NCBI GenBank assembly: GCA_025617745.1
Contig: CM046861.1
Coordinates: 18,821,563-18,885,562 of the forward strand
DNA from: Heliocidaris erythrogramma
Taxonomy: Eukaryota > Echinodermata > Echinoidea > Camarodonta > Echinometridae
Direction: 5' to 3'
DNA length: 64,000 bases
Part shown: in pieces, positions 1 through 64,000 of the stretch
Position numbering within the stretch: position 1 is the stretch's first letter
Layout of the letters: each line of letters starts with the position of its first letter
Position numbers and translations under genes: made by a program
The notes under the pieces: generated by a model
The model's input: the letters and a program-made list of their open reading frames with translations, nothing else
Database searches by the model: none
What the model was told of the DNA's origin: nothing

Positions 1-35
1 GTTTTTTTCTTTTCTAAAAATTTGTATCTATCTAT

Positions 36-320
36 CTATGTCCCATAGCATGGGGGCCGTTGGGGCGACAGTATGTTGGATCTTGAGACACAGGTTCTCC
101 ATAATTTTCTGTCTTCAGCTGTTCTAGTTAGCTGCCCAAAAGACATCCCTGTCCACTGATTGATGTTATCAATCATGGTCTTAGTCAGTCTGCCCAAGGA
201 GGTTCCAACAGATGGAGTCATCAGACAGCCTCCCTTTGAAGCGAGCTGTGATGCTGCCACAACAAACATGACAAATATGCACTCTCCGAAAACATTCTTC
301 CTAACGAGGAAACAAATCAA
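36..320 (-). pseudogene. 3' scrap of an RTE-like LINE reverse-transcriptase ORF
   Basis: A 94-residue minus-strand ORF. Its C-terminal half (about residues 45-94) contains DNINQWTGMSFGQLTRTAED followed by RKLWR and ends in a PQRPPCYGT-like tail. This pattern matches the extreme C-terminus of endonuclease/reverse-transcriptase polyproteins of RTE-type non-LTR retrotransposons, where a W-T-G...L-T...A-E-D-R...W-R block precedes a short Pro-rich tail (family recognition from memory). No RT catalytic motif is present, so this is only the last piece of an element whose body would lie to the right on the minus strand and is absent. The N-terminal residues are hydrophobic and probably not part of the original protein. 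Confidence 0.5.
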
Positions 321-1004
321 ATTCCATTTTATTGCATAACCATGGTTAAATACAGTGGAGGATATTTAGTTTTTCGCAGAACCAAATTTAACTTCAAAAA
401 AGTGCACATGAATGATATAACAAGGTTCAAGCGAACATATTTAGTGCCAAAAATACCAGATTTCCAATGACACTTTCTTGACTGGGCGCGTGTGCCCACT
501 ACTTTGGTTGGCTATATTTCCTAGAGCCATCTTTCACGATGGTAAAATATGAAATTTAATAATTGGCATTAAGCGGAAAGGTGTTAAAATTGCCCTTAAA
601 GAGGCATACATTTGTGCACTTTTAAGGCTATATCTCAATATATTGTTCATTCTGCGGCAGGGGAATTTCAGATTGAAATCGAAATTATTTACATTAAAAC
701 AGCACATTCACTTTCTGTGTTTGTTGATTTATGAATTTAACTGCGCATCGTAAACATTCAAGTGTCAAAACATCTCTAAATCTTTCCCGTTTACTTTTGC
801 GACATCAGACATCGCTTCAAAGACTCAGATTATTAATTCAATTGTACATCCTTTATAATGTGCCAGGTGTTTGCATTAATTATCGTTAGTTGAGACTCCA
901 TCTGTTTGAACGGCCTTGGTCTGCCCCTCTTTCTTCTGCACTGGTTTCTTCTTTCAAAATATAGTCTAAAGTTAATCATGTGTTTTCATTAATTGTTTTT
1001 GCAG
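321..1004. other. Non-coding stretch ending in a splice acceptor
   Basis: AT-rich DNA with no recognisable ORF. The last 25 bases form a T-rich tract ending in TTGTTTTTGCAG at 993-1004, a good 3' splice site for the exon that follows, so much of this interval is probably intron. Confidence 0.35.
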
Positions 1005-1252
1005 GTACAATATCAACTTTGGCCAGTCCGCCACCATACGACCGCTGTCAGTCAAGCAATAGTATGCCAATGACACCCCCCGAAACGTCACCCATGTTAA
1101 CAACAATCGACACAACGAATAGAGCAACCGCGCAACGATCATCACAAACGCGGTCAACAATGCCGCGATTGCCACCGACTCGATCACCGACACGAACATC
1201 AATGCGATCACCAGTACGTTCACCAACCCTTGTGAGGAATACGACAGTGTAG
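1005..1252 (+). CDS. Probable terminal coding exon of a host gene, Ser/Thr/Pro/Arg-rich tail
   Basis: The exon starts after a polypyrimidine-AG acceptor at 1004 and stays open for 82 codons to a TAG at 1250-1252. The peptide runs from TISTLASPPPYDRCQSSNS into TPPETSP and then repeated TRSP/RSP units. This is typical of a disordered, phosphorylatable C-terminus. No domain is visible and I do not recognise the gene. Base composition is clearly richer in CG and ACC/CCG codons than the flanks, which supports real coding. About 3.7 kb downstream is gene-poor and carries several AATAAA-like signals, which fits a long 3' UTR. Alternatively it could be a chance ORF: the minus strand is also open here. 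Confidence 0.4.
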
Positions 1253-4200
1253 TACACGGAGAGCAACCATCTTGGACATCTGTGCCAATGCATATATGCT
1301 GAATGCATGATGATGGTTCAAAAATGGCGTTGGACTTCTTGGAAGATGCAAGAGAGCTCAGATGCTATCGTGTCCGGTTTCGTATTGGCTTGTGGAATCT
1401 TATTTAGTCAGTATTATTTCAAGTGATGTTTAATAGATTGTTGATGATGATTTATTACACGTTCATGTTTTGATGTTGATATATGTACTTTGGTTTTGTT
1501 TTATATTACATACTGACATAAATTTATCTCAACTCACTTCCATATTACCTGTCATGCCTATTGTTCTTTTTTATTTTGTAAAGTAAAGTACATTTGCTCT
1601 CAAATGATTCACTGTGTTGAATATTCATGTTTGTACTTCTGCTAATGCATGTGGATATTGTATTTTGCTAATTGGGAAATACATGTTATTATCCTACTTC
1701 TGTGTCTCATACTTCCTTTTTCCACCATTAAGCACAATTACGTAGATAAAGTAGTATATAGTATATTTCTTTCCGTGGAGTGATGACACGCTGCGCTCTC
1801 AGGCAATCACGCAAGACATCAATCTACATTTGCCACTCTCCACCCAGGTGTAGTAAATGGATACCTGATAGAAAGTTATTCTTTGTATGCTTTCATCACC
1901 TTAACCATCTGGGCTAAAGCCAGGACAATAATGGTACTCTATAGGTGCATTAAGCATCCCCTGGGATGGATAAGTGCGCAGTATAAATGTAGCTATCATT
2001 ATCATCATCATTTTGTCTGCATCTGTGTGGGCCTTGCAATATTACGCCATATTGCTTGCTGAAGAAACAAGTTCCATTGCCAAATTCATCCTCGTCATGT
2101 ATTGTACTTGCTTCCTTCCTTTGCTAATGATGATTGGAAATGTAAACATAGGAAGTTTCAAATGTCGCAAAGTACATGTACATGCAGTAGAGGCACAAGT
2201 GTTTTCATACCATGATGATTTTCATATGAAAACCAAGCAGAGAAAGTGTAAAAGAGAGAGGAAGTGAAAGAGACTAAGTGTGAGAGAGGGTGTGAAAGAG
2301 AGAGCAGTTGCTTTAATAGGTTATTGACATCCTTATTCCTTTTTTTGTGCAATTATTTTTTTTTAAACCTCCTTTTTCAACAAATTATGTCATTCCTGCT
2401 TTGTAGACTATTGATAATGATCCTTTGGATTTGCGAACTTCAGTTCAATTTTCATGATTATGCCAAGCAAAAGATTATTTTGACGGAGAAGAAGCTAGTC
2501 CAATGACAGAAAAGAAACACGTTCAGTATTGACATATTTTAGTATTTATCAAACGGATTGAGAAAGCAACATTTAGCAGCAGATACAATAGGACTTCACT
2601 GTGTACTACCATAATAAACTTTACTTTCTGAACATAGTACTGTATTTGAGAGAACAATATACAGAGGAAAGAGAAGGTTTTCATAGCTTTTGGTTCACTA
2701 AAAGAGATGGGCTGCTTCGAAAGTGCCAAATTACAGGATGTTACCGTATTCCTATTTAACTGCACAGGGCATGATGGGAATGAACTTATATTTACAATTC
2801 CATGTACATTTTTTTTTCAAATACCACTCTCTTATGAGGAGATTACCGAACTCATATTGTTTGTGCATCAAAAAAGAATTCCTATGTCGCAACACATTGC
2901 TCTTAGAAACAGAGTTGCAGAGTTTCCAGTTTGACAATCATCATTGTGAACTGTGGTATATGCAAATCAAAGTATTCAAAATGAACTCTGTTTTTGAACA
3001 ACCTGTAGAAAAATGAAGGCACTTTATGCCTAAATATTACTCATTCTGCTGCTGATGATATACATATACATGTATTTCTTCTTCCTTTTTAATAAATTGG
3101 TAAATATTAAATGCATTTTGACAAATTGAAGCAAGTTAGAGACAACTCAAATCATATCTATTGAATTATTGATGTGAGGAAAAGCAAAATTTTGACTAGA
3201 GCTTTAATTCCCAATTCAGATGAATTATGCAATTCATAATTTTATTATCAAATTATGTCCTAGTCTTATAGGCAAGAAGTTAATGTGATAATTCTCTTAT
3301 TAATTTAGAATCCGAGGTTGTGTATGAATAATTAATATAGATAGAAAGAAATTATTAATTAAAATGTCAATCTTAGCTAAATGTATTATTTGTATTTGAT
3401 AGAATGAAATTTGATTATGAATGAGAATTTGTTTGTATGCATGCATTTGTAAAGAGTTTATTATCTTGAGAGGGATTTGTATGTATTAGGGTGTACAAAA
3501 AAAAAAAAAAAAATCTTTAGGATTAACAATGTAAATGAAGCCCTCTTTTAAGACTGGACAATTGGGCTCTGTATCATAATAGCTGCTAGTCAATTGTAAA
3601 TGCAATGCTTTATCAAAACAATTTTGACATGTATGTATCCCTCTGTACAGTTTCTATGTATAAAAAATAAAAATTCTTTTCCATTTTATAGGATCTTATT
3701 TGAAATTCTGGTTACTAAATGTTACATAAATTCTGAGGAGAAATAGTCTGATCCTACTCAACTTTTTGGATATGGACAAGTTCAAATTAGCTGGTGAAGT
3801 TAAATATATTCTTATAAAACAGCCTACATGTACGATGATTCTCTTTTCCTTAAAGACTGTGACAATATCTGTGGGATTTGTCAGATGTTATTCAGAAAGA
3901 CAATTCATTGTTTTGGTGTAAATATGTTTGGGCATTGTTGTGGTATAAAGTCTGGAGGGGGATTTATGTCAACTGTGCATTGACTTCAGGAAGTGATACT
4001 TTGATGTTATGAATGAGTGGTGACTATTTCAAGATAGTATTGAAGTTTTATGTTATGATTTGAAGGGAGAAAATGGAAAAAACACAGATTTGGGGTTGTA
4101 ATAAGTTGAGATGATAAGTGCACCAATTCTCAGTGTTTGCAATATACGGTGCACCATCTATCGGATGCCACAGATAGGCCATTGTCCAGCCTCTGGGGGC

Positions 4201-4344
4201 AACATCAAATTTGCGCTCTGCGGCAGCATTGTTGAGTGGCCACTTCACCCAGAATATGTCTTTCATCCACAGGTATTTCTCCAAATTTTCAAGTTTGGAA
4301 GTGTGGAATGGCATTCTGATGCTTCTGCTTCACAGTTAAAAACC
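1253..4344. other. Gene-poor AT-rich stretch, possibly a 3' UTR
   Basis: No ORF with recognisable content. AATAAA-like polyadenylation signals occur, for example near 3089 and 3667, and an 18-nt A run lies near 3497-3514. Short ORFs at 1974-3016 have no protein-like pattern. The stretch could be the 3' UTR of the exon ending at 1252, but the sequence does not prove it. Confidence 0.3.
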
Positions 4345-4479
4345 ATGGCAAAAGCAGAGGAAGCATTCTTCAAAAATTGTCCAAATATGGCAAAAAAATA
4401 TGCGGCATGTATTCGAGACATTAAATGTATAGTAGCTAGGCATACGAAGCCCTGGGATTTCCCACTTCCAGCTTTGTGA
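4345..4479 (+). CDS. Candidate small CX9C-motif exon (twin-CX9C-like start)
   Basis: An ATG in strong Kozak context (AAAACCATGG) opens a 44-codon frame. Its first 27 residues contain NCPNMAKKYAAC, an exact C-x9-C spacing with A/K-rich helical residues. This is the helix signature of twin-CX9C mitochondrial intermembrane-space proteins and of small complex I/IV assembly factors (NDUFAF8-like is one guess). The second CX9C is absent, so if real this is a first coding exon. A donor-like GT lies just after the codons for RDIK. The frame is also open upstream to 4111. With no second exon found, the call is tentative; chance is possible. Confidence 0.25.
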   Translation: MAKAEEAFFKNCPNMAKKYAACIRDIKCIVARHTKPWDFPLPAL

Positions 4480-4986
4480 TATGGACTCTTTCCCATGAGG
4501 CATTGCAGATTTCGGCCTTTCCATTGCAACCGATAGGTGTCACACACTATTGCGAATACCAAGAATTATGTTTTATGGTTATCCCAAATTATATGATACC
4601 AGTCTGCTTGTTATCTTTATGAATAGGATACATGTAGGATGCAAGAAATACTGAGAAAAAATTATCCTGCCATTTTATAGAGTTTTGTATTTGTCACAGC
4701 CATATTTTAGCTGGGTTAGAGACCAGTGAAAAGAAGATAAATAATTATACATATATATTATATATTGTAAATGTGCTGTATTTGATATTGGTGTTGTATA
4801 TAAGTAGAAATGCCTATATTTCTGCAGTTTTTATGTAGAATGTCAGATCCAGATTATTTGCTGGGGAGTCTGGTAAATAAAAAAGGAGGCTTTGATTATT
4901 TACTGATGGATATGAAGGATAGTTGATTGATGTATATTATCCAGATTTCAGTTATAGCATTTGTTGTGCTATGTATCATATGTATA
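4480..4986. other. AT-rich non-coding stretch
   Basis: No ORF or structured element recognised. It carries TA-rich microsatellite-like sequence near 4750. It ends at a TA dinucleotide (4985-4986) that is the target duplication of the inverted-repeat element starting at 4987. Confidence 0.3.
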
Positions 4987-5254
4987 CAGCCCTGGAAAAA
5001 TTATCAGACCAAGCTCCAATTACAGGGGTAATGTATGACGCATACAAACACACAAAATTGACATTTTCATTGAACCTCCGTGAATGAATATCATATCACA
5101 GAAATTCTAGCTTGCTATTGTATTTTATTTCCTTCTTACCACACAAATAACATCATCAGTGTATTAAGTTTGTCCATATATAGCTGTTGATGAAATTTCC
5201 ATTAACATTCCCACAGCTCACTAAACTGCTTTTATTTACTACAATAAATCAATG

Positions 5255-5400
5255 TACCTACCTATTTGCTAGTCTTCCGACTGCGCAAGCCATTCGAGTA
5301 ATTAAAGTCACGACAGTGCATATACCCCCCCTAGGATCACGCCTTCCTCTGTGCATGTACGCATGACGCGCGCACACAATCCTCCTCTTTCCTTCTCGCA
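5255..5400 (+). repeat. Left terminal repeat of DIRS element B
   Basis: The block starts GTACCTACCTATTTGCTAGT. It recurs in the same orientation at 21282-21413 inside B's right terminus, with few differences. In A and C the equivalent right-hand copy is inverted. Confidence 0.8.
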
Positions 5401-5573
5401 GCCTAAAGAGTTGCAGCTAAGTCACTATCTTGCGCAAAAATTCAGAGTTTGCTACTCTTTTAGCGCGTTTTTGGGTGACTTTTGCCAATATTTCCGTCCT
5501 AGACTTGTTTATTATCTGTTTAGTGTCGGTTTATGTCTGTCACGTATTTATATTTACTGCAATAAATCATATA

Positions 5574-5727
5574 TACCTACCTATTATGCCTGTAGTCTTG
5601 ACTACGGGACCCCTTCGAGAATTATCACACATGTGTCACAATATTGTGCGCACCCCCCGTAATCCTATTGTCCCCTTCGCCACTCACGCGCGTCAATACG
5701 CTACGGCCATCTTCCTCTTTCTTGCTC
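5574..5727 (+). repeat. Left inverted terminal repeat of DIRS element A
   Basis: The block starts TACCTACCTATTATGCCTGT and its reverse complement occupies about 11505-11662. A matching copy opens element C at about 29490-29645. Confidence 0.85.
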
Positions 5728-6126
5728 GCCCCCGACGAGTTAGGACGTATAGTCACAGCGCTCCTGAAATCAGGTCGTATAGTATCTTTTTGGTGCGCTT
5801 TTTCGCATAGTTAAAGCACTTTTAGGTACCTATATTCGTTTAGATTATAGTACTTTGTGTTTTATTAGTCACTCTTGCCGATTGCAAGGGATTTTTTGAT
5901 TCCCTTTCTTGGCATTTATTTTTCTCTTTCACGGTCAGCCCCACGTAGATATTTCCGTGTTTGCGGGTGTTTCCGTTTGTCACCGAGCCTTCGGGTTCGG
6001 TGTTTGTTCTTACGGTTTTTAGGCTGTGAAAATTTCTTTAGTGCGTATCTCCCAAATAAACTTTAGTTTTATTTACTGCATTCAGTTGAAGTATTTCTTA
6101 ATTTGAAAAGTATACTTTATTGTCTG

Positions 6127-6141
6127 TTTTATTGCAGTGGT
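6127..6141 (+). promoter_or_regulatory. Splice-acceptor-like site upstream of the gag start of element A
   Basis: A T-rich run ending TTTTATTGCAG lies 4 bases before the gag ATG at 6142. The same site precedes gag in element C (ATG 30057). Element B, with diverged sequence, has CTCCTTACAG 6 bases before its ATG (15946). This suggests 5' leader splicing, cis or trans; no donor was identified. Confidence 0.35.
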
Positions 6142-8401
6142 ATGAATTCGGAAGAAGAAGCAGCTGGGTCAAGGAGACCTGCTTCTTCCGAAGAGTTGTC
6201 TAGCAAGACGACTCGGCCTTCCAGAACTGCCCCGAGTACAGCGGTACGCGGGGGAGGGAGGAGGGCTAAAGGTAAGTTGCCTAGTGGTGTTCCCTTGCAG
6301 AGTTTGCCAGTTTCGGAGCTTGCGGCTTCGGGACGGGTGGCGTTAACTGAATCGGGATTGTCAACTCCGAAGCCTGTGGTTTCGGGGTGGGTGGCGTCAG
6401 ATTCTAGTGGTTTGGATATCTCGAATCCAATCCCCCGGTCGCTGAGACCAGAGGGGGGGGGCTGTTGTTTCCCGTACGGTAGCGTTCACTCGCTCTGATC
6501 CGTTAGGGGAGACGCGCCCCACTACTGCAGGGCAACCCACGGGCTTAGTCCATGTTGGTCTGGGTTCTCAAACCCTAGCCCCCGGCAAACGCCATATGGG
6601 GGAACGAGTACTTTCTGGGCTGTCTCAGTTGCCAGCTGATGGGAATGCTCGAGCTAACAATTATGGACGCTCTTCGGAGCAACAGGTGTTTTCACCTGAG
6701 TGCGTGACTACTAGTGCTCCCCTATTGCTGCTTTCGAGCGGTCCAATAGTGGGTTCACATGCCTTTAGTAGTCATCGGGCACATACCGAGTCATCTCGGT
6801 CTGCCCACGCACTGGGAGCTTTTAGCTCCCAACCCATGGCTATGGCATCTTCTTGCCTAGCCAATATGGGTGATTTGGGCGATTCTCTAGGCTTACGCCA
6901 TGAGCGCTCCAATCCCTTTATGGGAAGTGAACGTCCCTCCGCGGAGGGATCGGTTCGTGTTTCCAAAGAGGCTTCGGGGATCCGAACGAATCCGATTAAG
7001 CGTTCTAAGAAAAGGGTTTCGGTTACGACTCTTGTCGAACCAGCCAAGAAAAAGGCCAAGAAGAAGGCGAAAAGCGGCAAGGCTTTGCCGGCCTCTTGCC
7101 CGTCTGGCCTGGCTGACCCAGCTAGCTCCTCTCAAGCTGACATGTTCAGTATGATGCGGGCTTTTGCTCAGAATCAGGGTTGGTCCTTTGTACCGGCTTC
7201 TTCAACCCTGACTTCTGTCCCTATTCAGGGATCTCGCTTTGAGTCTAATCAGCCTTTTGTGATTGATTCCTCTTTGTCTGAGACTGATTCGCATGTGCCT
7301 CCTATTCCCGCGGCCCTCGGGGCTCCGCCGGGCGAGGAGACTTTTGGTGAACCATGCGGGGACCCGCCTGCGGAGGCCTTTGTTAGCGTTCCTTTGTCTC
7401 ATTCCACTCGGGTGGAACCAGATTTGGATGCGTCCTCTCAAGCTTCGGTTCCCGAATCGCTTGGGCAGGCGGAGTCTCAATCGCTCAATCTCTGTGGAGT
7501 GGAAGCGATTGCTTTGTTGTCCAAATATCTCCCTGAAGTTCAGTCAACCCGAGCGCAGGGTTCGACTTCGCGTTGGAATTTCAAGCAGCAGGTCTCCTCT
7601 GAGGGTATTGCTCTTGAGGAGGTTTTCAAGCTGGAGTATGACCGCATTGAGGCCGCGCTGTTGGTTAAGCGATCTAATGCGGTCAGGGGTAAGGCCTTTG
7701 CCTTTTGTTCTCAGGACCAAGACAGCTTTTTCAAGGCTAAGATTCTTTCTCCTGAGATTTTAGAGGTTGGTCGTCGCTTGCGGGCGACTAATCCGCTTAC
7801 CTCCGCTGCGTTCAGGGCGGAGGACAAGATTTGGTCTAATATTGAAAACCACATTAGGTCAGGGATGCGTTTGGCGGCTTTTCAAGGGCTTCTCTCCGAC
7901 CTTAGGTCCAGGGCGGAGGAGTTGAATGTTACCGATGGTGACAAGCTGATTATTGACGACTTGCTGCATACTCTTTTTTGTCTGCAGTGGTCGCAGCTTT
8001 CCACAGCAGCTGCTTCGGCTACGTTCCGTCGCAGGACCTCGGCTCTCTCAGCACTGGGTGTTAGAGAGTCGGGCATTGCTCAACTTCTCCGAGATGTTCC
8101 GTCTCGGGGTCCTTCGCTTTTTGGTGGTAAATTCGCTACGGTGTTTCAAAGAGAGATCGATGCGCGAAAGCAGATCTCGGATATGACTAAGCAGTTTCAC
8201 ACTAGCTCTAAGCCAACGCGGGCCCCTGTTCGGCGTAGACCTGCTGGTCCCGTTTCGGGTCAACGCAGTCGCGTGTCTAGGGTCCCGCCTCCTGAGCCTC
8301 AGCCAGCTCCGTCTCGTGGGAGAGGGAGTCGTGGCAGGGGCTTTTCGAGAGGTTCTCGTGGTAAGGCGATGGCTTCGCAGAAGGCCAAGCCTGGATTTTG
8401 A
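6142..8401 (+). CDS. Gag-like protein of DIRS element A (two exons or frameshifted)
   Basis: The start is ATG 6142 (MNSEEEAAGSRR), just after an acceptor-like CAG. The first frame stops at 6498. The main frame is open from 6531 to 8401. Removing 6272-6530 (AAAG/GTAAGT donor, CTACTGCAG acceptor) joins the two frames exactly. The second part has a basic AKKKAKKKAKSGK cluster (near 7048-7080), a predicted helical central domain (about 7600-8200) and a C-terminal RGRGSRGRGFSRGSRG RGG box, typical of nucleic-acid binding. It should coat element RNA in the cytoplasm or nucleus. It overlaps the RT frame by 86 nt. Alternatively the frames may be joined by slippage on a G9 run at 6453-6461. Confidence 0.7.
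6272..6530 (+). other. Predicted spliceosomal intron in gag of element A
   Basis: The donor is AAAG/GTAAGT (GT at 6272) and the acceptor is CCACTACTGCAG/GG (AG at 6529-6530), 259 nt. Splicing leaves one base of a Gly codon upstream and two downstream, restoring frame and removing both the G9 run and the TGA at 6496-6498. Element C has the same donor and acceptor in the same phase (30187-30460, 274 nt). Unspliced RNA would still read in frame to the stop, giving a short Gag variant. Confidence 0.5.
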
Positions 8402-10331
8402 TGTTTTTCCCCGAGCGCTTGTTCGACCGAATGTGGTAGGTGGCCGACTTCATGCGTTTCTCCCCGCTTGGGAGGCCATCTCCGGGGACGTGTTTGTTCT
8501 CTCCGTCGTGCGAGACGGATTCTTCATAGATCTTTGCGCCTCGCTCCCCGGAGGGGCTATAAGAATTCGGTCACCTCCCATGTCTGCCCTGTCTCGGTCT
8601 CATGCTTCGAAGGAGATCGAGTCTCTTTTGGAAAAGAGGGCTATAGAAAGGGTAAGAGACAGACCGTCTCTTTCCCTTTCTCCAATATTTGTTATTCCCA
8701 AGCGCTCGGGAAAACTTCGTTTGATACTGAACCTAAAGAAGATAAACAAATTTATTCCTCCGGTTCATTTTCGGATGGAGACTCTTGCCTCCATTCTTCC
8801 GTTGATCAAAAGGGAAGACTACGCGGTCTCGATAGATCTCAAGGACGCGTACTTTCACATTCCCATTCATCGCGCATCTCGCGATCTTCTGGGGTTCTCC
8901 TTCCTCTCGGAGACTTATCGTTTTCGGGCTCTTCCCTTCGGGCTGCGCCCGGCCCCTCGGGTTTTTACTCAAGTTCTGAGGCGTCGCGGCCTGCGGTTGT
9001 TTTGTTACCTGGACGATTGGCTTCTCCTTGCAGAGTCGCGCGATCGTTTGTTGGACGAGACTCGTTTGTTCGTCTCTCTTACTCAAGACTTAGGTTTCCT
9101 AATAAATTGGGAAAAGTCAGAGTTAGTCCCCACTCGCAGCCCAGTTTTTCTGGGGGCGGTGTTAGACATAAGGAATCAGTTAGCTCGGCCCAGTCGAGAC
9201 AGGATTCTCACCATTGTCTCTGCGGCTCGCAAGCTCTTGCTGGCCAGAAGAGTCTCGGCCAGACAGTGGCTTCAGTTTCTAGGTTATCTAGCCAGTCTAG
9301 TCGATGTTTTAGAGGACTGCCGGCTCCTCATGAGACCCTTTCAGAGGCATCTCCTCAGGTTCTTCAAGCCGGGAAAAGACTCTCTTTTGGTCTGGATTCC
9401 AGTACCAGTAAAGATCAAGTCTCTTCTCGCTTGTTGGACGAGCGAGGTGTTTCTCGCGCGAGGCAGGTCCTTCTCTGTCCCTCTTCCGTCGATATCGGTT
9501 TCGACGGACGCCTCTCGGTTGGGGTGGGGAGGACACTGCAACGGCAGCACGGTTGCGGGGGATTGGTCTCATCTTGGGACTCTTCCTCATATCAATGTCC
9601 TGGAGTTTATGGCAGTTCTGTTGACCTTGCTCCATTTCAGAAGTCGACTTCTCAGTCGTTCGGTTCTGATTCTCACGGACAACGTTACTGTGGCGGCATA
9701 TATCAATCGGCAGGGAGGCACTCGTTCGGTTGCCTTGAATGCCCTAGCAGCTCAGCTGTGGAGGTGGTGTCGTCGCATGGCAATCACACCCGTGGCCTCT
9801 TTCATCCCCGGTCGGGAAAACCTCATTGCGGATTTTCTGTCCCGGGGCAGGTATCTTCCATCGGAATGGATGCTCCATCCGGAGGTATTTTGCCGCATTC
9901 GCAGTTGCCTAGGTCCACTGGAAGTGGATCTATTTGCGTCGGTGCTAAATCACCAGCTGCCGAAGTATTGCTCCCGTGTTCGCGATCAGGGAGCATGGGC
10001 TCTCGATGCTTTCTCCCTCAGCTGGGAGAACCTTCAGGGATTCGCCTTTCCTCCCTTCCAACTGATTCCGCGTGTCTTGCGGAAAATCAGGGAAGATCGG
10101 GCGAGGGTGCTTGTAATAGCTCCCTTTTGGCCCAGGAGGAATTGGTTTCCGGAACTTATGAGCCTTCTAAGGGCTCAACCGTTAGTTCTCCCGTTAAGAG
10201 CGGATCTGGTGTTACAGCCCCTATCGGGGATTCTTCACCACAATCCGGAGTCTCTTCATTTGACTGCTTGGCCCCTGTCGGGGAATCTGCAAGACAGTCG
10301 GGTCTCTCTGATAGAGCCGCGGACTTTTTAA
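8316..10331 (+). CDS. Reverse transcriptase / RNase H polyprotein of DIRS element A
   Basis: Copies element RNA into cDNA. The DIRS-type RT core shows SPIFVIPKRSGKLRLILNL, the catalytic Asp region SIDLKDAYFHIPIH, LPFGLRPAPRVFT and the active-site box CYLDDWLLLAE. An RNase H domain follows with acidic residues in VSTDASRLGWGGH, the E of LEFMAVLLTLLHF and TDNVTVAAYINRQGG. After RNase H comes a domain with DLFAS, AWALDAFSL and IAPFWPRRNWFPEL, which I associate with the methyltransferase-like module of DIRS elements (from memory). Compared with C and B, seven residues (VAVLAAS-like) between APRVFTQV and LRRRGLR are deleted in frame. They lie near the active site, so activity is doubtful. The stop overlaps the YR ATG as TAATG. 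Confidence 0.85.
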   Translation: MGEGVVAGAFREVLVVRRWLRRRPSLDFDVFPRALVRPNVVGGRLHAFLPAWEAISGDVFVLSVVRDGFFIDLCASLPGGAIRIRSPPMSALSRSHASKEIESLLEKRAIERVRDRPSLSLSPIFVIPKRSGKLRLILNLKKINKFIPPVHFRMETLASILPLIKREDYAVSIDLKDAYFHIPIHRASRDLLGFSFLSETYRFRALPFGLRPAPRVFTQVLRRRGLRLFCYLDDWLLLAESRDRLLDETRLFVSLTQDLGFLINWEKSELVPTRSPVFLGAVLDIRNQLARPSRDRILTIVSAARKLLLARRVSARQWLQFLGYLASLVDVLEDCRLLMRPFQRHLLRFFKPGKDSLLVWIPVPVKIKSLLACWTSEVFLARGRSFSVPLPSISVSTDASRLGWGGHCNGSTVAGDWSHLGTLPHINVLEFMAVLLTLLHFRSRLLSRSVLILTDNVTVAAYINRQGGTRSVALNALAAQLWRWCRRMAITPVASFIPGRENLIADFLSRGRYLPSEWMLHPEVFCRIRSCLGPLEVDLFASVLNHQLPKYCSRVRDQGAWALDAFSLSWENLQGFAFPPFQLIPRVLRKIREDRARVLVIAPFWPRRNWFPELMSLLRAQPLVLPLRADLVLQPLSGILHHNPESLHLTAWPLSGNLQDSRVSLIEPRTF

Positions 10332-11294
10332 TGTCCAGTCGTAGGGTTTCTACTAGGGAAATTTACAATTCCCGTCTCTCGGTCTTTTTCCTTTGGTGCA
10401 AAGAGAGAAATCAAACCCCTTCTAAGGCTCCTATTGGTTCAATTGCGGATTTCTTAATCTCGTTATTTGACAAAGGGAGATCTATTTCTACTATCCGAGG
10501 CTACCGTTCGGCGATCGGGGCCATTCATTCGGGTTTTTCGGATGGTTCGGGGATTTCCAATTCCCCGCTGCTAAGTGGTTTGATTCGTTCGTTCTTTCTG
10601 AAACGACCTTCGTTTTCTAAGTTAGTGCCGTCTTGGAGTCTGCCTAAGGTCCTGGAGGCCTTGGCGAAACCTCCTTTTGAACCGTTCGCTTCATCATCTT
10701 ACGGTTAAGACGCTCTTTTTGGTAGCTATTGCCTCTGGGCAGAGGCGCAGTACTCTTCATGCTCTCTGTCTTACTCCTGGTCATGTTCGCTGGGAGAGAA
10801 AAGGTGTTAGGTTGATTCCTAGGGCTTCTTTCGTTGCCAAGAATCAGACAGCTACCTCCGGTCCTGTTGAGATTTTTCTTTGTCCGCTTTCTGACTTTTC
10901 TTCGGTGCGTGAGGACAAAGTTTGGTGTCCTGTTAGGGCTCTCAAATGGTATATTGATAAGACTAAGTCTTATCGTAAGGATGATCAGTTGTTCCTGATC
11001 ACTAGAGAGCCTTTTTCTCCTGCCTCTCTTGATTCCATTTCTAGATGGATCGTTGAAGCTATTAGGGCCGCTGGCACAGAGGCTCTTTTATCCGACAGTA
11101 AGCCTCGTGCTCATGATACTCGTAGTGTCAGCACTTCTTGGGCTCTGTTTCAAGGTGTGGCGCTTGTTGATATTTTGAAGGCTGCTTATTGGCGTTCGCC
11201 CAATTCCTTCATTTCTTGCTACCTTAGGGATATTCCCGCAGGTGAAGCTTTGTTTGCGTCAGCCACCTTGAAGGCCGCTGTGTCTTCTTTGTAG
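10331..11294 (+). pseudogene. Tyrosine recombinase of DIRS element A, frameshifted
   Basis: ATG 10331 overlaps the RT stop (TAATG). The N-terminal DNA-binding part (MSSRRVSTREIYNSRLSVFF onward) runs to about 10685. There an 8-base deletion relative to element C (CCGTTCGC in place of CCGTTAGGTGAAGC) shifts the frame, and the catalytic half continues in another frame to 11294. Catalytic signatures are visible: Arg in GQRRSTLHAL, His-x-x-Arg in AHDTRSVSTSW, the Trp of AYWRS and the probable nucleophile Tyr in ISCYLRD. The enzyme would integrate the circular DNA. This is the expected DIRS position, with no DDE integrase. This copy should not make active enzyme. Confidence 0.85.
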
Positions 11295-11364
11295 TCTTTG
11301 GTGTAATCCTATTTCCTTCCGCTCGAAACATGCCTCCCGGTCTTTGAGTTGGCGCTGGTCTGGC

Positions 11365-11456
11365 ATAATAGGTAGGTATATATGATTTATTGCAGTAAAT
11401 TTGTAAAATCAGCACTGATTTTCTTATTTACTATATAAATCTATATACCTACCTAT
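11365..11456 (+). repeat. Internal complementary region of DIRS element A
   Basis: It reads as the reverse complement of the left end (GGCATAATAGGTAGGTATAT through TTGCAGTAAAT) followed directly by the reverse complement of the right end (TTGTAAAATCAGCACTGATT through ATATACCTACCTAT). That is the complement of the joined circle ends, the template proposed for completing DIRS cDNA. Confidence 0.85.
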
Positions 11457-11651
11457 GACCCTCCCTCCTTCCCCGCTCCTTGTAAGCAACATGTTTCTTC
11501 TTGGGGTTGCCCGCAAAAGAGGAAGATGGCCGTAGCGTATTGACGCGCGTGAGTGGCGAAGGGGACAATAGGATTACGGGGGGTGCGCACAATATTGTGA
11601 CACATGTGTGATAATTCTCGAAGGGGTCCCGTAGTCAAGACTACAGGCATA
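11457..11651 (+). repeat. Right terminal segment of element A (inverted orientation)
   Basis: It begins GACCCTCCCTCCTTCCCCGC and ends with the inverted copy of the left terminus (GGGGTCCCGTAGTCAAGACT). It lies between inverted copies of the ATAGGTAGGTATATAG block. Element B has the homologous segment flipped. Confidence 0.8.
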
Positions 11652-11745
11652 ATAGGTAGGTAATAATAATAAATAGCATTTAAGCACGCCTGCTCTCTAG
11701 TTACCTATTCAGAGGCGCGGAGGGATACAAGGAACGGAAGCTAAT

Positions 11746-14700
11746 TTACTTAAAGTAGGATGTGAAAAGGTATGTCTTAAGACCACGTTTGAATGATTCT
11801 AAGGAAGTAGCATTACGTATATTACTAGGAAGTGTATTCCACAGTAGAGGAGAATTAGCAGCAAAAGCCTTTTCACCAAAAGAACATTTTACTCTATGAG
11901 GAGTTAGCATTCCTGTACCCGAGGATCGCAGATTTCTAGAAGGAACATAGTCTGAAATGAGATCACGTAAATATGAAGGAGAAAAACCATTGATAACTTT
12001 CCATGTGAGCATGAGAATTTTGAATTTTATACGTTCAGTAAGAGGCAACCAATGAAGTTCTTTCAAAATGGGAGTAATGTGTGTGAATTTGGATGTTTTA
12101 CTGATAACTCGGGCGGCAGCATTTTGCACTCTTTGTAATTTAAGTATCTGATTACCATTGGCATTGAACAAGAGAGCATTCCCATAATCTAAGCGGGAAA
12201 CGATGTATGAATGAATGACTGAAGAAGTAACTTTCTTGGACATGGATTTCCTTACAATATTTAAACTGCGAATTTGATAGAACAAATTCCTACAAGTTAC
12301 ATTCACATGAGAAGTCATTGACATTTCTGAGTCAAATTGAACCCCAAGATTACGTACATTAGACTTTGCACAAGCAACAAAATCGCCAATCTGTATAGAG
12401 CTGCACTGTATTTTTGAGAATTGCTTGCGAGATGCGATGATCAAGAATTCACTTTTATTGTCATTCAATTGCAGTTTGTTACAGATCATCCAAGCTTTCA
12501 TTTCAGAAATACAGGCTTCCATACGTAATTTTATGTGTATCTCATTTAGAGGATCAGAAGGATTAAATGAAGTATACAGCTGTATATCGTCAGCATAAAG
12601 ATGAACATCAATACCATGGGATCTAGCAATATTGGCAAGCGGAGTTATGTACAAACTAAAAAACGATGGACCCAGCACTGAACCCTGGGGCACTCCATAT
12701 TTTAAAGTATGAACAGAAGACAACAAATTTTGAATTTTGACTTTCTGTGATCTGGAATTGAGATAAGAATGGATCCATGACAGTGCAGCACCTCTTATGC
12801 CACGTTCTCTGAAGCGATCAACCATGATATCAAGGTCTATCGTGTCAAACGCCGCGCTTAGGTCAAGCAGTACAAGAAAAACAGCCCTCTTGGAATCAAG
12901 TGCCAGAAGAATATCACTGTGGACTTTAACAAGAGCTGTCTCTGTGCCGTGATGTTTCTTGTATGCCGATTGAAGAGGTTCTGTTAAACTGTACTCATCC
13001 AAGTACTCCTGTAGTTGATTCATCACAACCCTCTCAAGAACTTTGGAGACAAACTGAAGGTTGGAAACGGGTCTGTAATTCTGGAGAACTTCTTTATCCA
13101 GATTTGGCTTTTTTAAGAGTGGAATAACAACAGCTTGCTTAAAAGAATTGGGGAAAGTACCATCCTCAAGAGACTTATTGACAATCAATGTAATACACGG
13201 AAGGATAACATTCACATGCTTCTTCAACAGCCATGTTGGAATAGGATCACTTGCACAGGAAGTTGGAGGTGAAGTGAAAATTATCTTACGAATTTGACTC
13301 TCGTTAACTGGTTCAAAGCAATCCAATGAAGGTGAATTTTCATCAACTGTTTTATGATGAAAGCTGCTACTCATCTGAACTTGTTGTAAGTCAAATTGGG
13401 GTGGAGCTGTATGTATTCTCTCACGAATATCGGTGACCTTCTTTATGAAGAACTCATTAAACATCTCAGGAAGGTCATTGATACGAGGACGAGATGGTAT
13501 GATAGTTCGTTTATCTCGGTGAAGCAAAGAGTTTACAACTTTGTACACTTCTCTCTGATTGGTACAATCTGAAAGTAGATCTTCGAAGTGTTTACACTTG
13601 GCTTCTTTGATTAGATTCAACACTGTCAAACGCTGAGAAACGAATATTTCTCTATGAACTGTGAGCTTAGACTTTCGCCACTTCGTTTCTACTTGTCGTA
13701 GCAGTCTTTTGGCTTCAGCAATCTTGTGTGAGAACCAAGGATTGGAGACGCGGTCTATAGCGACACAAGTTTTCAGTGGAGCATGATCATCTAGGACTTT
13801 AGTCAATGATATCCTGTACTGTTCACAAAGTTCTTCAAGATTTGTTGATGGGTTCAGGACTAAATCTGAGGACCTCACAGCATCGTTGAAAGAATCATGG
13901 TTGATAGATTTCAACTTCCTGTAGGTAAATTCCTTTCGACTTGCAGAAGGTTTACCGACATTCAAGATGCAATGTAGAGCAGCGTGGTCACTGAGAAATG
14001 TAGAAATGCCCACTGACTTGACAATGTCATCACCATCTCTAGTGATCACAAAGTCCAATATGTGACCATTAATGTGGGTTACATCATTGACATGCTGAAG
14101 AAGACCAAACGAATTAAGAGTATCTGCAAATCGAAGATAATCTACGTTGGTCTCATCATCCCAATGGATATTGAAATCTCCAACTATCAGAAGTCTGTGC
14201 GGTGAGACACAAACAGTAGCTAATAAATCATTAAAATCCTGGCAAAAGACTGCAATGGTGCTCCTGTTCTTCTGACTGTAAGGTGGCCTATAGATGATAA
14301 GAAGCTTGACTGGGATACGGAAACTGTCGCTGGGCAGAACGTCACAATCAAAGTATTCAAAGCTATCATACTTCGATAACTTTGAAGGAACAAGTTTAAG
14401 TGACTTCCGATACAGAATACCAACTCCACCACCCTTGCGATTGTCACGTGGGATGTGTTTGAATTCGAAGCCTGGAAGGGTCAAGTCTCCAATCGCCATC
14501 TCATGTTTAGCACATGATGAGAGCCAGGTCTCGGTCAAGCAAATAATATCTAGGTCATTTTCCGCGAAGTGATCGGTTAATAAATCAGTTTTGTTGCAGA
14601 CCGACTGGGCATTAATAACACCCAGTTTACAGTTGAATTTGGGAATACGCGAAGAAGAGGTTGCTGAATCCGAAGTAGGCCTACTGTGGATATATTGAGG

Positions 14701-15171
14701 ATGGTCATTGTTGTGATTCCTCCTGTTAAAGCCTCCTCTTGTCCCTCTTTTCGTAGGATTTTTGGCGTTGATTCCCAAAGATTTGATAGTGGCCCAAACA
14801 TTATTGCGAAGGTGATGGTTGCAATTATAGGCCAAAAGTACATCTCTTGTATAGCAAATTCGGGGCTGGGAGAGCGTGGGATTGTCTGGACAAGTCTGAA
14901 CAGTTGTCACTGGGTCGTGTGAAACAGATTTGTTTGGTCCTGGGTTTGACTCAATGTCGCCTGATGTGAGAAGCAAAGTACGAAAACTTGCTGATGTGTT
15001 CCAATAATAGGCTACTCTCCTTCCAACAAGTTTAAAACGAGACTTATTGAATAGTTCATGATGAAAAGTGGTGTAATCGATTGCATACTGTTCCTCTGTG
15101 GAATCACTGATGCTTGCTATCAGACAACATAAAACAAGTAAGCCGAGTAGACTCAAAGTTCCCATGTCCAA
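11746..15171 (-). CDS. LINE polyprotein: signal peptide, 2A, AP endonuclease, reverse transcriptase
   Basis: An intact 1141-residue protein. Residues 1-22 form a signal-peptide-like hydrophobic segment (GTLSLLGLLVLCCLIAS). Residues 71-79 are GDIESNPGP, a canonical 2A ribosome-skipping motif (DxExNPGP) preceded by RTLLLTS; skipping would occur between G78 and P79. Then comes an AP-type endonuclease (LGVINAQSVCNKTD, CLTETWLS, IVGDFNIHWD, LSDHAALHC). The reverse transcriptase has RPVSNLQFVSKVLE, LLDLSAAFDTID, YGVPQGSVLGP and the YADDIQLY active site, followed by a thumb with SRLDYGNAL and LHWLPL. The endonuclease nicks target DNA and RT primes there. 2A motifs next to N-terminal signals are known in sea urchin LINEs and NLR proteins (from memory). 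Start chosen at the first ATG, just before the signal-like segment. Confidence 0.93.
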   Translation of the reverse strand: MDMGTLSLLGLLVLCCLIASISDSTEEQYAIDYTTFHHELFNKSRFKLVGRRVAYYWNTSASFRTLLLTSGDIESNPGPNKSVSHDPVTTVQTCPDNPTLSQPRICYTRDVLLAYNCNHHLRNNVWATIKSLGINAKNPTKRGTRGGFNRRNHNNDHPQYIHSRPTSDSATSSSRIPKFNCKLGVINAQSVCNKTDLLTDHFAENDLDIICLTETWLSSCAKHEMAIGDLTLPGFEFKHIPRDNRKGGGVGILYRKSLKLVPSKLSKYDSFEYFDCDVLPSDSFRIPVKLLIIYRPPYSQKNRSTIAVFCQDFNDLLATVCVSPHRLLIVGDFNIHWDDETNVDYLRFADTLNSFGLLQHVNDVTHINGHILDFVITRDGDDIVKSVGISTFLSDHAALHCILNVGKPSASRKEFTYRKLKSINHDSFNDAVRSSDLVLNPSTNLEELCEQYRISLTKVLDDHAPLKTCVAIDRVSNPWFSHKIAEAKRLLRQVETKWRKSKLTVHREIFVSQRLTVLNLIKEAKCKHFEDLLSDCTNQREVYKVVNSLLHRDKRTIIPSRPRINDLPEMFNEFFIKKVTDIRERIHTAPPQFDLQQVQMSSSFHHKTVDENSPSLDCFEPVNESQIRKIIFTSPPTSCASDPIPTWLLKKHVNVILPCITLIVNKSLEDGTFPNSFKQAVVIPLLKKPNLDKEVLQNYRPVSNLQFVSKVLERVVMNQLQEYLDEYSLTEPLQSAYKKHHGTETALVKVHSDILLALDSKRAVFLVLLDLSAAFDTIDLDIMVDRFRERGIRGAALSWIHSYLNSRSQKVKIQNLLSSVHTLKYGVPQGSVLGPSFFSLYITPLANIARSHGIDVHLYADDIQLYTSFNPSDPLNEIHIKLRMEACISEMKAWMICNKLQLNDNKSEFLIIASRKQFSKIQCSSIQIGDFVACAKSNVRNLGVQFDSEMSMTSHVNVTCRNLFYQIRSLNIVRKSMSKKVTSSVIHSYIVSRLDYGNALLFNANGNQILKLQRVQNAAARVISKTSKFTHITPILKELHWLPLTERIKFKILMLTWKVINGFSPSYLRDLISDYVPSRNLRSSGTGMLTPHRVKCSFGEKAFAANSPLLWNTLPSNIRNATSLESFKRGLKTYLFTSYFK

Positions 15172-15538
15172 TGCAGCAATTGAATGAAGATTAAAAGATT
15201 AACTGCTTGTGAATAGATGGCCCTGTCAAGTTGTAAAGAAGGACCAATGAAAAGCTCTTTTCATGCAGATTTCAAAGCCATGTGCACCAAGATAGCATAG
15301 GGATGGAACTATGGCTTTCCTAGTTGCACAGTCATGGAATGAGAAAAATGATATTCAAACGATGAATATCAGTAATATACTGCAGTCATTCCAGGTCTTT
15401 GCTGCACCAATCATATCCAGGATATATGATGAAGTAATAGTTAACTTTTCAGCAGTTGTCAAACTGTACAAATAGTTAAAATAAACTAGAGTTGAAAGAG
15501 GGATCCAAAGCTGCTCCTCCCTCTAGAGCGCTAAGGTG

Positions 15539-15540
<2 letters not shown>
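15172..15540 (-). other. 5' leader of the 2A LINE
   Basis: About 370 nt between the long T tract and the ORF start. No further ORF is seen, so this LINE has no separate ORF1. It probably holds the internal promoter, but no motif can be assigned. Confidence 0.4.

Positions 15541-15598
<58 letters not shown>
15541..15598 (+). repeat. A58 homopolymer at the 5' edge of the LINE
   Basis: An uninterrupted run of 58 A on plus (T58 on the LINE strand), directly abutting element A sequence at 15599. It sits at the wrong end to be the poly(A) tail of this LINE. Confidence 0.9.
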
Positions 15599-15600
<2 letters not shown>

Positions 15601-15945
15601 TATATAGATTTATATAGTAAATAAGAAAATCAGTGCTGATTTTACAATTTGGTGATATTTGAGCTTATATTCATACCTCACTTTTCACCTCTTTCGTATA
15701 GTAGCCCAGGGCATTCGCTTTGGCGTTTTGCCGGGCGCTCAGCCCTGTAACGTTTTGTTGGTGTTTCGTGTGTGTGGCTGTTGTGTGCATATACCCTTAC
15801 GAGAGTGTTCTTTTGTTCGTAGTGCGTGAATGGAATTTTCCACACATTGCGCGGGGAAATTCCATTCCGTTTCACTCTCGCTTTGTACGCCCTTTTCTTT
15901 ATAATTGTTTATTGTTGACTCTTTTATATCTCCTTACAGGTGATA

Positions 15946-18215
15946 ATGAGTTCTTTGGAGGAAGAGCAATCGAGGTCTTGGTTACCTCCAGGCTCTTCCA
16001 ATTCTTCTTCCCTCCCGTCCACTACTCTCACTTATAAGGGCGTCAGCCCAGTGAGTGTGTTGGAGACCTCTGTGTTTCGCTCGCCTTCCAGCGAGTCAAA
16101 CACGACGGTTAGGGGAGGTAAGGGCGTCAGTCCGTCTGCTCGCTCTGGTATTTTTGTACCGGGAGCGTCGAGCAAGACAGGCTGTATAGGTAAGTTAGGT
16201 GTTCATAAGTCTTCGGACCGAACACCCGTCATTAGCAATTCTAGCTCCCTCCAACTCACGACCACCGCGTCTGCAGTTGGGGGGGGGGGGCGGTAGCTAG
16301 TATTACCGGGTCCTCTCGACCCCCGACCACCGTCGGGAGCCTGGAGGGGGCATTAACTGGTAAGACCGCTAAGCGGTCAGCTAATGATGTTACTGGGTCT
16401 TGCCGACCCCCGACCACCGTCGGGGTGCCTAGCGAGATTTCACCCAGTGTTACTGGCTTCCCCCGACATCCGACCACCGTCGGTGTGTCTGGGGGAATTA
16501 CAGCCGGTAACGTAAATCCGCATCCCGCTAAGAAGACCTCCTCCTCGAGCAGGTTCTCGCAGCGGAAGACTGCTGGTTCCCGCCAGCCACTGACCAACGT
16601 CAGTGCTCCGGGTGCTATTTCCAGCAGTGCTGCAATGCAGCAGCCCGTCCACTCCCCGGCAGTCAATGCGAATCGGGGCTCTGGTCGGGGAAGCACAGTC
16701 CCTAGAGTTGCGGCCGAATTACTTCTCCCCACTGGGAGCCCGGCCCGGACAATTTCGGTAGTGAGGCTTTTATACTGCAGCCTAACACTTCCCGTGCTTC
16801 TAAACGGCCTTCTATTACGGTGGCTCACACCCCCGCTAAGAAGCCTAAAGCAAAGAAGGGTAAACCCAAGTCGGGTAAGAAGGCTCAGCCCTCTCTTCCT
16901 CCCCACTCTCAATCTGAGCTGCTCAGATTAATGAGACTCTTTGCTGAGCAGCATGGTTGGGATACTAATCCCCCGATGCTGCCGGCTACTGAGACGGGTT
17001 CTCCCCAGTCAGTTGTCACTGTGATGGAGGATGTTCCCGAGTCGGACCCCGGTGTTTTCCCGGTCTCCGATATTCATGAGAACCTGGGACAATTTTGTCC
17101 GAATGCGGTTTCTCGACCTACTCCTCCCGTGCCTGCGGCTCTCGGAGCCCCGCCGGGGGAGGAGTCTGTCACTGGTCCGTGGGCATATCCACCCCCATGG
17201 GATTTTCCCCACCGGACTACTTCTCCCGAAATTGATTCTGTCTCGCAGGTTTCTACCCCGTCTGTTTCAGAATCTCAGGCCGGCTACGACCCCCAGCCTT
17301 GTCAGGCTATGGCGGCAGATGCCAAGGCCCTGTTAGAGAAGTATATGCCAGAAATTTTCCCCCCAAGTCCAGTCGGACAGTGATCAGCCATCGCTGTTAT
17401 TCAGACAGCATGGCCCGTCTCCTGGTATTCCTCTTACAGAGGACTTCAAACAGGAGTATGGGGATAGGGAGGCACTCGCCGATGCGGGTCGGGCTACCCG
17501 ACGCCCCTTTGGTAGTGCCTTCTCTTTCTATCGGGATGATACCCAGGGCTTCTTTTCAGCCAAGGGTTTATCCCAGGAAATTATGGGTATGGGACAACGT
17601 TTGAATATCAATTTCAAGTCTCAGTCCTATAGATCTGCCGAGAAGCCCCTAGTGAACTTTGAAACCAAAGTCAGGTCGGGCTTAAGGCTTTCGGCGTACC
17701 TGGGTTCACTGTTACGCCTTCGGGCCAGATCAGTTGAACTGAATGTGACCGAGGGGGACTCCAATTTGTTGGATGAACTCCTGCTTTTGTTAGCTGGACT
17801 TCAGTGGTCTCGGCTCTCATCAGCGGCGATTGACATTACGCATCAACGCCGCAAGCTGGCGCTCTCCACACTGGGAGTGCTAGAGAAAGACATCCCGCCT
17901 CTCTTGCGGGGTATCCCTTCCTCTCATCCCAAACTCTTTGGGGGCCAGTTTAACGAGGTCTTCCTCAAAGAGATAGAGGGTCGCAAACAGGCAAAAGAGA
18001 TGGCCAGACAATTCTTGCCCACTCAGCCTGCTCGGTCCTTTCCGAAGTCTAAGTCGGTCTCGACAGGCGCTAACCGCTCAAATCGTAGAGTGACTGTGAC
18101 TATCCCTCGGGTTGAGACCCCTACCCTGAGCAACCGTGGTAGAGGCTCGGCGAGAGGAAGAGGGGGGCGTAAGACCGCCGCCAAGGGCACGGTCAGGCCC
18201 AAGTCAGCCTTTTGA
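15946..18215 (+). pseudogene. Gag-like protein of DIRS element B, several frame breaks
   Basis: The start is ATG 15946 (MSSLEEEQSRSW) after a CTTACAG acceptor. Frame 1 runs to 16296. A second frame from about 16290 to 16931 carries three RPPTTVG-like repeats and one weaker copy. A third frame from about 16720 to 17383 carries the basic KKPKAKKGKPKSGKKA cluster and the helical HSQSELLRLMRLFAEQHGW. A further frame from 17583 to 18215 ends in RGRGSARGRGGRK, the RGG tail. Homology to element A gag is clear in the basic cluster (A: AKKKAKKKAKSGK), the LRARSVELNVTEGD block and the tail. A GTAAGTT donor at 16190 matches the predicted intron donor of A and C, but the acceptor is ambiguous. A G12 run is at 16279-16290. 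Confidence 0.7.
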
Positions 18216-20163
18216 TACCTTACCCCGAGTGCTTGTGGACAGTGTAGGCGGGCGGCTCCAGAGATTCCTCCCAGTTTGGGAGGCAATCTCCGGCGACGCC
18301 TTCGTACTATCCGTCGTGCGCGACGGCTTTTACATAGATCTGATAAAGCCGATTCCAAACGGCGCCATCAGAATCCGCCCGCCTCCAATGTCAGCCCTTT
18401 TCCAGCAGCACATCTCCTCAGAGATCGCCACGCTGCTGGGAAAGGGCGCTGTAGAAAGGGCAAGAGATCATCCTCATCTCTGTCTCTCCCCAATTTTTGT
18501 CATTCCCAAGCGCTCGGGAAGTTTACGTATGATTCTAAACATGAAAAGAATCAACAGGTTTATACCTCCAGTGCATTTTCGCATGGAGACCTTGGCATCT
18601 ATTCTGCCCTTGATCAAGCGGGACGACCTTGCGATCTCCCTCGATCTCAAAGACGCGTACTTTCACATTCCCATTCACTCTCTGTCGAGAAATTTGCTGG
18701 GATTCGCGTTCCAGGGCGAAACGTTTCGATTTCGTGCCCTGCCCTTTGGGCTGAGGCCGGCCCCTCGAGCCTTTACTCGAATAGTGTCGGCCCTGGCCGC
18801 GTTTCTACGGAATCGCGGCCTCCGATTATTCGTCTATCTAGACGATTGGCTCCTAGTTGCAAACTCAGAGTCCCTCCTGTTGGATCAGTTATGCCTTTTA
18901 CTGCGACTACCGCAAGACTTAGGCTTTCTCATAAACTGGGAAAAATCGGAATTATCTCCCACACGTACCCCGGTGTACTTGGGTGCGGAGATAGATATCC
19001 CGAATCAGCTTGCCCGCCCCAGTCGGGACAGAATTCGGACTATCACCATGACCGCACGGTCATTGCGAGTAGCCCGCAGGGTCAGAGCCAGACAACAATG
19101 GCTTCAATTCCTGGGCTATCTGGCCAGTCTAGTCGACGTCTTACCAGACTGCAGGCTGTTGATGAGGCCCTTTCAGAGGCACCTCCTCAAGTTTTACAGA
19201 CCGGGCAAAGATTCTCTTTTGGGGTGGATTCCACTCCCAAGAGATATCAAGCTCCTTCTCGCCCCCTGGTCGAACAGTTCGTTTCTTGCCCAAGGCAAGC
19301 CTCTCTGTACACCTCTTCCGTCAGTTTCTCTGGCGACAGACGCCTCCCTTCTCGGTTGGGGCGGTCATTGCCGGGGCGAGATGATTTCAGGGGACTGGTC
19401 TCACTTGAGAGTTATGCCCCATATCAATGTTTTGGAAATGATGGCGGTCAGCCTGTCTCTTCATCATTTCAGGCCCGGTCTTGTTGGTCGCACTGTACTC
19501 GTTCTTACGGACAATGTCACAGTAGCTGCCTATATCAATCGCCAAGGCGGCACTCGGTCTTCCTCTCTGAACACCTTAGCTGCCCAGTTGTGGAGGTGGT
19601 GCCGGTCTATGAACATTATTCCGGTAGCCTCCTACATTCCCGGTCAGGAAAATCTGATCGCGGATTTTCTGTCGCGGGGCAAATGCCTCCCGTCAGAGTG
19701 GACTCTTCATCCGGAGGTGTTTGCTCTTCTCCAAGAGGTGTGGGCTCCTCTGGAGATCTATCTGTTCGCCTCCACCCTCAATCACCGACTCCCGAGGTAT
19801 TGCTCGCGGGTTCGGGATCAGGAGGCGTGGGCGATGGATGCCTTTTCCCTCCATTGGGGAGCTATCCGGGGGTACGCTTTTCCCCCCATTCCTCTGATCC
19901 CTCAGGTCTTGAGGAAGGTCAAGGAGGACAGGGCTTGGCTCTTGTTGATAGCCCCACATTGGCCAGCGAGACATTGGTTTCCAGACCTGCTGAGTCTCCT
20001 GGCCGGCCAGCTGTTTCCCCTTCCTCTCAGGGAGGATTTGATAATTTAACCCCTCTCGGGGATTGTTCATCAACGCCCAGCGGTCCTCCACTTGACTGCC
20101 TGGCCGTTGTTGGGGAAGACGCCAGAAACTCGGAGCTCTCCGAAAGGGCCTCCCAGTTTGTAA
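18136..20163 (+). CDS. Reverse transcriptase / RNase H polyprotein of DIRS element B
   Basis: Same architecture as element A. RT motifs SPIFVIPKRSGSLRMILN, SLDLKDAYFHIPIH, LPFGLRPAPRAFTRIVSALAA and VYLDDWLLVA are complete, including the stretch A has lost. RNase H shows LATDASLLGWGGH, LEMMAVSLSLHHF and TDNVTVAAYINRQGG. The C-terminal domain has YLFASTLNHRLPRY, AWAMDAFSLHW and IAPHWPARHWFPDL. Translation stops at a TAA (20047-20049). The homologous frame continues to a second TAA at 20161-20163 that overlaps the YR ATG as TAATG, so the early stop probably truncates about 37 residues. It overlaps gag by 80 nt at its start. Confidence 0.85.
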
Positions 20164-21157
20164 TGAGAAGCCGTAGAGACTCCACTAGAGATCTCTACAA
20201 CTCTCGTCTAGGGGCCTTCTTTTCTTGGTGCGAGATTCTTGGTGCGAGATTCAGGGTGTCTCGCCACGTGAAGCCCCTATCGGTGTTATTGCCGATTTTT
20301 TTATCTCCCTTTTCGATAAGGGTAGATCGATTTCAACCATACGTGGCTATCGTTCGGCTATTGCCGCCGTCCACGTTGGTTTTGCTGATGGTTCGGGAGT
20401 CTCCAACTCCCCTCTTTTGGCTAGGTTGACTCGCTCCTTCTCCTTGCAGCGTCCATCAACTCGTAGCCTGACTCCTTCTTGGAGTCTACCCAAGGTCCTT
20501 GACGTGCTTGCGAAGCCACCTTTTGAACCTTTGGGTAAAGCGTCCTTTCACCATTTAACGGTCAAGACGCTATTTTTAGTCGCTATTGCTTCGGCACAGA
20601 GGAGGAGTACTCTTCATGCTCTGTGTATAACACCGGGTCACATCCGTTGGGAAAACCATGGTGTGCGACTTATACCCAAGCCCTCCTTTATTGCCAAAAA
20701 TCAGACTGCTTCCTCTGGACCAGTTGAGATTTTTATTAGACCGCTGTCGGACCATTCCTCAGTGCAGGAGGATAAGGTCTGGTGTCCGGTGAGGGCCTTG
20801 AAATGGTATTTAGATAGGACTAAGACTCTTCGTAAGAGTGATCAGCTTTTTGTCATCACTCGAGAGCCCTTTTCCGCCGCTTCCAGAGAATCCATTTCTA
20901 GATGGATAGTCGAAGCGATCCAGGCAGCTGGGCCGGAGGCCCTATTGACTGATGGGAAGCCCCGTGCTCACGATACCAGGGGCATCAGTGCCTCTTGGGC
21001 TCTTTTCCAAGGGGTGCCCCTAGTGGACATTATGAGGGCAGCCTACTGGCGCTCCTCCACGTCCTTCACATCTTTTTATTTAAAAGATGTTCTGTCTGAA
21101 GAGTCTTTTTCTAACAAGACGTTGCAAGCTGCAACGTCATCCTTGGGTTCCTGTTGA
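20163..21157 (+). pseudogene. Tyrosine recombinase of DIRS element B, frameshifted by a 14-bp duplication
   Basis: ATG 20163 overlaps the RT-frame stop (TAATG). The N-terminal part MRSRRDSTRDLYNSRLGAFF is interrupted near 20225-20252, where CTTGGTGCGAGATT occurs twice in tandem. One unit, removed conceptually, returns the frame. The rest is open to 21157. Catalytic residues are visible: Arg in AQRRSTLHAL, His-x-x-Arg in AHDTRGISASW, AYWRS and the probable nucleophile Tyr in TSFYLKD. Otherwise the enzyme looks complete, at about 325 residues. Confidence 0.85.
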
Positions 21158-21204
21158 CCTTCCTCTTGGGACATGCCCCCCATTTGAATCTGTGCTGGTC
21201 TAGC

Positions 21205-21294
21205 AAATAGGTAGGTACATTTATTTATTGTAGTAAATCAGTAAAATCAGAATTGATTTTATTATTTGCTAGATAAATCTATGTACCTACCTAT
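21205..21294 (+). repeat. Internal complementary region of DIRS element B
   Basis: Reverse complement of the left end (CTAGCAAATAGGTAGGTACA through TAGTAAAT) fused to reverse complement of the right end (CAGTAAAATCAGAATTGATT through TACCTACCTAT). Positions 21239-21294 form a perfect 56-bp inverted repeat with 21482-21537. Confidence 0.85.
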
Positions 21295-21481
21295 TTGCTA
21301 GTCTTCCGACTACGCAAGCCATTCGAGTAATTAAAGTCACGACAGTGCATATACCCCCCTAGGATCACGCCTTCCTCTGTGCACGTACGCATGACGCGCG
21401 CACACAATCCTCCACTTTACGAGCAGCCTCAGACAAACTTTGACATGTTGCTAGGCAAGGAGTGGGGTAGGAGGGTGGGAC
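21295..21481 (-). repeat. Terminal segment of element B in flipped orientation between 56-bp inverted repeats
   Basis: The 187-bp segment starts TTGCTAGTCTTCCGACTACG, a direct copy of B's left end, and ends GGGGTAGGAGGGTGGGACAT. Its reverse complement aligns with the A and C segments (ACCCTCC..., CTCCTTG..., GCAACATGT landmarks). The same cassette therefore exists in both orientations in this window. Confidence 0.8.
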
Positions 21482-21537
21482 ATAGGTAGGTACATAGATT
21501 TATCTAGCAAATAATAAAATCAATTCTGATTTTACTG
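21482..21537 (+). repeat. Right terminus of element B, outer copy of the 56-bp inverted repeat
   Basis: Reads ATAGGTAGGTACATAGATTT through ATTCTGATTTTACTG. It is the exact reverse complement of 21239-21294. Confidence 0.85.
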
Positions 21538-21911
21538 ATTGATGTCACATACCGGTAGATGATTCTGTTATGTTATTATTCGAAATTGGTCCGAACAGAA
21601 AAACTGGGCAGCGAACGTATGTGAGTTCGAATACATTAAAGAAGGACATATTTACTAGGTTGGTGATACCAAAATGGAAACTTTTGAGATCATTAGTCTG
21701 GAAAATTGTCATTAGCAGCCATGGAAAATATTAATAGATCTAGACTGATGATGTTATTACTGTGGTAAGAAGGGGAAAAAATACCACAATAGCAACTTAA
21801 ATTTTTTATTTTTTCAAGGAAGTACAATGAAAATGTCATTTTTGTTCATTTGTACACATAATACATCACCCCTATAATTGGAGCTTGGTCTAATAATTTT
21901 CTCCAGGTGTA

Positions 21912-22838
21912 GTGTTTTACTGTCAAAATAGATGATACATATAAGATATTTCATATAAGTTTGTATTTCATCTTAATTTGTTGATCTTTTTCATTGATTT
22001 TATAGCATTTTGGATAGCTCACCTCAATCATTCAATGCCTTCCCTTTTTTAAACCTTTTTTAAACCACATGTTTCTTTTCTTTCCATAGGATATTTCCAA
22101 CCTGATTCTTGACCATTCCAGTGTAAAAGAATAAAGGGCAATGTATTATCATTAGCTAAAGGCACAAGGCATTATCAATTCAGGAGTCCAAATAAAGTGA
22201 CATACACCGATGTTTCATAAGCAAGGGTGAGCTATTGAGAGCCAGATTTTAAATGGAGAATTTTCCTTAATTTGGAATGTATTAATAATCAAATATTTTC
22301 TTTAATTCACAAACTAAAATGTTGATAATTCAATCATTTCAAGTATTTTCGGATGGAAACCAAACTCTAATTCAGATCACAAAAACTACATTAAAAAAGA
22401 AGTAAAAACTCAAAGTTTGAGGAAAAGCTGACAGTTTAGATATTGCGAATCTGAAGATGGCGAACAGTTTCTATTTTTATTAGAATTATCTAGGATATCC
22501 CTGCTCTTGAATGTTTCTGAAGAAACTTACAAACTTTCAATGAGTAATATAGGAGGACATTTTGAAAATGATATATTTAATAATCTTAAGATTTAGGATT
22601 AGGGGGAAAATCTTTCCAAAGAGAGAGAGAGAGAGTCAGAGTAATAGTTCCATTTTAGCAAAATGTTCCAGTTGCTTGACAACAAAATTGAATTGACAGA
22701 TATTGCATTGTGCCTTTCATATTTGTAGTGAAGCATTTGGAGAATGGAATTCTCTCTTCTCTTTTGACTATTCTTCCTGTCCTTAATAACTTTAGAAATG
22801 TTCCCTCTCGCACAATTCCTTTTCTTCTCTTTTTTTTA
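21912..22838. other. AT-rich non-coding stretch
   Basis: No gene or element recognised. A short (GA)n run lies at about 22621-22635. The minus-strand ORF 22655-22936 is driven by the GTCC microsatellite and is not a gene. Confidence 0.3.
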
Positions 22839-23380
22839 TGTCTCCGCCCACCGTAGGTGGTAGCCGGAGGCATTATGTTTTCGTCCGTCCGTCCGTCCGT
22901 CCGTCCGTCCCCTTTTCGTCCTCGCGATAACTTCAAAACTGTTTTTTTGATCAGTTTCTAACTTGGCCCATGTATGCATATGGGAGGGACGATGAACTGA
23001 TTAGATTTTGGGGTCTCAAGGTCAAAGGCCAAAGGTCACAGAGGTAATTATGTACGTAAAAATGGATCGTTCTCGCAATAACTTCAGAACTGTTTCACGG
23101 ATCAGCTTCTAACTTGGCCCATGTATGCATATGTGAGGGACGATGAACTGATTAGATTTAAGGGTCTTAAGGTCAAAGATCAAAGGTCATAGAGGTCATT
23201 ATATACGTCATTATATACATAAAAATGGTTCGTTCTCGCAATAACTTCAGAACTGTTTGACGGATCAACCTCTAACTTTGTCCATGTATGCATATGTGAG
23301 GGACGATGAACGGATTAGATATTAGGGTCTCAAGGTCAAAGTTCAAAGGTCATAGAGGTCATTATATACATAAAAATGGG
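22839..23380 (+). repeat. CCGCCCACC-type dispersed repeat with tandem units of about 150-165 bp
   Basis: Starts TCTCCGCCCACCGTAGGTGG, then a (GTCC)n microsatellite (about 22881-22910), then about 2.8 diverged tandem units. Each unit runs CTCGCRATAACTTCARAACT, then a GCCCATGTATGCATATG block, then GGTCAAAG...AAAGGTCA, then AGAGGTCATTATATAC. Unit starts are near 22921, 23072 and 23235. The AGGTCA-rich stretch resembles nuclear-receptor half sites. Related in design to the element at 25049. Confidence 0.6.
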
Positions 23381-25048
23381 TTGTGATGTATGGAGTCTAG
23401 GCCTACCTATTTTAGAAATTTCATGGGGACAGTGGTCTATTTGCTATGAAATATCTATTTCCTTGGTGTATTTGTACCCGATGAAAATGAAATGAAATAA
23501 ATTTTCTGTCTCCTGTGCTTTTTAAGTGAAAAGATTTGTAATTTTGTTGGACCAATCCCTTTTAGAGTGTACATGTATGCCATACATCTGGTGATGGCAG
23601 AGGCATAAATTCCGACCGCGCGCGGTCGAAGATTCATCTAGTTTCTTCTTAGTTTTCCTTTCATTTTTCCTCCCATCATCCACATATGTATTTAAACATA
23701 CAGTGTAGTAGTAGGGGCTCTGTGGTAATGATTACTGATCCATGTTCTGCTTCAGGATTGTGTGTTCAATAACTTTCCAATGTAACTTTCCGTTTTCTTC
23801 TGTAATAGAATTACTAAAAGGATTCCAACTCATATATTCCTGCCCGATTATTTTTTTTAAATTGCCATTAATGTTTCTCTTGTTATTTAGATTACGCATC
23901 CCACCCTAAGGGTCCTAGTCCAATTTGAAAGGCTAAATATGTTATTTTTATGTACACAGGTTTGTTAATTGTTCATGATAAGCGCACTACATGACTGTAT
24001 ACAAGCAACTCGTCATACTGTATTAAATTGTCCAAAAAAAAAGCAGCAATACAATATTTTCAAGCATCAAAGTAGATCATTGTTCCAGGTTATTGACGAA
24101 ACATTAATATTTACTCATGCAAATATAAAATATAGATTTAGATAATCAAAAGTGTTGGCTTGGGTCAAAACTGTTGTTCTATAAATCATATTGATTTGTT
24201 TGTTGTGGAGAATCACAAATGTAAAATTGATTCACAAGTATAATATTCTTTTATTATCAAGTGTTGTAGAGTTATGTTAGGAGCTGAATTGAATAATAAT
24301 TTGCATATCTTGAAACAAATATTTAATCATTCTTGGAGTTAACTGTGTATAATTATGGACAACCAGAAATAGTTAGCTAGAGATATGCATACAGGATAAT
24401 ATTATCATGTTAATAAAGATACTATAGTATCTTTATTCTCTTCAGTTACTAAATTTTTTAAAATATGGTATCTTGTACCATATTGCAAGTATTCTTGTCA
24501 TCATGTTTGATATAAGGAGTGGTATAATTTTAGCATCACCCAAATTGCTAAGGAATTAGCTTTAAGCTAAATTAATAAATGTATATGCAAGATAGTATTG
24601 CATTTATGCATTCAAATATATCACTTAATATCAATTGATCAGTCTAATGTTACATAATACATATCTTTATTATGATATTGATTATTTTACTCTGCTCATA
24701 CTATCAAGTGCATTGCAGTTTATTGGAATTGATGATCTCTATACTTTTTTGGATGGGTGTCATGGAGATGAATAGGACTTGTGATCCATTAAAGAGTGTC
24801 GTATTAGCATAGTCTGTGGTAATGTCTTTCATATGTCATAGATCATAGACAGCAGGCTGATGTAGACCATGTATGAAATAGTATTGGATATTTTTGTTGG
24901 TTATTGTTGCTTTAATTGATATTTATAATGTCTTTGATTTTGTTTCACATGTGCATATTGTTAATAAATATAAGTATAAAATGTTATATGGATTTCTGTG
25001 AACTTGATTTATTATTTGCCTTCCCGATATGTTCGGTTAGTTTTTGTC
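23381..25048. other. AT-rich non-coding stretch
   Basis: No gene recognised. It contains a perfect 26-bp palindrome at 24412-24437 (half site AATAAAGATACTA). Confidence 0.35.
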
Positions 25049-25558
25049 TCGCCCACCGGAGGTGAAGGCGAGACTAAGGGATCCAAATGTCGTCCGTCCG
25101 TCACAAACGTATAATGACAGATAACTTTGCAACCGTCACTCACTTTTCAACCAAACTTGGGTTGTAGATGCACTGAGGGGACCTCCATGTTATGGTGCTG
25201 TTGGAGGTCACATGATAAGGTCAAAGGTCATACGTTAAAGTTTACCTGCAAGACCCTCTTATGACGAAAACTTTGCAACCATCACTCACTTTTCAACCAA
25301 ACTTGGGTTTTAGAAGCACTTGGGGGACCTGCATGTTATGCTGCCATCAGAGGTCACATGGTAAGGTCAAAGGTCATTTCAGGTCAAACATTATAGTTTA
25401 CCCGCAAGACTCTCTTATGACATAACTTTGTAAACGTCACTTTCCAAACAGTAATATAGATATATGCAAGCATAACTTATGCAGATTTATGCACTTGGGA
25501 GACCTGTTGCATGGCATCAGAGATCACGATATTTCTAGTTATTGCATGTGGGCGAGAC
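25049..25558. mobile_element. MITE-like element with GTCTCGCCCAC inverted ends
   Basis: The left end GTCTCGCCCACCGG and right end CATGTGGGCGAGAC are inverted repeats. The left end itself also forms a hairpin (GTCTCGCC...GGCGAGAC). Inside are a GTCCGTCCGTC run and about 2.5 tandem units of about 150 bp (AACTTTGCAACCGTCACTCA, then ACTTGGGTTTTAGA, then GGTCAAAGGTCAT). Two units carry AGGTCAAAGGTCA, a perfect DR1 arrangement. No coding capacity, and the superfamily is not assigned. Confidence 0.6.
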
Positions 25559-25661
25559 ACATTATCGCTAATGCCTTGTTTATTGAAACTACCACCTTGT
25601 TTATTGAAACTACCACGTGCAGTAATATTGCTTCAATTGAATAGCCAAGTTATTAAAGAAA

Positions 25662-25937
25662 TCAGGGGCGTATCCAGGATTTCCCAATAGGGGGGGGGGG
25701 GGGCGCCAGGCATTATTGATCGCCGTCCTGGGGGAGGAGGTGCCCCCTCCCCTTTGGAAAATTTTTGCTTCTGAAGAAGGGCTGAGATGCAAAATAATCC
25801 TATATGTGACCAATTTTGAAGCCTATTTAATGAACAACTTATTTTTTATTTTTTTTTGCTAGTTTTTTTACGACGGCCAATGGGGGGGGGGGGGGGGCAC
25901 GTGCCTGTTGTGCCACCCCTGGATACGCCACTGATGC
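25662..25937. mobile_element. Short MITE with CAGGGGCGTATCCAGG / CCTGGATACGCCACTG ends
   Basis: The inverted ends differ by one base over 16. The interior holds G13-14 tracts and a CCCCTCCCC region. No transposase. The ends resemble hAT-like MITEs (from memory), but an 8-bp target duplication is not evident. Related ends (GGGGCGGATCAAGAGG, CAGTGGCGGATTTAAGG) occur at 38489 and 38698. Confidence 0.55.
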
Positions 25938-26447
25938 ACATATTGTTCTAAAAACATAGTTTTGAGAAATCATTATTCTGAGTTCCAAGTAATAACAATT
26001 TGCAAAATTAAGTAAGTGATTTGATAAAGGGTAAGATCAGTTCGTCCAATCCCCATTTGGACCAATTACTCACAAGTTTATTACTTTATTGGTCTTTTTG
26101 GTTTAATATCTATTTGGCCAAATAGAAAATGGGTCAAATGGTAAGGGCCACGAGGGCTTTCTCATAATTATGCAGGAACCTAGTGGTCTCAGGGGAGGGG
26201 GGGGGGGGGGGCAAAACATCTGAGCTAGCGGTAATCCATATATTAGTATTCAACAAGGAAACTACATTTCGATGGCCCATGCAATAACGGGACAGGGAGG
26301 AGATGTGTAGCTGAAAATCTGGAAATACATGGATCCAGTGCTTAACATCACCTTTTACAAGCAGTAAATCTTCATGAAAATGTGTTTATATTGCCAAGAG
26401 CAATATCAAATTGTTAACTTAACAAAATTATTCCGAACCCTGATAAC
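25938..26447. other. Non-coding stretch
   Basis: No gene recognised. A G-rich run sits at about 26195-26211. Confidence 0.3.
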
Positions 26448-26449
26448 TA

Positions 26450-28111
26450 CAGTTAACAACAAAATTATTCATACCCCTTGGAAAATTCTATTTTTTGCAT
26501 GAATGGTTAACTGAATTTAATTGCACATCACTTGAATACATTTAGTTATCTTCTGCAAATGAATGCTGTTTCTGGTTTCACCTCATTTGCATAACAATAG
26601 AAAAGGTGAATTATCCAAACTGGGTGATGTTCAAAATTATTCATACCCTTGGTGATCTATTGACTTTGTCAATCAGTATGAATCCAGTCCTTGTGATTAA
26701 TGCTCGTAACACTTTCTTCACACTGTCACAATGCTTCTAGAGGTCTCTAGTGAGATATCAGGCCAATACCTGGTCTCCAATGGCCCAATCTCCTTGAGGA
26801 TGTTGTCCACACATGCCATCACCTGGTCTTCAGGGGATTTGATGGATTTAAAGCAGATTTTGTGTTTGCAGGTGGTGTAGTTTTAGACGTCATGAGGACA
26901 GGACTATGATATTGATATTTTTGTTAATATTCCTTACATTTTAATGACAATTCTGTATCTAAGTTGAAACAAAGCACTCTTCCAGGAGAGACTTCCCTAG
27001 AGGCATTCACTGTTGCACTGTCAAGGCAAGGTATTTCCTGATACTTTTGTTCCATTATTATTAAGAATGTTTAGGGAGGCCATGGTAGTTGTCTAAAGTC
27101 TAAAGGTTGGATGGTGCCAATTTTATCAGTTTATTCAGTTACACTGATTGACACATTTTTGATATGGACACCTGCAAGTGGGTACTCTAGTGAAGCTTAA
27201 AATACTGATCTTTATGTTCCAGTGCACTGTCAAATTGGTAGCATTTTGTGCACTGCAGCTGGTAACATGGAGGGCATATAGTATAAATTTGGTTTACATT
27301 CATTTTGATATATCAAGGATTGTAGCTTTCATACCAAAGATACAAAGAATATACCATATGAAGATTGATATACAGTAACAGTCAATGTGGGATGTGTATG
27401 GTACTCAAAGGTTACATACTGTTATTCGTGGTGACCTGACGTTAGAGTCATGAAATGACTTTAATATCACCAACATGGCCTTCCTGAGCACTCTGATCAA
27501 GAATGGGGCCAATGAATAAAGGTGAACCCTCCCACAGGCAGTGCAAAAGGGAAGGGCTCTTCAGGAATGGTGCTTTGCTTCATAAGTAGATAAAGAATTT
27601 TTATTAAAATGCATGGAATAAATGACCGAAAATTTCAATATCATAGTCCTGTCCTCATGACGTCGATAACTGCATCACCTGTAGGACACGAAATCTAATG
27701 AACTCCCTGAAGGTCAGGTGAAGGCATGTGTTGACACATCCTCAAGGAGATTGAGACATTGGAGAACAAGTACTGGCCTGATATCCCAGCAGAGACCCCT
27801 CCGGAAGCCATGTGACGGTGTATTGAAATAAAGTGAATTACAAGCATTAATCACAAGGATCGGATTCATACTGATTGACAAAGTCAATAAATCACCAAGG
27901 GTATGAATAATTTTGAACATCGCCCAGTTTGGATAACTCACCTTTTCTATTGTTATGCAAATGAGGTGAAACCGGAAACGGCATTCATTTGCAGATGATA
28001 ACTAAATGTATTCAAGCGATGTGCAAGTAACTTCATTTAACCATTCATTTTTAGGAAAAATGCAAAAAACTAGAATTTTCCAAGGGGTATGAATAATTTT
28101 GTTGTTAACTG
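26450..28111. mobile_element. Tc1/mariner-like element with long (about 470 bp) inverted arms
   Basis: The left end CAGTTAACAACAAAATTATT and right end AATAATTTTGTTGTTAACTG are perfect inverses, each flanked by TA (26448-26449, 28112-28113). Similarity between arms continues to about 26925 and 27640, with landmarks CAAATGAGGTGAAAC, GACTTTGTCAATCAGTATGA and GTCCTGTCCTCATGACGTC. The arms contain degraded C-terminal transposase-like coding (KEIETLENKYWPDIPAETPP on plus near 27740-27810). At 1662 bp it is Tc1-sized but has no intact transposase; it is now a fold-back derivative. Confidence 0.65.
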
Positions 28112-28435
28112 TATATACAGTAAATGTGTTTGCATCATCTCTTTCTTTGTCTGAAATCTGTCAAAAGGGGAATTTGCCCAATTGCCCCTCCCTCAAATAT
28201 GCTCACGGTGCACTGAGACGAAACAATTTACAGCCCAACTGGTCATCAGAACAGTAATACTTGAAAACTGGACCAACTGATAAGTCCACATGGAAAATAG
28301 ACGAACTGGGTGTTGACAGATTGATACTGGGTATATGGATAGAAGAAAGACCGAATATATAATAGACAAATTTGTATTTGACAAAGTAGCAATAAACCAT
28401 TATACGACCCCTATTACAGTCTTTCTGTTTTCAAC
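28112..28435. other. Non-coding stretch
   Basis: No gene recognised; short overlapping minus-strand ORFs are not protein-like. Confidence 0.3.
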
Positions 28436-28675
28436 AATAGACCTGTTTACAAATATATTCAAATTTTATGCATGCTTTTAAAATAACGGTTGCTCTTGAC
28501 AACCTGAAAGCTTGTCAGAGGCTTGTCAGACATAGGAACAAGTAATGTATGCAAACTAGATTCCAAGTATTGTAGTTCATTCATTAATAACAGGTTTATG
28601 CATGGACTACCTCGTTACTAGGTCCCCAGGAAAGAAAAATCCATGAATTTGAATAACTTTGTAAACAGGTCTATT
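28436..28675. mobile_element. Short palindromic-ended MITE (AATAGACCTGTTTACAAA ends)
   Basis: The left end AATAGACCTGTTTACAAA and right end TTTGTAAACAGGTCTATT are perfect inverses, 240 bp apart end to end. No coding capacity. Confidence 0.65.
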
Positions 28676-29468
28676 AGCGTAGGCCAAAGGGAAGATGGAA
28701 AAATACCCTCTCCGATCCCCGTGGGCCCCAATATAAATTGTTGGAAAGATATTCTGTTTTCACATTAACCTAAATACGGTCACAAAGGTTCGGTGCGTTC
28801 GTACGAATCTCACTGTTCGTACGAATTCCGGAGTTCGTAAATTCTGACGGCCTTCTTACAGAGTTTGTACGAACGCCGTTTAATTCGCAAGAACAATTTG
28901 AAACCTTATTGAAAAATGAAGTGATTTCAGTTATACGATGGCCCTAGAGTTCGTACGTTTTTCGTAAGAATGCCTTGAGTTATGCTTTCGTCAGACTTAC
29001 GGCCATCTTACGATTTTTGTTGGTCGTACGTGCAACTCAAGGCACTCTCAAGTTATTTGAGAAGAAGATCTTAATACGAAGTTTTGTACATTTTGTCTGG
29101 TTGCAAAAGGCGCTGCTATGACAGGAGATGCTTCCTCGTCGAACACCATGAACAGAGTGAGGATTTGAACTTTGAACATAATTATAGGCCATCGGCCCAG
29201 AGGGAAAGGTTATAGTCTTAATCAGGATGTTTCATGTATTTTTTAATTTTCTTTATTTTTTTCTTTTTTTTTCCGGACAGAGCTTTTGCCTTTTGGTAAA
29301 GTCGTAACTAAAGGGCATAATCTTAATATTGTCCCTTCAAATACAAACTTATGTCCCCAAACAGATAGGAATCAACTCTAACTGCACCAGGGAGGAGAGG
29401 GAGAGAGTTGGGAGGGGGGCCTCGAACTAGATGTTTGTAAAGTTATTTGCTGTGAAATTTCTATTAAT
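28676..29468. other. Non-coding stretch rich in GTTCGTACGAA motifs
   Basis: From 28796 to 29036 short inverted motifs built on TTCGTACGAA recur several times in both orientations, suggesting a decayed palindromic element. The remaining sequence up to the DIRS C left end has no recognised feature. Confidence 0.35.
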
Positions 29469-29489
29469 ATTTACTGCAATAAATCATAT

Positions 29490-29645
29490 ATACCTACCTA
29501 TTATGCCAGTAGTCTTGACTACGGGACCCCTTCGAGAATTTAACACACATGAGTCACAATATTGTGCGCACCCCCCGTAATCCTATTGTCCCCTTCGCCA
29601 CTCACGCGCGTCAACACGCTACGGCCATCTTCCTCTTTCTTGCTC
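29490..29645 (+). repeat. Left inverted terminal repeat of element C
   Basis: Block from TACCTACCTATTATGCCAGT onward; its reverse complement is at about 37590-37746. Confidence 0.8.
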
Positions 29646-30186
29646 GCCCCCGACGAGTTAGGACGTCTAGTCACAGCGCTCCTGAAATCAGGTCTTTTAG
29701 TAGCTTTTAGGCGCGCCTTTTCGCATCTTTAAAGCACTTTTAGGTACCTATATTCTCTTAGATTATAGTACTTTGTGTTTTAGTAATCACTCTTGGCGAT
29801 TGCAAGGGATTTTTGATTCCTTTCCTTGGCATTTATTTTTCGCTTTCACGGTCAGCCCCACGTAGATATTTCTGTGTGTTTGCGGGTGTTTCCGTTTGTC
29901 ACCGAGCCTTTGGGTTCGGTGTTTGTTCTTACGGTTTTGGCTGTGAAAATTTTTTGTGCGTATCTCCCAAATAAACTTTAGTCTTATTTACTGCATTCAG
30001 TTGAAGTATTTCTTATTTTGAAAAGTATACTTTATTGTTTGTTTTATTGCAGTGGTATGAATTCGGAAGAAGAAGCAGTTAGGTCACGGAGACCTGCTTC
30101 TTCCGAAGAGTCGTCTAGCAAGACGACTCGGCCTTCCAGAACTCTCCCGAGTACTTCGGTACATGGGGGAGGGAGGAGGGCTACGG

Positions 30187-30460
30187 GTAAGTTGCCTAGT
30201 GGTGTTTCCTTGCAGAGTTTGCCAGTCTCGGAGCTTGCGGCTTCGGGACGGGTGGCATTAACTGAGTCTGGATTGTCAACTCCGAAGCCTGTGGCTTCGG
30301 GGTGGGTGGCGTCAGATTCTAGTGGTTTGGATATCTCGAATCCAATCCCCCGGTCGTCAAGACCAGAAGGGGGGGGGGGGGGCGGTTGTTTCCCGTACGG
30401 TAGCGTTCACTCGCTCTGATCCGTTACTCGCGTTAGGGGAGACGCGCCCCACTACTGCAG
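30187..30460 (+). other. Predicted spliceosomal intron in gag of element C
   Basis: Donor GG/GTAAGTT, acceptor CCACTACTGCAG/GG. The phase is identical to the element A intron although length differs (274 versus 259 nt). It includes a G14 run at 30369-30382 and the in-frame stop ending at 30419. Confidence 0.5.
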
Positions 30461-30858
30461 GGCAACCCACGGGCTTAGTCCATGTTGGTCTGGGTTCTCA
30501 AACCCTAGCCCCCGGCCGACGCCATATGGGGGAACGAGTACTTCCCGGCTGTCTACATTGCCAGCTAATGGGAATGCTCGAGCTAACAATTATGGACGCT
30601 CTTCGGAGCAACAGGTGTGTGAGTGCGTGACTACTAGTGCTCCCCTATTGCCGCTCTCTAGCGGTCCAATAGTGGGTTCACACGCCTTTAGTAGTCATCG
30701 GGCACATACCGAGTCATCTCGGTCTGCCCCCGCACTGGGTGCTTTTAGCTCCCAACCCATGGCTACCGCATCTTCTTGCTTAGCCAATATGGGTGATTTG
30801 TGCGAATCTTTGGGGTTACACCCTGAGCGCTCTAATCCCTTTGAGGGAGGTGAGCGTC

Positions 30859-31545
30859 ACTCCCGGGTACATTTCTGTAAAATAGTTGGTATTTTCTGTT
30901 GCATGTACTAAAGGTATGGGGGGGAAAATAAGATAAATATTTTAAATACTTGCTTTCAAATTCAGCCCTTAAAAATCTCACTCCTACCTCAAATGGCCGT
31001 TAGGAAGAACTTTTGATATTTACAGCAAAATCCAAAGTCAAAATCTTGTCCAAAACCGGAGAAATCCCGCCGATTTGTTTCGCGATCGCGTGTTGTTTAC
31101 AAACTGCCGATGTCCTAGACTAAAATCGGCCAATATAATTTTTGTCCACGAAGAAACTCGGGATCGCAAGGGCACATCGATCTTTACGATCGCGCACACA
31201 GAAAATCGGAACTTTTCCGTGTACGCCATAGGGACCGAATTTTTGAGGACAAAACTCTTTTGGGGAGATGTCAGCGCCCGCGGCGACCAGGAAATGTACA
31301 CAATGACTCCGATAGCTCGTTTCGCGAGAATCAACAGTAAATTGCGGATTTCATTTTTGTAAATATCTTTTCCAACATTGGTGAGTTGAATTTATTGTAT
31401 TTCTTGGATATTTTGGGGTCGTTTTTGAAAATTAAATGCCGATTTTGAGTGAATATTGGTGACTTTTGTGCAGTGGTGTTTTAAAAAGATGAGGTGTATG
31501 ACTGCCTACATTATACACACAAAGTATAGGAATGTACCTATGAGT
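30859..31545. mobile_element. MITE-like insertion in gag of element C
   Basis: Element A has no counterpart to this 687-bp segment. Its flanks repeat GGTGAGCGTC (30849-30858 and 31546-31555), a 10-bp target duplication. Near the edges, GGGTACATTTCTGT and (reverse complement of the right edge) TAGGTACATTCCTAT are similar inverted ends. A 9-10-bp duplication would suit a Mutator-like element, but the superfamily is uncertain. Two overlapping ORFs of 95-98 codons inside have no recognised domain. Confidence 0.6.
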
Positions 31546-32888
31546 GGTGAGCGTCCCTCCGCGGAGGGTTCGGTTCGTGTTTCCGAAGCGGCTTCGGAGA
31601 TCCGAACGAATCCGATTTAAGCGCTCTAAGAAAAGGGTTACGGCTACGACTCTTGTCGAGCCAGCCAAGAAAAAGGCCAAGAAGAAGGCAAAAAGTGGCC
31701 AGGCTTTGCCGGCCTCTTGCCCGTCTGGCCTGGCTAACCCGGCTAGCTCCTCTCAAGCTGATATGTTCAGCATGATGCGGGCTTTTGCTCAGGATCAGGG
31801 TTGGTCCTTTGTACCGGCTACTTCAACCCTGGCTTCTGTCCCTATTCAGGGGTCTGACTTTGAGACTAATCAGCCTTTTGTGATTGATTCGTCTTTGTCT
31901 GAGTCGGGTTCGCATGTGCCTCCTATTCCCGCGGCCCTTGGGGCGCCGCTGGGCGAGGACACTTTTGTTGAACCATGCGGGGCTCTGCCTGCTGAGTCCT
32001 TTGTTTGCGGTCCTTTGTCTCATTCCACTCGGGTGGAACCAGACTTGGAGGCGGCCTCTCAAGCTTCGGTTTCTGAATCGCTTGGGCAGGCGGAGCCTCA
32101 ATCGCTCGCCCTGTGTGGGATGGAAGCGATTGCTTTGTTGTCTAAATATCTCCCTGAATTTCAGTCAGCCCGCGCGCAGGGTTCGACTTCGCGTTGGTTT
32201 AAGCAGCAGGATTCCTCCGAGGGTATTGCTCTCGAGGAGGATTTCAAGCTGGAGTATGACCGCATTGAGGCTGCGCTGTTGGTTAAGCGCCCTACTGCGG
32301 TTAAGGGTAAGGCTTTCGCCTTCGGTTCTCAGGATCAAGACAGCTTTTTCAAAGCTAAGACTCTTTCTCCGGAGATTTTAGAAGTTGGTCGTCGCTTGCA
32401 GGCGACTAATCCGCTTACCTCCGCTGCGTTCAAGGCGGAGGATAAGCTTAGGTTTAATGTTGAAAACCAGGTTAGGTCAGGTATGCGTTTGGCGGCTTTT
32501 CAAGGGTTTCTCTCCGACCTTAGGTCCAGGGCGGACGAGTTGAATGTTACTGATGGTGACAAGCTGGTTATTGACGACTTGCTGCATACTCTTTTTTGTC
32601 TGCAGTGGTCGCAGCTTTCCACCGCAGCTGCTTCGGTTACGTTCCGTCGCAGGACCTTGGCTCTCTCGGCACTGGGTGTTAGAGAGTCGGGCATTGCTCA
32701 ACTTTTCCGGGATGTACCGTCTCGGGGTCCTTCGCTTTTTGGTGGTAAATTCGCTACGGTTTTTCAGAGAGAGATCGATGCGCGAAAACAGATCTCGGAT
32801 ATGACTAAGCAGTTTCACACTAGCTCTTAGTCGACGCGGGCCCCTGTCCGGCGGAGGCCTGCTGGTCCCGCTTCGGGTCAACGCAGTC

Positions 32889-34949
32889 GTGTGTCTCGGG
32901 TCCCGCCTTCTGAGCCGCAGCCAGCTCCTTCTCGCGGGAGAGGGAGTCGTGGCAGGGGCTTTTCGAGAGGTTCTCGTGGTAAGGCGACGGCTTCGCATAA
33001 GGCCAAGCCTGGGTTTTGATGTTTTTCCCCGAGCGTTTGTTCTTCCGAATTTGGTAGGTGGCCGACTTCATTCTTTTCTCCCCGCTTGGGAGGCCATCTC
33101 CGGGGACGCGTTTGTTCTCTCCGTCGTGCGAGACGGATTCTTCATAGATCTTTTCGCTTCGCTCCCCGGAGGGGCTATAAGAATTCGGTCACCTCCCATG
33201 TCTGCCCTGGCTCGATCTCATGCTTCAAAGGAGATCGAGTCTCTATTGGAAAAGAGGGCTATAGAAAGGGTAAGAGACAGGCCGTCTCTTTCCCTTTCTC
33301 CAATTTTTGTTATTCCCAAGCGCTCCGGAAAACTTCGTTTGATACTGAACCTGAAAAGAATAAACAAATTCATTCCTCCGGTTCATTTTCGGATGGAGAC
33401 TCTCGCCTCCATTCTTCCGTTGATCAAGAGGAAGGACTACGCGGTCTCGATAGATCTCAAGGACGCGTATTTTCACATTCCCATTCATCGCGCATCCCGC
33501 GATCTTCTGGGGTTCTCCTTTCTCTCAGAGACTTATCGTTTTCGTGCTCTTCCCTTCGGGCTGCGCCCGGCCCCTCGGGTTTTTACTCAAGTTGTAGCTG
33601 TGCTGGCGGCCTCTCTGAGGCGACGCGGCCTTCGGTTGTTTTGTTACCTGGACGATTGGCTTCTCCTTGCGGAGTCGCGCGATCGTTTGTTGGACGAGAC
33701 TCGTTTGCTCGTCTCTCTTACTCAAGACTTAGGTTTCCTAATAAATTGGGAAAAGTCAGAGTTAGTTCCTACTCGCAGCCCAGTTTTTACGGAATCAGTT
33801 GGCTCGGCCCAGTCGAGGCAGGATTCTCACCATTGTCTCTGCGGCTCGCAAGCTCTTGCTGGCCAGAAGGGTCACGACCAGACAGTGGCTTCAGTTTTTA
33901 GGTTATCTAGCCAGTCTAGTCGACGTTCTAGAGGACTGCCGGCTCCTCATGAGACCTTTTCAGAGACATCTCCTCAGGTTCTTCAGCCGGGAAAAGACTC
34001 TCTTTTGGTCTGGATTCCAGTACCAGTAAGGATCAAGTCTCTTCTCTCTTGTTGGACGAGCGAGGAGTTTCTCGCGCGAGGCAGGTCCTTCACTGCCCCT
34101 CTCCCGTCGATCTCGGTTTCGACGGACGCCTCTCGGTTGGGGTGGGGAGGACACTGCAACGGCAGCACGGTTGCGGGGGATTGGTCTCATCTTGGGACTC
34201 TTCCTCATATCAATGTCCTGGAGTTTATGGCAGTTCTGTTGACCTTGCTCCATTTCAGAAGTCGACTTCTCAGTCGTTCGGTTCTGATTCTCACGGACAA
34301 TGTTACTGTGGCGGCATATATCAATCGGCAGGGAGGCACTCGTTCGGCTGCCCTGAATGCCCTAGCAGCTCAGCTGTGGAGGTGGTGTCGTCGCATGGCG
34401 ATCACACCCGTGGCCTCTTTCATCCCCGGTCGGGAAAACCTCATTGCGGATTTTCTGTCTCGGGGCAGGTATCTTCCATCGGAATGGATGCTCCATCCGG
34501 AGGTCTTTTGCCGCATTCGCAGTTGCCTAGGTCCACTGGAAGTGGATCTATTTGCGTCGGTGCTAAACCACCAGCTGCCGAAGTATTGCTCCCGTGTTCG
34601 CGATCAGGGAGCATGGGCTCTCGATGCTTTCTCCCTCAGCTGGGAGAACCTTCAGGGATTCGCCTTTCCTCCCTTCCAACTGATTCCGCGTGTCTTGCGG
34701 AAAATCAGGGAAGATCGGGCGCGGGTGCTTGTAATAGCTCCCTTTTGGCCCAGGAGGAATTGGTTTCCAGAGCTTATGAGCCTCCTAAGGGCTCAACCGT
34801 TCGTTCTCCCGTTAAGAGCGGTTCTGGTGTTGCAGCCCCTCTCGGGGATTCTTCACCACAGTCCGGAGTCCCTTCATTTGACTGCTTGGCCCCTGTCAGG
34901 GAATCTGCAAGACAGTCGGGTCTCTCTGATAGAGCCGCGGACTTTTTAA
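32889..34949 (+). pseudogene. Reverse transcriptase / RNase H polyprotein of DIRS element C, two frameshifts
   Basis: RT motifs are present as in A, and C retains the stretch A lost (FTQVVAVLAASLRRRGLR). CYLDDWLLLAES is intact. About 23 bases are missing at about 33790 (the LGAVLDIR codons), which puts 33790-33985 out of frame. A one-base loss in CTTCAGCCGG near 33985 returns the original frame, so RNase H (VSTDASRLGWGGH, TDNVTVAAYINRQGG) and the C-terminal domain are again in frame to the TAA at 34949. The out-of-frame block covers the RT thumb region, so the product is probably inactive. Confidence 0.85.
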
Positions 34950-35917
34950 TGTCCAGTCGTAGGGTTTCTACTAGGGAAATTTACAATTCCCGTCTGTCGG
35001 TCTTTTTCCTTTGGTGTAAAGAGAGAAATCAAACCCCTTCTAAGGCTCCTATTGGTTCAATTGCGGATTTCTTAATCTCGTTATTTGACAAAGGGAGATC
35101 TATCTCTACTATCCGAGGCTACCGTTCGGCGATCGGGGCCATTCATTCGGGTTTCTCAGATGGTTCGGGGATTTCCAATTCCCCGCTACTAAGTGGTTTG
35201 ATTCGCTCGTTCTTTCTGAAACGACCTTCTTTTTCTAAGTTAGTACCGTCTTGGAGTCTGCCTAAGGTCCTGGAGGCCTTGGCGAAACCTCCTTTCGAAC
35301 CGTTAGGTGAAGCTTCGTTTCATCTTACGGTTAAGACGCTCTTTTTGGTAGCTATTGCCTCTGGGTAGAGGCGCAGTACTCTTCATGCTCTCTGTCTTAC
35401 TCCTGGTCATGTTCGCTGGGAGAGAAAAGGCGTTAGATTGATTCCTAAGGCTTCTTTTATTGCCAAGAATCAGACAGCTGCCTCTGGCCCTGTTGAGATT
35501 TTTCTTTGTCCGCTTTCTGACTTTTCTTCTGTGCGCGAGGACAAAGTTTGGTGTCCTGTAAGAGCTCTCAAATGGTATATTGATAAGACTAAGTCTTATC
35601 GTAAGGATGATCAGTTGTTCCTGATCACTAGAGAGCCTTTTTCTCCTGCCTCTCCTGATTCCATCTCTAGGTGGATCGTCGAAGCTATTAGGGCCGCTGG
35701 CACAGAGGCTCTTTTATCCGACAGTAAGCCTCGTGCTCATGATACTCGTAGTGTCAGCACTTCTTGGGCTCTGTTTCAAGGTGTGGCGCTTGTTGATATT
35801 TTGAAGGCTGCTTATTGGCGTTCGTCCAATTCCTTCATTTCTTGCTACCTTAGGGATGTTCCCGCAGGTGAGGCTATGTTTGCGTCAGCCACCTTGAAGG
35901 CCGCTGTGTCTTTGTAA
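34949..35917 (+). pseudogene. Tyrosine recombinase of DIRS element C, nonsense codon at the catalytic Arg block
   Basis: ATG 34949 overlaps the RT stop (TAATG). The frame is continuous for 323 codons except for one TAG at 35366-35368, where A reads CAG within GQRRSTLHAL, next to the catalytic Arg. His-x-x-Arg (AHDTRSVSTSW), AYWRS and Tyr in ISCYLRD follow. A single C-to-T change explains the loss. The length defines the family enzyme at about 322 residues. Confidence 0.85.
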
Positions 35918-36116
35918 TCTTTGGTGTAATCCTATTCCCTTCTGCTTGAAACATGCCTCCCGGTCTTTGAGTTGGCGCTGGTCTGGCATAATAGGTAGGT
36001 ATATATGATTTGTCATAAATAAATTTATTCAATTTGTCTCCAACGGCCCACAAGGGGGTGACACACGCTACTGCTGTGTGATAGGTTGCCCGGGTGCTGT
36101 GAAAAAAATCACAGGC

Positions 36117-36189
36117 GGAACCGGGCGGGATTCGAACCCGCGACCTCTGGATTACTAGACCAGTGTCATAACCACTAGACCACCGGAGT
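36117..36189 (-). tRNA. tRNA-like gene, Thr(AGU)-like, array 1 unit 1
   Basis: A 73-nt cloverleaf-like sequence. The T arm GCGGG/CCCGC is perfect with loop TTCGAAT. The anticodon stem CTGG/CCAG closes loop CTAGTAA, giving anticodon AGT with T33. The D stem has three of four pairs. The A box TGGTCTAGTGG and B box GGTTCGAATCC match Pol III consensus. The acceptor stem pairs at only four of seven positions, so a working tRNA is doubtful; a tRNA-derived promoter unit is more likely. T7 follows. Confidence 0.5.
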
Positions 36190-36377
36190 GCCCTGAGTGA
36201 TCAGGTTCAAACTATCCCAATATGGGGACTATCAAGTCAAAGGTATTGAATTAATCCGTCGGGTGATATAATGTCATAAATAAATTTATTCAATTTGTCT
36301 CCAACGGCCCACAAGGGGGTGACACACGCTACTGCTGTGTGATAGGTTGCCCGGGTGCTGTGAAAAAAATCACAGGC

Positions 36378-36450
36378 GGAACCGGGCGGGATTCGAACCC
36401 GCGACCTCTGGATTACTAGACCAGTGTCATAACCACTAGACCACCGGAGT
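36378..36450 (-). tRNA. tRNA-like gene, Thr(AGU)-like, array 1 unit 2
   Basis: Copy of the tRNA-like sequence at 36117, 261 bp downstream, same strand, with the same acceptor-stem mismatches. Confidence 0.5.
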
Positions 36451-36732
36451 GCCCTGAGTGATCAGGTTCAAACTATCCCAATATGGGGACTATCAAGTCA
36501 AAGGTATTGAATTAATCCGTCGGGTGATATAATGTCATAAATAAATTTATTCAATTTGTCACACACACAGCAGTAGCTATCACACAGCAGTAGCGTGTGT
36601 CACCCCCTTGTGGGCCGTTGGAGACAAATTGAATAAATTTATTTATGACATTATATCACCCGACGGATTAATTCAATACCTTTGACTTGATAGTCCCCAT
36701 ATTGGGATAGTTTGAACCTGATCACTCAGGGC

Positions 36733-36805
36733 ACTCCGGTGGTCTAGTGGTTATGACACTGGTCTAGTAATCCAGAGGTCGCGGGTTCGAATCCCGCCCG
36801 GTTCC
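36733..36805 (+). tRNA. tRNA-like gene, Thr(AGU)-like, array 1 unit 3
   Basis: First copy in the right block, opposite strand to units 1-2. Identical cloverleaf. A T-rich terminator follows the short CTGTGA stem. Confidence 0.5.
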
Positions 36806-36993
36806 GCCTGTGACTTTTTTCACAGCACCCGGGCAACCTATCACACAGCAGTAGCGTGTGTCACCCCCTTGTGGGCCGTTGGAGACAAATTGAATAAATT
36901 TATTTATGACATTATATCACCCGACGGATTAATTCAATACCTTTGACTTGATAGTCCCCATATTGGGATAGTTTGAACCTGATCACTCAGGGC

Positions 36994-37066
36994 ACTCCGG
37001 TGGTCTAGTGGTTATGACACTGGTCTAGTAATCCAGAGGTCGCGGGTTCGAATCCCGCCCGGTTCC
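36994..37066 (+). tRNA. tRNA-like gene, Thr(AGU)-like, array 1 unit 4
   Basis: Same sequence as unit 3, 261 bp away. Confidence 0.5.
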
Positions 37067-37255
37067 GCCTGTGATTTTTTTCACAGCACCCGGGCAACCT
37101 ATCACACAGCAGTAGCGTGTGTCACCCCCTTGTGGGCCGTTGGAGACAAAATTGAATAAATTTATTTATGACATTATATCACCCGACGGATTAATTCAAT
37201 ACCTTTGACTTGATAGTCCCCATATTGGGATAGTTTGAACCTGATCACTCAGGGC

Positions 37256-37328
37256 ACTCCGGTGGTCTAGTGGTTATGACACTGGTCTAGTAATCCAGAG
37301 GTCGCGGGTTCGAATCCCGCCCGGTTCC
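37256..37328 (+). tRNA. tRNA-like gene, Thr(AGU)-like, array 1 unit 5
   Basis: Same sequence as unit 3; spacing 262 because of one extra A in the spacer. The T terminator run is 8 long here. Confidence 0.5.
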
Positions 37329-37473
37329 GCCTGTGATTTTTTTTCACAGCACCCGGGCAACCTATCACACAGCAGTAGCGTGTGTCACCCCCTTGTGGGC
37401 CGTTGGAGACAAATTGAATAAATTTATTTATGACATTATATCACCCGACGGATTAATTCAATATATATGATTT

Positions 37474-37797
37474 ATTGCAGTAAATTTGTAAAATCAGCAC
37501 TGATTTTCTTATTTACTATATAAATCTATATACCTACCTATGACCCTCCCTCCTTCCCCTCACCTTGCAAGCAACATGTTTCTACTTGGGGTTGCTCGCA
37601 AAAGAGGAAGATGGCCGTAGCGTGTTGACGCGCGTGAGTGGCGAAGGGGACAATAGGATTACGGGGGGTGCGCACAATATTGTGACTCATGTGTGTTAAA
37701 TTCTCGAAGGGGTCCCGTAGTCAAGACTACTGGCATAATAGGTAGGTATATAGATTTATATAGTAAATAAGAAAATCAGTGCTGATTTTACAAATTT
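37474..37797 (+). repeat. Right terminus of DIRS element C
   Basis: Remainder of the complementary region (to about 37541), the roughly 195-bp terminal segment in the same orientation as element A, and the outer inverted repeat ATAGGTAGGTATATAG onward to 37797. Confidence 0.8.
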
Positions 37798-39094
37798 ATG
37801 TGATGATGGGGGGGGGGGGGGGGGTCCAAACATGTTCCCTGATATTAAGCTCTATATGAGCAAACACTGTGATATCTGACGGATGTCGAGAAAAGTTATT
37901 TTAAAATAATAATGTGCTATCTTTATGTTTTCTATTAAATCAGAATATTTTATTTGATATGATTTATGGAAATTATCGGGATTATAGACCTGTCATGTAA
38001 TTTTATTAGCCTTATTCTTTTAAAAGTCAAGACAGAAAAGGCTTTAATAAAATGCGTGCGAGCAATTCCTATAAAGATTAAATTAAGAGTGGCGTATCCA
38101 AGATTATATATCTAGGAATGTACGTGCCCCTATGTGCCAGCCCAAACCAAATCTGACATATCTTAGTTACACATCGAATGAAAGGAAATGTGTACCCCCC
38201 CCCCCCCGCACAGAAAGAATCAGAAAACTGTGATAATTTTTTTCCTTGCTTGTCCTAACATTCAAAATAGAATGCATCTGATGATTTTCTTTTGTTCGTC
38301 AGGCGTGAGCCTCCCCCTCCCCTTGCATTCCTGGATACGCCACCAATATAACCAACTTAGCAATTGGAACAAAACAATTTTTTTTTTTTAATGATCTCTT
38401 ATTGCTTTTCCCCCCAATCTTTCAATTTAATGAGATGGACCACCAACACTATATACAATCCTATTCTTCACATCCATGACAGAATAGCAGGGGCGGATCA
38501 AGAGGGGCGAATCGGCCGCGGCCCCCTTCTTGAAACCCAAGTTGGCATATACGGGCTCTTGCCTAAATTGTGAAAAAAACCCGGATCGAGCACCAAATTT
38601 AGTTTGGGAGCCCACAAGGCTAACAATGTCGTTCTATTAAACCTCCGAGAAAAACTTGTAAAAAGGCCCACCCCCCGTGACAGTCCGGGCAGGGATCAGT
38701 GGCGGATTTAAGGGGCTTTAAAAAAGATTGTATCCCCCTTTTAGAACTGATAACTTTTTTTTGCTTGTCAGAGAATTATGGAGGAAAACTGGATCCATAA
38801 AATCTGATACCCCTCCATGCACTGAGCGACTTTCGGAGGGCTGGCGAGAAGAAAATTTTTGCCACCTCTGGTACATTAGAAATACAATAGTGAACTGGAA
38901 TTTAGTTATAGAGTTTCTTCTGTTCTAACCGGCTAGGCTAGGTTTGCTTTCGGGCGGACATACGTCTGCTACATGGTCGTCTGCTAGTGCACGATCTCAT
39001 TGGATGTCGTCGATCTCACGTGATCGGTACACGCCCACATTAGGTCATCGATAACAAATATTGGAAGTCACGTGTAGTATGGTAAATTATTTTT
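37798..39094. other. Gene-poor stretch with MITE fragments and poly-G/poly-C tracts
   Basis: A G18 run at about 37807-37824 and a C run at about 38196-38207. Fragments with GGGGCGGATCAAGAGG (38489) and CAGTGGCGGATTTAAGGGG (38697) look like ends of the MITE family at 25662. No gene recognised. Confidence 0.35.
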
Positions 39095-40090
39095 TTTTGG
39101 TCAAAAGCATGCATATTCCCGGGGATTTATGGGGGATTTATTGGACTCATCGAACCTCAATTATACCCTTTCAGAACTTTAAATTTCATGTAAATCACAT
39201 TTTTCATAATTTCAAATAAATACTAGGGGAATTAAAATCATTTCAAAACCCCTGTGTTCATGGGTTAACCTATGGGAGCTAGAAGGCCAAAAGCATGCAT
39301 ATTCCCGGGGATTTATGGGGGGGGGGGGGGGGGGTTTACTGAACTCATCAAGCCTTAATTATACCTTATCAGAGCTTTAAATTTCATGTAAGTCACATTT
39401 TTTACATTTTCAAAGAAACACAAAGGGAATTACCATAAAATTCCTTGTTTTCGCGTGTTAACCTATATGGCAGGCGAGACGTTTTTGGTCAAAAGCATGC
39501 ATATTCCCTGGGATTTATGGGGGGGGGGGGGTTTACTGGACTCATCAAGCCTTAATTATACCTTTTCAGAGCTTAAATTTCATGTAAATGACGTTTTTTA
39601 TATTTTCAAATAAAAATTATGGGAATTATAATCATCCTAAAATTCCTTGTTTTCGCGCGTAAACCTATGACATGCAGGAGAGACTTTTTTTGGGGTAAAA
39701 AGTATGCATATTCTCGGGGATTTATGCCGGGTCTATTCAACTAGTTGAGTCTTAATTATACATTTTTTAGAGCTTTAAATTTTATTCAAGGCACATTTTT
39801 CAAAATTTTGATTTAATTCTGCGGGAACTATAATCATTAAAAAAATCCCCGTTTTTACGTGTTAACCTATCGGAGATGGAAGGCCAAAAGCATGCATATT
39901 CCCGGGGATTTATGGGGGTCCCTTGCACCTTTTGAGCATTCATTAAGCCTTTTCAGAGTCTCAAATTACATGTAAGCCACATTTGCACTAAATTCAAGGT
40001 AATACTAGAGGAACTATAATCATTTTTAAAATCCATGTTTTAACGTGTTAACCCTATGGCAGATGACTCTGTTAAAAAGCAGGCATGATC
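39095..40090 (+). repeat. Diverged tandem repeat, about six units of 186-207 bp
   Basis: Each unit begins GGYCAAAAGCATGCATATTC, then CGGGGATTTATGGGG (often with a G run), then AGCCTTAATTATACC, then TTTAAATTTCATGTAA, then GGGAATTATAATCATT, and ends near GTGTTAACCTATGG. Unit starts are near 39099, 39285, 39487, 39694, 39882 and about 40070, with increasing decay. No coding. Confidence 0.7.
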
Positions 40091-41389
40091 CAAGGGATTC
40101 ATAGCGGCATTTATTGACAAAAAAGGTTAAAGAAATGTTGTTTTAACTATCCATCCTTTTTCTCGTGCAAATCGGGGTTACTATTTACGGGTCGAATTGG
40201 GAAATGAGTGCCAAAGATGGCCAAATCCCAAACCTTTGACCAAAACTTAATACACACAACACTATAGTGCTCGTGTGCAACTGAAAAAAACCAACATGAA
40301 CACAGCAGCGTGATTGGTTAAAAGTATGCATCGCTTCTTCCATGAATATAGGCGTGATGGATTTGGACAGTTGTTAATATACATTAAAAAAAAAAGGGTA
40401 CTTTTTTTTAGGTACTTTCATTGCTTAAGTTTGGTTTTATGAAGTCAGTCTATTTGAGGCTGAATTATTTTCAGTACGATTAGTTATTCTAGGATTTAAG
40501 AGAGGAGAAGTTGTGTTTGATTACAAAAATTGTAAATCAAAGGCCACCAAAATAATCAGAATTGACATGGTACAAGCCCCACTATTGGTCTGTTATAACG
40601 CTCTATTGCGATGACGTAACAAAGTTGATATTGAGAAAGTACAATGACATTACTATTACCGCTTGTCGTGGGGTCCGCGTATTACGCTTACTTCAGGGCG
40701 TGGCTGGGGCGTGGTTGGAGAGTTGAATACATAGACAAATTAAATTGCAGAACAATGACGCGCGTCAAGCGCTGCGTGACCGCGCCCATGCAGGTACGTA
40801 ACAATTTTGTAAATAAACCACATTCTCTTTGCATCTTTGCGATTTTGAGAACGTAAGTTCTGCCAATTTTTTTTTTACAGATTTTGACTAATTTCCTTGT
40901 GTTCTAAAGCTCCCGTTTACAACCGCCATGTCAATATCTTATCATTACACATCATGTAATAACTTGAGCAAGTTTGAAGCGAAATGGAAGAATATTCTAA
41001 ACGTAAAAAGAGAAAATAAGTTGATATTTTTCAAATGAAAACACACATGTCCGCTAACCGGACAATTGGGACAAACATTGTTGCATTACATGGAGGGGTA
41101 CGGTGGGGTTGAGATTGCCAATATTATGTTCGGGAGGCCGCGATCTCATATTCGAAAACTTATTTGTAAAAGGTCATCATATTTCCGCCGGATGCCGCCG
41201 GATGCCGCCGGGGCCCGTGCACTCCAGTACCCCGGCTCCCAGGTCCATGACTAGTACGGTTGGACCTACCCCTTATCGACCGCCTAGTGTTAAAATCACG
41301 ATTGCTACAATATTGTCAAATTTACCTACAATTGATCTATCTTGGACGAAAAATCCCGCAGATTCACGTCATTGCATTCCACAATGATG
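40091..41389. other. Gene-poor stretch upstream of a LINE
   Basis: No gene recognised. A GC-richer patch at 40664-40800 has a GCAG/GTACGT donor-like site near 40793. A CGGATGCCGC direct repeat is at about 41185-41210. Confidence 0.3.
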
Positions 41390-43759
41390 ACGGGTTTTTG
41401 AACAAATCACCTGGAAGTGATGGACTCAGTATGGAATTTTATAAATGTTTTTTGGGGGACATTAAACATATGGTAATTGACAGTCTGAATGAGGGTTACG
41501 ACAAAAAACAGTTGTCCTGTACACAAAGTCAAGCTATCCTTACTTTATTGTATAAGAAAGGTAACAAAAATGTTTTAGATAATTGGCGACCTATTTCGCT
41601 GTTAAACATTGATTACAAACTTGCAGCTCGGATTCTTTCAATACGATTACAAAAAGTAATCTACAAACTTGTATCAGAGGATCAGGCTGGTTTTTTAAAG
41701 AATCTCTCTGCATCTGAATGTATTAGACTTATTTAGGATACTATTGATTATTGTCTTCTTGAAAATAAACAAGCTGTTATGATGTTCTTGGATTTCAAAA
41801 AAGGGTTTGATAACATTGATCAGTATTTTCTATTTTCCTTGTTACAAGAACTTAAATTTAAAGATTCGTTTTTGAGATGGATTCAAACACTATACAATGG
41901 TGCTCATGGTCGTGTCTTAAATTTTGGTTGGATATCAGAGAAATTTGCAACAGAAAGAGACGTTAGGCAAGGCTGCCCACTTTCAGCCCTTTTATTTATA
42001 ATTGTTGCAGAGGTTTTAGCTATGAGAATTAAACAAAACACTAAAATAAAAGGAATCCAAGTCCCATACTTGAATGAAGATAAATCTGATTTTAAAGATA
42101 TATACGCATCGTCCAATATGCAGATGATACGACTATTATTACTAATTCTGTTCAGTCAATAAAAGAAATAATGAAAGAAGTAGAAATGTTTGGAGAACAT
42201 GCGGGAACAAAAATCAACTGGACCAAATCAAATTTTATGAAATTAAATATGAATCATGTTGAAGTTAAAGATTTACATTTTACCGAAGATCCAATAAAAT
42301 GTCTTGGTGTATATGTAGGTAAAAATAGTTCTGCCGTCCAAGACCTAAATTGGGAAAGTAAAGTGGAAAAAATAAAGAATACAATAGATTTATGGAAAAT
42401 GAGAAAACTAACACTATATGGAAAAGTTGTTGTAATTAAACTGTTATGTCCCAGATAGTACATACTGCTACGGCAGTCCCGATCCCTCCTAAAATAATAA
42501 GACGTATAAATAAACTAGTTTACTCATTTTTATGGAATTCTAAAAAATAAAAAGTGAAACGAAACATTTGTTACAATCCTGAAGTAGAAGGAGGGTTAGG
42601 GATGGTAGATTTAGAGTCGAAATGCCGATCACTTCGTCTATCATGGATTTGTAAATATTTGAGAAATGAACAAAATGCTTCGACAGTTCTGTTCGAATAT
42701 TGGACTCAGAAAATTGGGAAGGTGCCTCTTTGTTTGAATCTTAATTGCAAAAAGAGTGACATGTATCATATTTGTAGGAAAAGAAAGTTGCCTAACTTTT
42801 ATGTTGACATGTTTTGTTCTTGGGCTGAACTAAAATATATTGATATGTTTAAAGTCACAGATATAGAAAATGAAATAATCTGGTATAATAGTAATATTAA
42901 ATATAGGAATGAGTTATTGCATTTTCCAAACTGGAAAAAAAATAATATCCTTAAAGTAAAGCAAGTCTTAGCAAATGGTATTTGGAAAAAAGTTGATTCA
43001 ATTTGTATTGATTTTCAAGAAAATGAATTACTTTGCTCCTTTAAATTGTCAAAGTTAAAAAGTGCATTTCCGAATTTTTGGTTACAGAAGTTACGTAATA
43101 GGAGGCAATATGTAAATGGTTCACCGTCTGAAGTGGAATCCAGTTCAATTGAAATGGTAACAGGTGACTCCATTGAGGTCGCGGGCATGAGAGCCAAACA
43201 TTATTATAATATGATGTTAGAAAGAAATAAACAAGAACTGCCGTGTATTTATTTTTGGAACGCTTATTTTGAATTACCGAATGACTTTGATTGGAAGTCA
43301 GTACTTTATTTTAAATTTCACTTTATAAATGACAACAAAATTAAGCAGTATAATTTTAAATTTATCCACGGGATACTACCCTGCAAAGACAACTTATGTA
43401 AATGGAAGATTAAAAATGACAATTTATGTAATATTTGTAAGATCCCAGAAACAAGCAACCACCTTCTTTTTACTTGCAAAAAAGTTTCGTTATATTGGAA
43501 GATTTCATTTAAATTAATCGATAGTTTATTTAATGTAAGAATTGTTTTGAACGAACAAATTTTGTTAATCGGTTATGAAATAGAGAAAAAGGAAATGAAT
43601 ATAGTAAATCTTATGTTGAATTTTGCTCAATTTATTATTTATAGAAATTATATCAGAGACTGTTTTGGAAGTAAAAATCACACGATGAATGCTTTATATT
43701 TATTTAAAGAATTAAAGTTTGAAATAGATCATATCTTCTGTCTGGGAATTTGCTACTAA
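41390..43759 (+). pseudogene. 5'-truncated L1/Tx1-like LINE ORF2, decayed
   Basis: RT fragments appear in successive frames. 41390-41736 has KSPGSDGLSMEFYKCF, LLYKKGNKNVLDNWRPISLL and EDQAGFL. 41779-42162 has LDFKKGFDNIDQYFLF and RDVRQGCPLSALLFIIVAE. The YADDTT active site (near 42117-42130) lies across a frame break. 42171-42458 has WTKSNFMK and KCLGVYVG. 42554-43759 (401 codons, open) carries the C-terminal domain with the zinc-binding-like CNICKIPETSNHLLFTC. Order and motifs fit the L1/Tx1 group. The endonuclease is missing, and an in-frame TAG at 41734-41736 plus shifts show inactivity. AT-rich codons match the local composition, so it is old. Confidence 0.8.
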
Positions 43760-44205
43760 AATGCCTGCAAGATTATCGGGAAAAAGAACAACTCCGGGAA
43801 CAACTTGCTCTAAGTCTTATCTTATTTTTTGACTGTCTAATAATGGTTAAAATGCATGTATCATTTTGACCTCATATTATCTAAGACTTGAAAATGCATT
43901 CATTAAACAATCAAACAACTAATTCATATTGATAAAAGCGTAGAAGAAAATATGAGTAGTTCAGGATTATCTTTCCCCACCATCTCTGGCGGGCCGGCCT
44001 GTGCATGTGACAAAATATATCACAATCATAACAAGATGTCAGTAGACCTAGAAATTAATATTCCAGTAGGAAAGCAACTTATCTTTATTGATAGGAATTA
44101 GAAAATAGATTAAACAGTAACACATCAATTATAGGGAAAAAATAATGTTTAATTGTTTCATTGTATATAGAGCCTGGCATCCCAGCTATGTGGAGGAGCT
44201 GATGC
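43760..44205. other. Non-coding stretch
   Basis: Probable LINE 3' region then AT-rich DNA; nothing recognised. Confidence 0.3.
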
Positions 44206-44346
44206 ATGGGGACAGCAATCGCAAAGTCTGAGAGGAAGAGGGAAGCAGCAGAAAGGAGGGCAAAAAACATCATAGACAAGTACCTGGATCAGGCCATGAT
44301 GAAGATCCAGGTCTTGGAATTGGAGCTGGCTCAGGCCAGACTGTAG
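44206..44346 (+). CDS. Small coiled-coil-like ORF, possible exon
   Basis: 46 codons, charged and helical: KSERKREAAERRAKNIIDKY then MMKIQVLELELAQARL with heptad-like Leu spacing at its end. GC-richer than the flanks. An in-frame stop lies 4-6 bases before the ATG, so any upstream exon would have to splice in. No family recognised; it could be the end of a transposon-derived DNA-binding gene. Confidence 0.25.
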   Translation: MGTAIAKSERKREAAERRAKNIIDKYLDQAMMKIQVLELELAQARL

Positions 44347-44833
44347 AGAGACGATGCTCTTAAGATCTCCAAGTAAACTATTCGATTTCTTGTGTTTTCA
44401 TATTATCCACATATAATGTTATATTCATAGTGCTTTGAACCTTATATCGATTAAGTCAGATCCATGTTGTCATTTCATCTTCAATGTATGATGAGTAGGC
44501 CTATGATGTTTAATAGGAATTCTTATTAATATTTTCTTTCTGTTTTTTTCTTTTTAGGACCTAACTTGGCAGCTAGCCCTTGTCTCCCCTCCTGCCTCTT
44601 ACCACAACCCTCGTGCCTCTTGGTAAATACTTAAACACATACCATATTAAAAATAAATTATTAATACAAACGGCTCTTCAAAAAGTAGATTAATCTAAAC
44701 ACTAATTCCCAATTAATTAAGACCAACGGTTCATGTCGACATACCTTCACAGACCTACATCCCAACAAGAATAACAGAAACAAACACGAAAAAATTGAAT
44801 TTCTAATTTTCGTTTTTGTTGTCCCTTGACTAG
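44347..44833. other. Spacer with splice-acceptor-like sites
   Basis: T-rich runs ending in CTTTTTAG (about 44558) and CCTTGACTAG (44833) are acceptor-like. No ORF of note. Confidence 0.25.
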
Positions 44834-45122
44834 GTGTTCAGGAGGTAACCCTCAAACACCCTCTACAGCACCAATAGGCGATCAGGTAGCACCCGGCAGC
44901 TGCCCATCTACACCCGACAGCTGCCCATCTACACCAGACGCAACATCATACAACCTATCTACACCAAGTAGCACCATACAGGCTACACCAGGCACAATAC
45001 CATACATCCAATCTACACCAAGCACAACACCATACATCCCATCTACACCAGACACAGCACCATATTACCCATCTACACCTGACACAGCCCCCATTGACAC
45101 CATCCCATTACCCCTGATGTAA
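44834..45122 (+). CDS. Thr/Pro-rich repeat ORF, possible terminal exon
   Basis: Open after an acceptor-like TTGACTAG; it ends at TAA 45120-45122. The peptide is built of repeated P-[SY]-x-P-S-T-P-[DS] units (about eight), such as CPSTPDSCPSTPD and PYIPSTPDTAPY. Disordered and mucin- or linker-like. Low complexity means it could be a coding-looking minisatellite. No function assigned. Confidence 0.3.
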
Positions 45123-45740
45123 GACTGAAATAAATTTATAGGTCGAATTATAGTTATAAAGCTAATAAATCACTGCTCTAAATGGATTACAAACCAAGGG
45201 AATATCAGAAAGTGGGCCTGAATATTGTCAGTTGGGTTTATTAATTACTCTCTTAATTGCAATCTGTGCAAATCATGCAAAAATATTTTGATAATTGAAA
45301 CATGCACAGACGGTGACGAAGGACATTTGTCCTCACCTCGATGGGAGATGTTACGACCAACGCCGATCTCACCGCCATCGGCAACATCTGTCGACAGAAC
45401 TCCCACCTCTGTCGACCTAGCATCGACGAAGTCGTAGACGAGAGGGTGATGTAGACGAACACTGTATTCGATAAAGAATTATCAAGCCACATTTTGTTTA
45501 ACTTACTATAAATGTTCGAATATTACTCAGAACCCGGTTTAGATAATATGCAACGTAAACAAAAGATATACTAAAATTAATTTCTTAATACAGTTAGTTG
45601 ATACAAGGCAATGGTGAAACGAAAGAAATTTCTACAGAAACAGAAAGAGACAAATACAATACGGCAATTCTTAATTCCTGGAATGTAATTATCTAGTCTG
45701 TTCGTATACCAAAGCAAATTTTATAGACATCTTAAAATGA
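45123..45740. other. Spacer with one small ORF
   Basis: A Ser/Thr/Pro-rich frame at about 45305-45437 (HLSSPRWEMLRPTPISPPSA) is GC-richer than its flanks but has no recognised domain. The rest is AT-rich. Confidence 0.25.
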
Positions 45741-46408
45741 CCCACTCAATGCAAGAGTTAATGTCGCCAAATGTCTTGGTATATTAATGGATGAAGAACT
45801 GAATTGGTCCAAACACGTTGACAAAGTAACAAAGGTAACGCAGAGAAATGTCAGTGTAATAAAAGAAGCGAAGGATTATTTACCATTAACATCTTTAAAG
45901 ATGCTGTATAATGCACTCGTGTTGCCTCACTTTGATTATTGTTCCTCTGTATGGTCAAATCGATATCAGGAACAAACGTATAAGTTTCAGAAAGTTAAAA
46001 AACGAGCTGCTAGAATAATTTCAAACAAAGTTATGAGACTCTATCAAGTGAATTAATTAGCAATCTGAATTAATTAGCAATGGATGCCAATTGAGAAACG
46101 ATTTGAATTTAAGCGTGTTACTATGATGTTCAAGTGCACACATAACTTGGCACCATCCTATTTACAAGGATGTTTAGTTAAAGTAAGTGACAATCATCAG
46201 TATCATACGAGGCAGGCTTACTTTCTGTGCCAAAGTACAAAAAAGAATGCTTTAAACATAACCCCCTCGTATCTTCAATTATAGCATGGAATCAGTTGGA
46301 CAGATCACTAAAAATGGCAAGCTCTGTGAACACATCTAAATATACGGTATGTTCAAAAGATCTTGCAATATCTGTTCCCAATAAGAATTGCAAGAAGAAT
46401 TTTATTTA
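45741..46408 (+). pseudogene. CR1-like LINE 3' RT fragment
   Basis: Frames at 45741-46056 and 46084-46284 read KCLGILMDEELNWSKHVDKV, LPHFDYCSSVWSN, QKVKKRAARIIS, then PIEKRFEFKRVTMMFK and LAPSYLQ. This is the thumb/C-terminal part of CR1-group reverse transcriptases, which typically read LDYC..VW and LQ..Q..AAR.I in this region. One frameshift separates the halves, near 46057-46083 where an AATTAATTAGCAAT motif is duplicated. No catalytic part remains. Confidence 0.65.
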
Positions 46409-46788
46409 GCTTCTTAGCTGAAGTTTTACTCCTTATCGCATTTCTATACGCATTCTCTTGTGAAAACAAACGATTGGTTTGATTCGTTTTCTAACAGCAT
46501 GGTAAATGAGTCATATTCATTCTTATTGCTAGAAAATCTCACTTGATGCTATTTTATTTTTGTCTTCATCAGAAATATGTCATTTTTTGTTCCCCTGATT
46601 TGCAAAATATGTTTGATGGTTTGTTTCTTTGCCAAAAAATGTACGATGACATAATTCTTTTCAAAATTTATGAATGATTTCATATCATTTGTATTGTATT
46701 GATATTTTGTATTGTTTTATAAGAGACACTGTACATTCGATTGATAAACTTTATTACATGCAATCATTGTGTAAACTTTGAATAAGTA
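46409..46788. other. AT-rich non-coding stretch
   Basis: Nothing recognised between the LINE tail and array 2. Confidence 0.3.
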
Positions 46789-46897
46789 TACTACCCTATA
46801 ATATTTTTAATTTGTAAACAAATCTTTCGGCATATTACTCCCAGTGTTAAAGATCGTATGCTCGATCTATAATGAAAAACACAAGTCAGAAAAAATT

Positions 46898-46970
46898 GGA
46901 ACCAGCATTATTCGAACCTGTCATCTACTGCTTGCCGGGCAGCGACTTAACCACCAGGCTATTCTGGTTC
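46898..46970 (-). tRNA. tRNA-like gene, array 2 unit 1 (variant)
   Basis: Same as the other array 2 copies but with AGCATTATTCG in place of AGCGGGATTCG, which damages the T arm and B box. Outermost left copy. Confidence 0.4.
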
Positions 46971-47187
46971 ACGGCCAAGTCACGACGAACTAGAATCAAA
47001 TACCCAAGATCCTCTTCTTTCTGACTCATTAATATTCAAACGGTCCGCCGTGGAACAATGGTTAGTAAACGAAGAAGCTTGACTGGGGAGGAATTTTTAA
47101 TTTGTAAACAAATCTTTCGGCATATTACTCCCAGTGTTAAAGATCGTATGCTCGATCTATAATGAAAAACACAAGTCAGAAAAAATT

Positions 47188-47260
47188 GGAACCAGCGGGA
47201 TTCGAACCTGTCATCTACTGCTTGCCGGGCAGCGACTTAACCACCAGGCTATTCTGGTTC
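47188..47260 (-). tRNA. tRNA-like gene, array 2 unit 2
   Basis: 73 nt with a perfect 7-bp acceptor stem GAACCAG/CTGGTTC. A 5-bp anticodon stem GCTGC/GCAGT closes loop CCGGCAA (anticodon-like GGC, but C where T33 is expected). B box GGTTCGAATCC is perfect; the A box TAGCCTGGTGG is near consensus. The D arm starts two bases late and the T stem has mismatches, so it is better read as tRNA-derived than as a working tRNA. Confidence 0.45.
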
Positions 47261-47477
47261 ACGGCCAAGTCACGACGAACTAGAATCAAATACCCAAGAT
47301 CCTCTTCTTTCTGACTCATTAATATTCAAACGGTCCGCCGTGGAACAATGGTTAGTAAACAAAGAAGCTTGACTGGGGAGGAATTTTTAATTTGTAAACA
47401 AATCTTTCGGCATATTACTCCCAGTGTTAAAGATCGTATGCTCGATCTATAATGAAAAACACAAGTCAGAAAAAATT

Positions 47478-47550
47478 GGAACCAGCGGGATTCGAACCTG
47501 TCATCTACTGCTTGCCGGGCAGCGACTTAACCACCAGGCTATTCTGGTTC
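47478..47550 (-). tRNA. tRNA-like gene, array 2 unit 3
   Basis: Identical copy, 290 bp from unit 2. Confidence 0.45.
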
Positions 47551-47767
47551 ACGGCCAAGTCACGACGAACTAGAATCAAATACCCAAGATCTTCTTCTTT
47601 CTGACTCATTAATATTCAAACGGTCCGCCGTGGAACAATGGTTAGTAAACGAAGAAGCTTGACTGGGGAGGAATTTTTAATTTGTAAACAAATCTTTCGG
47701 CATATTACTCCCAGTGTTAAAGATCGTATGCTCGATCTATAATGAAAAACACAAGTCAGAAAAAATT

Positions 47768-47840
47768 GGAACCAGCGGGATTCGAACCTGTCATCTACTG
47801 CTTGCCGGGCAGCGACTTAACCACCAGGCTATTCTGGTTC
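47768..47840 (-). tRNA. tRNA-like gene, array 2 unit 4
   Basis: Identical copy, 290 bp from unit 3. Confidence 0.45.
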
Positions 47841-48054
47841 ACGGCCAAGTCACGACGAACTAGAATCAAATACCCAAGATCCTCTTCTTTCTGACTCATT
47901 AATATTCAAACGGTCCGCCGTGGAACAATGGTTAGTAAACGAAGAAGCTTGACTGGGGAGGAATTTTTAATTTGTAAACAAATCTTTTGGCATATTACTC
48001 CCAGTGTTAAAGATCGTATGCTCGATCTATAATGAAAAACACAAGTCAAAAATT

Positions 48055-48127
48055 GGAACCAGCGGGATTCGAACCTGTCATCTACTGCTTGCCGGGCAGC
48101 GACTTAACCACCAGGCTATTCTGGTTC
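48055..48127 (-). tRNA. tRNA-like gene, array 2 unit 5
   Basis: Identical copy; the downstream T run is shortened to T5 by the 3-bp deletion. Confidence 0.45.
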
Positions 48128-48344
48128 ACGGCCAAGTCACGACGAACTAGAATCAAATACCCAAGATCCTCTTCTTTCTGACTCATTAATATTCAAACGG
48201 TCCGCCGTGGAACAATGGTTAGTAAACGAAGAAGCTTGACTGGGGAGGAATTTTTAATTTGTAAACAAATCTTTTGGCATATTACTCCCAGTGTTAAAGA
48301 TCGTATGCTCGATCTATAATGAAAAACACAAGTCAGAAAAAATT

Positions 48345-48417
48345 GGAACCAGCGGGATTCGAACCTGTCATCTACTGCTTGCCGGGCAGCGACTTAACCA
48401 CCAGGCTATTCTGGTTC
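48345..48417 (-). tRNA. tRNA-like gene, array 2 unit 6
   Basis: Identical copy with the full-length terminator region. Confidence 0.45.
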
Positions 48418-48631
48418 ACGGCCAAGTCACGACGAACTAGAATCAAATACCCAAGATCCTCTTCTTTCTGACTCATTAATATTCAAACGGTCCGCCGTGG
48501 AACAATGGTTAGTAAACGAAGAAGCTTGACTGGGGAGGAATTTTTAATTTGTAAACAAATCTTTCGGCATATTACTCCCAGTGTTAAAGATCGTATGCTC
48601 GATCTATAATGAAAAACACAAGTCAAAAATT

Positions 48632-48704
48632 GGAACCAGCGGGATTCGAACCTGTCATCTACTGCTTGCCGGGCAGCGACTTAACCACCAGACTATTCTG
48701 GTTC
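48632..48704 (-). tRNA. tRNA-like gene, array 2 unit 7
   Basis: Copy with the 3-bp terminator-side deletion and one substitution (CCAGACTATT for CCAGGCTATT) in the D arm. Confidence 0.45.
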
Positions 48705-48918
48705 ACGGCCAAGTCACGACGAACTAGAATCAAATACCCAAGATCCTCTTCTTTCTGACTCATTAATATTCAAACGGTCCGCCGTGGAACAATGGTTAGT
48801 AAACGAAGAAGCTTGACTGGGGAGGAATTTTTAATTTGTAAACAAATCTTTTGGCATATTACTCCCAGTGTTAAAGATCGTATGCTCGATCTATAATGAA
48901 AAACACAAGTCAAAAATT

Positions 48919-48991
48919 GGAACCAGCGGGATTCGAACCTGTCATCTACTGCTTGCCGGGCAGCGACTTAACCACCAGGCTATTCTGGTTC
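48919..48991 (-). tRNA. tRNA-like gene, array 2 unit 8
   Basis: Last copy of the left block before the inversion; 3-bp deletion type. Confidence 0.45.
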
Positions 48992-49256
48992 ACGGCCAAG
49001 TCACGACGAACTAGAATCAAATACCCAAGATCCTCTTCTTTCTGACTCATTAATATTCAAACGATTATAGATCGAGCATACGATCTTTAACACTGGGAGT
49101 AATATGCCGAAAGATTTGTTTACAAATTAAAAATTCCTCCCCAGTCAAGCTTCTTCGTTTACTAACCATTGTTCCACGGCGGACCGTTTGAATATTAATG
49201 AGTCAGAAAGAAGAGGATCTTGGGTATTTGATTCTAGTTCGTCGTGACTTGGCCGT

Positions 49257-49329
49257 GAACCAGAATAGCCTGGTGGTTAAGTCGCTGCCCGGCAAGCAGT
49301 AGATGACAGGTTCGAATCCCGCTGGTTCC
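49257..49329 (+). tRNA. tRNA-like gene, array 2 unit 9
   Basis: First copy of the right block on the opposite strand, followed by TTTTTT. Confidence 0.45.
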
Positions 49330-49546
49330 AATTTTTTCTGACTTGTGTTTTTCATTATAGATCGAGCATACGATCTTTAACACTGGGAGTAATATGCCGA
49401 AAGATTTGTTTACAAATTAAAAATTCCTCCCCAGTCAAGCTTCTTCGTTTACTAACCATTGTTCCACGGCGGACCGTTTGAATATTAATGAGTCAGAAAG
49501 AAGAGGATCTTGGGTATTTGATTCTAGTTCGTCGTGACTTGGCCGT

Positions 49547-49619
49547 GAACCAGAATAGCCTGGTGGTTAAGTCGCTGCCCGGCAAGCAGTAGATGACAGG
49601 TTCGAATCCCGCTGGTTCC
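49547..49619 (+). tRNA. tRNA-like gene, array 2 unit 10
   Basis: Second copy of the right block, 290 bp from unit 9. Confidence 0.45.
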
Positions 49620-49755
49620 AATTTTTTCTGACTTGTGTTTTTCATTATAGATCGAGCATACGATCTTTAACACTGGGAGTAATATGCCGAAAGATTTGTT
49701 TACAAATTAAAAATTCCTCCCCAGTCAAGCTTCTTCGTTTACTACCCTATAATAT

Positions 49756-50439
49756 GTTTGTAAATATGTATATAACAATTTTTTCTATACTGAGCTAAAA
49801 GTAGTCTTTATACTTTGTGTATGTACTTTCAAAACTATATAATGCCATTTCAAAATAACTATATAAATGGTTATTTTTCAACAGAATTTCGAAAATATCA
49901 CCGTCTATACATTATGATGATTTATTAACATGATATAGAAAGTGGCAACAATTATCGTACAAACCAATGTTGATTACGAGGATACCGTATACTGTGTATA
50001 TATATATATCTATCTATATATTACGCTAAGGATTTGGGGCCTTTTTTTGGGGGGGGGGGGGTTCGAATAGGCGTCACCCCTGGCCCTTTCAGTCCCCACC
50101 TTTTGGTACCCACGGACGGGGAATGGTACTTAGAGTGGTGGGAGGCACTTCTTAAGGGCTGACGTGCCGTCCATATTTCATAAATTCATTTCTAAACATT
50201 GAATTTCTGGAGGGAGTAATAATTCTGCCAACCCATGAAGCGGGTTTGTAGCTTCATGCCCAACCCACACCCTTTACCTCTGAAGGGGTGTATTGCAAAG
50301 AACAGCATGACCCGTAGCTCCAAGGCCATACTTATCCGCATGCATGGATGGCTTCAATGTAACGGCGCAACAACACACGTTCGCACATATGTACATGTAC
50401 TATGTATGGGGCGCCAAGTGTAAAGTGCCTATTCCGTTA
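49756..50439. other. Non-coding stretch
   Basis: A TA microsatellite near 50000 and a G run near 50048-50061. No gene recognised. Confidence 0.3.
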
Positions 50440-50663
50440 CAAAATTGCCTCATTTCGTGACAAAATTCACTCAAAACTGTCTTCTGTTACAAAATTATTG
50501 AACAACGGTTCATTTTTTTACAAAATGAATTTGGAAAGGTTATTCTGTAACAAAATGATTCTGACCATTTTCATTCTGTAACAAAAATTTATTTTGTGAC
50601 AAAATATTTTACACTCCCATTTTATTCTGTAACGAAATCATTCTGTTACAAAATTGACAATAC
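50440..50663. repeat. GTTACAAAAT-type satellite, part left of the Gypsy element
   Basis: Diverged copies of TTCTGTTACAAAAT and its inverse are spread through this interval. It is the left part of the array that resumes at 55812, so the LTR element split it. Confidence 0.65.
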
Positions 50664-50838
50664 TGTGGTATATTTGCATAATGATATGCCTCTGTGGTGT
50701 ATTTGCATAATGATATGCCTCTTGTAATTGGTACATGTACGCATGCGCGGTGGCACGTATAGCGCGCAATAAACACATGTGAACTGGTAGAACTTATGTC
50801 TTGGTTTACTTTGTCAGTGCCCCTCCAAATATCCTACA
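50664..50838 (+). repeat. Left LTR of the Gypsy element
   Basis: Contains two tandem copies of TTTGCATAATGATATGCCTC and AATAAA (in CGCAATAAACAC), a likely polyadenylation signal. Confidence 0.9.
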
Positions 50839-50840
50839 AA

Positions 50841-50857
50841 TTGGCGACGAGGACTGT
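50841..50857 (+). promoter_or_regulatory. Primer-binding site of the Gypsy element
   Basis: TTGGCGACGAGGACTGT starts two bases after the left LTR. A TGGCGACGAGG-type site is common in invertebrate Gypsy elements; the tRNA is not assigned. Confidence 0.6.
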
Positions 50858-51094
50858 GAAGCTGAACTCAACTGATAACCTTTTGTTTGAAAGGAGTGCA
50901 TAAACAGTTTGGAGGGGGAACGATCCTCGTGGGAGATCGGATTTTGACATTTTTCAGCCTAAAGTTACCGTCGATTGTAGATGGAACTGCGTCAGTGCGT
51001 GAGTAACTTTCGCAACACGTACCGTACATGTAGTACGTCCCACTGACTTTCTACGTAGACTCGTGTGTGTGTGTGTAGTTTGTACACAAACAAG

Positions 51095-54000
51095 ATGGCG
51101 GCGCCCAGTGGGTACATCGGCCGTCTCGGAACTTACGACAAAGCTCGAGAGCCTTTCGAGTCATACACAGAAAGAATGGACTTATTCTTCACGGCTAACA
51201 ACATTGTTGAAACTTCGCCGACGGATTCGACAACCCTTGACCGTAAGAAGGCTATATTGTTGACTGAAATTGGTCCTGAAACATACGCCATCCTCAGTCA
51301 CTTGTTGGCTCCGCAGAAACCAAAAGACTGTGCATTTGCTGCAATCATCGAGAAACTGAAGACTCATTTTGATCCAAAACCATCTGAGATAGCGGAGAGC
51401 TATAAGTTCAATACGAGAACACAGAAGAATGGAGAGACAATCAGCGAATTCATTGTTGCGTTGAAAAACTTGTCCATACATTGTAACTTTGGAGCGTTTC
51501 TAGATCGAGCCCTACGGCTACGGGACAGATTTGTTTGTGGATTGGGAGACGAGCGAATTCAGGGGAAATTGCTGAACACACCAAATCTGACATTTGCTAC
51601 AGCGACCCAGGCAGCTCTGGCTATGGAGATGGCTGCTAAGCAGGCCAGAGCACTACATTCACCGGCGGCAACGGGAAGTGTGCACAGCCAGAGAAGTCGG
51701 CCGAGGCAGAGCAAGCCCAAACAGAAAAAGGCACCACGTCAAGGTGCGGAGTGCTATCGCTGTAGTTCAAAAAGTCACGCCCCGGCAGAATGCCCGTTTA
51801 AGACTGCACAATGTTTTAATTGTGACAAGAAAGGACACATCTCCAAAGCGTGTAGATCGGCAAAGTCTAGTGGACCAAACCGGAATAAGCAACGCAAACC
51901 TGGTGCAGTCCATGCACTAGATGAGACAGACGAGGTACCGACATCCATGAAGCCGCAGCGTGATCTCGATTTGTATTGTGTATATGCGACCGAGTCGGGC
52001 AGTCCGAACAAATACGAGACTGAAGTGGTAATCAACGAAAGGAATATATTGATGAGGGTCGATACCCAGGCTGATTGTTCGCTTATGAGTAGAGACACTT
52101 ATGACAAATATTTCAGCCAGATACCGTTGCGTCCCATCGAAGTTAACCTCAACACATATTCTGGGGAACAATTGCGTATGGACGGACAATTTGATTGTGA
52201 AGTGACCTATAGAGGTCAAACACTGCGTTTGCCTTTGATGGTGTCCAGCTATAGGAGAAGGCCTACGCTGATGGGCAAGAACTGGCTGTCCAAATTGAAG
52301 CTGGATTGGAACACAGTGTTCCATGTCGAGGAGTCTGCGACGCTGAAGAAGTTGCTCGATGAGTATAGCAGTATGTTTGAGGACAGCTATGAAGGAATCA
52401 CTGGTGAGGAAGCGCATGTTCGTATCAAGGATGGTGCAGCTCCAGTCTACTGCAGGCCACGTCCGGTGCCATACGCGCTTAAGGAGGTGGTTGAGAAAGA
52501 ACTGAGAAACCTGGAGAAGAACAACGTTATAGTGAAAACGGACTATAGCGAATGGGCAACACCCATAGTTGTCGTGCCGAAGGCAGATGGATCGGTGCGG
52601 TTATGCGGCGACTACAAGACCACGGTCAACAGAGCAGTTGATGATGAGTGTTATCCTCTACCGACATCGCAGGATCTGTATGCAGAGTTGGGAGGTACAA
52701 AGGTCTTCACGAAATTGGATCTGTCGCACGCGTATGCTCAGCTCAACCTGGATCAACAAAGTCAGGAATTTCTCACGATCAACACGCACATGGGGCTATA
52801 TTCATACACAAAGTTGCCCTATGGTGTCAAATCCTCCCCGAAGATTTTCCAGTCGATCATGGATAAGTTCCTTCAAGGCATTCCCCACTGTTTGTGCAAT
52901 CAGGATGATGTGTTAATCGCTACAGCGACAGTGGAGGAAAATTTGGAAATCCTAGCTCAAGTGTTGAAGCGGTTGAATGATCACAATGTGAAGCTCAAGG
53001 AAAACAAATGTGCCTTTGTGAAAAGTGAAGTGGTGTACCTCGGGTTGAAAGTCAGCTCACAGGGGCTGCAACCCGTCAAGGAGAAAATTGAGCCAATCAT
53101 CAATGCCCCGCAGCCGAAGAATGTGACCGAGCTCAGGTCATTCTTGGGGATGGTTCAGTTCTACTCGCGATTCTTGCCGGATCTCGCGTCAGTTTTGGCC
53201 CCTCTACACAAGCTGCTACAGAAAGATGAGAAGTGGGCGTGGTCAAAACCTCAACAGGAAGCGTACATGAAATGTAAGCGCATGTTGACCAGCGATGCAC
53301 TTTTAGTTCATTATGACAACAAACGCGAGTTGAGCCTAGCTTGTGATGCATCGAATTATGGTGTTGGAGCAGTGATCAGTCATGTCATGGATAACGGAGA
53401 AACAAAGCCGATAGCGTTTGCATCTCGCACGCTGACGAAGAGTGAGCGTAACTACGCACAAATTGAGAAGGAAGCGCTAGGAATCGTGTTCGGCATAAAG
53501 AAGTTTCATCAGTATCTGTTAGGTAGACATTTCATGTTGCTCACAGATAATAAGCCGCTACTTCACATTTTGGGTCCTAAGTCGTCAATCCCGACAATGG
53601 CAGCATCACGTATGCAGCGATGGGCAGTACTTCTGTCGCAATACGACTACAGCATCGAGTACCTTAGTTCGAAAGAGAACGCGGTTGCAGATGCGTTGTC
53701 CCGTTTGCCACATGAGGATTCTGAAGATGGTACAGAGGGTACCATTTATGTGACTGATGTAGTGGACAATGACTTTCCGGTGACAGCAGCAGAGATTGCT
53801 GCAGAGACCAAGAAGGACTCTGTGCTCAAGCAAGCATATGAACAAACTTTGTACGGTTGGTCAGAAACAGTACCTATGAATGATGATTTGAAACCATATC
53901 ATAGTAGAAGATTTGAGTTGTCATGTGATCAAGGTTGTCTCAAATGGGGACATAGGGTGGTAGTTCCAAAATCACTGAGACAGAGACTTCTCAGTGAGCT

Positions 54001-55077
54001 ACATTCAGAGCATTCAGGGATTGTAGCCATGAAAGCAATTGCTAGAGGGTTCATGTTTTGGCCGGGTCTAGACAAAGAAATAGAAGAAATGACAAGCAGA
54101 TGCACTGTGTGCCAGAGTGTTAGGAGTAGACCACCAAAAGCGCCAACTGAAACATGGCGGTGGCCATCAAGGCCATTTCAGAGAGTTCATGTTGATTTTT
54201 GTGAATTTGGGAATGACAATTTTCTTGTTTTGATTGACAGTCATTCAAAATGGATCGAGGTAGTGTTCATGGGCACAAACACAACAACCCATAGAACCAT
54301 AGATGAGTTGAGAGCCATTTTTGCTACTCATGGGATTCCAGAGGAGTTAGTGTCGGACAATGGTCCACAGTTTAGGGCTGCAGTGTTTGAAGAGTTTATG
54401 AAACAGAATGGTGTTAAGCACATTTTGGTGCCTGCATACCATCCAGCATCAAATGGTGCTGCTGAAAGATCTGTTAGAGTTGTCAAACAAGCTCTCAAAA
54501 AGCAAGTCCTTGCGGGTAGTTCACAGTTCAGTATGAAACAGAGACTAGCAAATTTCTTGTTGAAGTATCGTACCACACCTCACTCAACAACTGGGTATAC
54601 CCCTGTTTGGTCATGCCTGACTTGTCACCAAAAATTGAAACCAAGCAGGCAAGTCAGGCAAAACAGAGTGGTAGCAGTACAAAACATCGCACTTTTGTTG
54701 TTGGTAATAAAGTTCGTGTTCTTATTCCCCCACATAAAGCGAACAAGGTAAACAAGTGGGAAGTAGGAACTGTGGTAGCAGTTTGTGGTACAAGAAGGTA
54801 CTTGGTAGAGATTGGTGACAGAGTACGAAGTGTACATCTAGACCACATGCTGGAAGCCAAATATGACACGCAGAGTTTGCATGAGTCTGTTAGTGACAGA
54901 ATTTTGGATGATTTTGTAATAACGCCAAAGATGTTCACACCTCAAACTGAACACCCGAATCATGCTGAGGGAGCGAAAACATCCTCATTCAACAACACAA
55001 ACAGTCATGGTGAAAGTCCACCAAAACTAAGACGGTCACAAAGACTTTGCAAACCTGTTGTCAAGTTGACTTACTGA
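51095..55077 (+). CDS. Gag-pol polyprotein of the Gypsy element (frameshift near 54610)
   Basis: ATG 51095 (MAAPSGYIGRL). Gag capsid-like helices are followed by two CCHC knuckles (CYRCSSKSHAPAEC, CFNCDKKGHISKAC). The protease region has RVDTQADCSLM (DTQA at the active site) and PTLMGKNWL. RT has DYSEWATPIVVVPK, FTKLDLSHAYAQL and NQDDVLIA as the active site. RNase H has LACDASNYGVGAV and LTDNKPLLHI. Integrase has HHCC (HSEHSGIVAMK, CTVCQ) and DDE (VDFCEFG, SDNGPQF, SNGAAERSVR). The main frame diverges after TTGYTP at about 54605 and stops at 54751. The true C-terminus (NKVRVLIPPHK, VEIGDRVRSVHLDHM, LRRSQRLCKP) is in another frame to 55077. About a dozen codons of the usual post-integrase block also appear lost there. 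Confidence 0.92.
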
Positions 55078-55620
55078 GCAAGTAATGATAGAAGTTTAAG
55101 ATGATGACTATGGAAACGGATATGACGACGATTACGAATTTGAGATTTACATCAAATTTTATGCTATGTTGGATCGGAATGCAAATTGAAAAAAAAAAAA
55201 AAAAAAAAACAGCTCACATTCAGTAATATGTGTATAAATTGAATGCATGTTTCTAACTCCCTTGAGGGAAGGAGGAGAATATGGTAAAATTATGGTGTGA
55301 TACAAAGGAGTTATAAATTTGAGTAGTTCAAAGCCATACATTAGTTAAAATTACAGTATTATAACATTGTGGTCATGACATCTGGCATTATCGCATGATA
55401 GTGATATTCTGTTTGTGCAGTAAACATCCACTTTCTTGGAGTCTCAATATGGAATTACAATATAACTGGTGCCATGATGTTAAACACTGCCGTCCAGGTT
55501 AAAATGTTATTTAGGAAACTTGAAATTACAATGGCATTGCAAGAAATAGGGTATTGCATTATTATAGTGTAATTTGCACTGGCTGTTGGGTCTGTTTAAG
55601 TATTAGGACTCATACTCTTT

Positions 55621-55636
55621 AAAAAGGGGGGAGCAG
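55621..55636 (+). promoter_or_regulatory. Polypurine tract of the Gypsy element
   Basis: AAAAAGGGGGGAGCAG directly precedes the right LTR, the usual plus-strand primer position. Confidence 0.8.
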
Positions 55637-55811
55637 TGTGGTGTATTTGCATAATGATATGCCTCTGTGGTGTATTTGCATAATGATATGCCTCTTGTAA
55701 TTGGTACATGTACGCATGCGCGGTGGCACGTATAGCGCGCAATAAACACATGTGAACTGGTAGAACTTATGTCTTGGTTTACTTTGTCAGTGCCCCTCCA
55801 AATATCCTACA
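55637..55811 (+). repeat. Right LTR of the Gypsy element
   Basis: Same length and ends as the left LTR; differs by a few substitutions. Confidence 0.9.
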
Positions 55812-58722
55812 ATTACAAAATAATTTTGTCCATTTTCATTTTGTAACGAAATCATTCTGTTACAAAATAGTAAGGACGAAATGATTTTGTCTATGTCGTT
55901 TTGTAACAAAACTATTCTGTTACAAAACTGACAGGACAAAATAATTTTGTCCATTCTGTTTTGTAACAAAATCATTCTGTTACAAAATTGACAGGACAAA
56001 ATAATTTTGTCCAATCTATTTTGTAACAAAATCATTCTGTTACAAAATTGACATGACAAAATAATTTTGTCCATTTCATTCTGTAACCAAATTATAGCTG
56101 TTACAAAATGGACAGGACAAAATGATTTTGTTCATTTTCATTTTGTAACAGAATCATTCTGTTACAAAATTGAAAGGACAAAATGATTTGTTCTTTTTCC
56201 ATTTGTAACAGAATCATTCTGTTACAAAATTGAAAGGACAAAATGATTTTGTTAATTCTATTTTGTAACAGAATGAATTCTGTTACAAAATGAAAATGGA
56301 CAAAACCATTCGGTCCTGGTCCTGTGCGTACGGAATGAATTCTGTTACAAAATGAAAATGGACAAAATGATTTTGTTAATTCTATTTTGTTAACAGAATT
56401 CATTCTGTTACAAAATGAAAATGGACAAAACCATTCGGTCCTGGTCCTGTGCGTACGGAATGAATTCTGTTACAAAATGAAAATGGACAAAATGATTTTG
56501 TTAATTCTATATTGTAACAGAATGAATTCTGTTACAAAATGAAAATGGACAAAACCATTCGGTCCTGGTCCTGTGCGTACGGAATGAATTCTGTTACAAA
56601 ATGAAAATGGACAAAATGATTTTGTCAATTCTATTTTGTAACAGAATGAATTCTGTTACAAAATGAAAATGGACAAAACCATTCGGTCCTGGTCCTGTGC
56701 GTACGGAATGAATTCTGTTACAAAATGAAAGGACAAAATGATTTTGTTAATTCTATTTTGTAACAGAATGAATTCTGTTACAAAATGAAAATGGACAAAA
56801 CCATTCGGTCCTGGTCCTGTGCGTACGGAATGAATTCTGTTACAAAATAAAATTGGACAAAATGATTTTGTTAATTCTATTTTGTAACAGAATGAATTCT
56901 GTTACAAAATGAAAATGGACAAAACCATTCGGTCCTGGTCCTGTGCGTACGGAATGAATTCTGTTACAAAATGAAAATGGACAAAACCATTCGGTCCTGG
57001 TCCTGTGCGTACGGAATGAATTCTGTTACAAAATGAAAATGGACAAAATGATTTTGTCAATTCTATTTTGTCACAGAATGAATTCTGTTACAAAATGAAA
57101 ATGGACAAAACCATTCGGTCCTGGTCCTGTGCGTACGGAATGAATTCTGTTACAAAATGAAAATGGACAAAATGAAAGGACAAAATGATTTTGTTAATTC
57201 TATTTTGTAACAGAATGAATTCTGTTACAAAATGAAAATGGACAAAACCATTCGGTCCTGGTCCTGTGCGTACGGAATGAATTCTGTTACAAAATAAAAT
57301 TGGACAAAATGATTTTGTTAATTCTATTTTGTAACAGAATGAATTCTGTTACAAAATGAAAATGGACAAAACCATTCGGTCCTGGTCCTGTGCGTACGGA
57401 ATGAATTCTGTTACAAAATGAAAATGGACAAAATGATTTTGTTAATTCTATTTTGTTAACAGAATTCATTCTGTTACAAAATGAAAATGGACAAAACCAT
57501 TCCGTCCTGGTCCTGTGCGTACGGAATGAATTCTGTTACAAAATGAAAATGGACAAAATGATTTTGTTAATTCTATATTGTAACAGAATGAATTCTGTTA
57601 CAAAATGAAAATGGACAAAACCATTCGGTCCTGGTCCTGTGCGTACGGAATGAATTCTGTTACAAAATGAAAATGGACAAAATGATTTTGTCAATTCTAT
57701 TTTGTAACAGAATGAATTCTGTTACAAAATGAAAATGGACAAAACCATTCGGTCCTGGTCCTGTGCGTACGGAATGAATTCTGTTACAAAATGAAAGGAC
57801 AAAATGATTTTGTTAATTCTATTTTGTAACAGAATGAATTCTGTTACAAAATGAAAATGGACAAAACCATTCGGTCCTGGTCCTGTGCGTACGGAATGAA
57901 TTCTGTTACAAAATAAAATTGGACAAAATGATTTTGTTAATTCTATTTTGTAACAGAATGAATTCTGTTACAAAATGAAAATGGACAAAACCATTCGGTC
58001 CTGGTCCTGTGCGTACGGAATGAATTCTGTTACAAAATGAAAATGGACAAAACCATTCGGTCCTGGTCCTGTGCGTACGGAATGAATTCTGTTACAAAAT
58101 GAAAATGGACAAAATGATTTTGTTAATTCTATTTTGTAACAGAATGAATTCTGTTACAAAATGAAAATGGACAAAACCATTCGGTCCTGGTCCTGTGCGT
58201 ACGGAATGAATTCTGTTACAAAATGAAAATGGACAAAATGAAAGGACAAAATGATTTTGTTAATTCTATTTTGTAACAGAATGAATTCTGTTACAAAATG
58301 AAAATGGACAAAACCATTCGGTCCTGGTCCTGTGCGTACGGAATGAATTCTGTTACAAAATAAAATTGGACAAAATGATTTTGTTAATTCTATTTTGTAA
58401 CAGAATGAATTCTGTTACAAAATGAAAATGGACAAAACCATTCGGTCCTGGTCCTGTGCGTACGGAATGAATTCTGTTACAAAATGAAAATGGACAAAAT
58501 GATTTTGTTAATTCTATTTTGTAACAGAATGAATTCTGTTACAAAATGAAAATGGACAAAATGATTTTGTCAATTCTGTTTTGTAACAGAATGAATTCTG
58601 TTACAAAATGAAAATGGACAAAACCATTCGGTCCTGGTCCTGTGCGTACGGAATGAATTCTGTTACAAAATAAAATTGGACAAAATCATTTTGTTAATTC
58701 TATTTTGTAACAGAATGATTTT
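55812..58722. repeat. Palindromic satellite of alternating 62-bp monomers with 1066-bp higher-order period
   Basis: Two monomers alternate, each starting GAATTCTGTTACAAAATGAA. Monomer X continues with ACCATTCGGTCCTGGTCCTG and TGCGTACGGAAT. Monomer Y continues with ATGATTTTGTTAATTCTATT and TTGTAACAGAAT. Rare variants recur 1066 bp apart: TTGTTAACAGAATTC (56388/57454), ATATTGTAACAG (56509/57575) and AATGAAAGGACAAAATG (57171/58237), which defines a higher-order repeat. 55812-56100 is an older section lacking monomer X. Short ORFs across it come from the repeat, not from genes. Confidence 0.85.
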
Positions 58723-60590
58723 GTTATACGGTCGTCGCGATCGATTTGGATCGATTCAGGTGCCCGTAAAATTTTCTGCCTCTTATTTGTGAAAATTCGG
58801 CTCCAGGGAGTCCGATTTATGTAAGCATGGCAGTACTTTCTAAATTGAACTTTGAACATATTTTTGTTTTTGTTTTTTGTTTGTTTGTTTGTTTTTGTTT
58901 GTTTGTTGTTTGTTGTTGTTGTTTTTTTGGGGGAGGGGGGATTGTTTCTTAGTTGAACTTATTTCTTTCTGTGCTATAGTTTCTTTTATGTGGGGGTTGA
59001 TGTTCGATGAGACAGGGTGAAGGGGAGGAATATGTAACTGTCTAATGTAAAAAAATAAAATTAAAAAAAGGAGGGCATTTCTGCCACTTCATATTTTAGG
59101 ACTCTTTATTTCAATTTAATTTATTTCTACCTTTTACTTATATCATGGAAGCATACTCTTAATTCGGTAAACTTCCTTTTGCGACAGCACACTTGGGTGG
59201 CTGTCGCATAAGTCATTAACAACTAAATTGACATGAATGGGGAAAATGGCCTTCATACCGTTAGAAACATGTCATTGTATATCGCCTCAAATATATTACT
59301 CATTCCCTTATGACAGACTAAACCGATCTGTAAACATCATTCGGGGGAGGGGAGGTGTAGGATATCACGTCACTTAGGAATATCGGTTGCCACGGTGTAA
59401 AGAAGGAGCCCTTTCCCCACAACCAAACTAACCAAAATTTCCTTCGAAAATATTTCCACTATGATATGGATACGTATATATTATAAGATATTACTCCCGT
59501 CTCCCCTCGCGCTGGGGGTGACGGGAGGGTAGTATAGGGAAAAGTCAATCCGTCGGTCCTCCCAAGACCCATAAGGGTGCCATAATCCCCCTGAAAAGAG
59601 AATTACCATAATTTTTTTCCCCTCATGTTTGCATCATTTACAAGGGACATACCGCTAATTATGCACGTTATGTTTTCATGGCCTTAAAGGGAAATTAACC
59701 TCAGCGTATGAATTAGCTTATTTTGAATGGTGTAGTATATGCCTCTTATTTGATACATGCAATTTCATGTAAAAACACAGGATATAGATATAAATCACTA
59801 TTTTCCAGCCAAGTTATCGTCTGCTAGCAATAATAAGGGGGCTGCCATTACTTTATGTGTACACGAACATATTTTTCATCCCAAGTAAAATTTCCTTCAT
59901 CGTTAACTTGTAATTGATTTTTAGAGGACAAATATATATTAGATAAAGTCACATATTCTGAAATGTAAGTTTAGTTTTATATATTTTTTAAAAGGTCTTA
60001 ATTTGTTCATAAAAAATATACTTCATAAAAAATATACGTCAAGGACGGAGAATTGACGTCAAGGACGGAGACAATCGTAACAATACCAAAACAAAGCGAG
60101 GAATCTGCTTTACAGGATGGCTATTAGAACTCATGGGTCGTCAATTATCTAGGCCCATGGCCAATAACAATCGTAATACAATCAGAACAAAGCGACGTAT
60201 CTGTTGTAAAGGTAAGCTATTATCAATGCATATGGTACCTAATGATCCGTGTCATGCACAAAATGGCAGCCTCCATGGAAAGACGTAGCAGACAATAGGT
60301 GCATCTAGAATATCACGTGGGGTTACTTGTCCTTTAATTTCTCTGAGTATTAAACCACATAAACATGGCAAGATCAAATCGCTCCCTAAATATCGGCGAT
60401 CGCGAGGGGACAATGAGATTCCTGCATGAGACCTTTTTCCTGGACGCGCTCAATTCACCACCCAAGAAATATTACTAATGATAATGATAATATAACTTTC
60501 AATCTTCATGAAATATTTTTAACTTGAACATGAATAATATAAAAAATGTTGGGGATAGGGACTGATGCAGTTCAGGCCCGTAACTTTTGC
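58723..60590. other. Gene-poor stretch
   Basis: A (GTTT)n/(GTT)n microsatellite at about 58860-58925 and a doubled ACGTCAAGGACGGAG block near 60036-60070. No gene recognised. Confidence 0.35.
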
Positions 60591-60634
60591 GGGGGGGGGG
60601 GGGGGGGGGGGGGGGGGAGGGGGGGGGGGGGGGG
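60591..60634 (+). repeat. 44-bp G tract with a single A
   Basis: G27, A at 60618, then G16. It would form stacked quadruplexes on plus, and a sequencing or assembly length error is likely here. Confidence 0.9.
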
Positions 60635-61335
60635 TCAACATTGGAAAAAGTGGACCTTTCTGAGGGAGCGAAGCGACTGAGTAGGGGTACCGGGTCGGGG
60701 CACCCCTACTATAAAGCTCATTCATAATACGTACGCTCACTCCCTCTACTCGGGTTTACGTTTACTAAAGTTTACGTGAAATGCGTTTTTGTTGCTCACA
60801 TTTTGTCCTATTGGATTATGGTCGAGACATTTGCAAACTTCTTTGATTTCATTTCTTGCCTCAATGCCTGTAAATGCAGTTGTTTGTATTTATTTCAAGG
60901 CCTATACTTATGTTACGATCTTACCCTTCTGTCTTGTTACGTAATAATTAGTTGCTCCTCATCAAGCTCAACCCACATACATTGTATAAATATGTGTTTT
61001 TTGTTGTTGTTTTTTTTTGTCAATTTAATTTCATTATCGAGGTGCATTCCATATTTTCTTTGTTTATATCCTTGGAGCATCGCTGCGGATGCCTGTTCGT
61101 ATTTTGCCTTTTGCATATGAAACAAGTTTTCAATATTATTGTATATACATGTACTGTTTGTCGTATAGCATCTTTAATGTTTGTATTTTTTGTGTTCGTC
61201 CTCCTGTGCTATCCTCTATTCCCTGCTCTAATCGCTTCGTTCACTTCTATCCTCAGGGTCTGAACTACGGTCACGGTCACGATCATGTTCGTTCCATTCA
61301 ATCCATAAGTACAATTATGCATATTTTATAAATTA
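60635..61335. other. Gene-poor stretch upstream of a LINE
   Basis: T-rich DNA with overlapping ORFs rich in Cys, Phe and Leu that have no domain pattern. Possibly the LINE 5' region. Confidence 0.3.
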
Positions 61336-63207
61336 ATGTCAAACTTAATTGATTTACCTTTTAATACAATTAGTAATGATGACGTTTTTGACACATTAAT
61401 AGATATTCATTCTTCCAGAGAAACACATGGCGATGGAAACTCTTATGAGGATAGTGTTTCAGTTGAATATAATTTATCTGCTACTGAATATGATTATAAT
61501 TTTGACCCTGATGACCCAGTCCAAAACCCGTCATGTATTTATGTGACTGCGAATCAGTTTAGTCGTCACATTAGCACAGTGACTAATGATAGTTTCTCAT
61601 TCATACACATGATTATTAGAAGTATTAATAAAAAGTTGAATAATTTGCAACTTCTTTTAGAGAGCGCCCTTGACCTGTCATTGGGCTTACGGAAACGTGG
61701 TTGTCTGATGATAGGTCCCGACTGTAAACCTCCCAGGCTATGACCTTGTTGTTAACAATAGGCAGCACAAAATTGGGGGTGGCGTTGGAGTTTATATACC
61801 GAAAAATTTTGATTATATCATTCATGAGCAACTTCGTTGCAAGAAATGATTCTGCCGAAACCCTTTTAATTGAATTGAAAATTCCCCAAGATAAAAACAT
61901 CTTGATTGGTGTTCTTTATAGACCGCCGAAATCAAGTTTAAATGATTTTTCAACTTATATTAATGAATTAATGATTTGTTGAAATGCAACTCTGATAACA
62001 CAGCCCAAGAATTTATTGAAACTCTCATGTCATGTTCTTTTTTATCCCTTATTTCGAAGCCAACTCGCGTTGCTGATCAATCTGCCTCCCTTATTGACAA
62101 TATTCTTCCCCTCCCTAAATCTGGCGTTATACTCACTGATATTTCTGATCATTATCCCATATTTGTATGCACGTCACTGAAACTAGTGGGTCAAAAGAAC
62201 ACGTTTTACCAAAAGACGTTTTTTTTTTACTCCAGAATGCTTGGAACGCCTACAAGAAGGTTTAAATAATGCCGATTGGTCCCCAGTATTTAATTCTTTG
62301 GATGTTGATATATCATATAATAATTTTGTTGCCATTATTGAATCAAACTTAGACACTTTCATTCCAATGCGAAACATAAAAAGTAATTACCCCAAAATAC
62401 CAAGATTGCCCTGGATATCAAAGTCAATATTAAGATCAATTAATAGGAAGAAAAAAAATGTTTTATAAATATAAAACCAAACCTACTGAAAAAAATTAAT
62501 CTAAATATGTTGCTTAGAATACGCTTACAAAAATTTTGAGAATACAATAGCGAAGCGAAACTATTATACCAAACAATTAATTATTTTTAAAAATTATATG
62601 AAAAATACGTGGAAAATAATAAAAAATGCTCTGAATACCTCAAAAAGAAAATGTATAATTTCAAAAGTCAAGCTATAATCTCTTGTATGATATAATGTAT
62701 AATTATTTTTCTTCGCTGGGGACTAATCTTGCCCAGGAAATACCCCCCGCTGATAAACACTTTACTGAGTTTTTAGGATTGCCCAATCCACACTCCATGC
62801 ATATTCTTTACCCCTGTCCATAATGATGAAGTAAGAGATATTGTTGGAGGTTTAAGTAACAATAAGAGTCCTGGTTTTGATGGGATTGGAAATTTCCTTT
62901 TAAAAAAGATAACAAACTGCATTTTGGATCCTTTTACTTTTATATTAAACTTGTCACTATCGTCCGGCATTGTGCCATCTAGTATGAAAATTGCAAAAGT
63001 GGTCCCAATATTTAAAAAAGGAGACAAAATTGATGTAACTAATTATAGACCCATTTCATTGTTGACTAGCTTTCTCCAAAATACTTGAAAAAATAATATA
63101 TTCTCGGAAATAATTTTTTTGCAACGTTGTAATATTATAGTTGACTCTCAGTTTGGGTTTCGTAAAAAACATAACACCACACACGCCTTGCTTTCATTTG
63201 TAGGCGT
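61336..63207 (+). pseudogene. Decayed CR1-like LINE: endonuclease and RT fragments
   Basis: Start region YDYNFDPDDPVQNPSCIYVT and FSFIHMIIRSINKKLNNLQL (endonuclease start). Then, across frame breaks, IGGGVGVYIPKNFDY, LIGVLYRPPKSSLNDF, SDHYPIF (end of endonuclease), NNKSPGFDGIGNFLLKK, VVPIFKKGDKIDVTNYRPIS and DSQFGFRKKHNTTHALLSF (RT fingers). The D-F-N segment of the endonuclease and the RT active site are missing. Several frameshifts and an internal deletion near 61980 make it non-functional. It ends abruptly at about 63207 where an unrelated block begins; the thumb reappears at 63620. Confidence 0.75.
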
Positions 63208-63619
63208 AGGATTCCAAATACTGCAAGCGAGCAAAGCTAGCGAGAGAAAAATAAAAATGTACTTTTAAATGGCAAAATTTTATTTCATTAGTCACCAATA
63301 GGTGAAATGTAAAGCTATATCTCCGGTCATCTAGCTGCCATATGCAGGTTTTAGGAAGTGAAGCGAACGGGGGGGGGGGGGGGGGGGCACTTTGCTGTTG
63401 TTCTTTTATAGAAAGGTAACCCTAATATCTGGGCGCCATTGCGATAGGGCAGTGACGTGCCGAAAATTGTCATAACATCCTATGGAAATATTCATGGACC
63501 TCGCTGCCTGAAACTATCTCATTTCTACGATTTGCGATCGAGCGAAGAAAAATGCACTTTAATTTGTTGTTGCTCATTTAAATATAAGAAAGTAAGGTAA
63601 CCCTAATTTCTGGGCGCCA
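63208..63619. mobile_element. Unrelated insertion inside the decayed LINE
   Basis: About 410 bp separating LINE fingers from LINE thumb. It contains AAGGTAACCCTAATWTCTGG and GCGCCAT twice (63414 and 63595 areas) and a G18 run at about 63370-63387. No coding; family not assigned. Confidence 0.4.
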
Positions 63620-63790
63620 TGTAATCTTCACTGGCTCCCTGTTAAACAACGTATTGTCTTTAAACTGCTGTTATTAGTATATAAATCACTCAACAATCAT
63701 GCCCCCACATATTTGTCTGACTGTTTGAAATTTTATGTCCCTGGCAAACGAACTAGATCATCTGAAGACCCACTAAAATTAACATATTTA
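63620..63790 (+). pseudogene. LINE RT thumb fragment
   Basis: Reads LHWLPVKQRIVFKLLLLVYK then LNNHAPTYLSDCL and VPGKRTRSSEDPL, the standard CR1-group C-terminal pattern. It is probably the continuation of the LINE at 61336, though RT palm sequence is lost. Confidence 0.65.
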
Positions 63791-64000
63791 AAGGGAAATC
63801 CAAACTTAATAGCAAGTTGCTTTGAAAGAAAGAGGAAAAATCAGAGAAGCAGATTGGTGAAAGTTTGAATGAAATCAGACAAGCATTAAGAAAGTTATGA
63901 AATTTTGAAAGTTGTAATCACTATACATATGGGAATTTCAAATTGGCCGAATATGTAATGTCACTGTGATGTAGCTGTGGACAACTCCTCCATTTGCTCC
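63791..64000. repeat. Dispersed repeat, open at the window edge
   Basis: Starts AAAGGGAAATCCAAACTTAA and contains AATCAGAGAAGCAGATTGGT and ATGAAATCAGACAAGCATTA. I associate this consensus with echinoderm intergenic DNA, from memory and unverified. Continues beyond the window. Confidence 0.45.

What the first reader, a model, noticed from the sequence alone, without database searches (positions are those of the whole stretch)
36000..49755. Two unrelated arrays of tRNA-like units share one mobile-element architecture
Array 1 (261-bp units, 36012-37461) and array 2 (290-bp units, about 46803-49740) have no evident sequence similarity outside Pol III promoter motifs. Both are tandem concatemers of a tRNA-like gene plus spacer. 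Both switch strand once, with tRNA-like genes facing outward on both sides. Both are bounded by target duplications (12 bp TATATATGATTT; 14-16 bp TACTACCCTATAATAT). Each unit has a consensus B box and a T run. Convergent structure in unrelated sequences implies a shared mechanism, perhaps rolling-circle or concatemeric copying of a small circular RNA or DNA followed by target-primed insertion. I know of no named class that fits exactly; SINEs, retrozymes and Penelope-like elements are the nearest ideas.
Basis: partly seen in the sequence, partly recalled or inferred. Interest (0 to 1): 0.92.

Follow-up and report, generated by a model that had tools for sequence, protein, structure and literature searches.

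The report
tRNA-bearing concatemers mobilised by Penelope machinery
Two unrelated tRNA-like sequences have spread through a genome as head-to-head tandem arrays whose ends carry the signature of the little-understood Penelope class of jumping genes, although no ribozyme of the kind usual in that class and its small relatives was found in them.

Summary
Both arrays are true insertions with target duplications, and both belong to dispersed, young families: at least 284 and 185 unit matches in the 1.06-Gb genome. Array 1's unoccupied site survives in a paralogous copy inside this window.

The outer ends give the mechanism. They fall almost only on two spots of the unit about 30 nt apart (X and Y), while inner ends show no significant clustering. 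Of 39 arrays with two classed ends, 34 have X on one side and Y on the other. This is the Penelope-like element (PLE) "tail" signature: purified PLE protein starts reverse transcription at two adjacent internal RNA sites and extends both cut strands (PMC11167929). A PLE family here shows X/Y ends in 3 of 4 head-to-head pairs seen.

Best reading: two independent non-autonomous retroelements copied by PLE enzymes from a circular or multi-unit template; retrozyme-like, but with a tRNA-derived Pol III unit and no detectable hammerhead. PLE mobilisation is well supported; a circle is inferred; no particular partner PLE was found. New variant of a known kind.

The parts
36000..36011 (.). left target-site duplication of array 1 (TATATATGATTT)
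   Evidence: empty site in a paralogous copy
36011..36560 (-). array 1 left arm, 2.11 units of 261 bp; outer end at phase 179 (X)
36117..36189 (-). tRNA-Thr(AGT)-like gene with A box, B box and T6 run; a second one at 36378-36450
36561..36576 (.). 16-bp filler at the inner junction; by eye it resembles the adjacent unit sequence CACACAGCAGTAG, as template slippage would give
36577..37463 (+). array 1 right arm, 3.40 units; outer end at phase 207 (Y); tRNA-like genes at 36733-36805, 36994-37066 and 37256-37328
36615..36666 (+). candidate priming hairpin of the array 1 unit (CCGTTGG / CCGACGG, 38-nt A+T-rich loop); X (phase 179, 36650) in the loop, Y (phase 207, 36678) after the stem
   Evidence: alone p = 0.053
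37462..37473 (.). right target-site duplication of array 1
11321..11438 (+). unoccupied paralogous site of array 1: the two flanks joined with one duplication copy align without a gap, 117 of 118 bp
   Evidence: whole match 10986-11662, 96.3% over 678 columns
46789..46804 (.). left target-site duplication of array 2 (TACTACCCTATAATAT; overlaps the array by 2 bp)
46803..49063 (-). array 2 left arm, 7.8 units of 287-290 bp; outer end at phase 168 (X); tRNA-like genes about every 290 bp from 46898-46970 (read from the sequence)
49064..49744 (+). array 2 right arm, 2.35 units; outer end at phase 198 (Y); tRNA-like genes at 49257-49329 and 49547-49619
49092..49145 (+). candidate priming hairpin of the array 2 unit (ACTGGG / CCCAGT, 42-nt loop); X (phase 168, 49134) in the loop, Y (phases 195-199, 49161-49165) after the stem
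   Evidence: alone p = 0.118
49740..49755 (.). right target-site duplication of array 2 (overlaps the array by 5 bp)

Best explanation
The arrays are insertions of two sequence-unrelated, non-autonomous retroelements that use the enzymes of Penelope-like elements. Each unit joins a tRNA-derived Pol III cassette (A box, B box, T6) to a spacer holding a PLE-type start region. Proposed steps: (1) the PLE endonuclease cuts both target strands about 12 bp apart, often just before GTTT; (2) each 3' end primes reverse transcription at one of two adjacent internal template sites, X or Y, about 30 nt apart, so both outer ends of the insert are unit-sense 3' ends; (3) each cDNA runs several times around a circular, or along a multi-unit, template; (4) the two cDNA ends are joined by microhomology or short filler, giving one strand switch with genes facing outward; (5) if only one strand is primed, a single-orientation array results. 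Shown: outer-end phases, X/Y pairing, duplications, empty sites, scattered inner joins with excess microhomology, GIY-YIG/RT elements in the genome with X/Y ends. Inferred: identity of the enzyme, circular template, role of the tRNA part. Confidence refers to PLE mobilisation (steps 1, 2, 4, 5); for a circle as against a linear multimer I would give about 0.55.
For: Outer ends cluster, inner ends do not: A1 n=35, Rayleigh p about 2e-13 against 0.45; A2 n=59, about 2e-21 against 0.096. X on one side and Y on the other in 11 of 14 (A1, binomial p 0.029) and 23 of 25 (A2, p 1e-5) arrays with two classed ends. Repeats of 9 bp or more across the ends in 44 of 54 arrays against 69 of 2862 mismatched pairs; 12 bp commonest (16 of the 34). 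Symmetric GTTT-like flank: G at +1 in 26 of 56 flanks of 28 arrays, base frequency 0.194. Empty sites for two insertions. Of 41 inner joins 11 have filler; of the other 30, 24 have 1 or more and 16 have 2 or more bases of microhomology, against about 0.44 and 0.16 expected for random joins. At least 121 GIY-YIG matches in the genome; a sampled element has RVT_1 and GIY-YIG in one ORF. For that family, three of the four head-to-head neighbour pairs in the listing join a copy ending at 177 or 181 (Y) to one ending at exactly 141 (X). Published biochemistry of a PLE protein: both strands cut and extended, two adjacent internal start sites equal to the genomic tail, hammerhead mutants still insert (PMC11167929). 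Inverted pLTRs with an optional 31-bp tail on one of them (PMC3846280, passages).
Against: No similarity between either spacer and 13 sampled regions downstream of GIY-YIG matches beyond shuffled controls, so the partner PLE is not identified. No hammerhead found in either unit. The T6 run just past the tRNA part should stop Pol III before the X/Y region, so how full units are transcribed is open. In the fourth local PLE pair the short copy ends at 77, neither X nor Y; and because only the best 40 of 850 candidates were scored, long Y-ended matches are favoured there. Five of 39 arrays break the X/Y rule (3 XX, 2 YY) and two further ends lie at neither site. The hairpin is only moderately supported (combined p = 0.006, criteria chosen after seeing the data). 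In 5 of 33 A2 arrays a variant is shared by some but not all units of an arm, which a single monomer circle does not predict without later recombination. The Anolis enzyme preferred an ATT motif, not GTTT.
Confidence: 0.82

Rival explanations
1. Same PLE integration, but the template is a linear multi-unit read-through transcript of an existing long array (such as the ~16-kb array on C15), not a circle.
For: PLE starts inside the RNA and the authors propose multi-copy PLE mRNA (PMC11167929). A ~16-kb A1 array exists. Partly shared variants in 5 of 33 A2 arrays.
Against: A child arm cannot be longer than its parent arm, so arrays should shrink each round unless recombination lengthens them (inference). 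A2 arm lengths fit an exponential with mean 2.6 units (KS p = 0.55), as expected of an endless template; but the mean was taken from the same data, the A1 fit is worse (p = 0.07), and loci were found by full-unit matches, which biases lengths.
Confidence: 0.35
2. LINE-type target-primed reverse transcription with twin priming on a multimeric RNA.
For: Twin priming also gives one inversion, duplications and microhomology at the inner join (recalled knowledge). A reverse transcriptase with an Exo_endo_phos domain lies in this window.
Against: It does not predict that both outer ends fall on the same two adjacent phases, nor X-with-Y pairing in 34 of 39. No A tail seen at the ends printed. A local PLE family shows this pattern.
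Confidence: 0.07
3. Integration of extrachromosomal circular DNA from tandem arrays, by end joining or a DNA transposase.
For: Tandem repeats readily release circles (recalled knowledge); units are seamless.
Against: Fixed outer and scattered inner ends, both outer ends of the same sense, one-arm insertions of which 10 of 14 have a repeat of 9 bp or more.
Confidence: 0.05
4. Ordinary tRNA gene cluster that grew by unequal crossing over and local inversion.
For: Tandem tRNA genes exist in many genomes (recalled).
Against: Dozens of dispersed loci, target duplications, empty paralogous sites, degenerate tRNAs.
Confidence: 0.01

Closest known systems
Penelope-like elements, pLTR and tail anatomy (Adineta Pen families, PMC3846280, passages and discussion; Anolis Poseidon, PMC11167929, two of four parts)
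   Same: Head-to-head termini, short target duplications, optional ~31-40-nt tail on one of the two inverted ends, tandem copies.
   Different: No ORF, no detectable hammerhead, a tRNA-derived cassette in the unit, up to about 60 tandem units, no sequence match to 13 sampled local regions downstream of GIY-YIG matches.
Animal non-LTR retrozymes (PMC7229834, passages)
   Same: Short tandem units (150-450 bp reported there), non-autonomous, duplications longer than 4 bp, presumed circular RNA template.
   Different: Those repeats are defined by a type I hammerhead, not found here. The head-to-head X/Y ends were not in the passages I read; the word 'inverted' does not occur in that paper's main text.
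Sm-alpha SINE-like hammerhead satellites of schistosomes (passages of PMC8490949; their Pol III promoter is recalled, not read)
   Same: Small SINE-like repeat, 335 bp.
   Different: Carries a hammerhead; no X/Y head-to-head ends in the passages read.
tRNA-derived SINEs (recalled)
   Same: tRNA-derived head with A and B boxes; non-autonomous; target duplications.
   Different: Concatemers in two orientations; no LINE tail or A tail seen; outer ends behave as PLE start sites.

Membership tests
Penelope-like insertion | head-to-head termini with both outer ends being sense 3' ends | tested here: met
   41 of 55 scored arrays have two opposed arms; the other 14 have one orientation
Penelope-like insertion | ~30-40-nt tail present on one of the two inverted ends | tested here: met
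   X with Y in 34 of 39 arrays with two classed ends; in 3 of 4 pairs of a local PLE family
Penelope-like insertion | short target-site duplication | tested here: met
   44 of 54 arrays with a repeat of 9 bp or more against 69 of 2862 mismatched pairs; empty sites. A+T-richness of the sites was judged by eye only
Penelope-like insertion | encodes RT plus GIY-YIG endonuclease | tested here: not met
   units of 261 and 290 bp are too short to encode them; the enzymes occur elsewhere in the genome
Penelope-like insertion | hammerhead in the pLTR | tested here: not met
   a core motif is present in 9 of 13 sampled regions downstream of GIY-YIG matches (8 of 12 by pattern, L081 by eye)
Penelope-like insertion | sequence relation to an autonomous PLE | tested here: not met
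   13 regions, score not above shuffles; most PLE copies were not sampled
Retrozyme | short tandem unit, 150-450 bp | tested here: met
   261 and 290 bp
Retrozyme | self-cleaving hammerhead ribozyme | tested here: not met
   Rfam 'evalue' scans of stretches of about two units and core-motif search
Retrozyme | circular RNA in the cell | not testable with these tools
   no RNA data held
tRNA-derived SINE | tRNA-derived Pol III promoter | tested here: met
   A and B boxes and T6 run; transcription not tested
tRNA-derived SINE | dispersed monomers with LINE-like or A-rich 3' tail | tested here: inconclusive
   the loci read are arrays of 1.28 units or more without an A tail, but loci were chosen by full-unit matches, so short copies are under-sampled

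The most novel reading that the evidence does not exclude
A previously undescribed class of Penelope parasites: tRNA-gene-bearing, ribozyme-free circles, made by a route other than hammerhead cleavage, that present a PLE start hairpin. A dimeric PLE enzyme occupies two adjacent sites (X and Y) on one circle and copies it from both target strands at once, which would explain why the two ends are nearly always one X and one Y.
Probability: 0.4. Interest if true: 0.85.

Novelty: new variant of a known kind. Interest (0 to 1): 0.68.

Why it matters
How Penelope elements move is largely unknown. A 2024 test-tube study found two internal start sites and cutting of both strands. These nearly identical, recent insertions record what looks like the same reaction in a genome at single-base resolution and add a rule: usually one end at each of the two sites. 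They also suggest that PLE-dependent concatemers need no hammerhead, so the ribozyme may not be the only route to small tandem retroelements. Two unrelated units with one architecture amount to a natural experiment on what RNA a PLE enzyme recognises.

Tried and rejected
Ribozymes: Rfam at gathering threshold on the whole window and permissively on stretches of about two units; only tRNA-type matches looked credible. A genome-wide search with the Hammerhead_1 model gave none, but no control rang, so it is uninformative. A direct sequence link to a PLE was not found for 13 sampled regions. cDNA fold-back as source of the inversion was rejected: inner phases of the two arms mostly do not coincide and either the X or the Y arm can be the longer. 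Nine of the 14 one-arm arrays were checked for a hidden short opposite arm; no opposite-sense match longer than 8 bases was seen (its four other entries were two-arm arrays for comparison; five A1 one-arm arrays were not checked). Of the 14, four (L063, L044, L045, L059) have no repeat of 9 bp. The hairpin was tested twice; each case alone is weak.

Dropped rows: of 38 A1 clusters counted by hand's incomplete listing, 24 were read and two dropped (L077 cut off, the C12 array ending in a gap), leaving 22; the 33 A2 clusters's incomplete listing were all used, but a second, cut-off array at L056:1-485 was dropped. Array 2 loci come only from contigs C1-C9, because the search scores only the best candidates. 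In one search two ends were unclassed (L064, L046); class borders were set after seeing the ends; an earlier count with a wider X border gave 24 XY for A2. Searches did not include the C15 array (54 arrays); the 41 joins include L077. Among the end repeats of 9 bp or more some are not flush with the array ends, clearly so L050, L061, L074, L079 and the C11 array. The C15 array was read only at 24454540-24457800 and 24465850-24473293; the middle is known only from matches.

Full report
What is there. Array 1 (36011-37463) and array 2 (46803-49744) are as described: tandem tRNA-like units in two opposed arms with one strand switch, inside direct target duplications. The window is G000:C9:18821563-18885562 of a 1.06-Gb, 26-contig genome that is not named. 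The spacers of the two units are unrelated; only the 3' part of the tRNA-like region, with the B box, is shared.

They are mobile. Unit 1 has at least 284 and unit 2 at least 185 matches in the genome, on many contigs (lower bounds). I read 24 of 38 A1 clusters and all 33 A2 clusters that I counted by hand in the incomplete listings. A repeat of 9 bp or more joins the two ends of 44 of 54 arrays, and one of 12 or more in 37; in 2862 mismatched left-right pairs the numbers are 69 and 3. Twelve bp is the commonest length (16 of 34). Array 1's flanks, joined with one duplication copy, align over 678 columns at 96.3% to a paralogous element at 10986-11662 of this same window, 117 of 118 bp around the join. 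A second insertion (L062) has an empty relative in the repeat at 22915-23611 of the window: 83% over 740 columns, and gap-free across the join. Blocks are 96.4-100% identical to the reference unit. Apart from one place where the chosen A1 reference differs from most units (phase 82), most variants are private to one unit, so the families look young.

The ends. Number the unit from the first base of the tRNA-like part. Outer ends fall at phases 177-187 (X) and 194-215 (Y) for array 1's family, with one exception (phase 5), and at 137-169 (X) and 190-200 (Y) for array 2's, with one exception (phase 102); the 5' ends are spread round the unit (Rayleigh p 0.45 and 0.096). Of 55 scored arrays 41 have two arms; of the 39 with both ends classed, 34 pair X with Y, 3 are XX and 2 are YY. 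The orientation is even in A2 (12 X-left, 11 Y-left) and leans to X-left in A1 (9 to 2). Fourteen arrays have one arm only: an X or Y end on one side and a scattered 5' end on the other, as in ordinary target-primed insertion with 5' truncation; 10 of these 14 have an end repeat of 9 bp or more. The largest array found, on C15 (about 16 kb between its ends; the middle was not read), has a 0.71-unit left arm ending at X, a long right arm ending at Y, and GAAAGATAATGT at both sides.

The inner joins. Of 41, 11 have filler. Of the other 30, 24 overlap by 1 base or more and 16 by 2 or more, against about 0.44 and 0.16 for joins at random phases. This points to microhomology-aided joining.

The targets. 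The sequence outside the duplication tends to GTTT on both sides when read outward: G at the first place in 26 of 56 flanks (28 arrays) against a base frequency of 0.194. This suggests one enzyme cutting each strand with the same preference. The Anolis PLE enzyme preferred ATT, so the preference is not identical.

Comparison with Penelope elements. In PLEs an inverted pLTR lies head to head at one end, and a 31-bp tail is optionally present on one of the inverted copies (PMC3846280, passages, discussion). A purified Anolis PLE cuts and extends both strands and starts reverse transcription at two adjacent internal RNA sites; the stretch between them corresponds to the genomic tail; hammerhead mutants still insert (PMC11167929, parts 1 and 2 of 4). 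The present genome has at least 121 GIY-YIG matches. One sampled element (L081) carries RVT_1 and GIY-YIG in one ORF. Searching with its 3' end, 40 of 45 listed matches run to positions 175-181; but the query ends at 181 and only the best 40 of 850 candidates were scored, so this by itself is partly built in. The five shorter matches are more telling: three are head-to-head neighbours that end at exactly 141 opposite a copy ending at 177 or 181, one is a same-strand neighbour that also ends at 141, and one head-to-head neighbour ends at 77. In the sampled 3' regions of this family I also see by eye copies ending near X (L082, L091) and near Y (L081, L085, L087). A second PLE family shows 33 of 40 matches ending at 161-174 and 7 running on; shorter X-ended copies would rank too low to be seen there.

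A possible shared structure. In A1, A2 and two PLE families a 6-7-bp stem with a 28-42-nt loop ends 15-24 nt before Y, and where X is known it lies in the loop 5-9 nt before the 3' arm. Each case alone is weak (p 0.053, 0.118, 0.080, 0.043); together 0.006, with criteria chosen after looking (an earlier form of the test gave 131, 252 and 357 of 2000 shuffles for A1, A2 and L081). The two PLE families keep the stem with different sequences.

Template. Arm lengths of A2 fit an exponential (59 arms, mean 2.6 units, KS p 0.55); A1 less well (36 arms, p 0.07). A circle explains seamless units and arms of any length. A linear multimer is possible because PLE starts internally, but needs another way to lengthen arrays. 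Partly shared variants in 5 of 33 A2 arrays, including the one in this window, fit a mixed multimeric template or later recombination better than a single monomer circle.

What is missing. No hammerhead was found in the units, while 9 of 13 sampled regions downstream of GIY-YIG matches show a hammerhead-like core (core consensus recalled). The T6 run after the tRNA part should end Pol III transcription before X and Y; whether the tRNA part drives, processes or merely accompanies the template is not known. No spacer similarity to sampled PLEs was found. Further tandem tRNA families could not be looked for.

Literature. Nine searches in a library of open-licence papers listed no title or abstract that describes tRNA-bearing, hammerhead-free PLE concatemers. 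Most subscription papers are not held, so this is not proof of absence.

Verdict. Two independent non-autonomous elements very probably share Penelope machinery. They work like retrozymes and like PLE insertions, but fail the defining hammerhead test of retrozymes and the coding and sequence tests of PLE membership; hence a new variant of a known kind.

Noticed in passing
window 10986-11662, 35600-37900 and 20855-21294: Related stretches of a reverse-transcriptase element (the ORF at 32889-34946 has RVT_1; similarity); array 1 sits just past its last reading frame. From its 3' protein I take it for DIRS-like (recalled, not tested).
   Followed up: partly
L081:299-370: A well-scoring tRNA-Arg(TCT) (65.5 bits) with a T6 run lies about 125 bp upstream of a Penelope insertion; by eye a similar flank beside L091 lacks it. 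Unrelated SINE or tRNA gene?
   Followed up: partly
L014 and L010-L013 (G000:C15:24455825-24471903): About 16-kb array of the 261-bp unit (about 60 units if unbroken) with X and Y ends and a target repeat, so it too looks like one insertion, perhaps expanded later.
   Followed up: partly
L090:780-1001: A Penelope copy whose 3' pLTR runs, by eye, into what looks like the start of another copy's reading frame, a partial tandem.
   Followed up: no
L087, about 422-564: A ~145-bp insert with inverted-repeat ends interrupts the hammerhead region of a Penelope copy (by eye).
   Followed up: no
window 55815-58726: Large tandem array with periods of 62, 124 and 186 bp, about 1 kb from a Gypsy-like ORF (51065-54748).
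   Followed up: no
window 37481-37541 and 37738-37798: Perfect 61-nt inverted repeat beside array 1.
   Followed up: no
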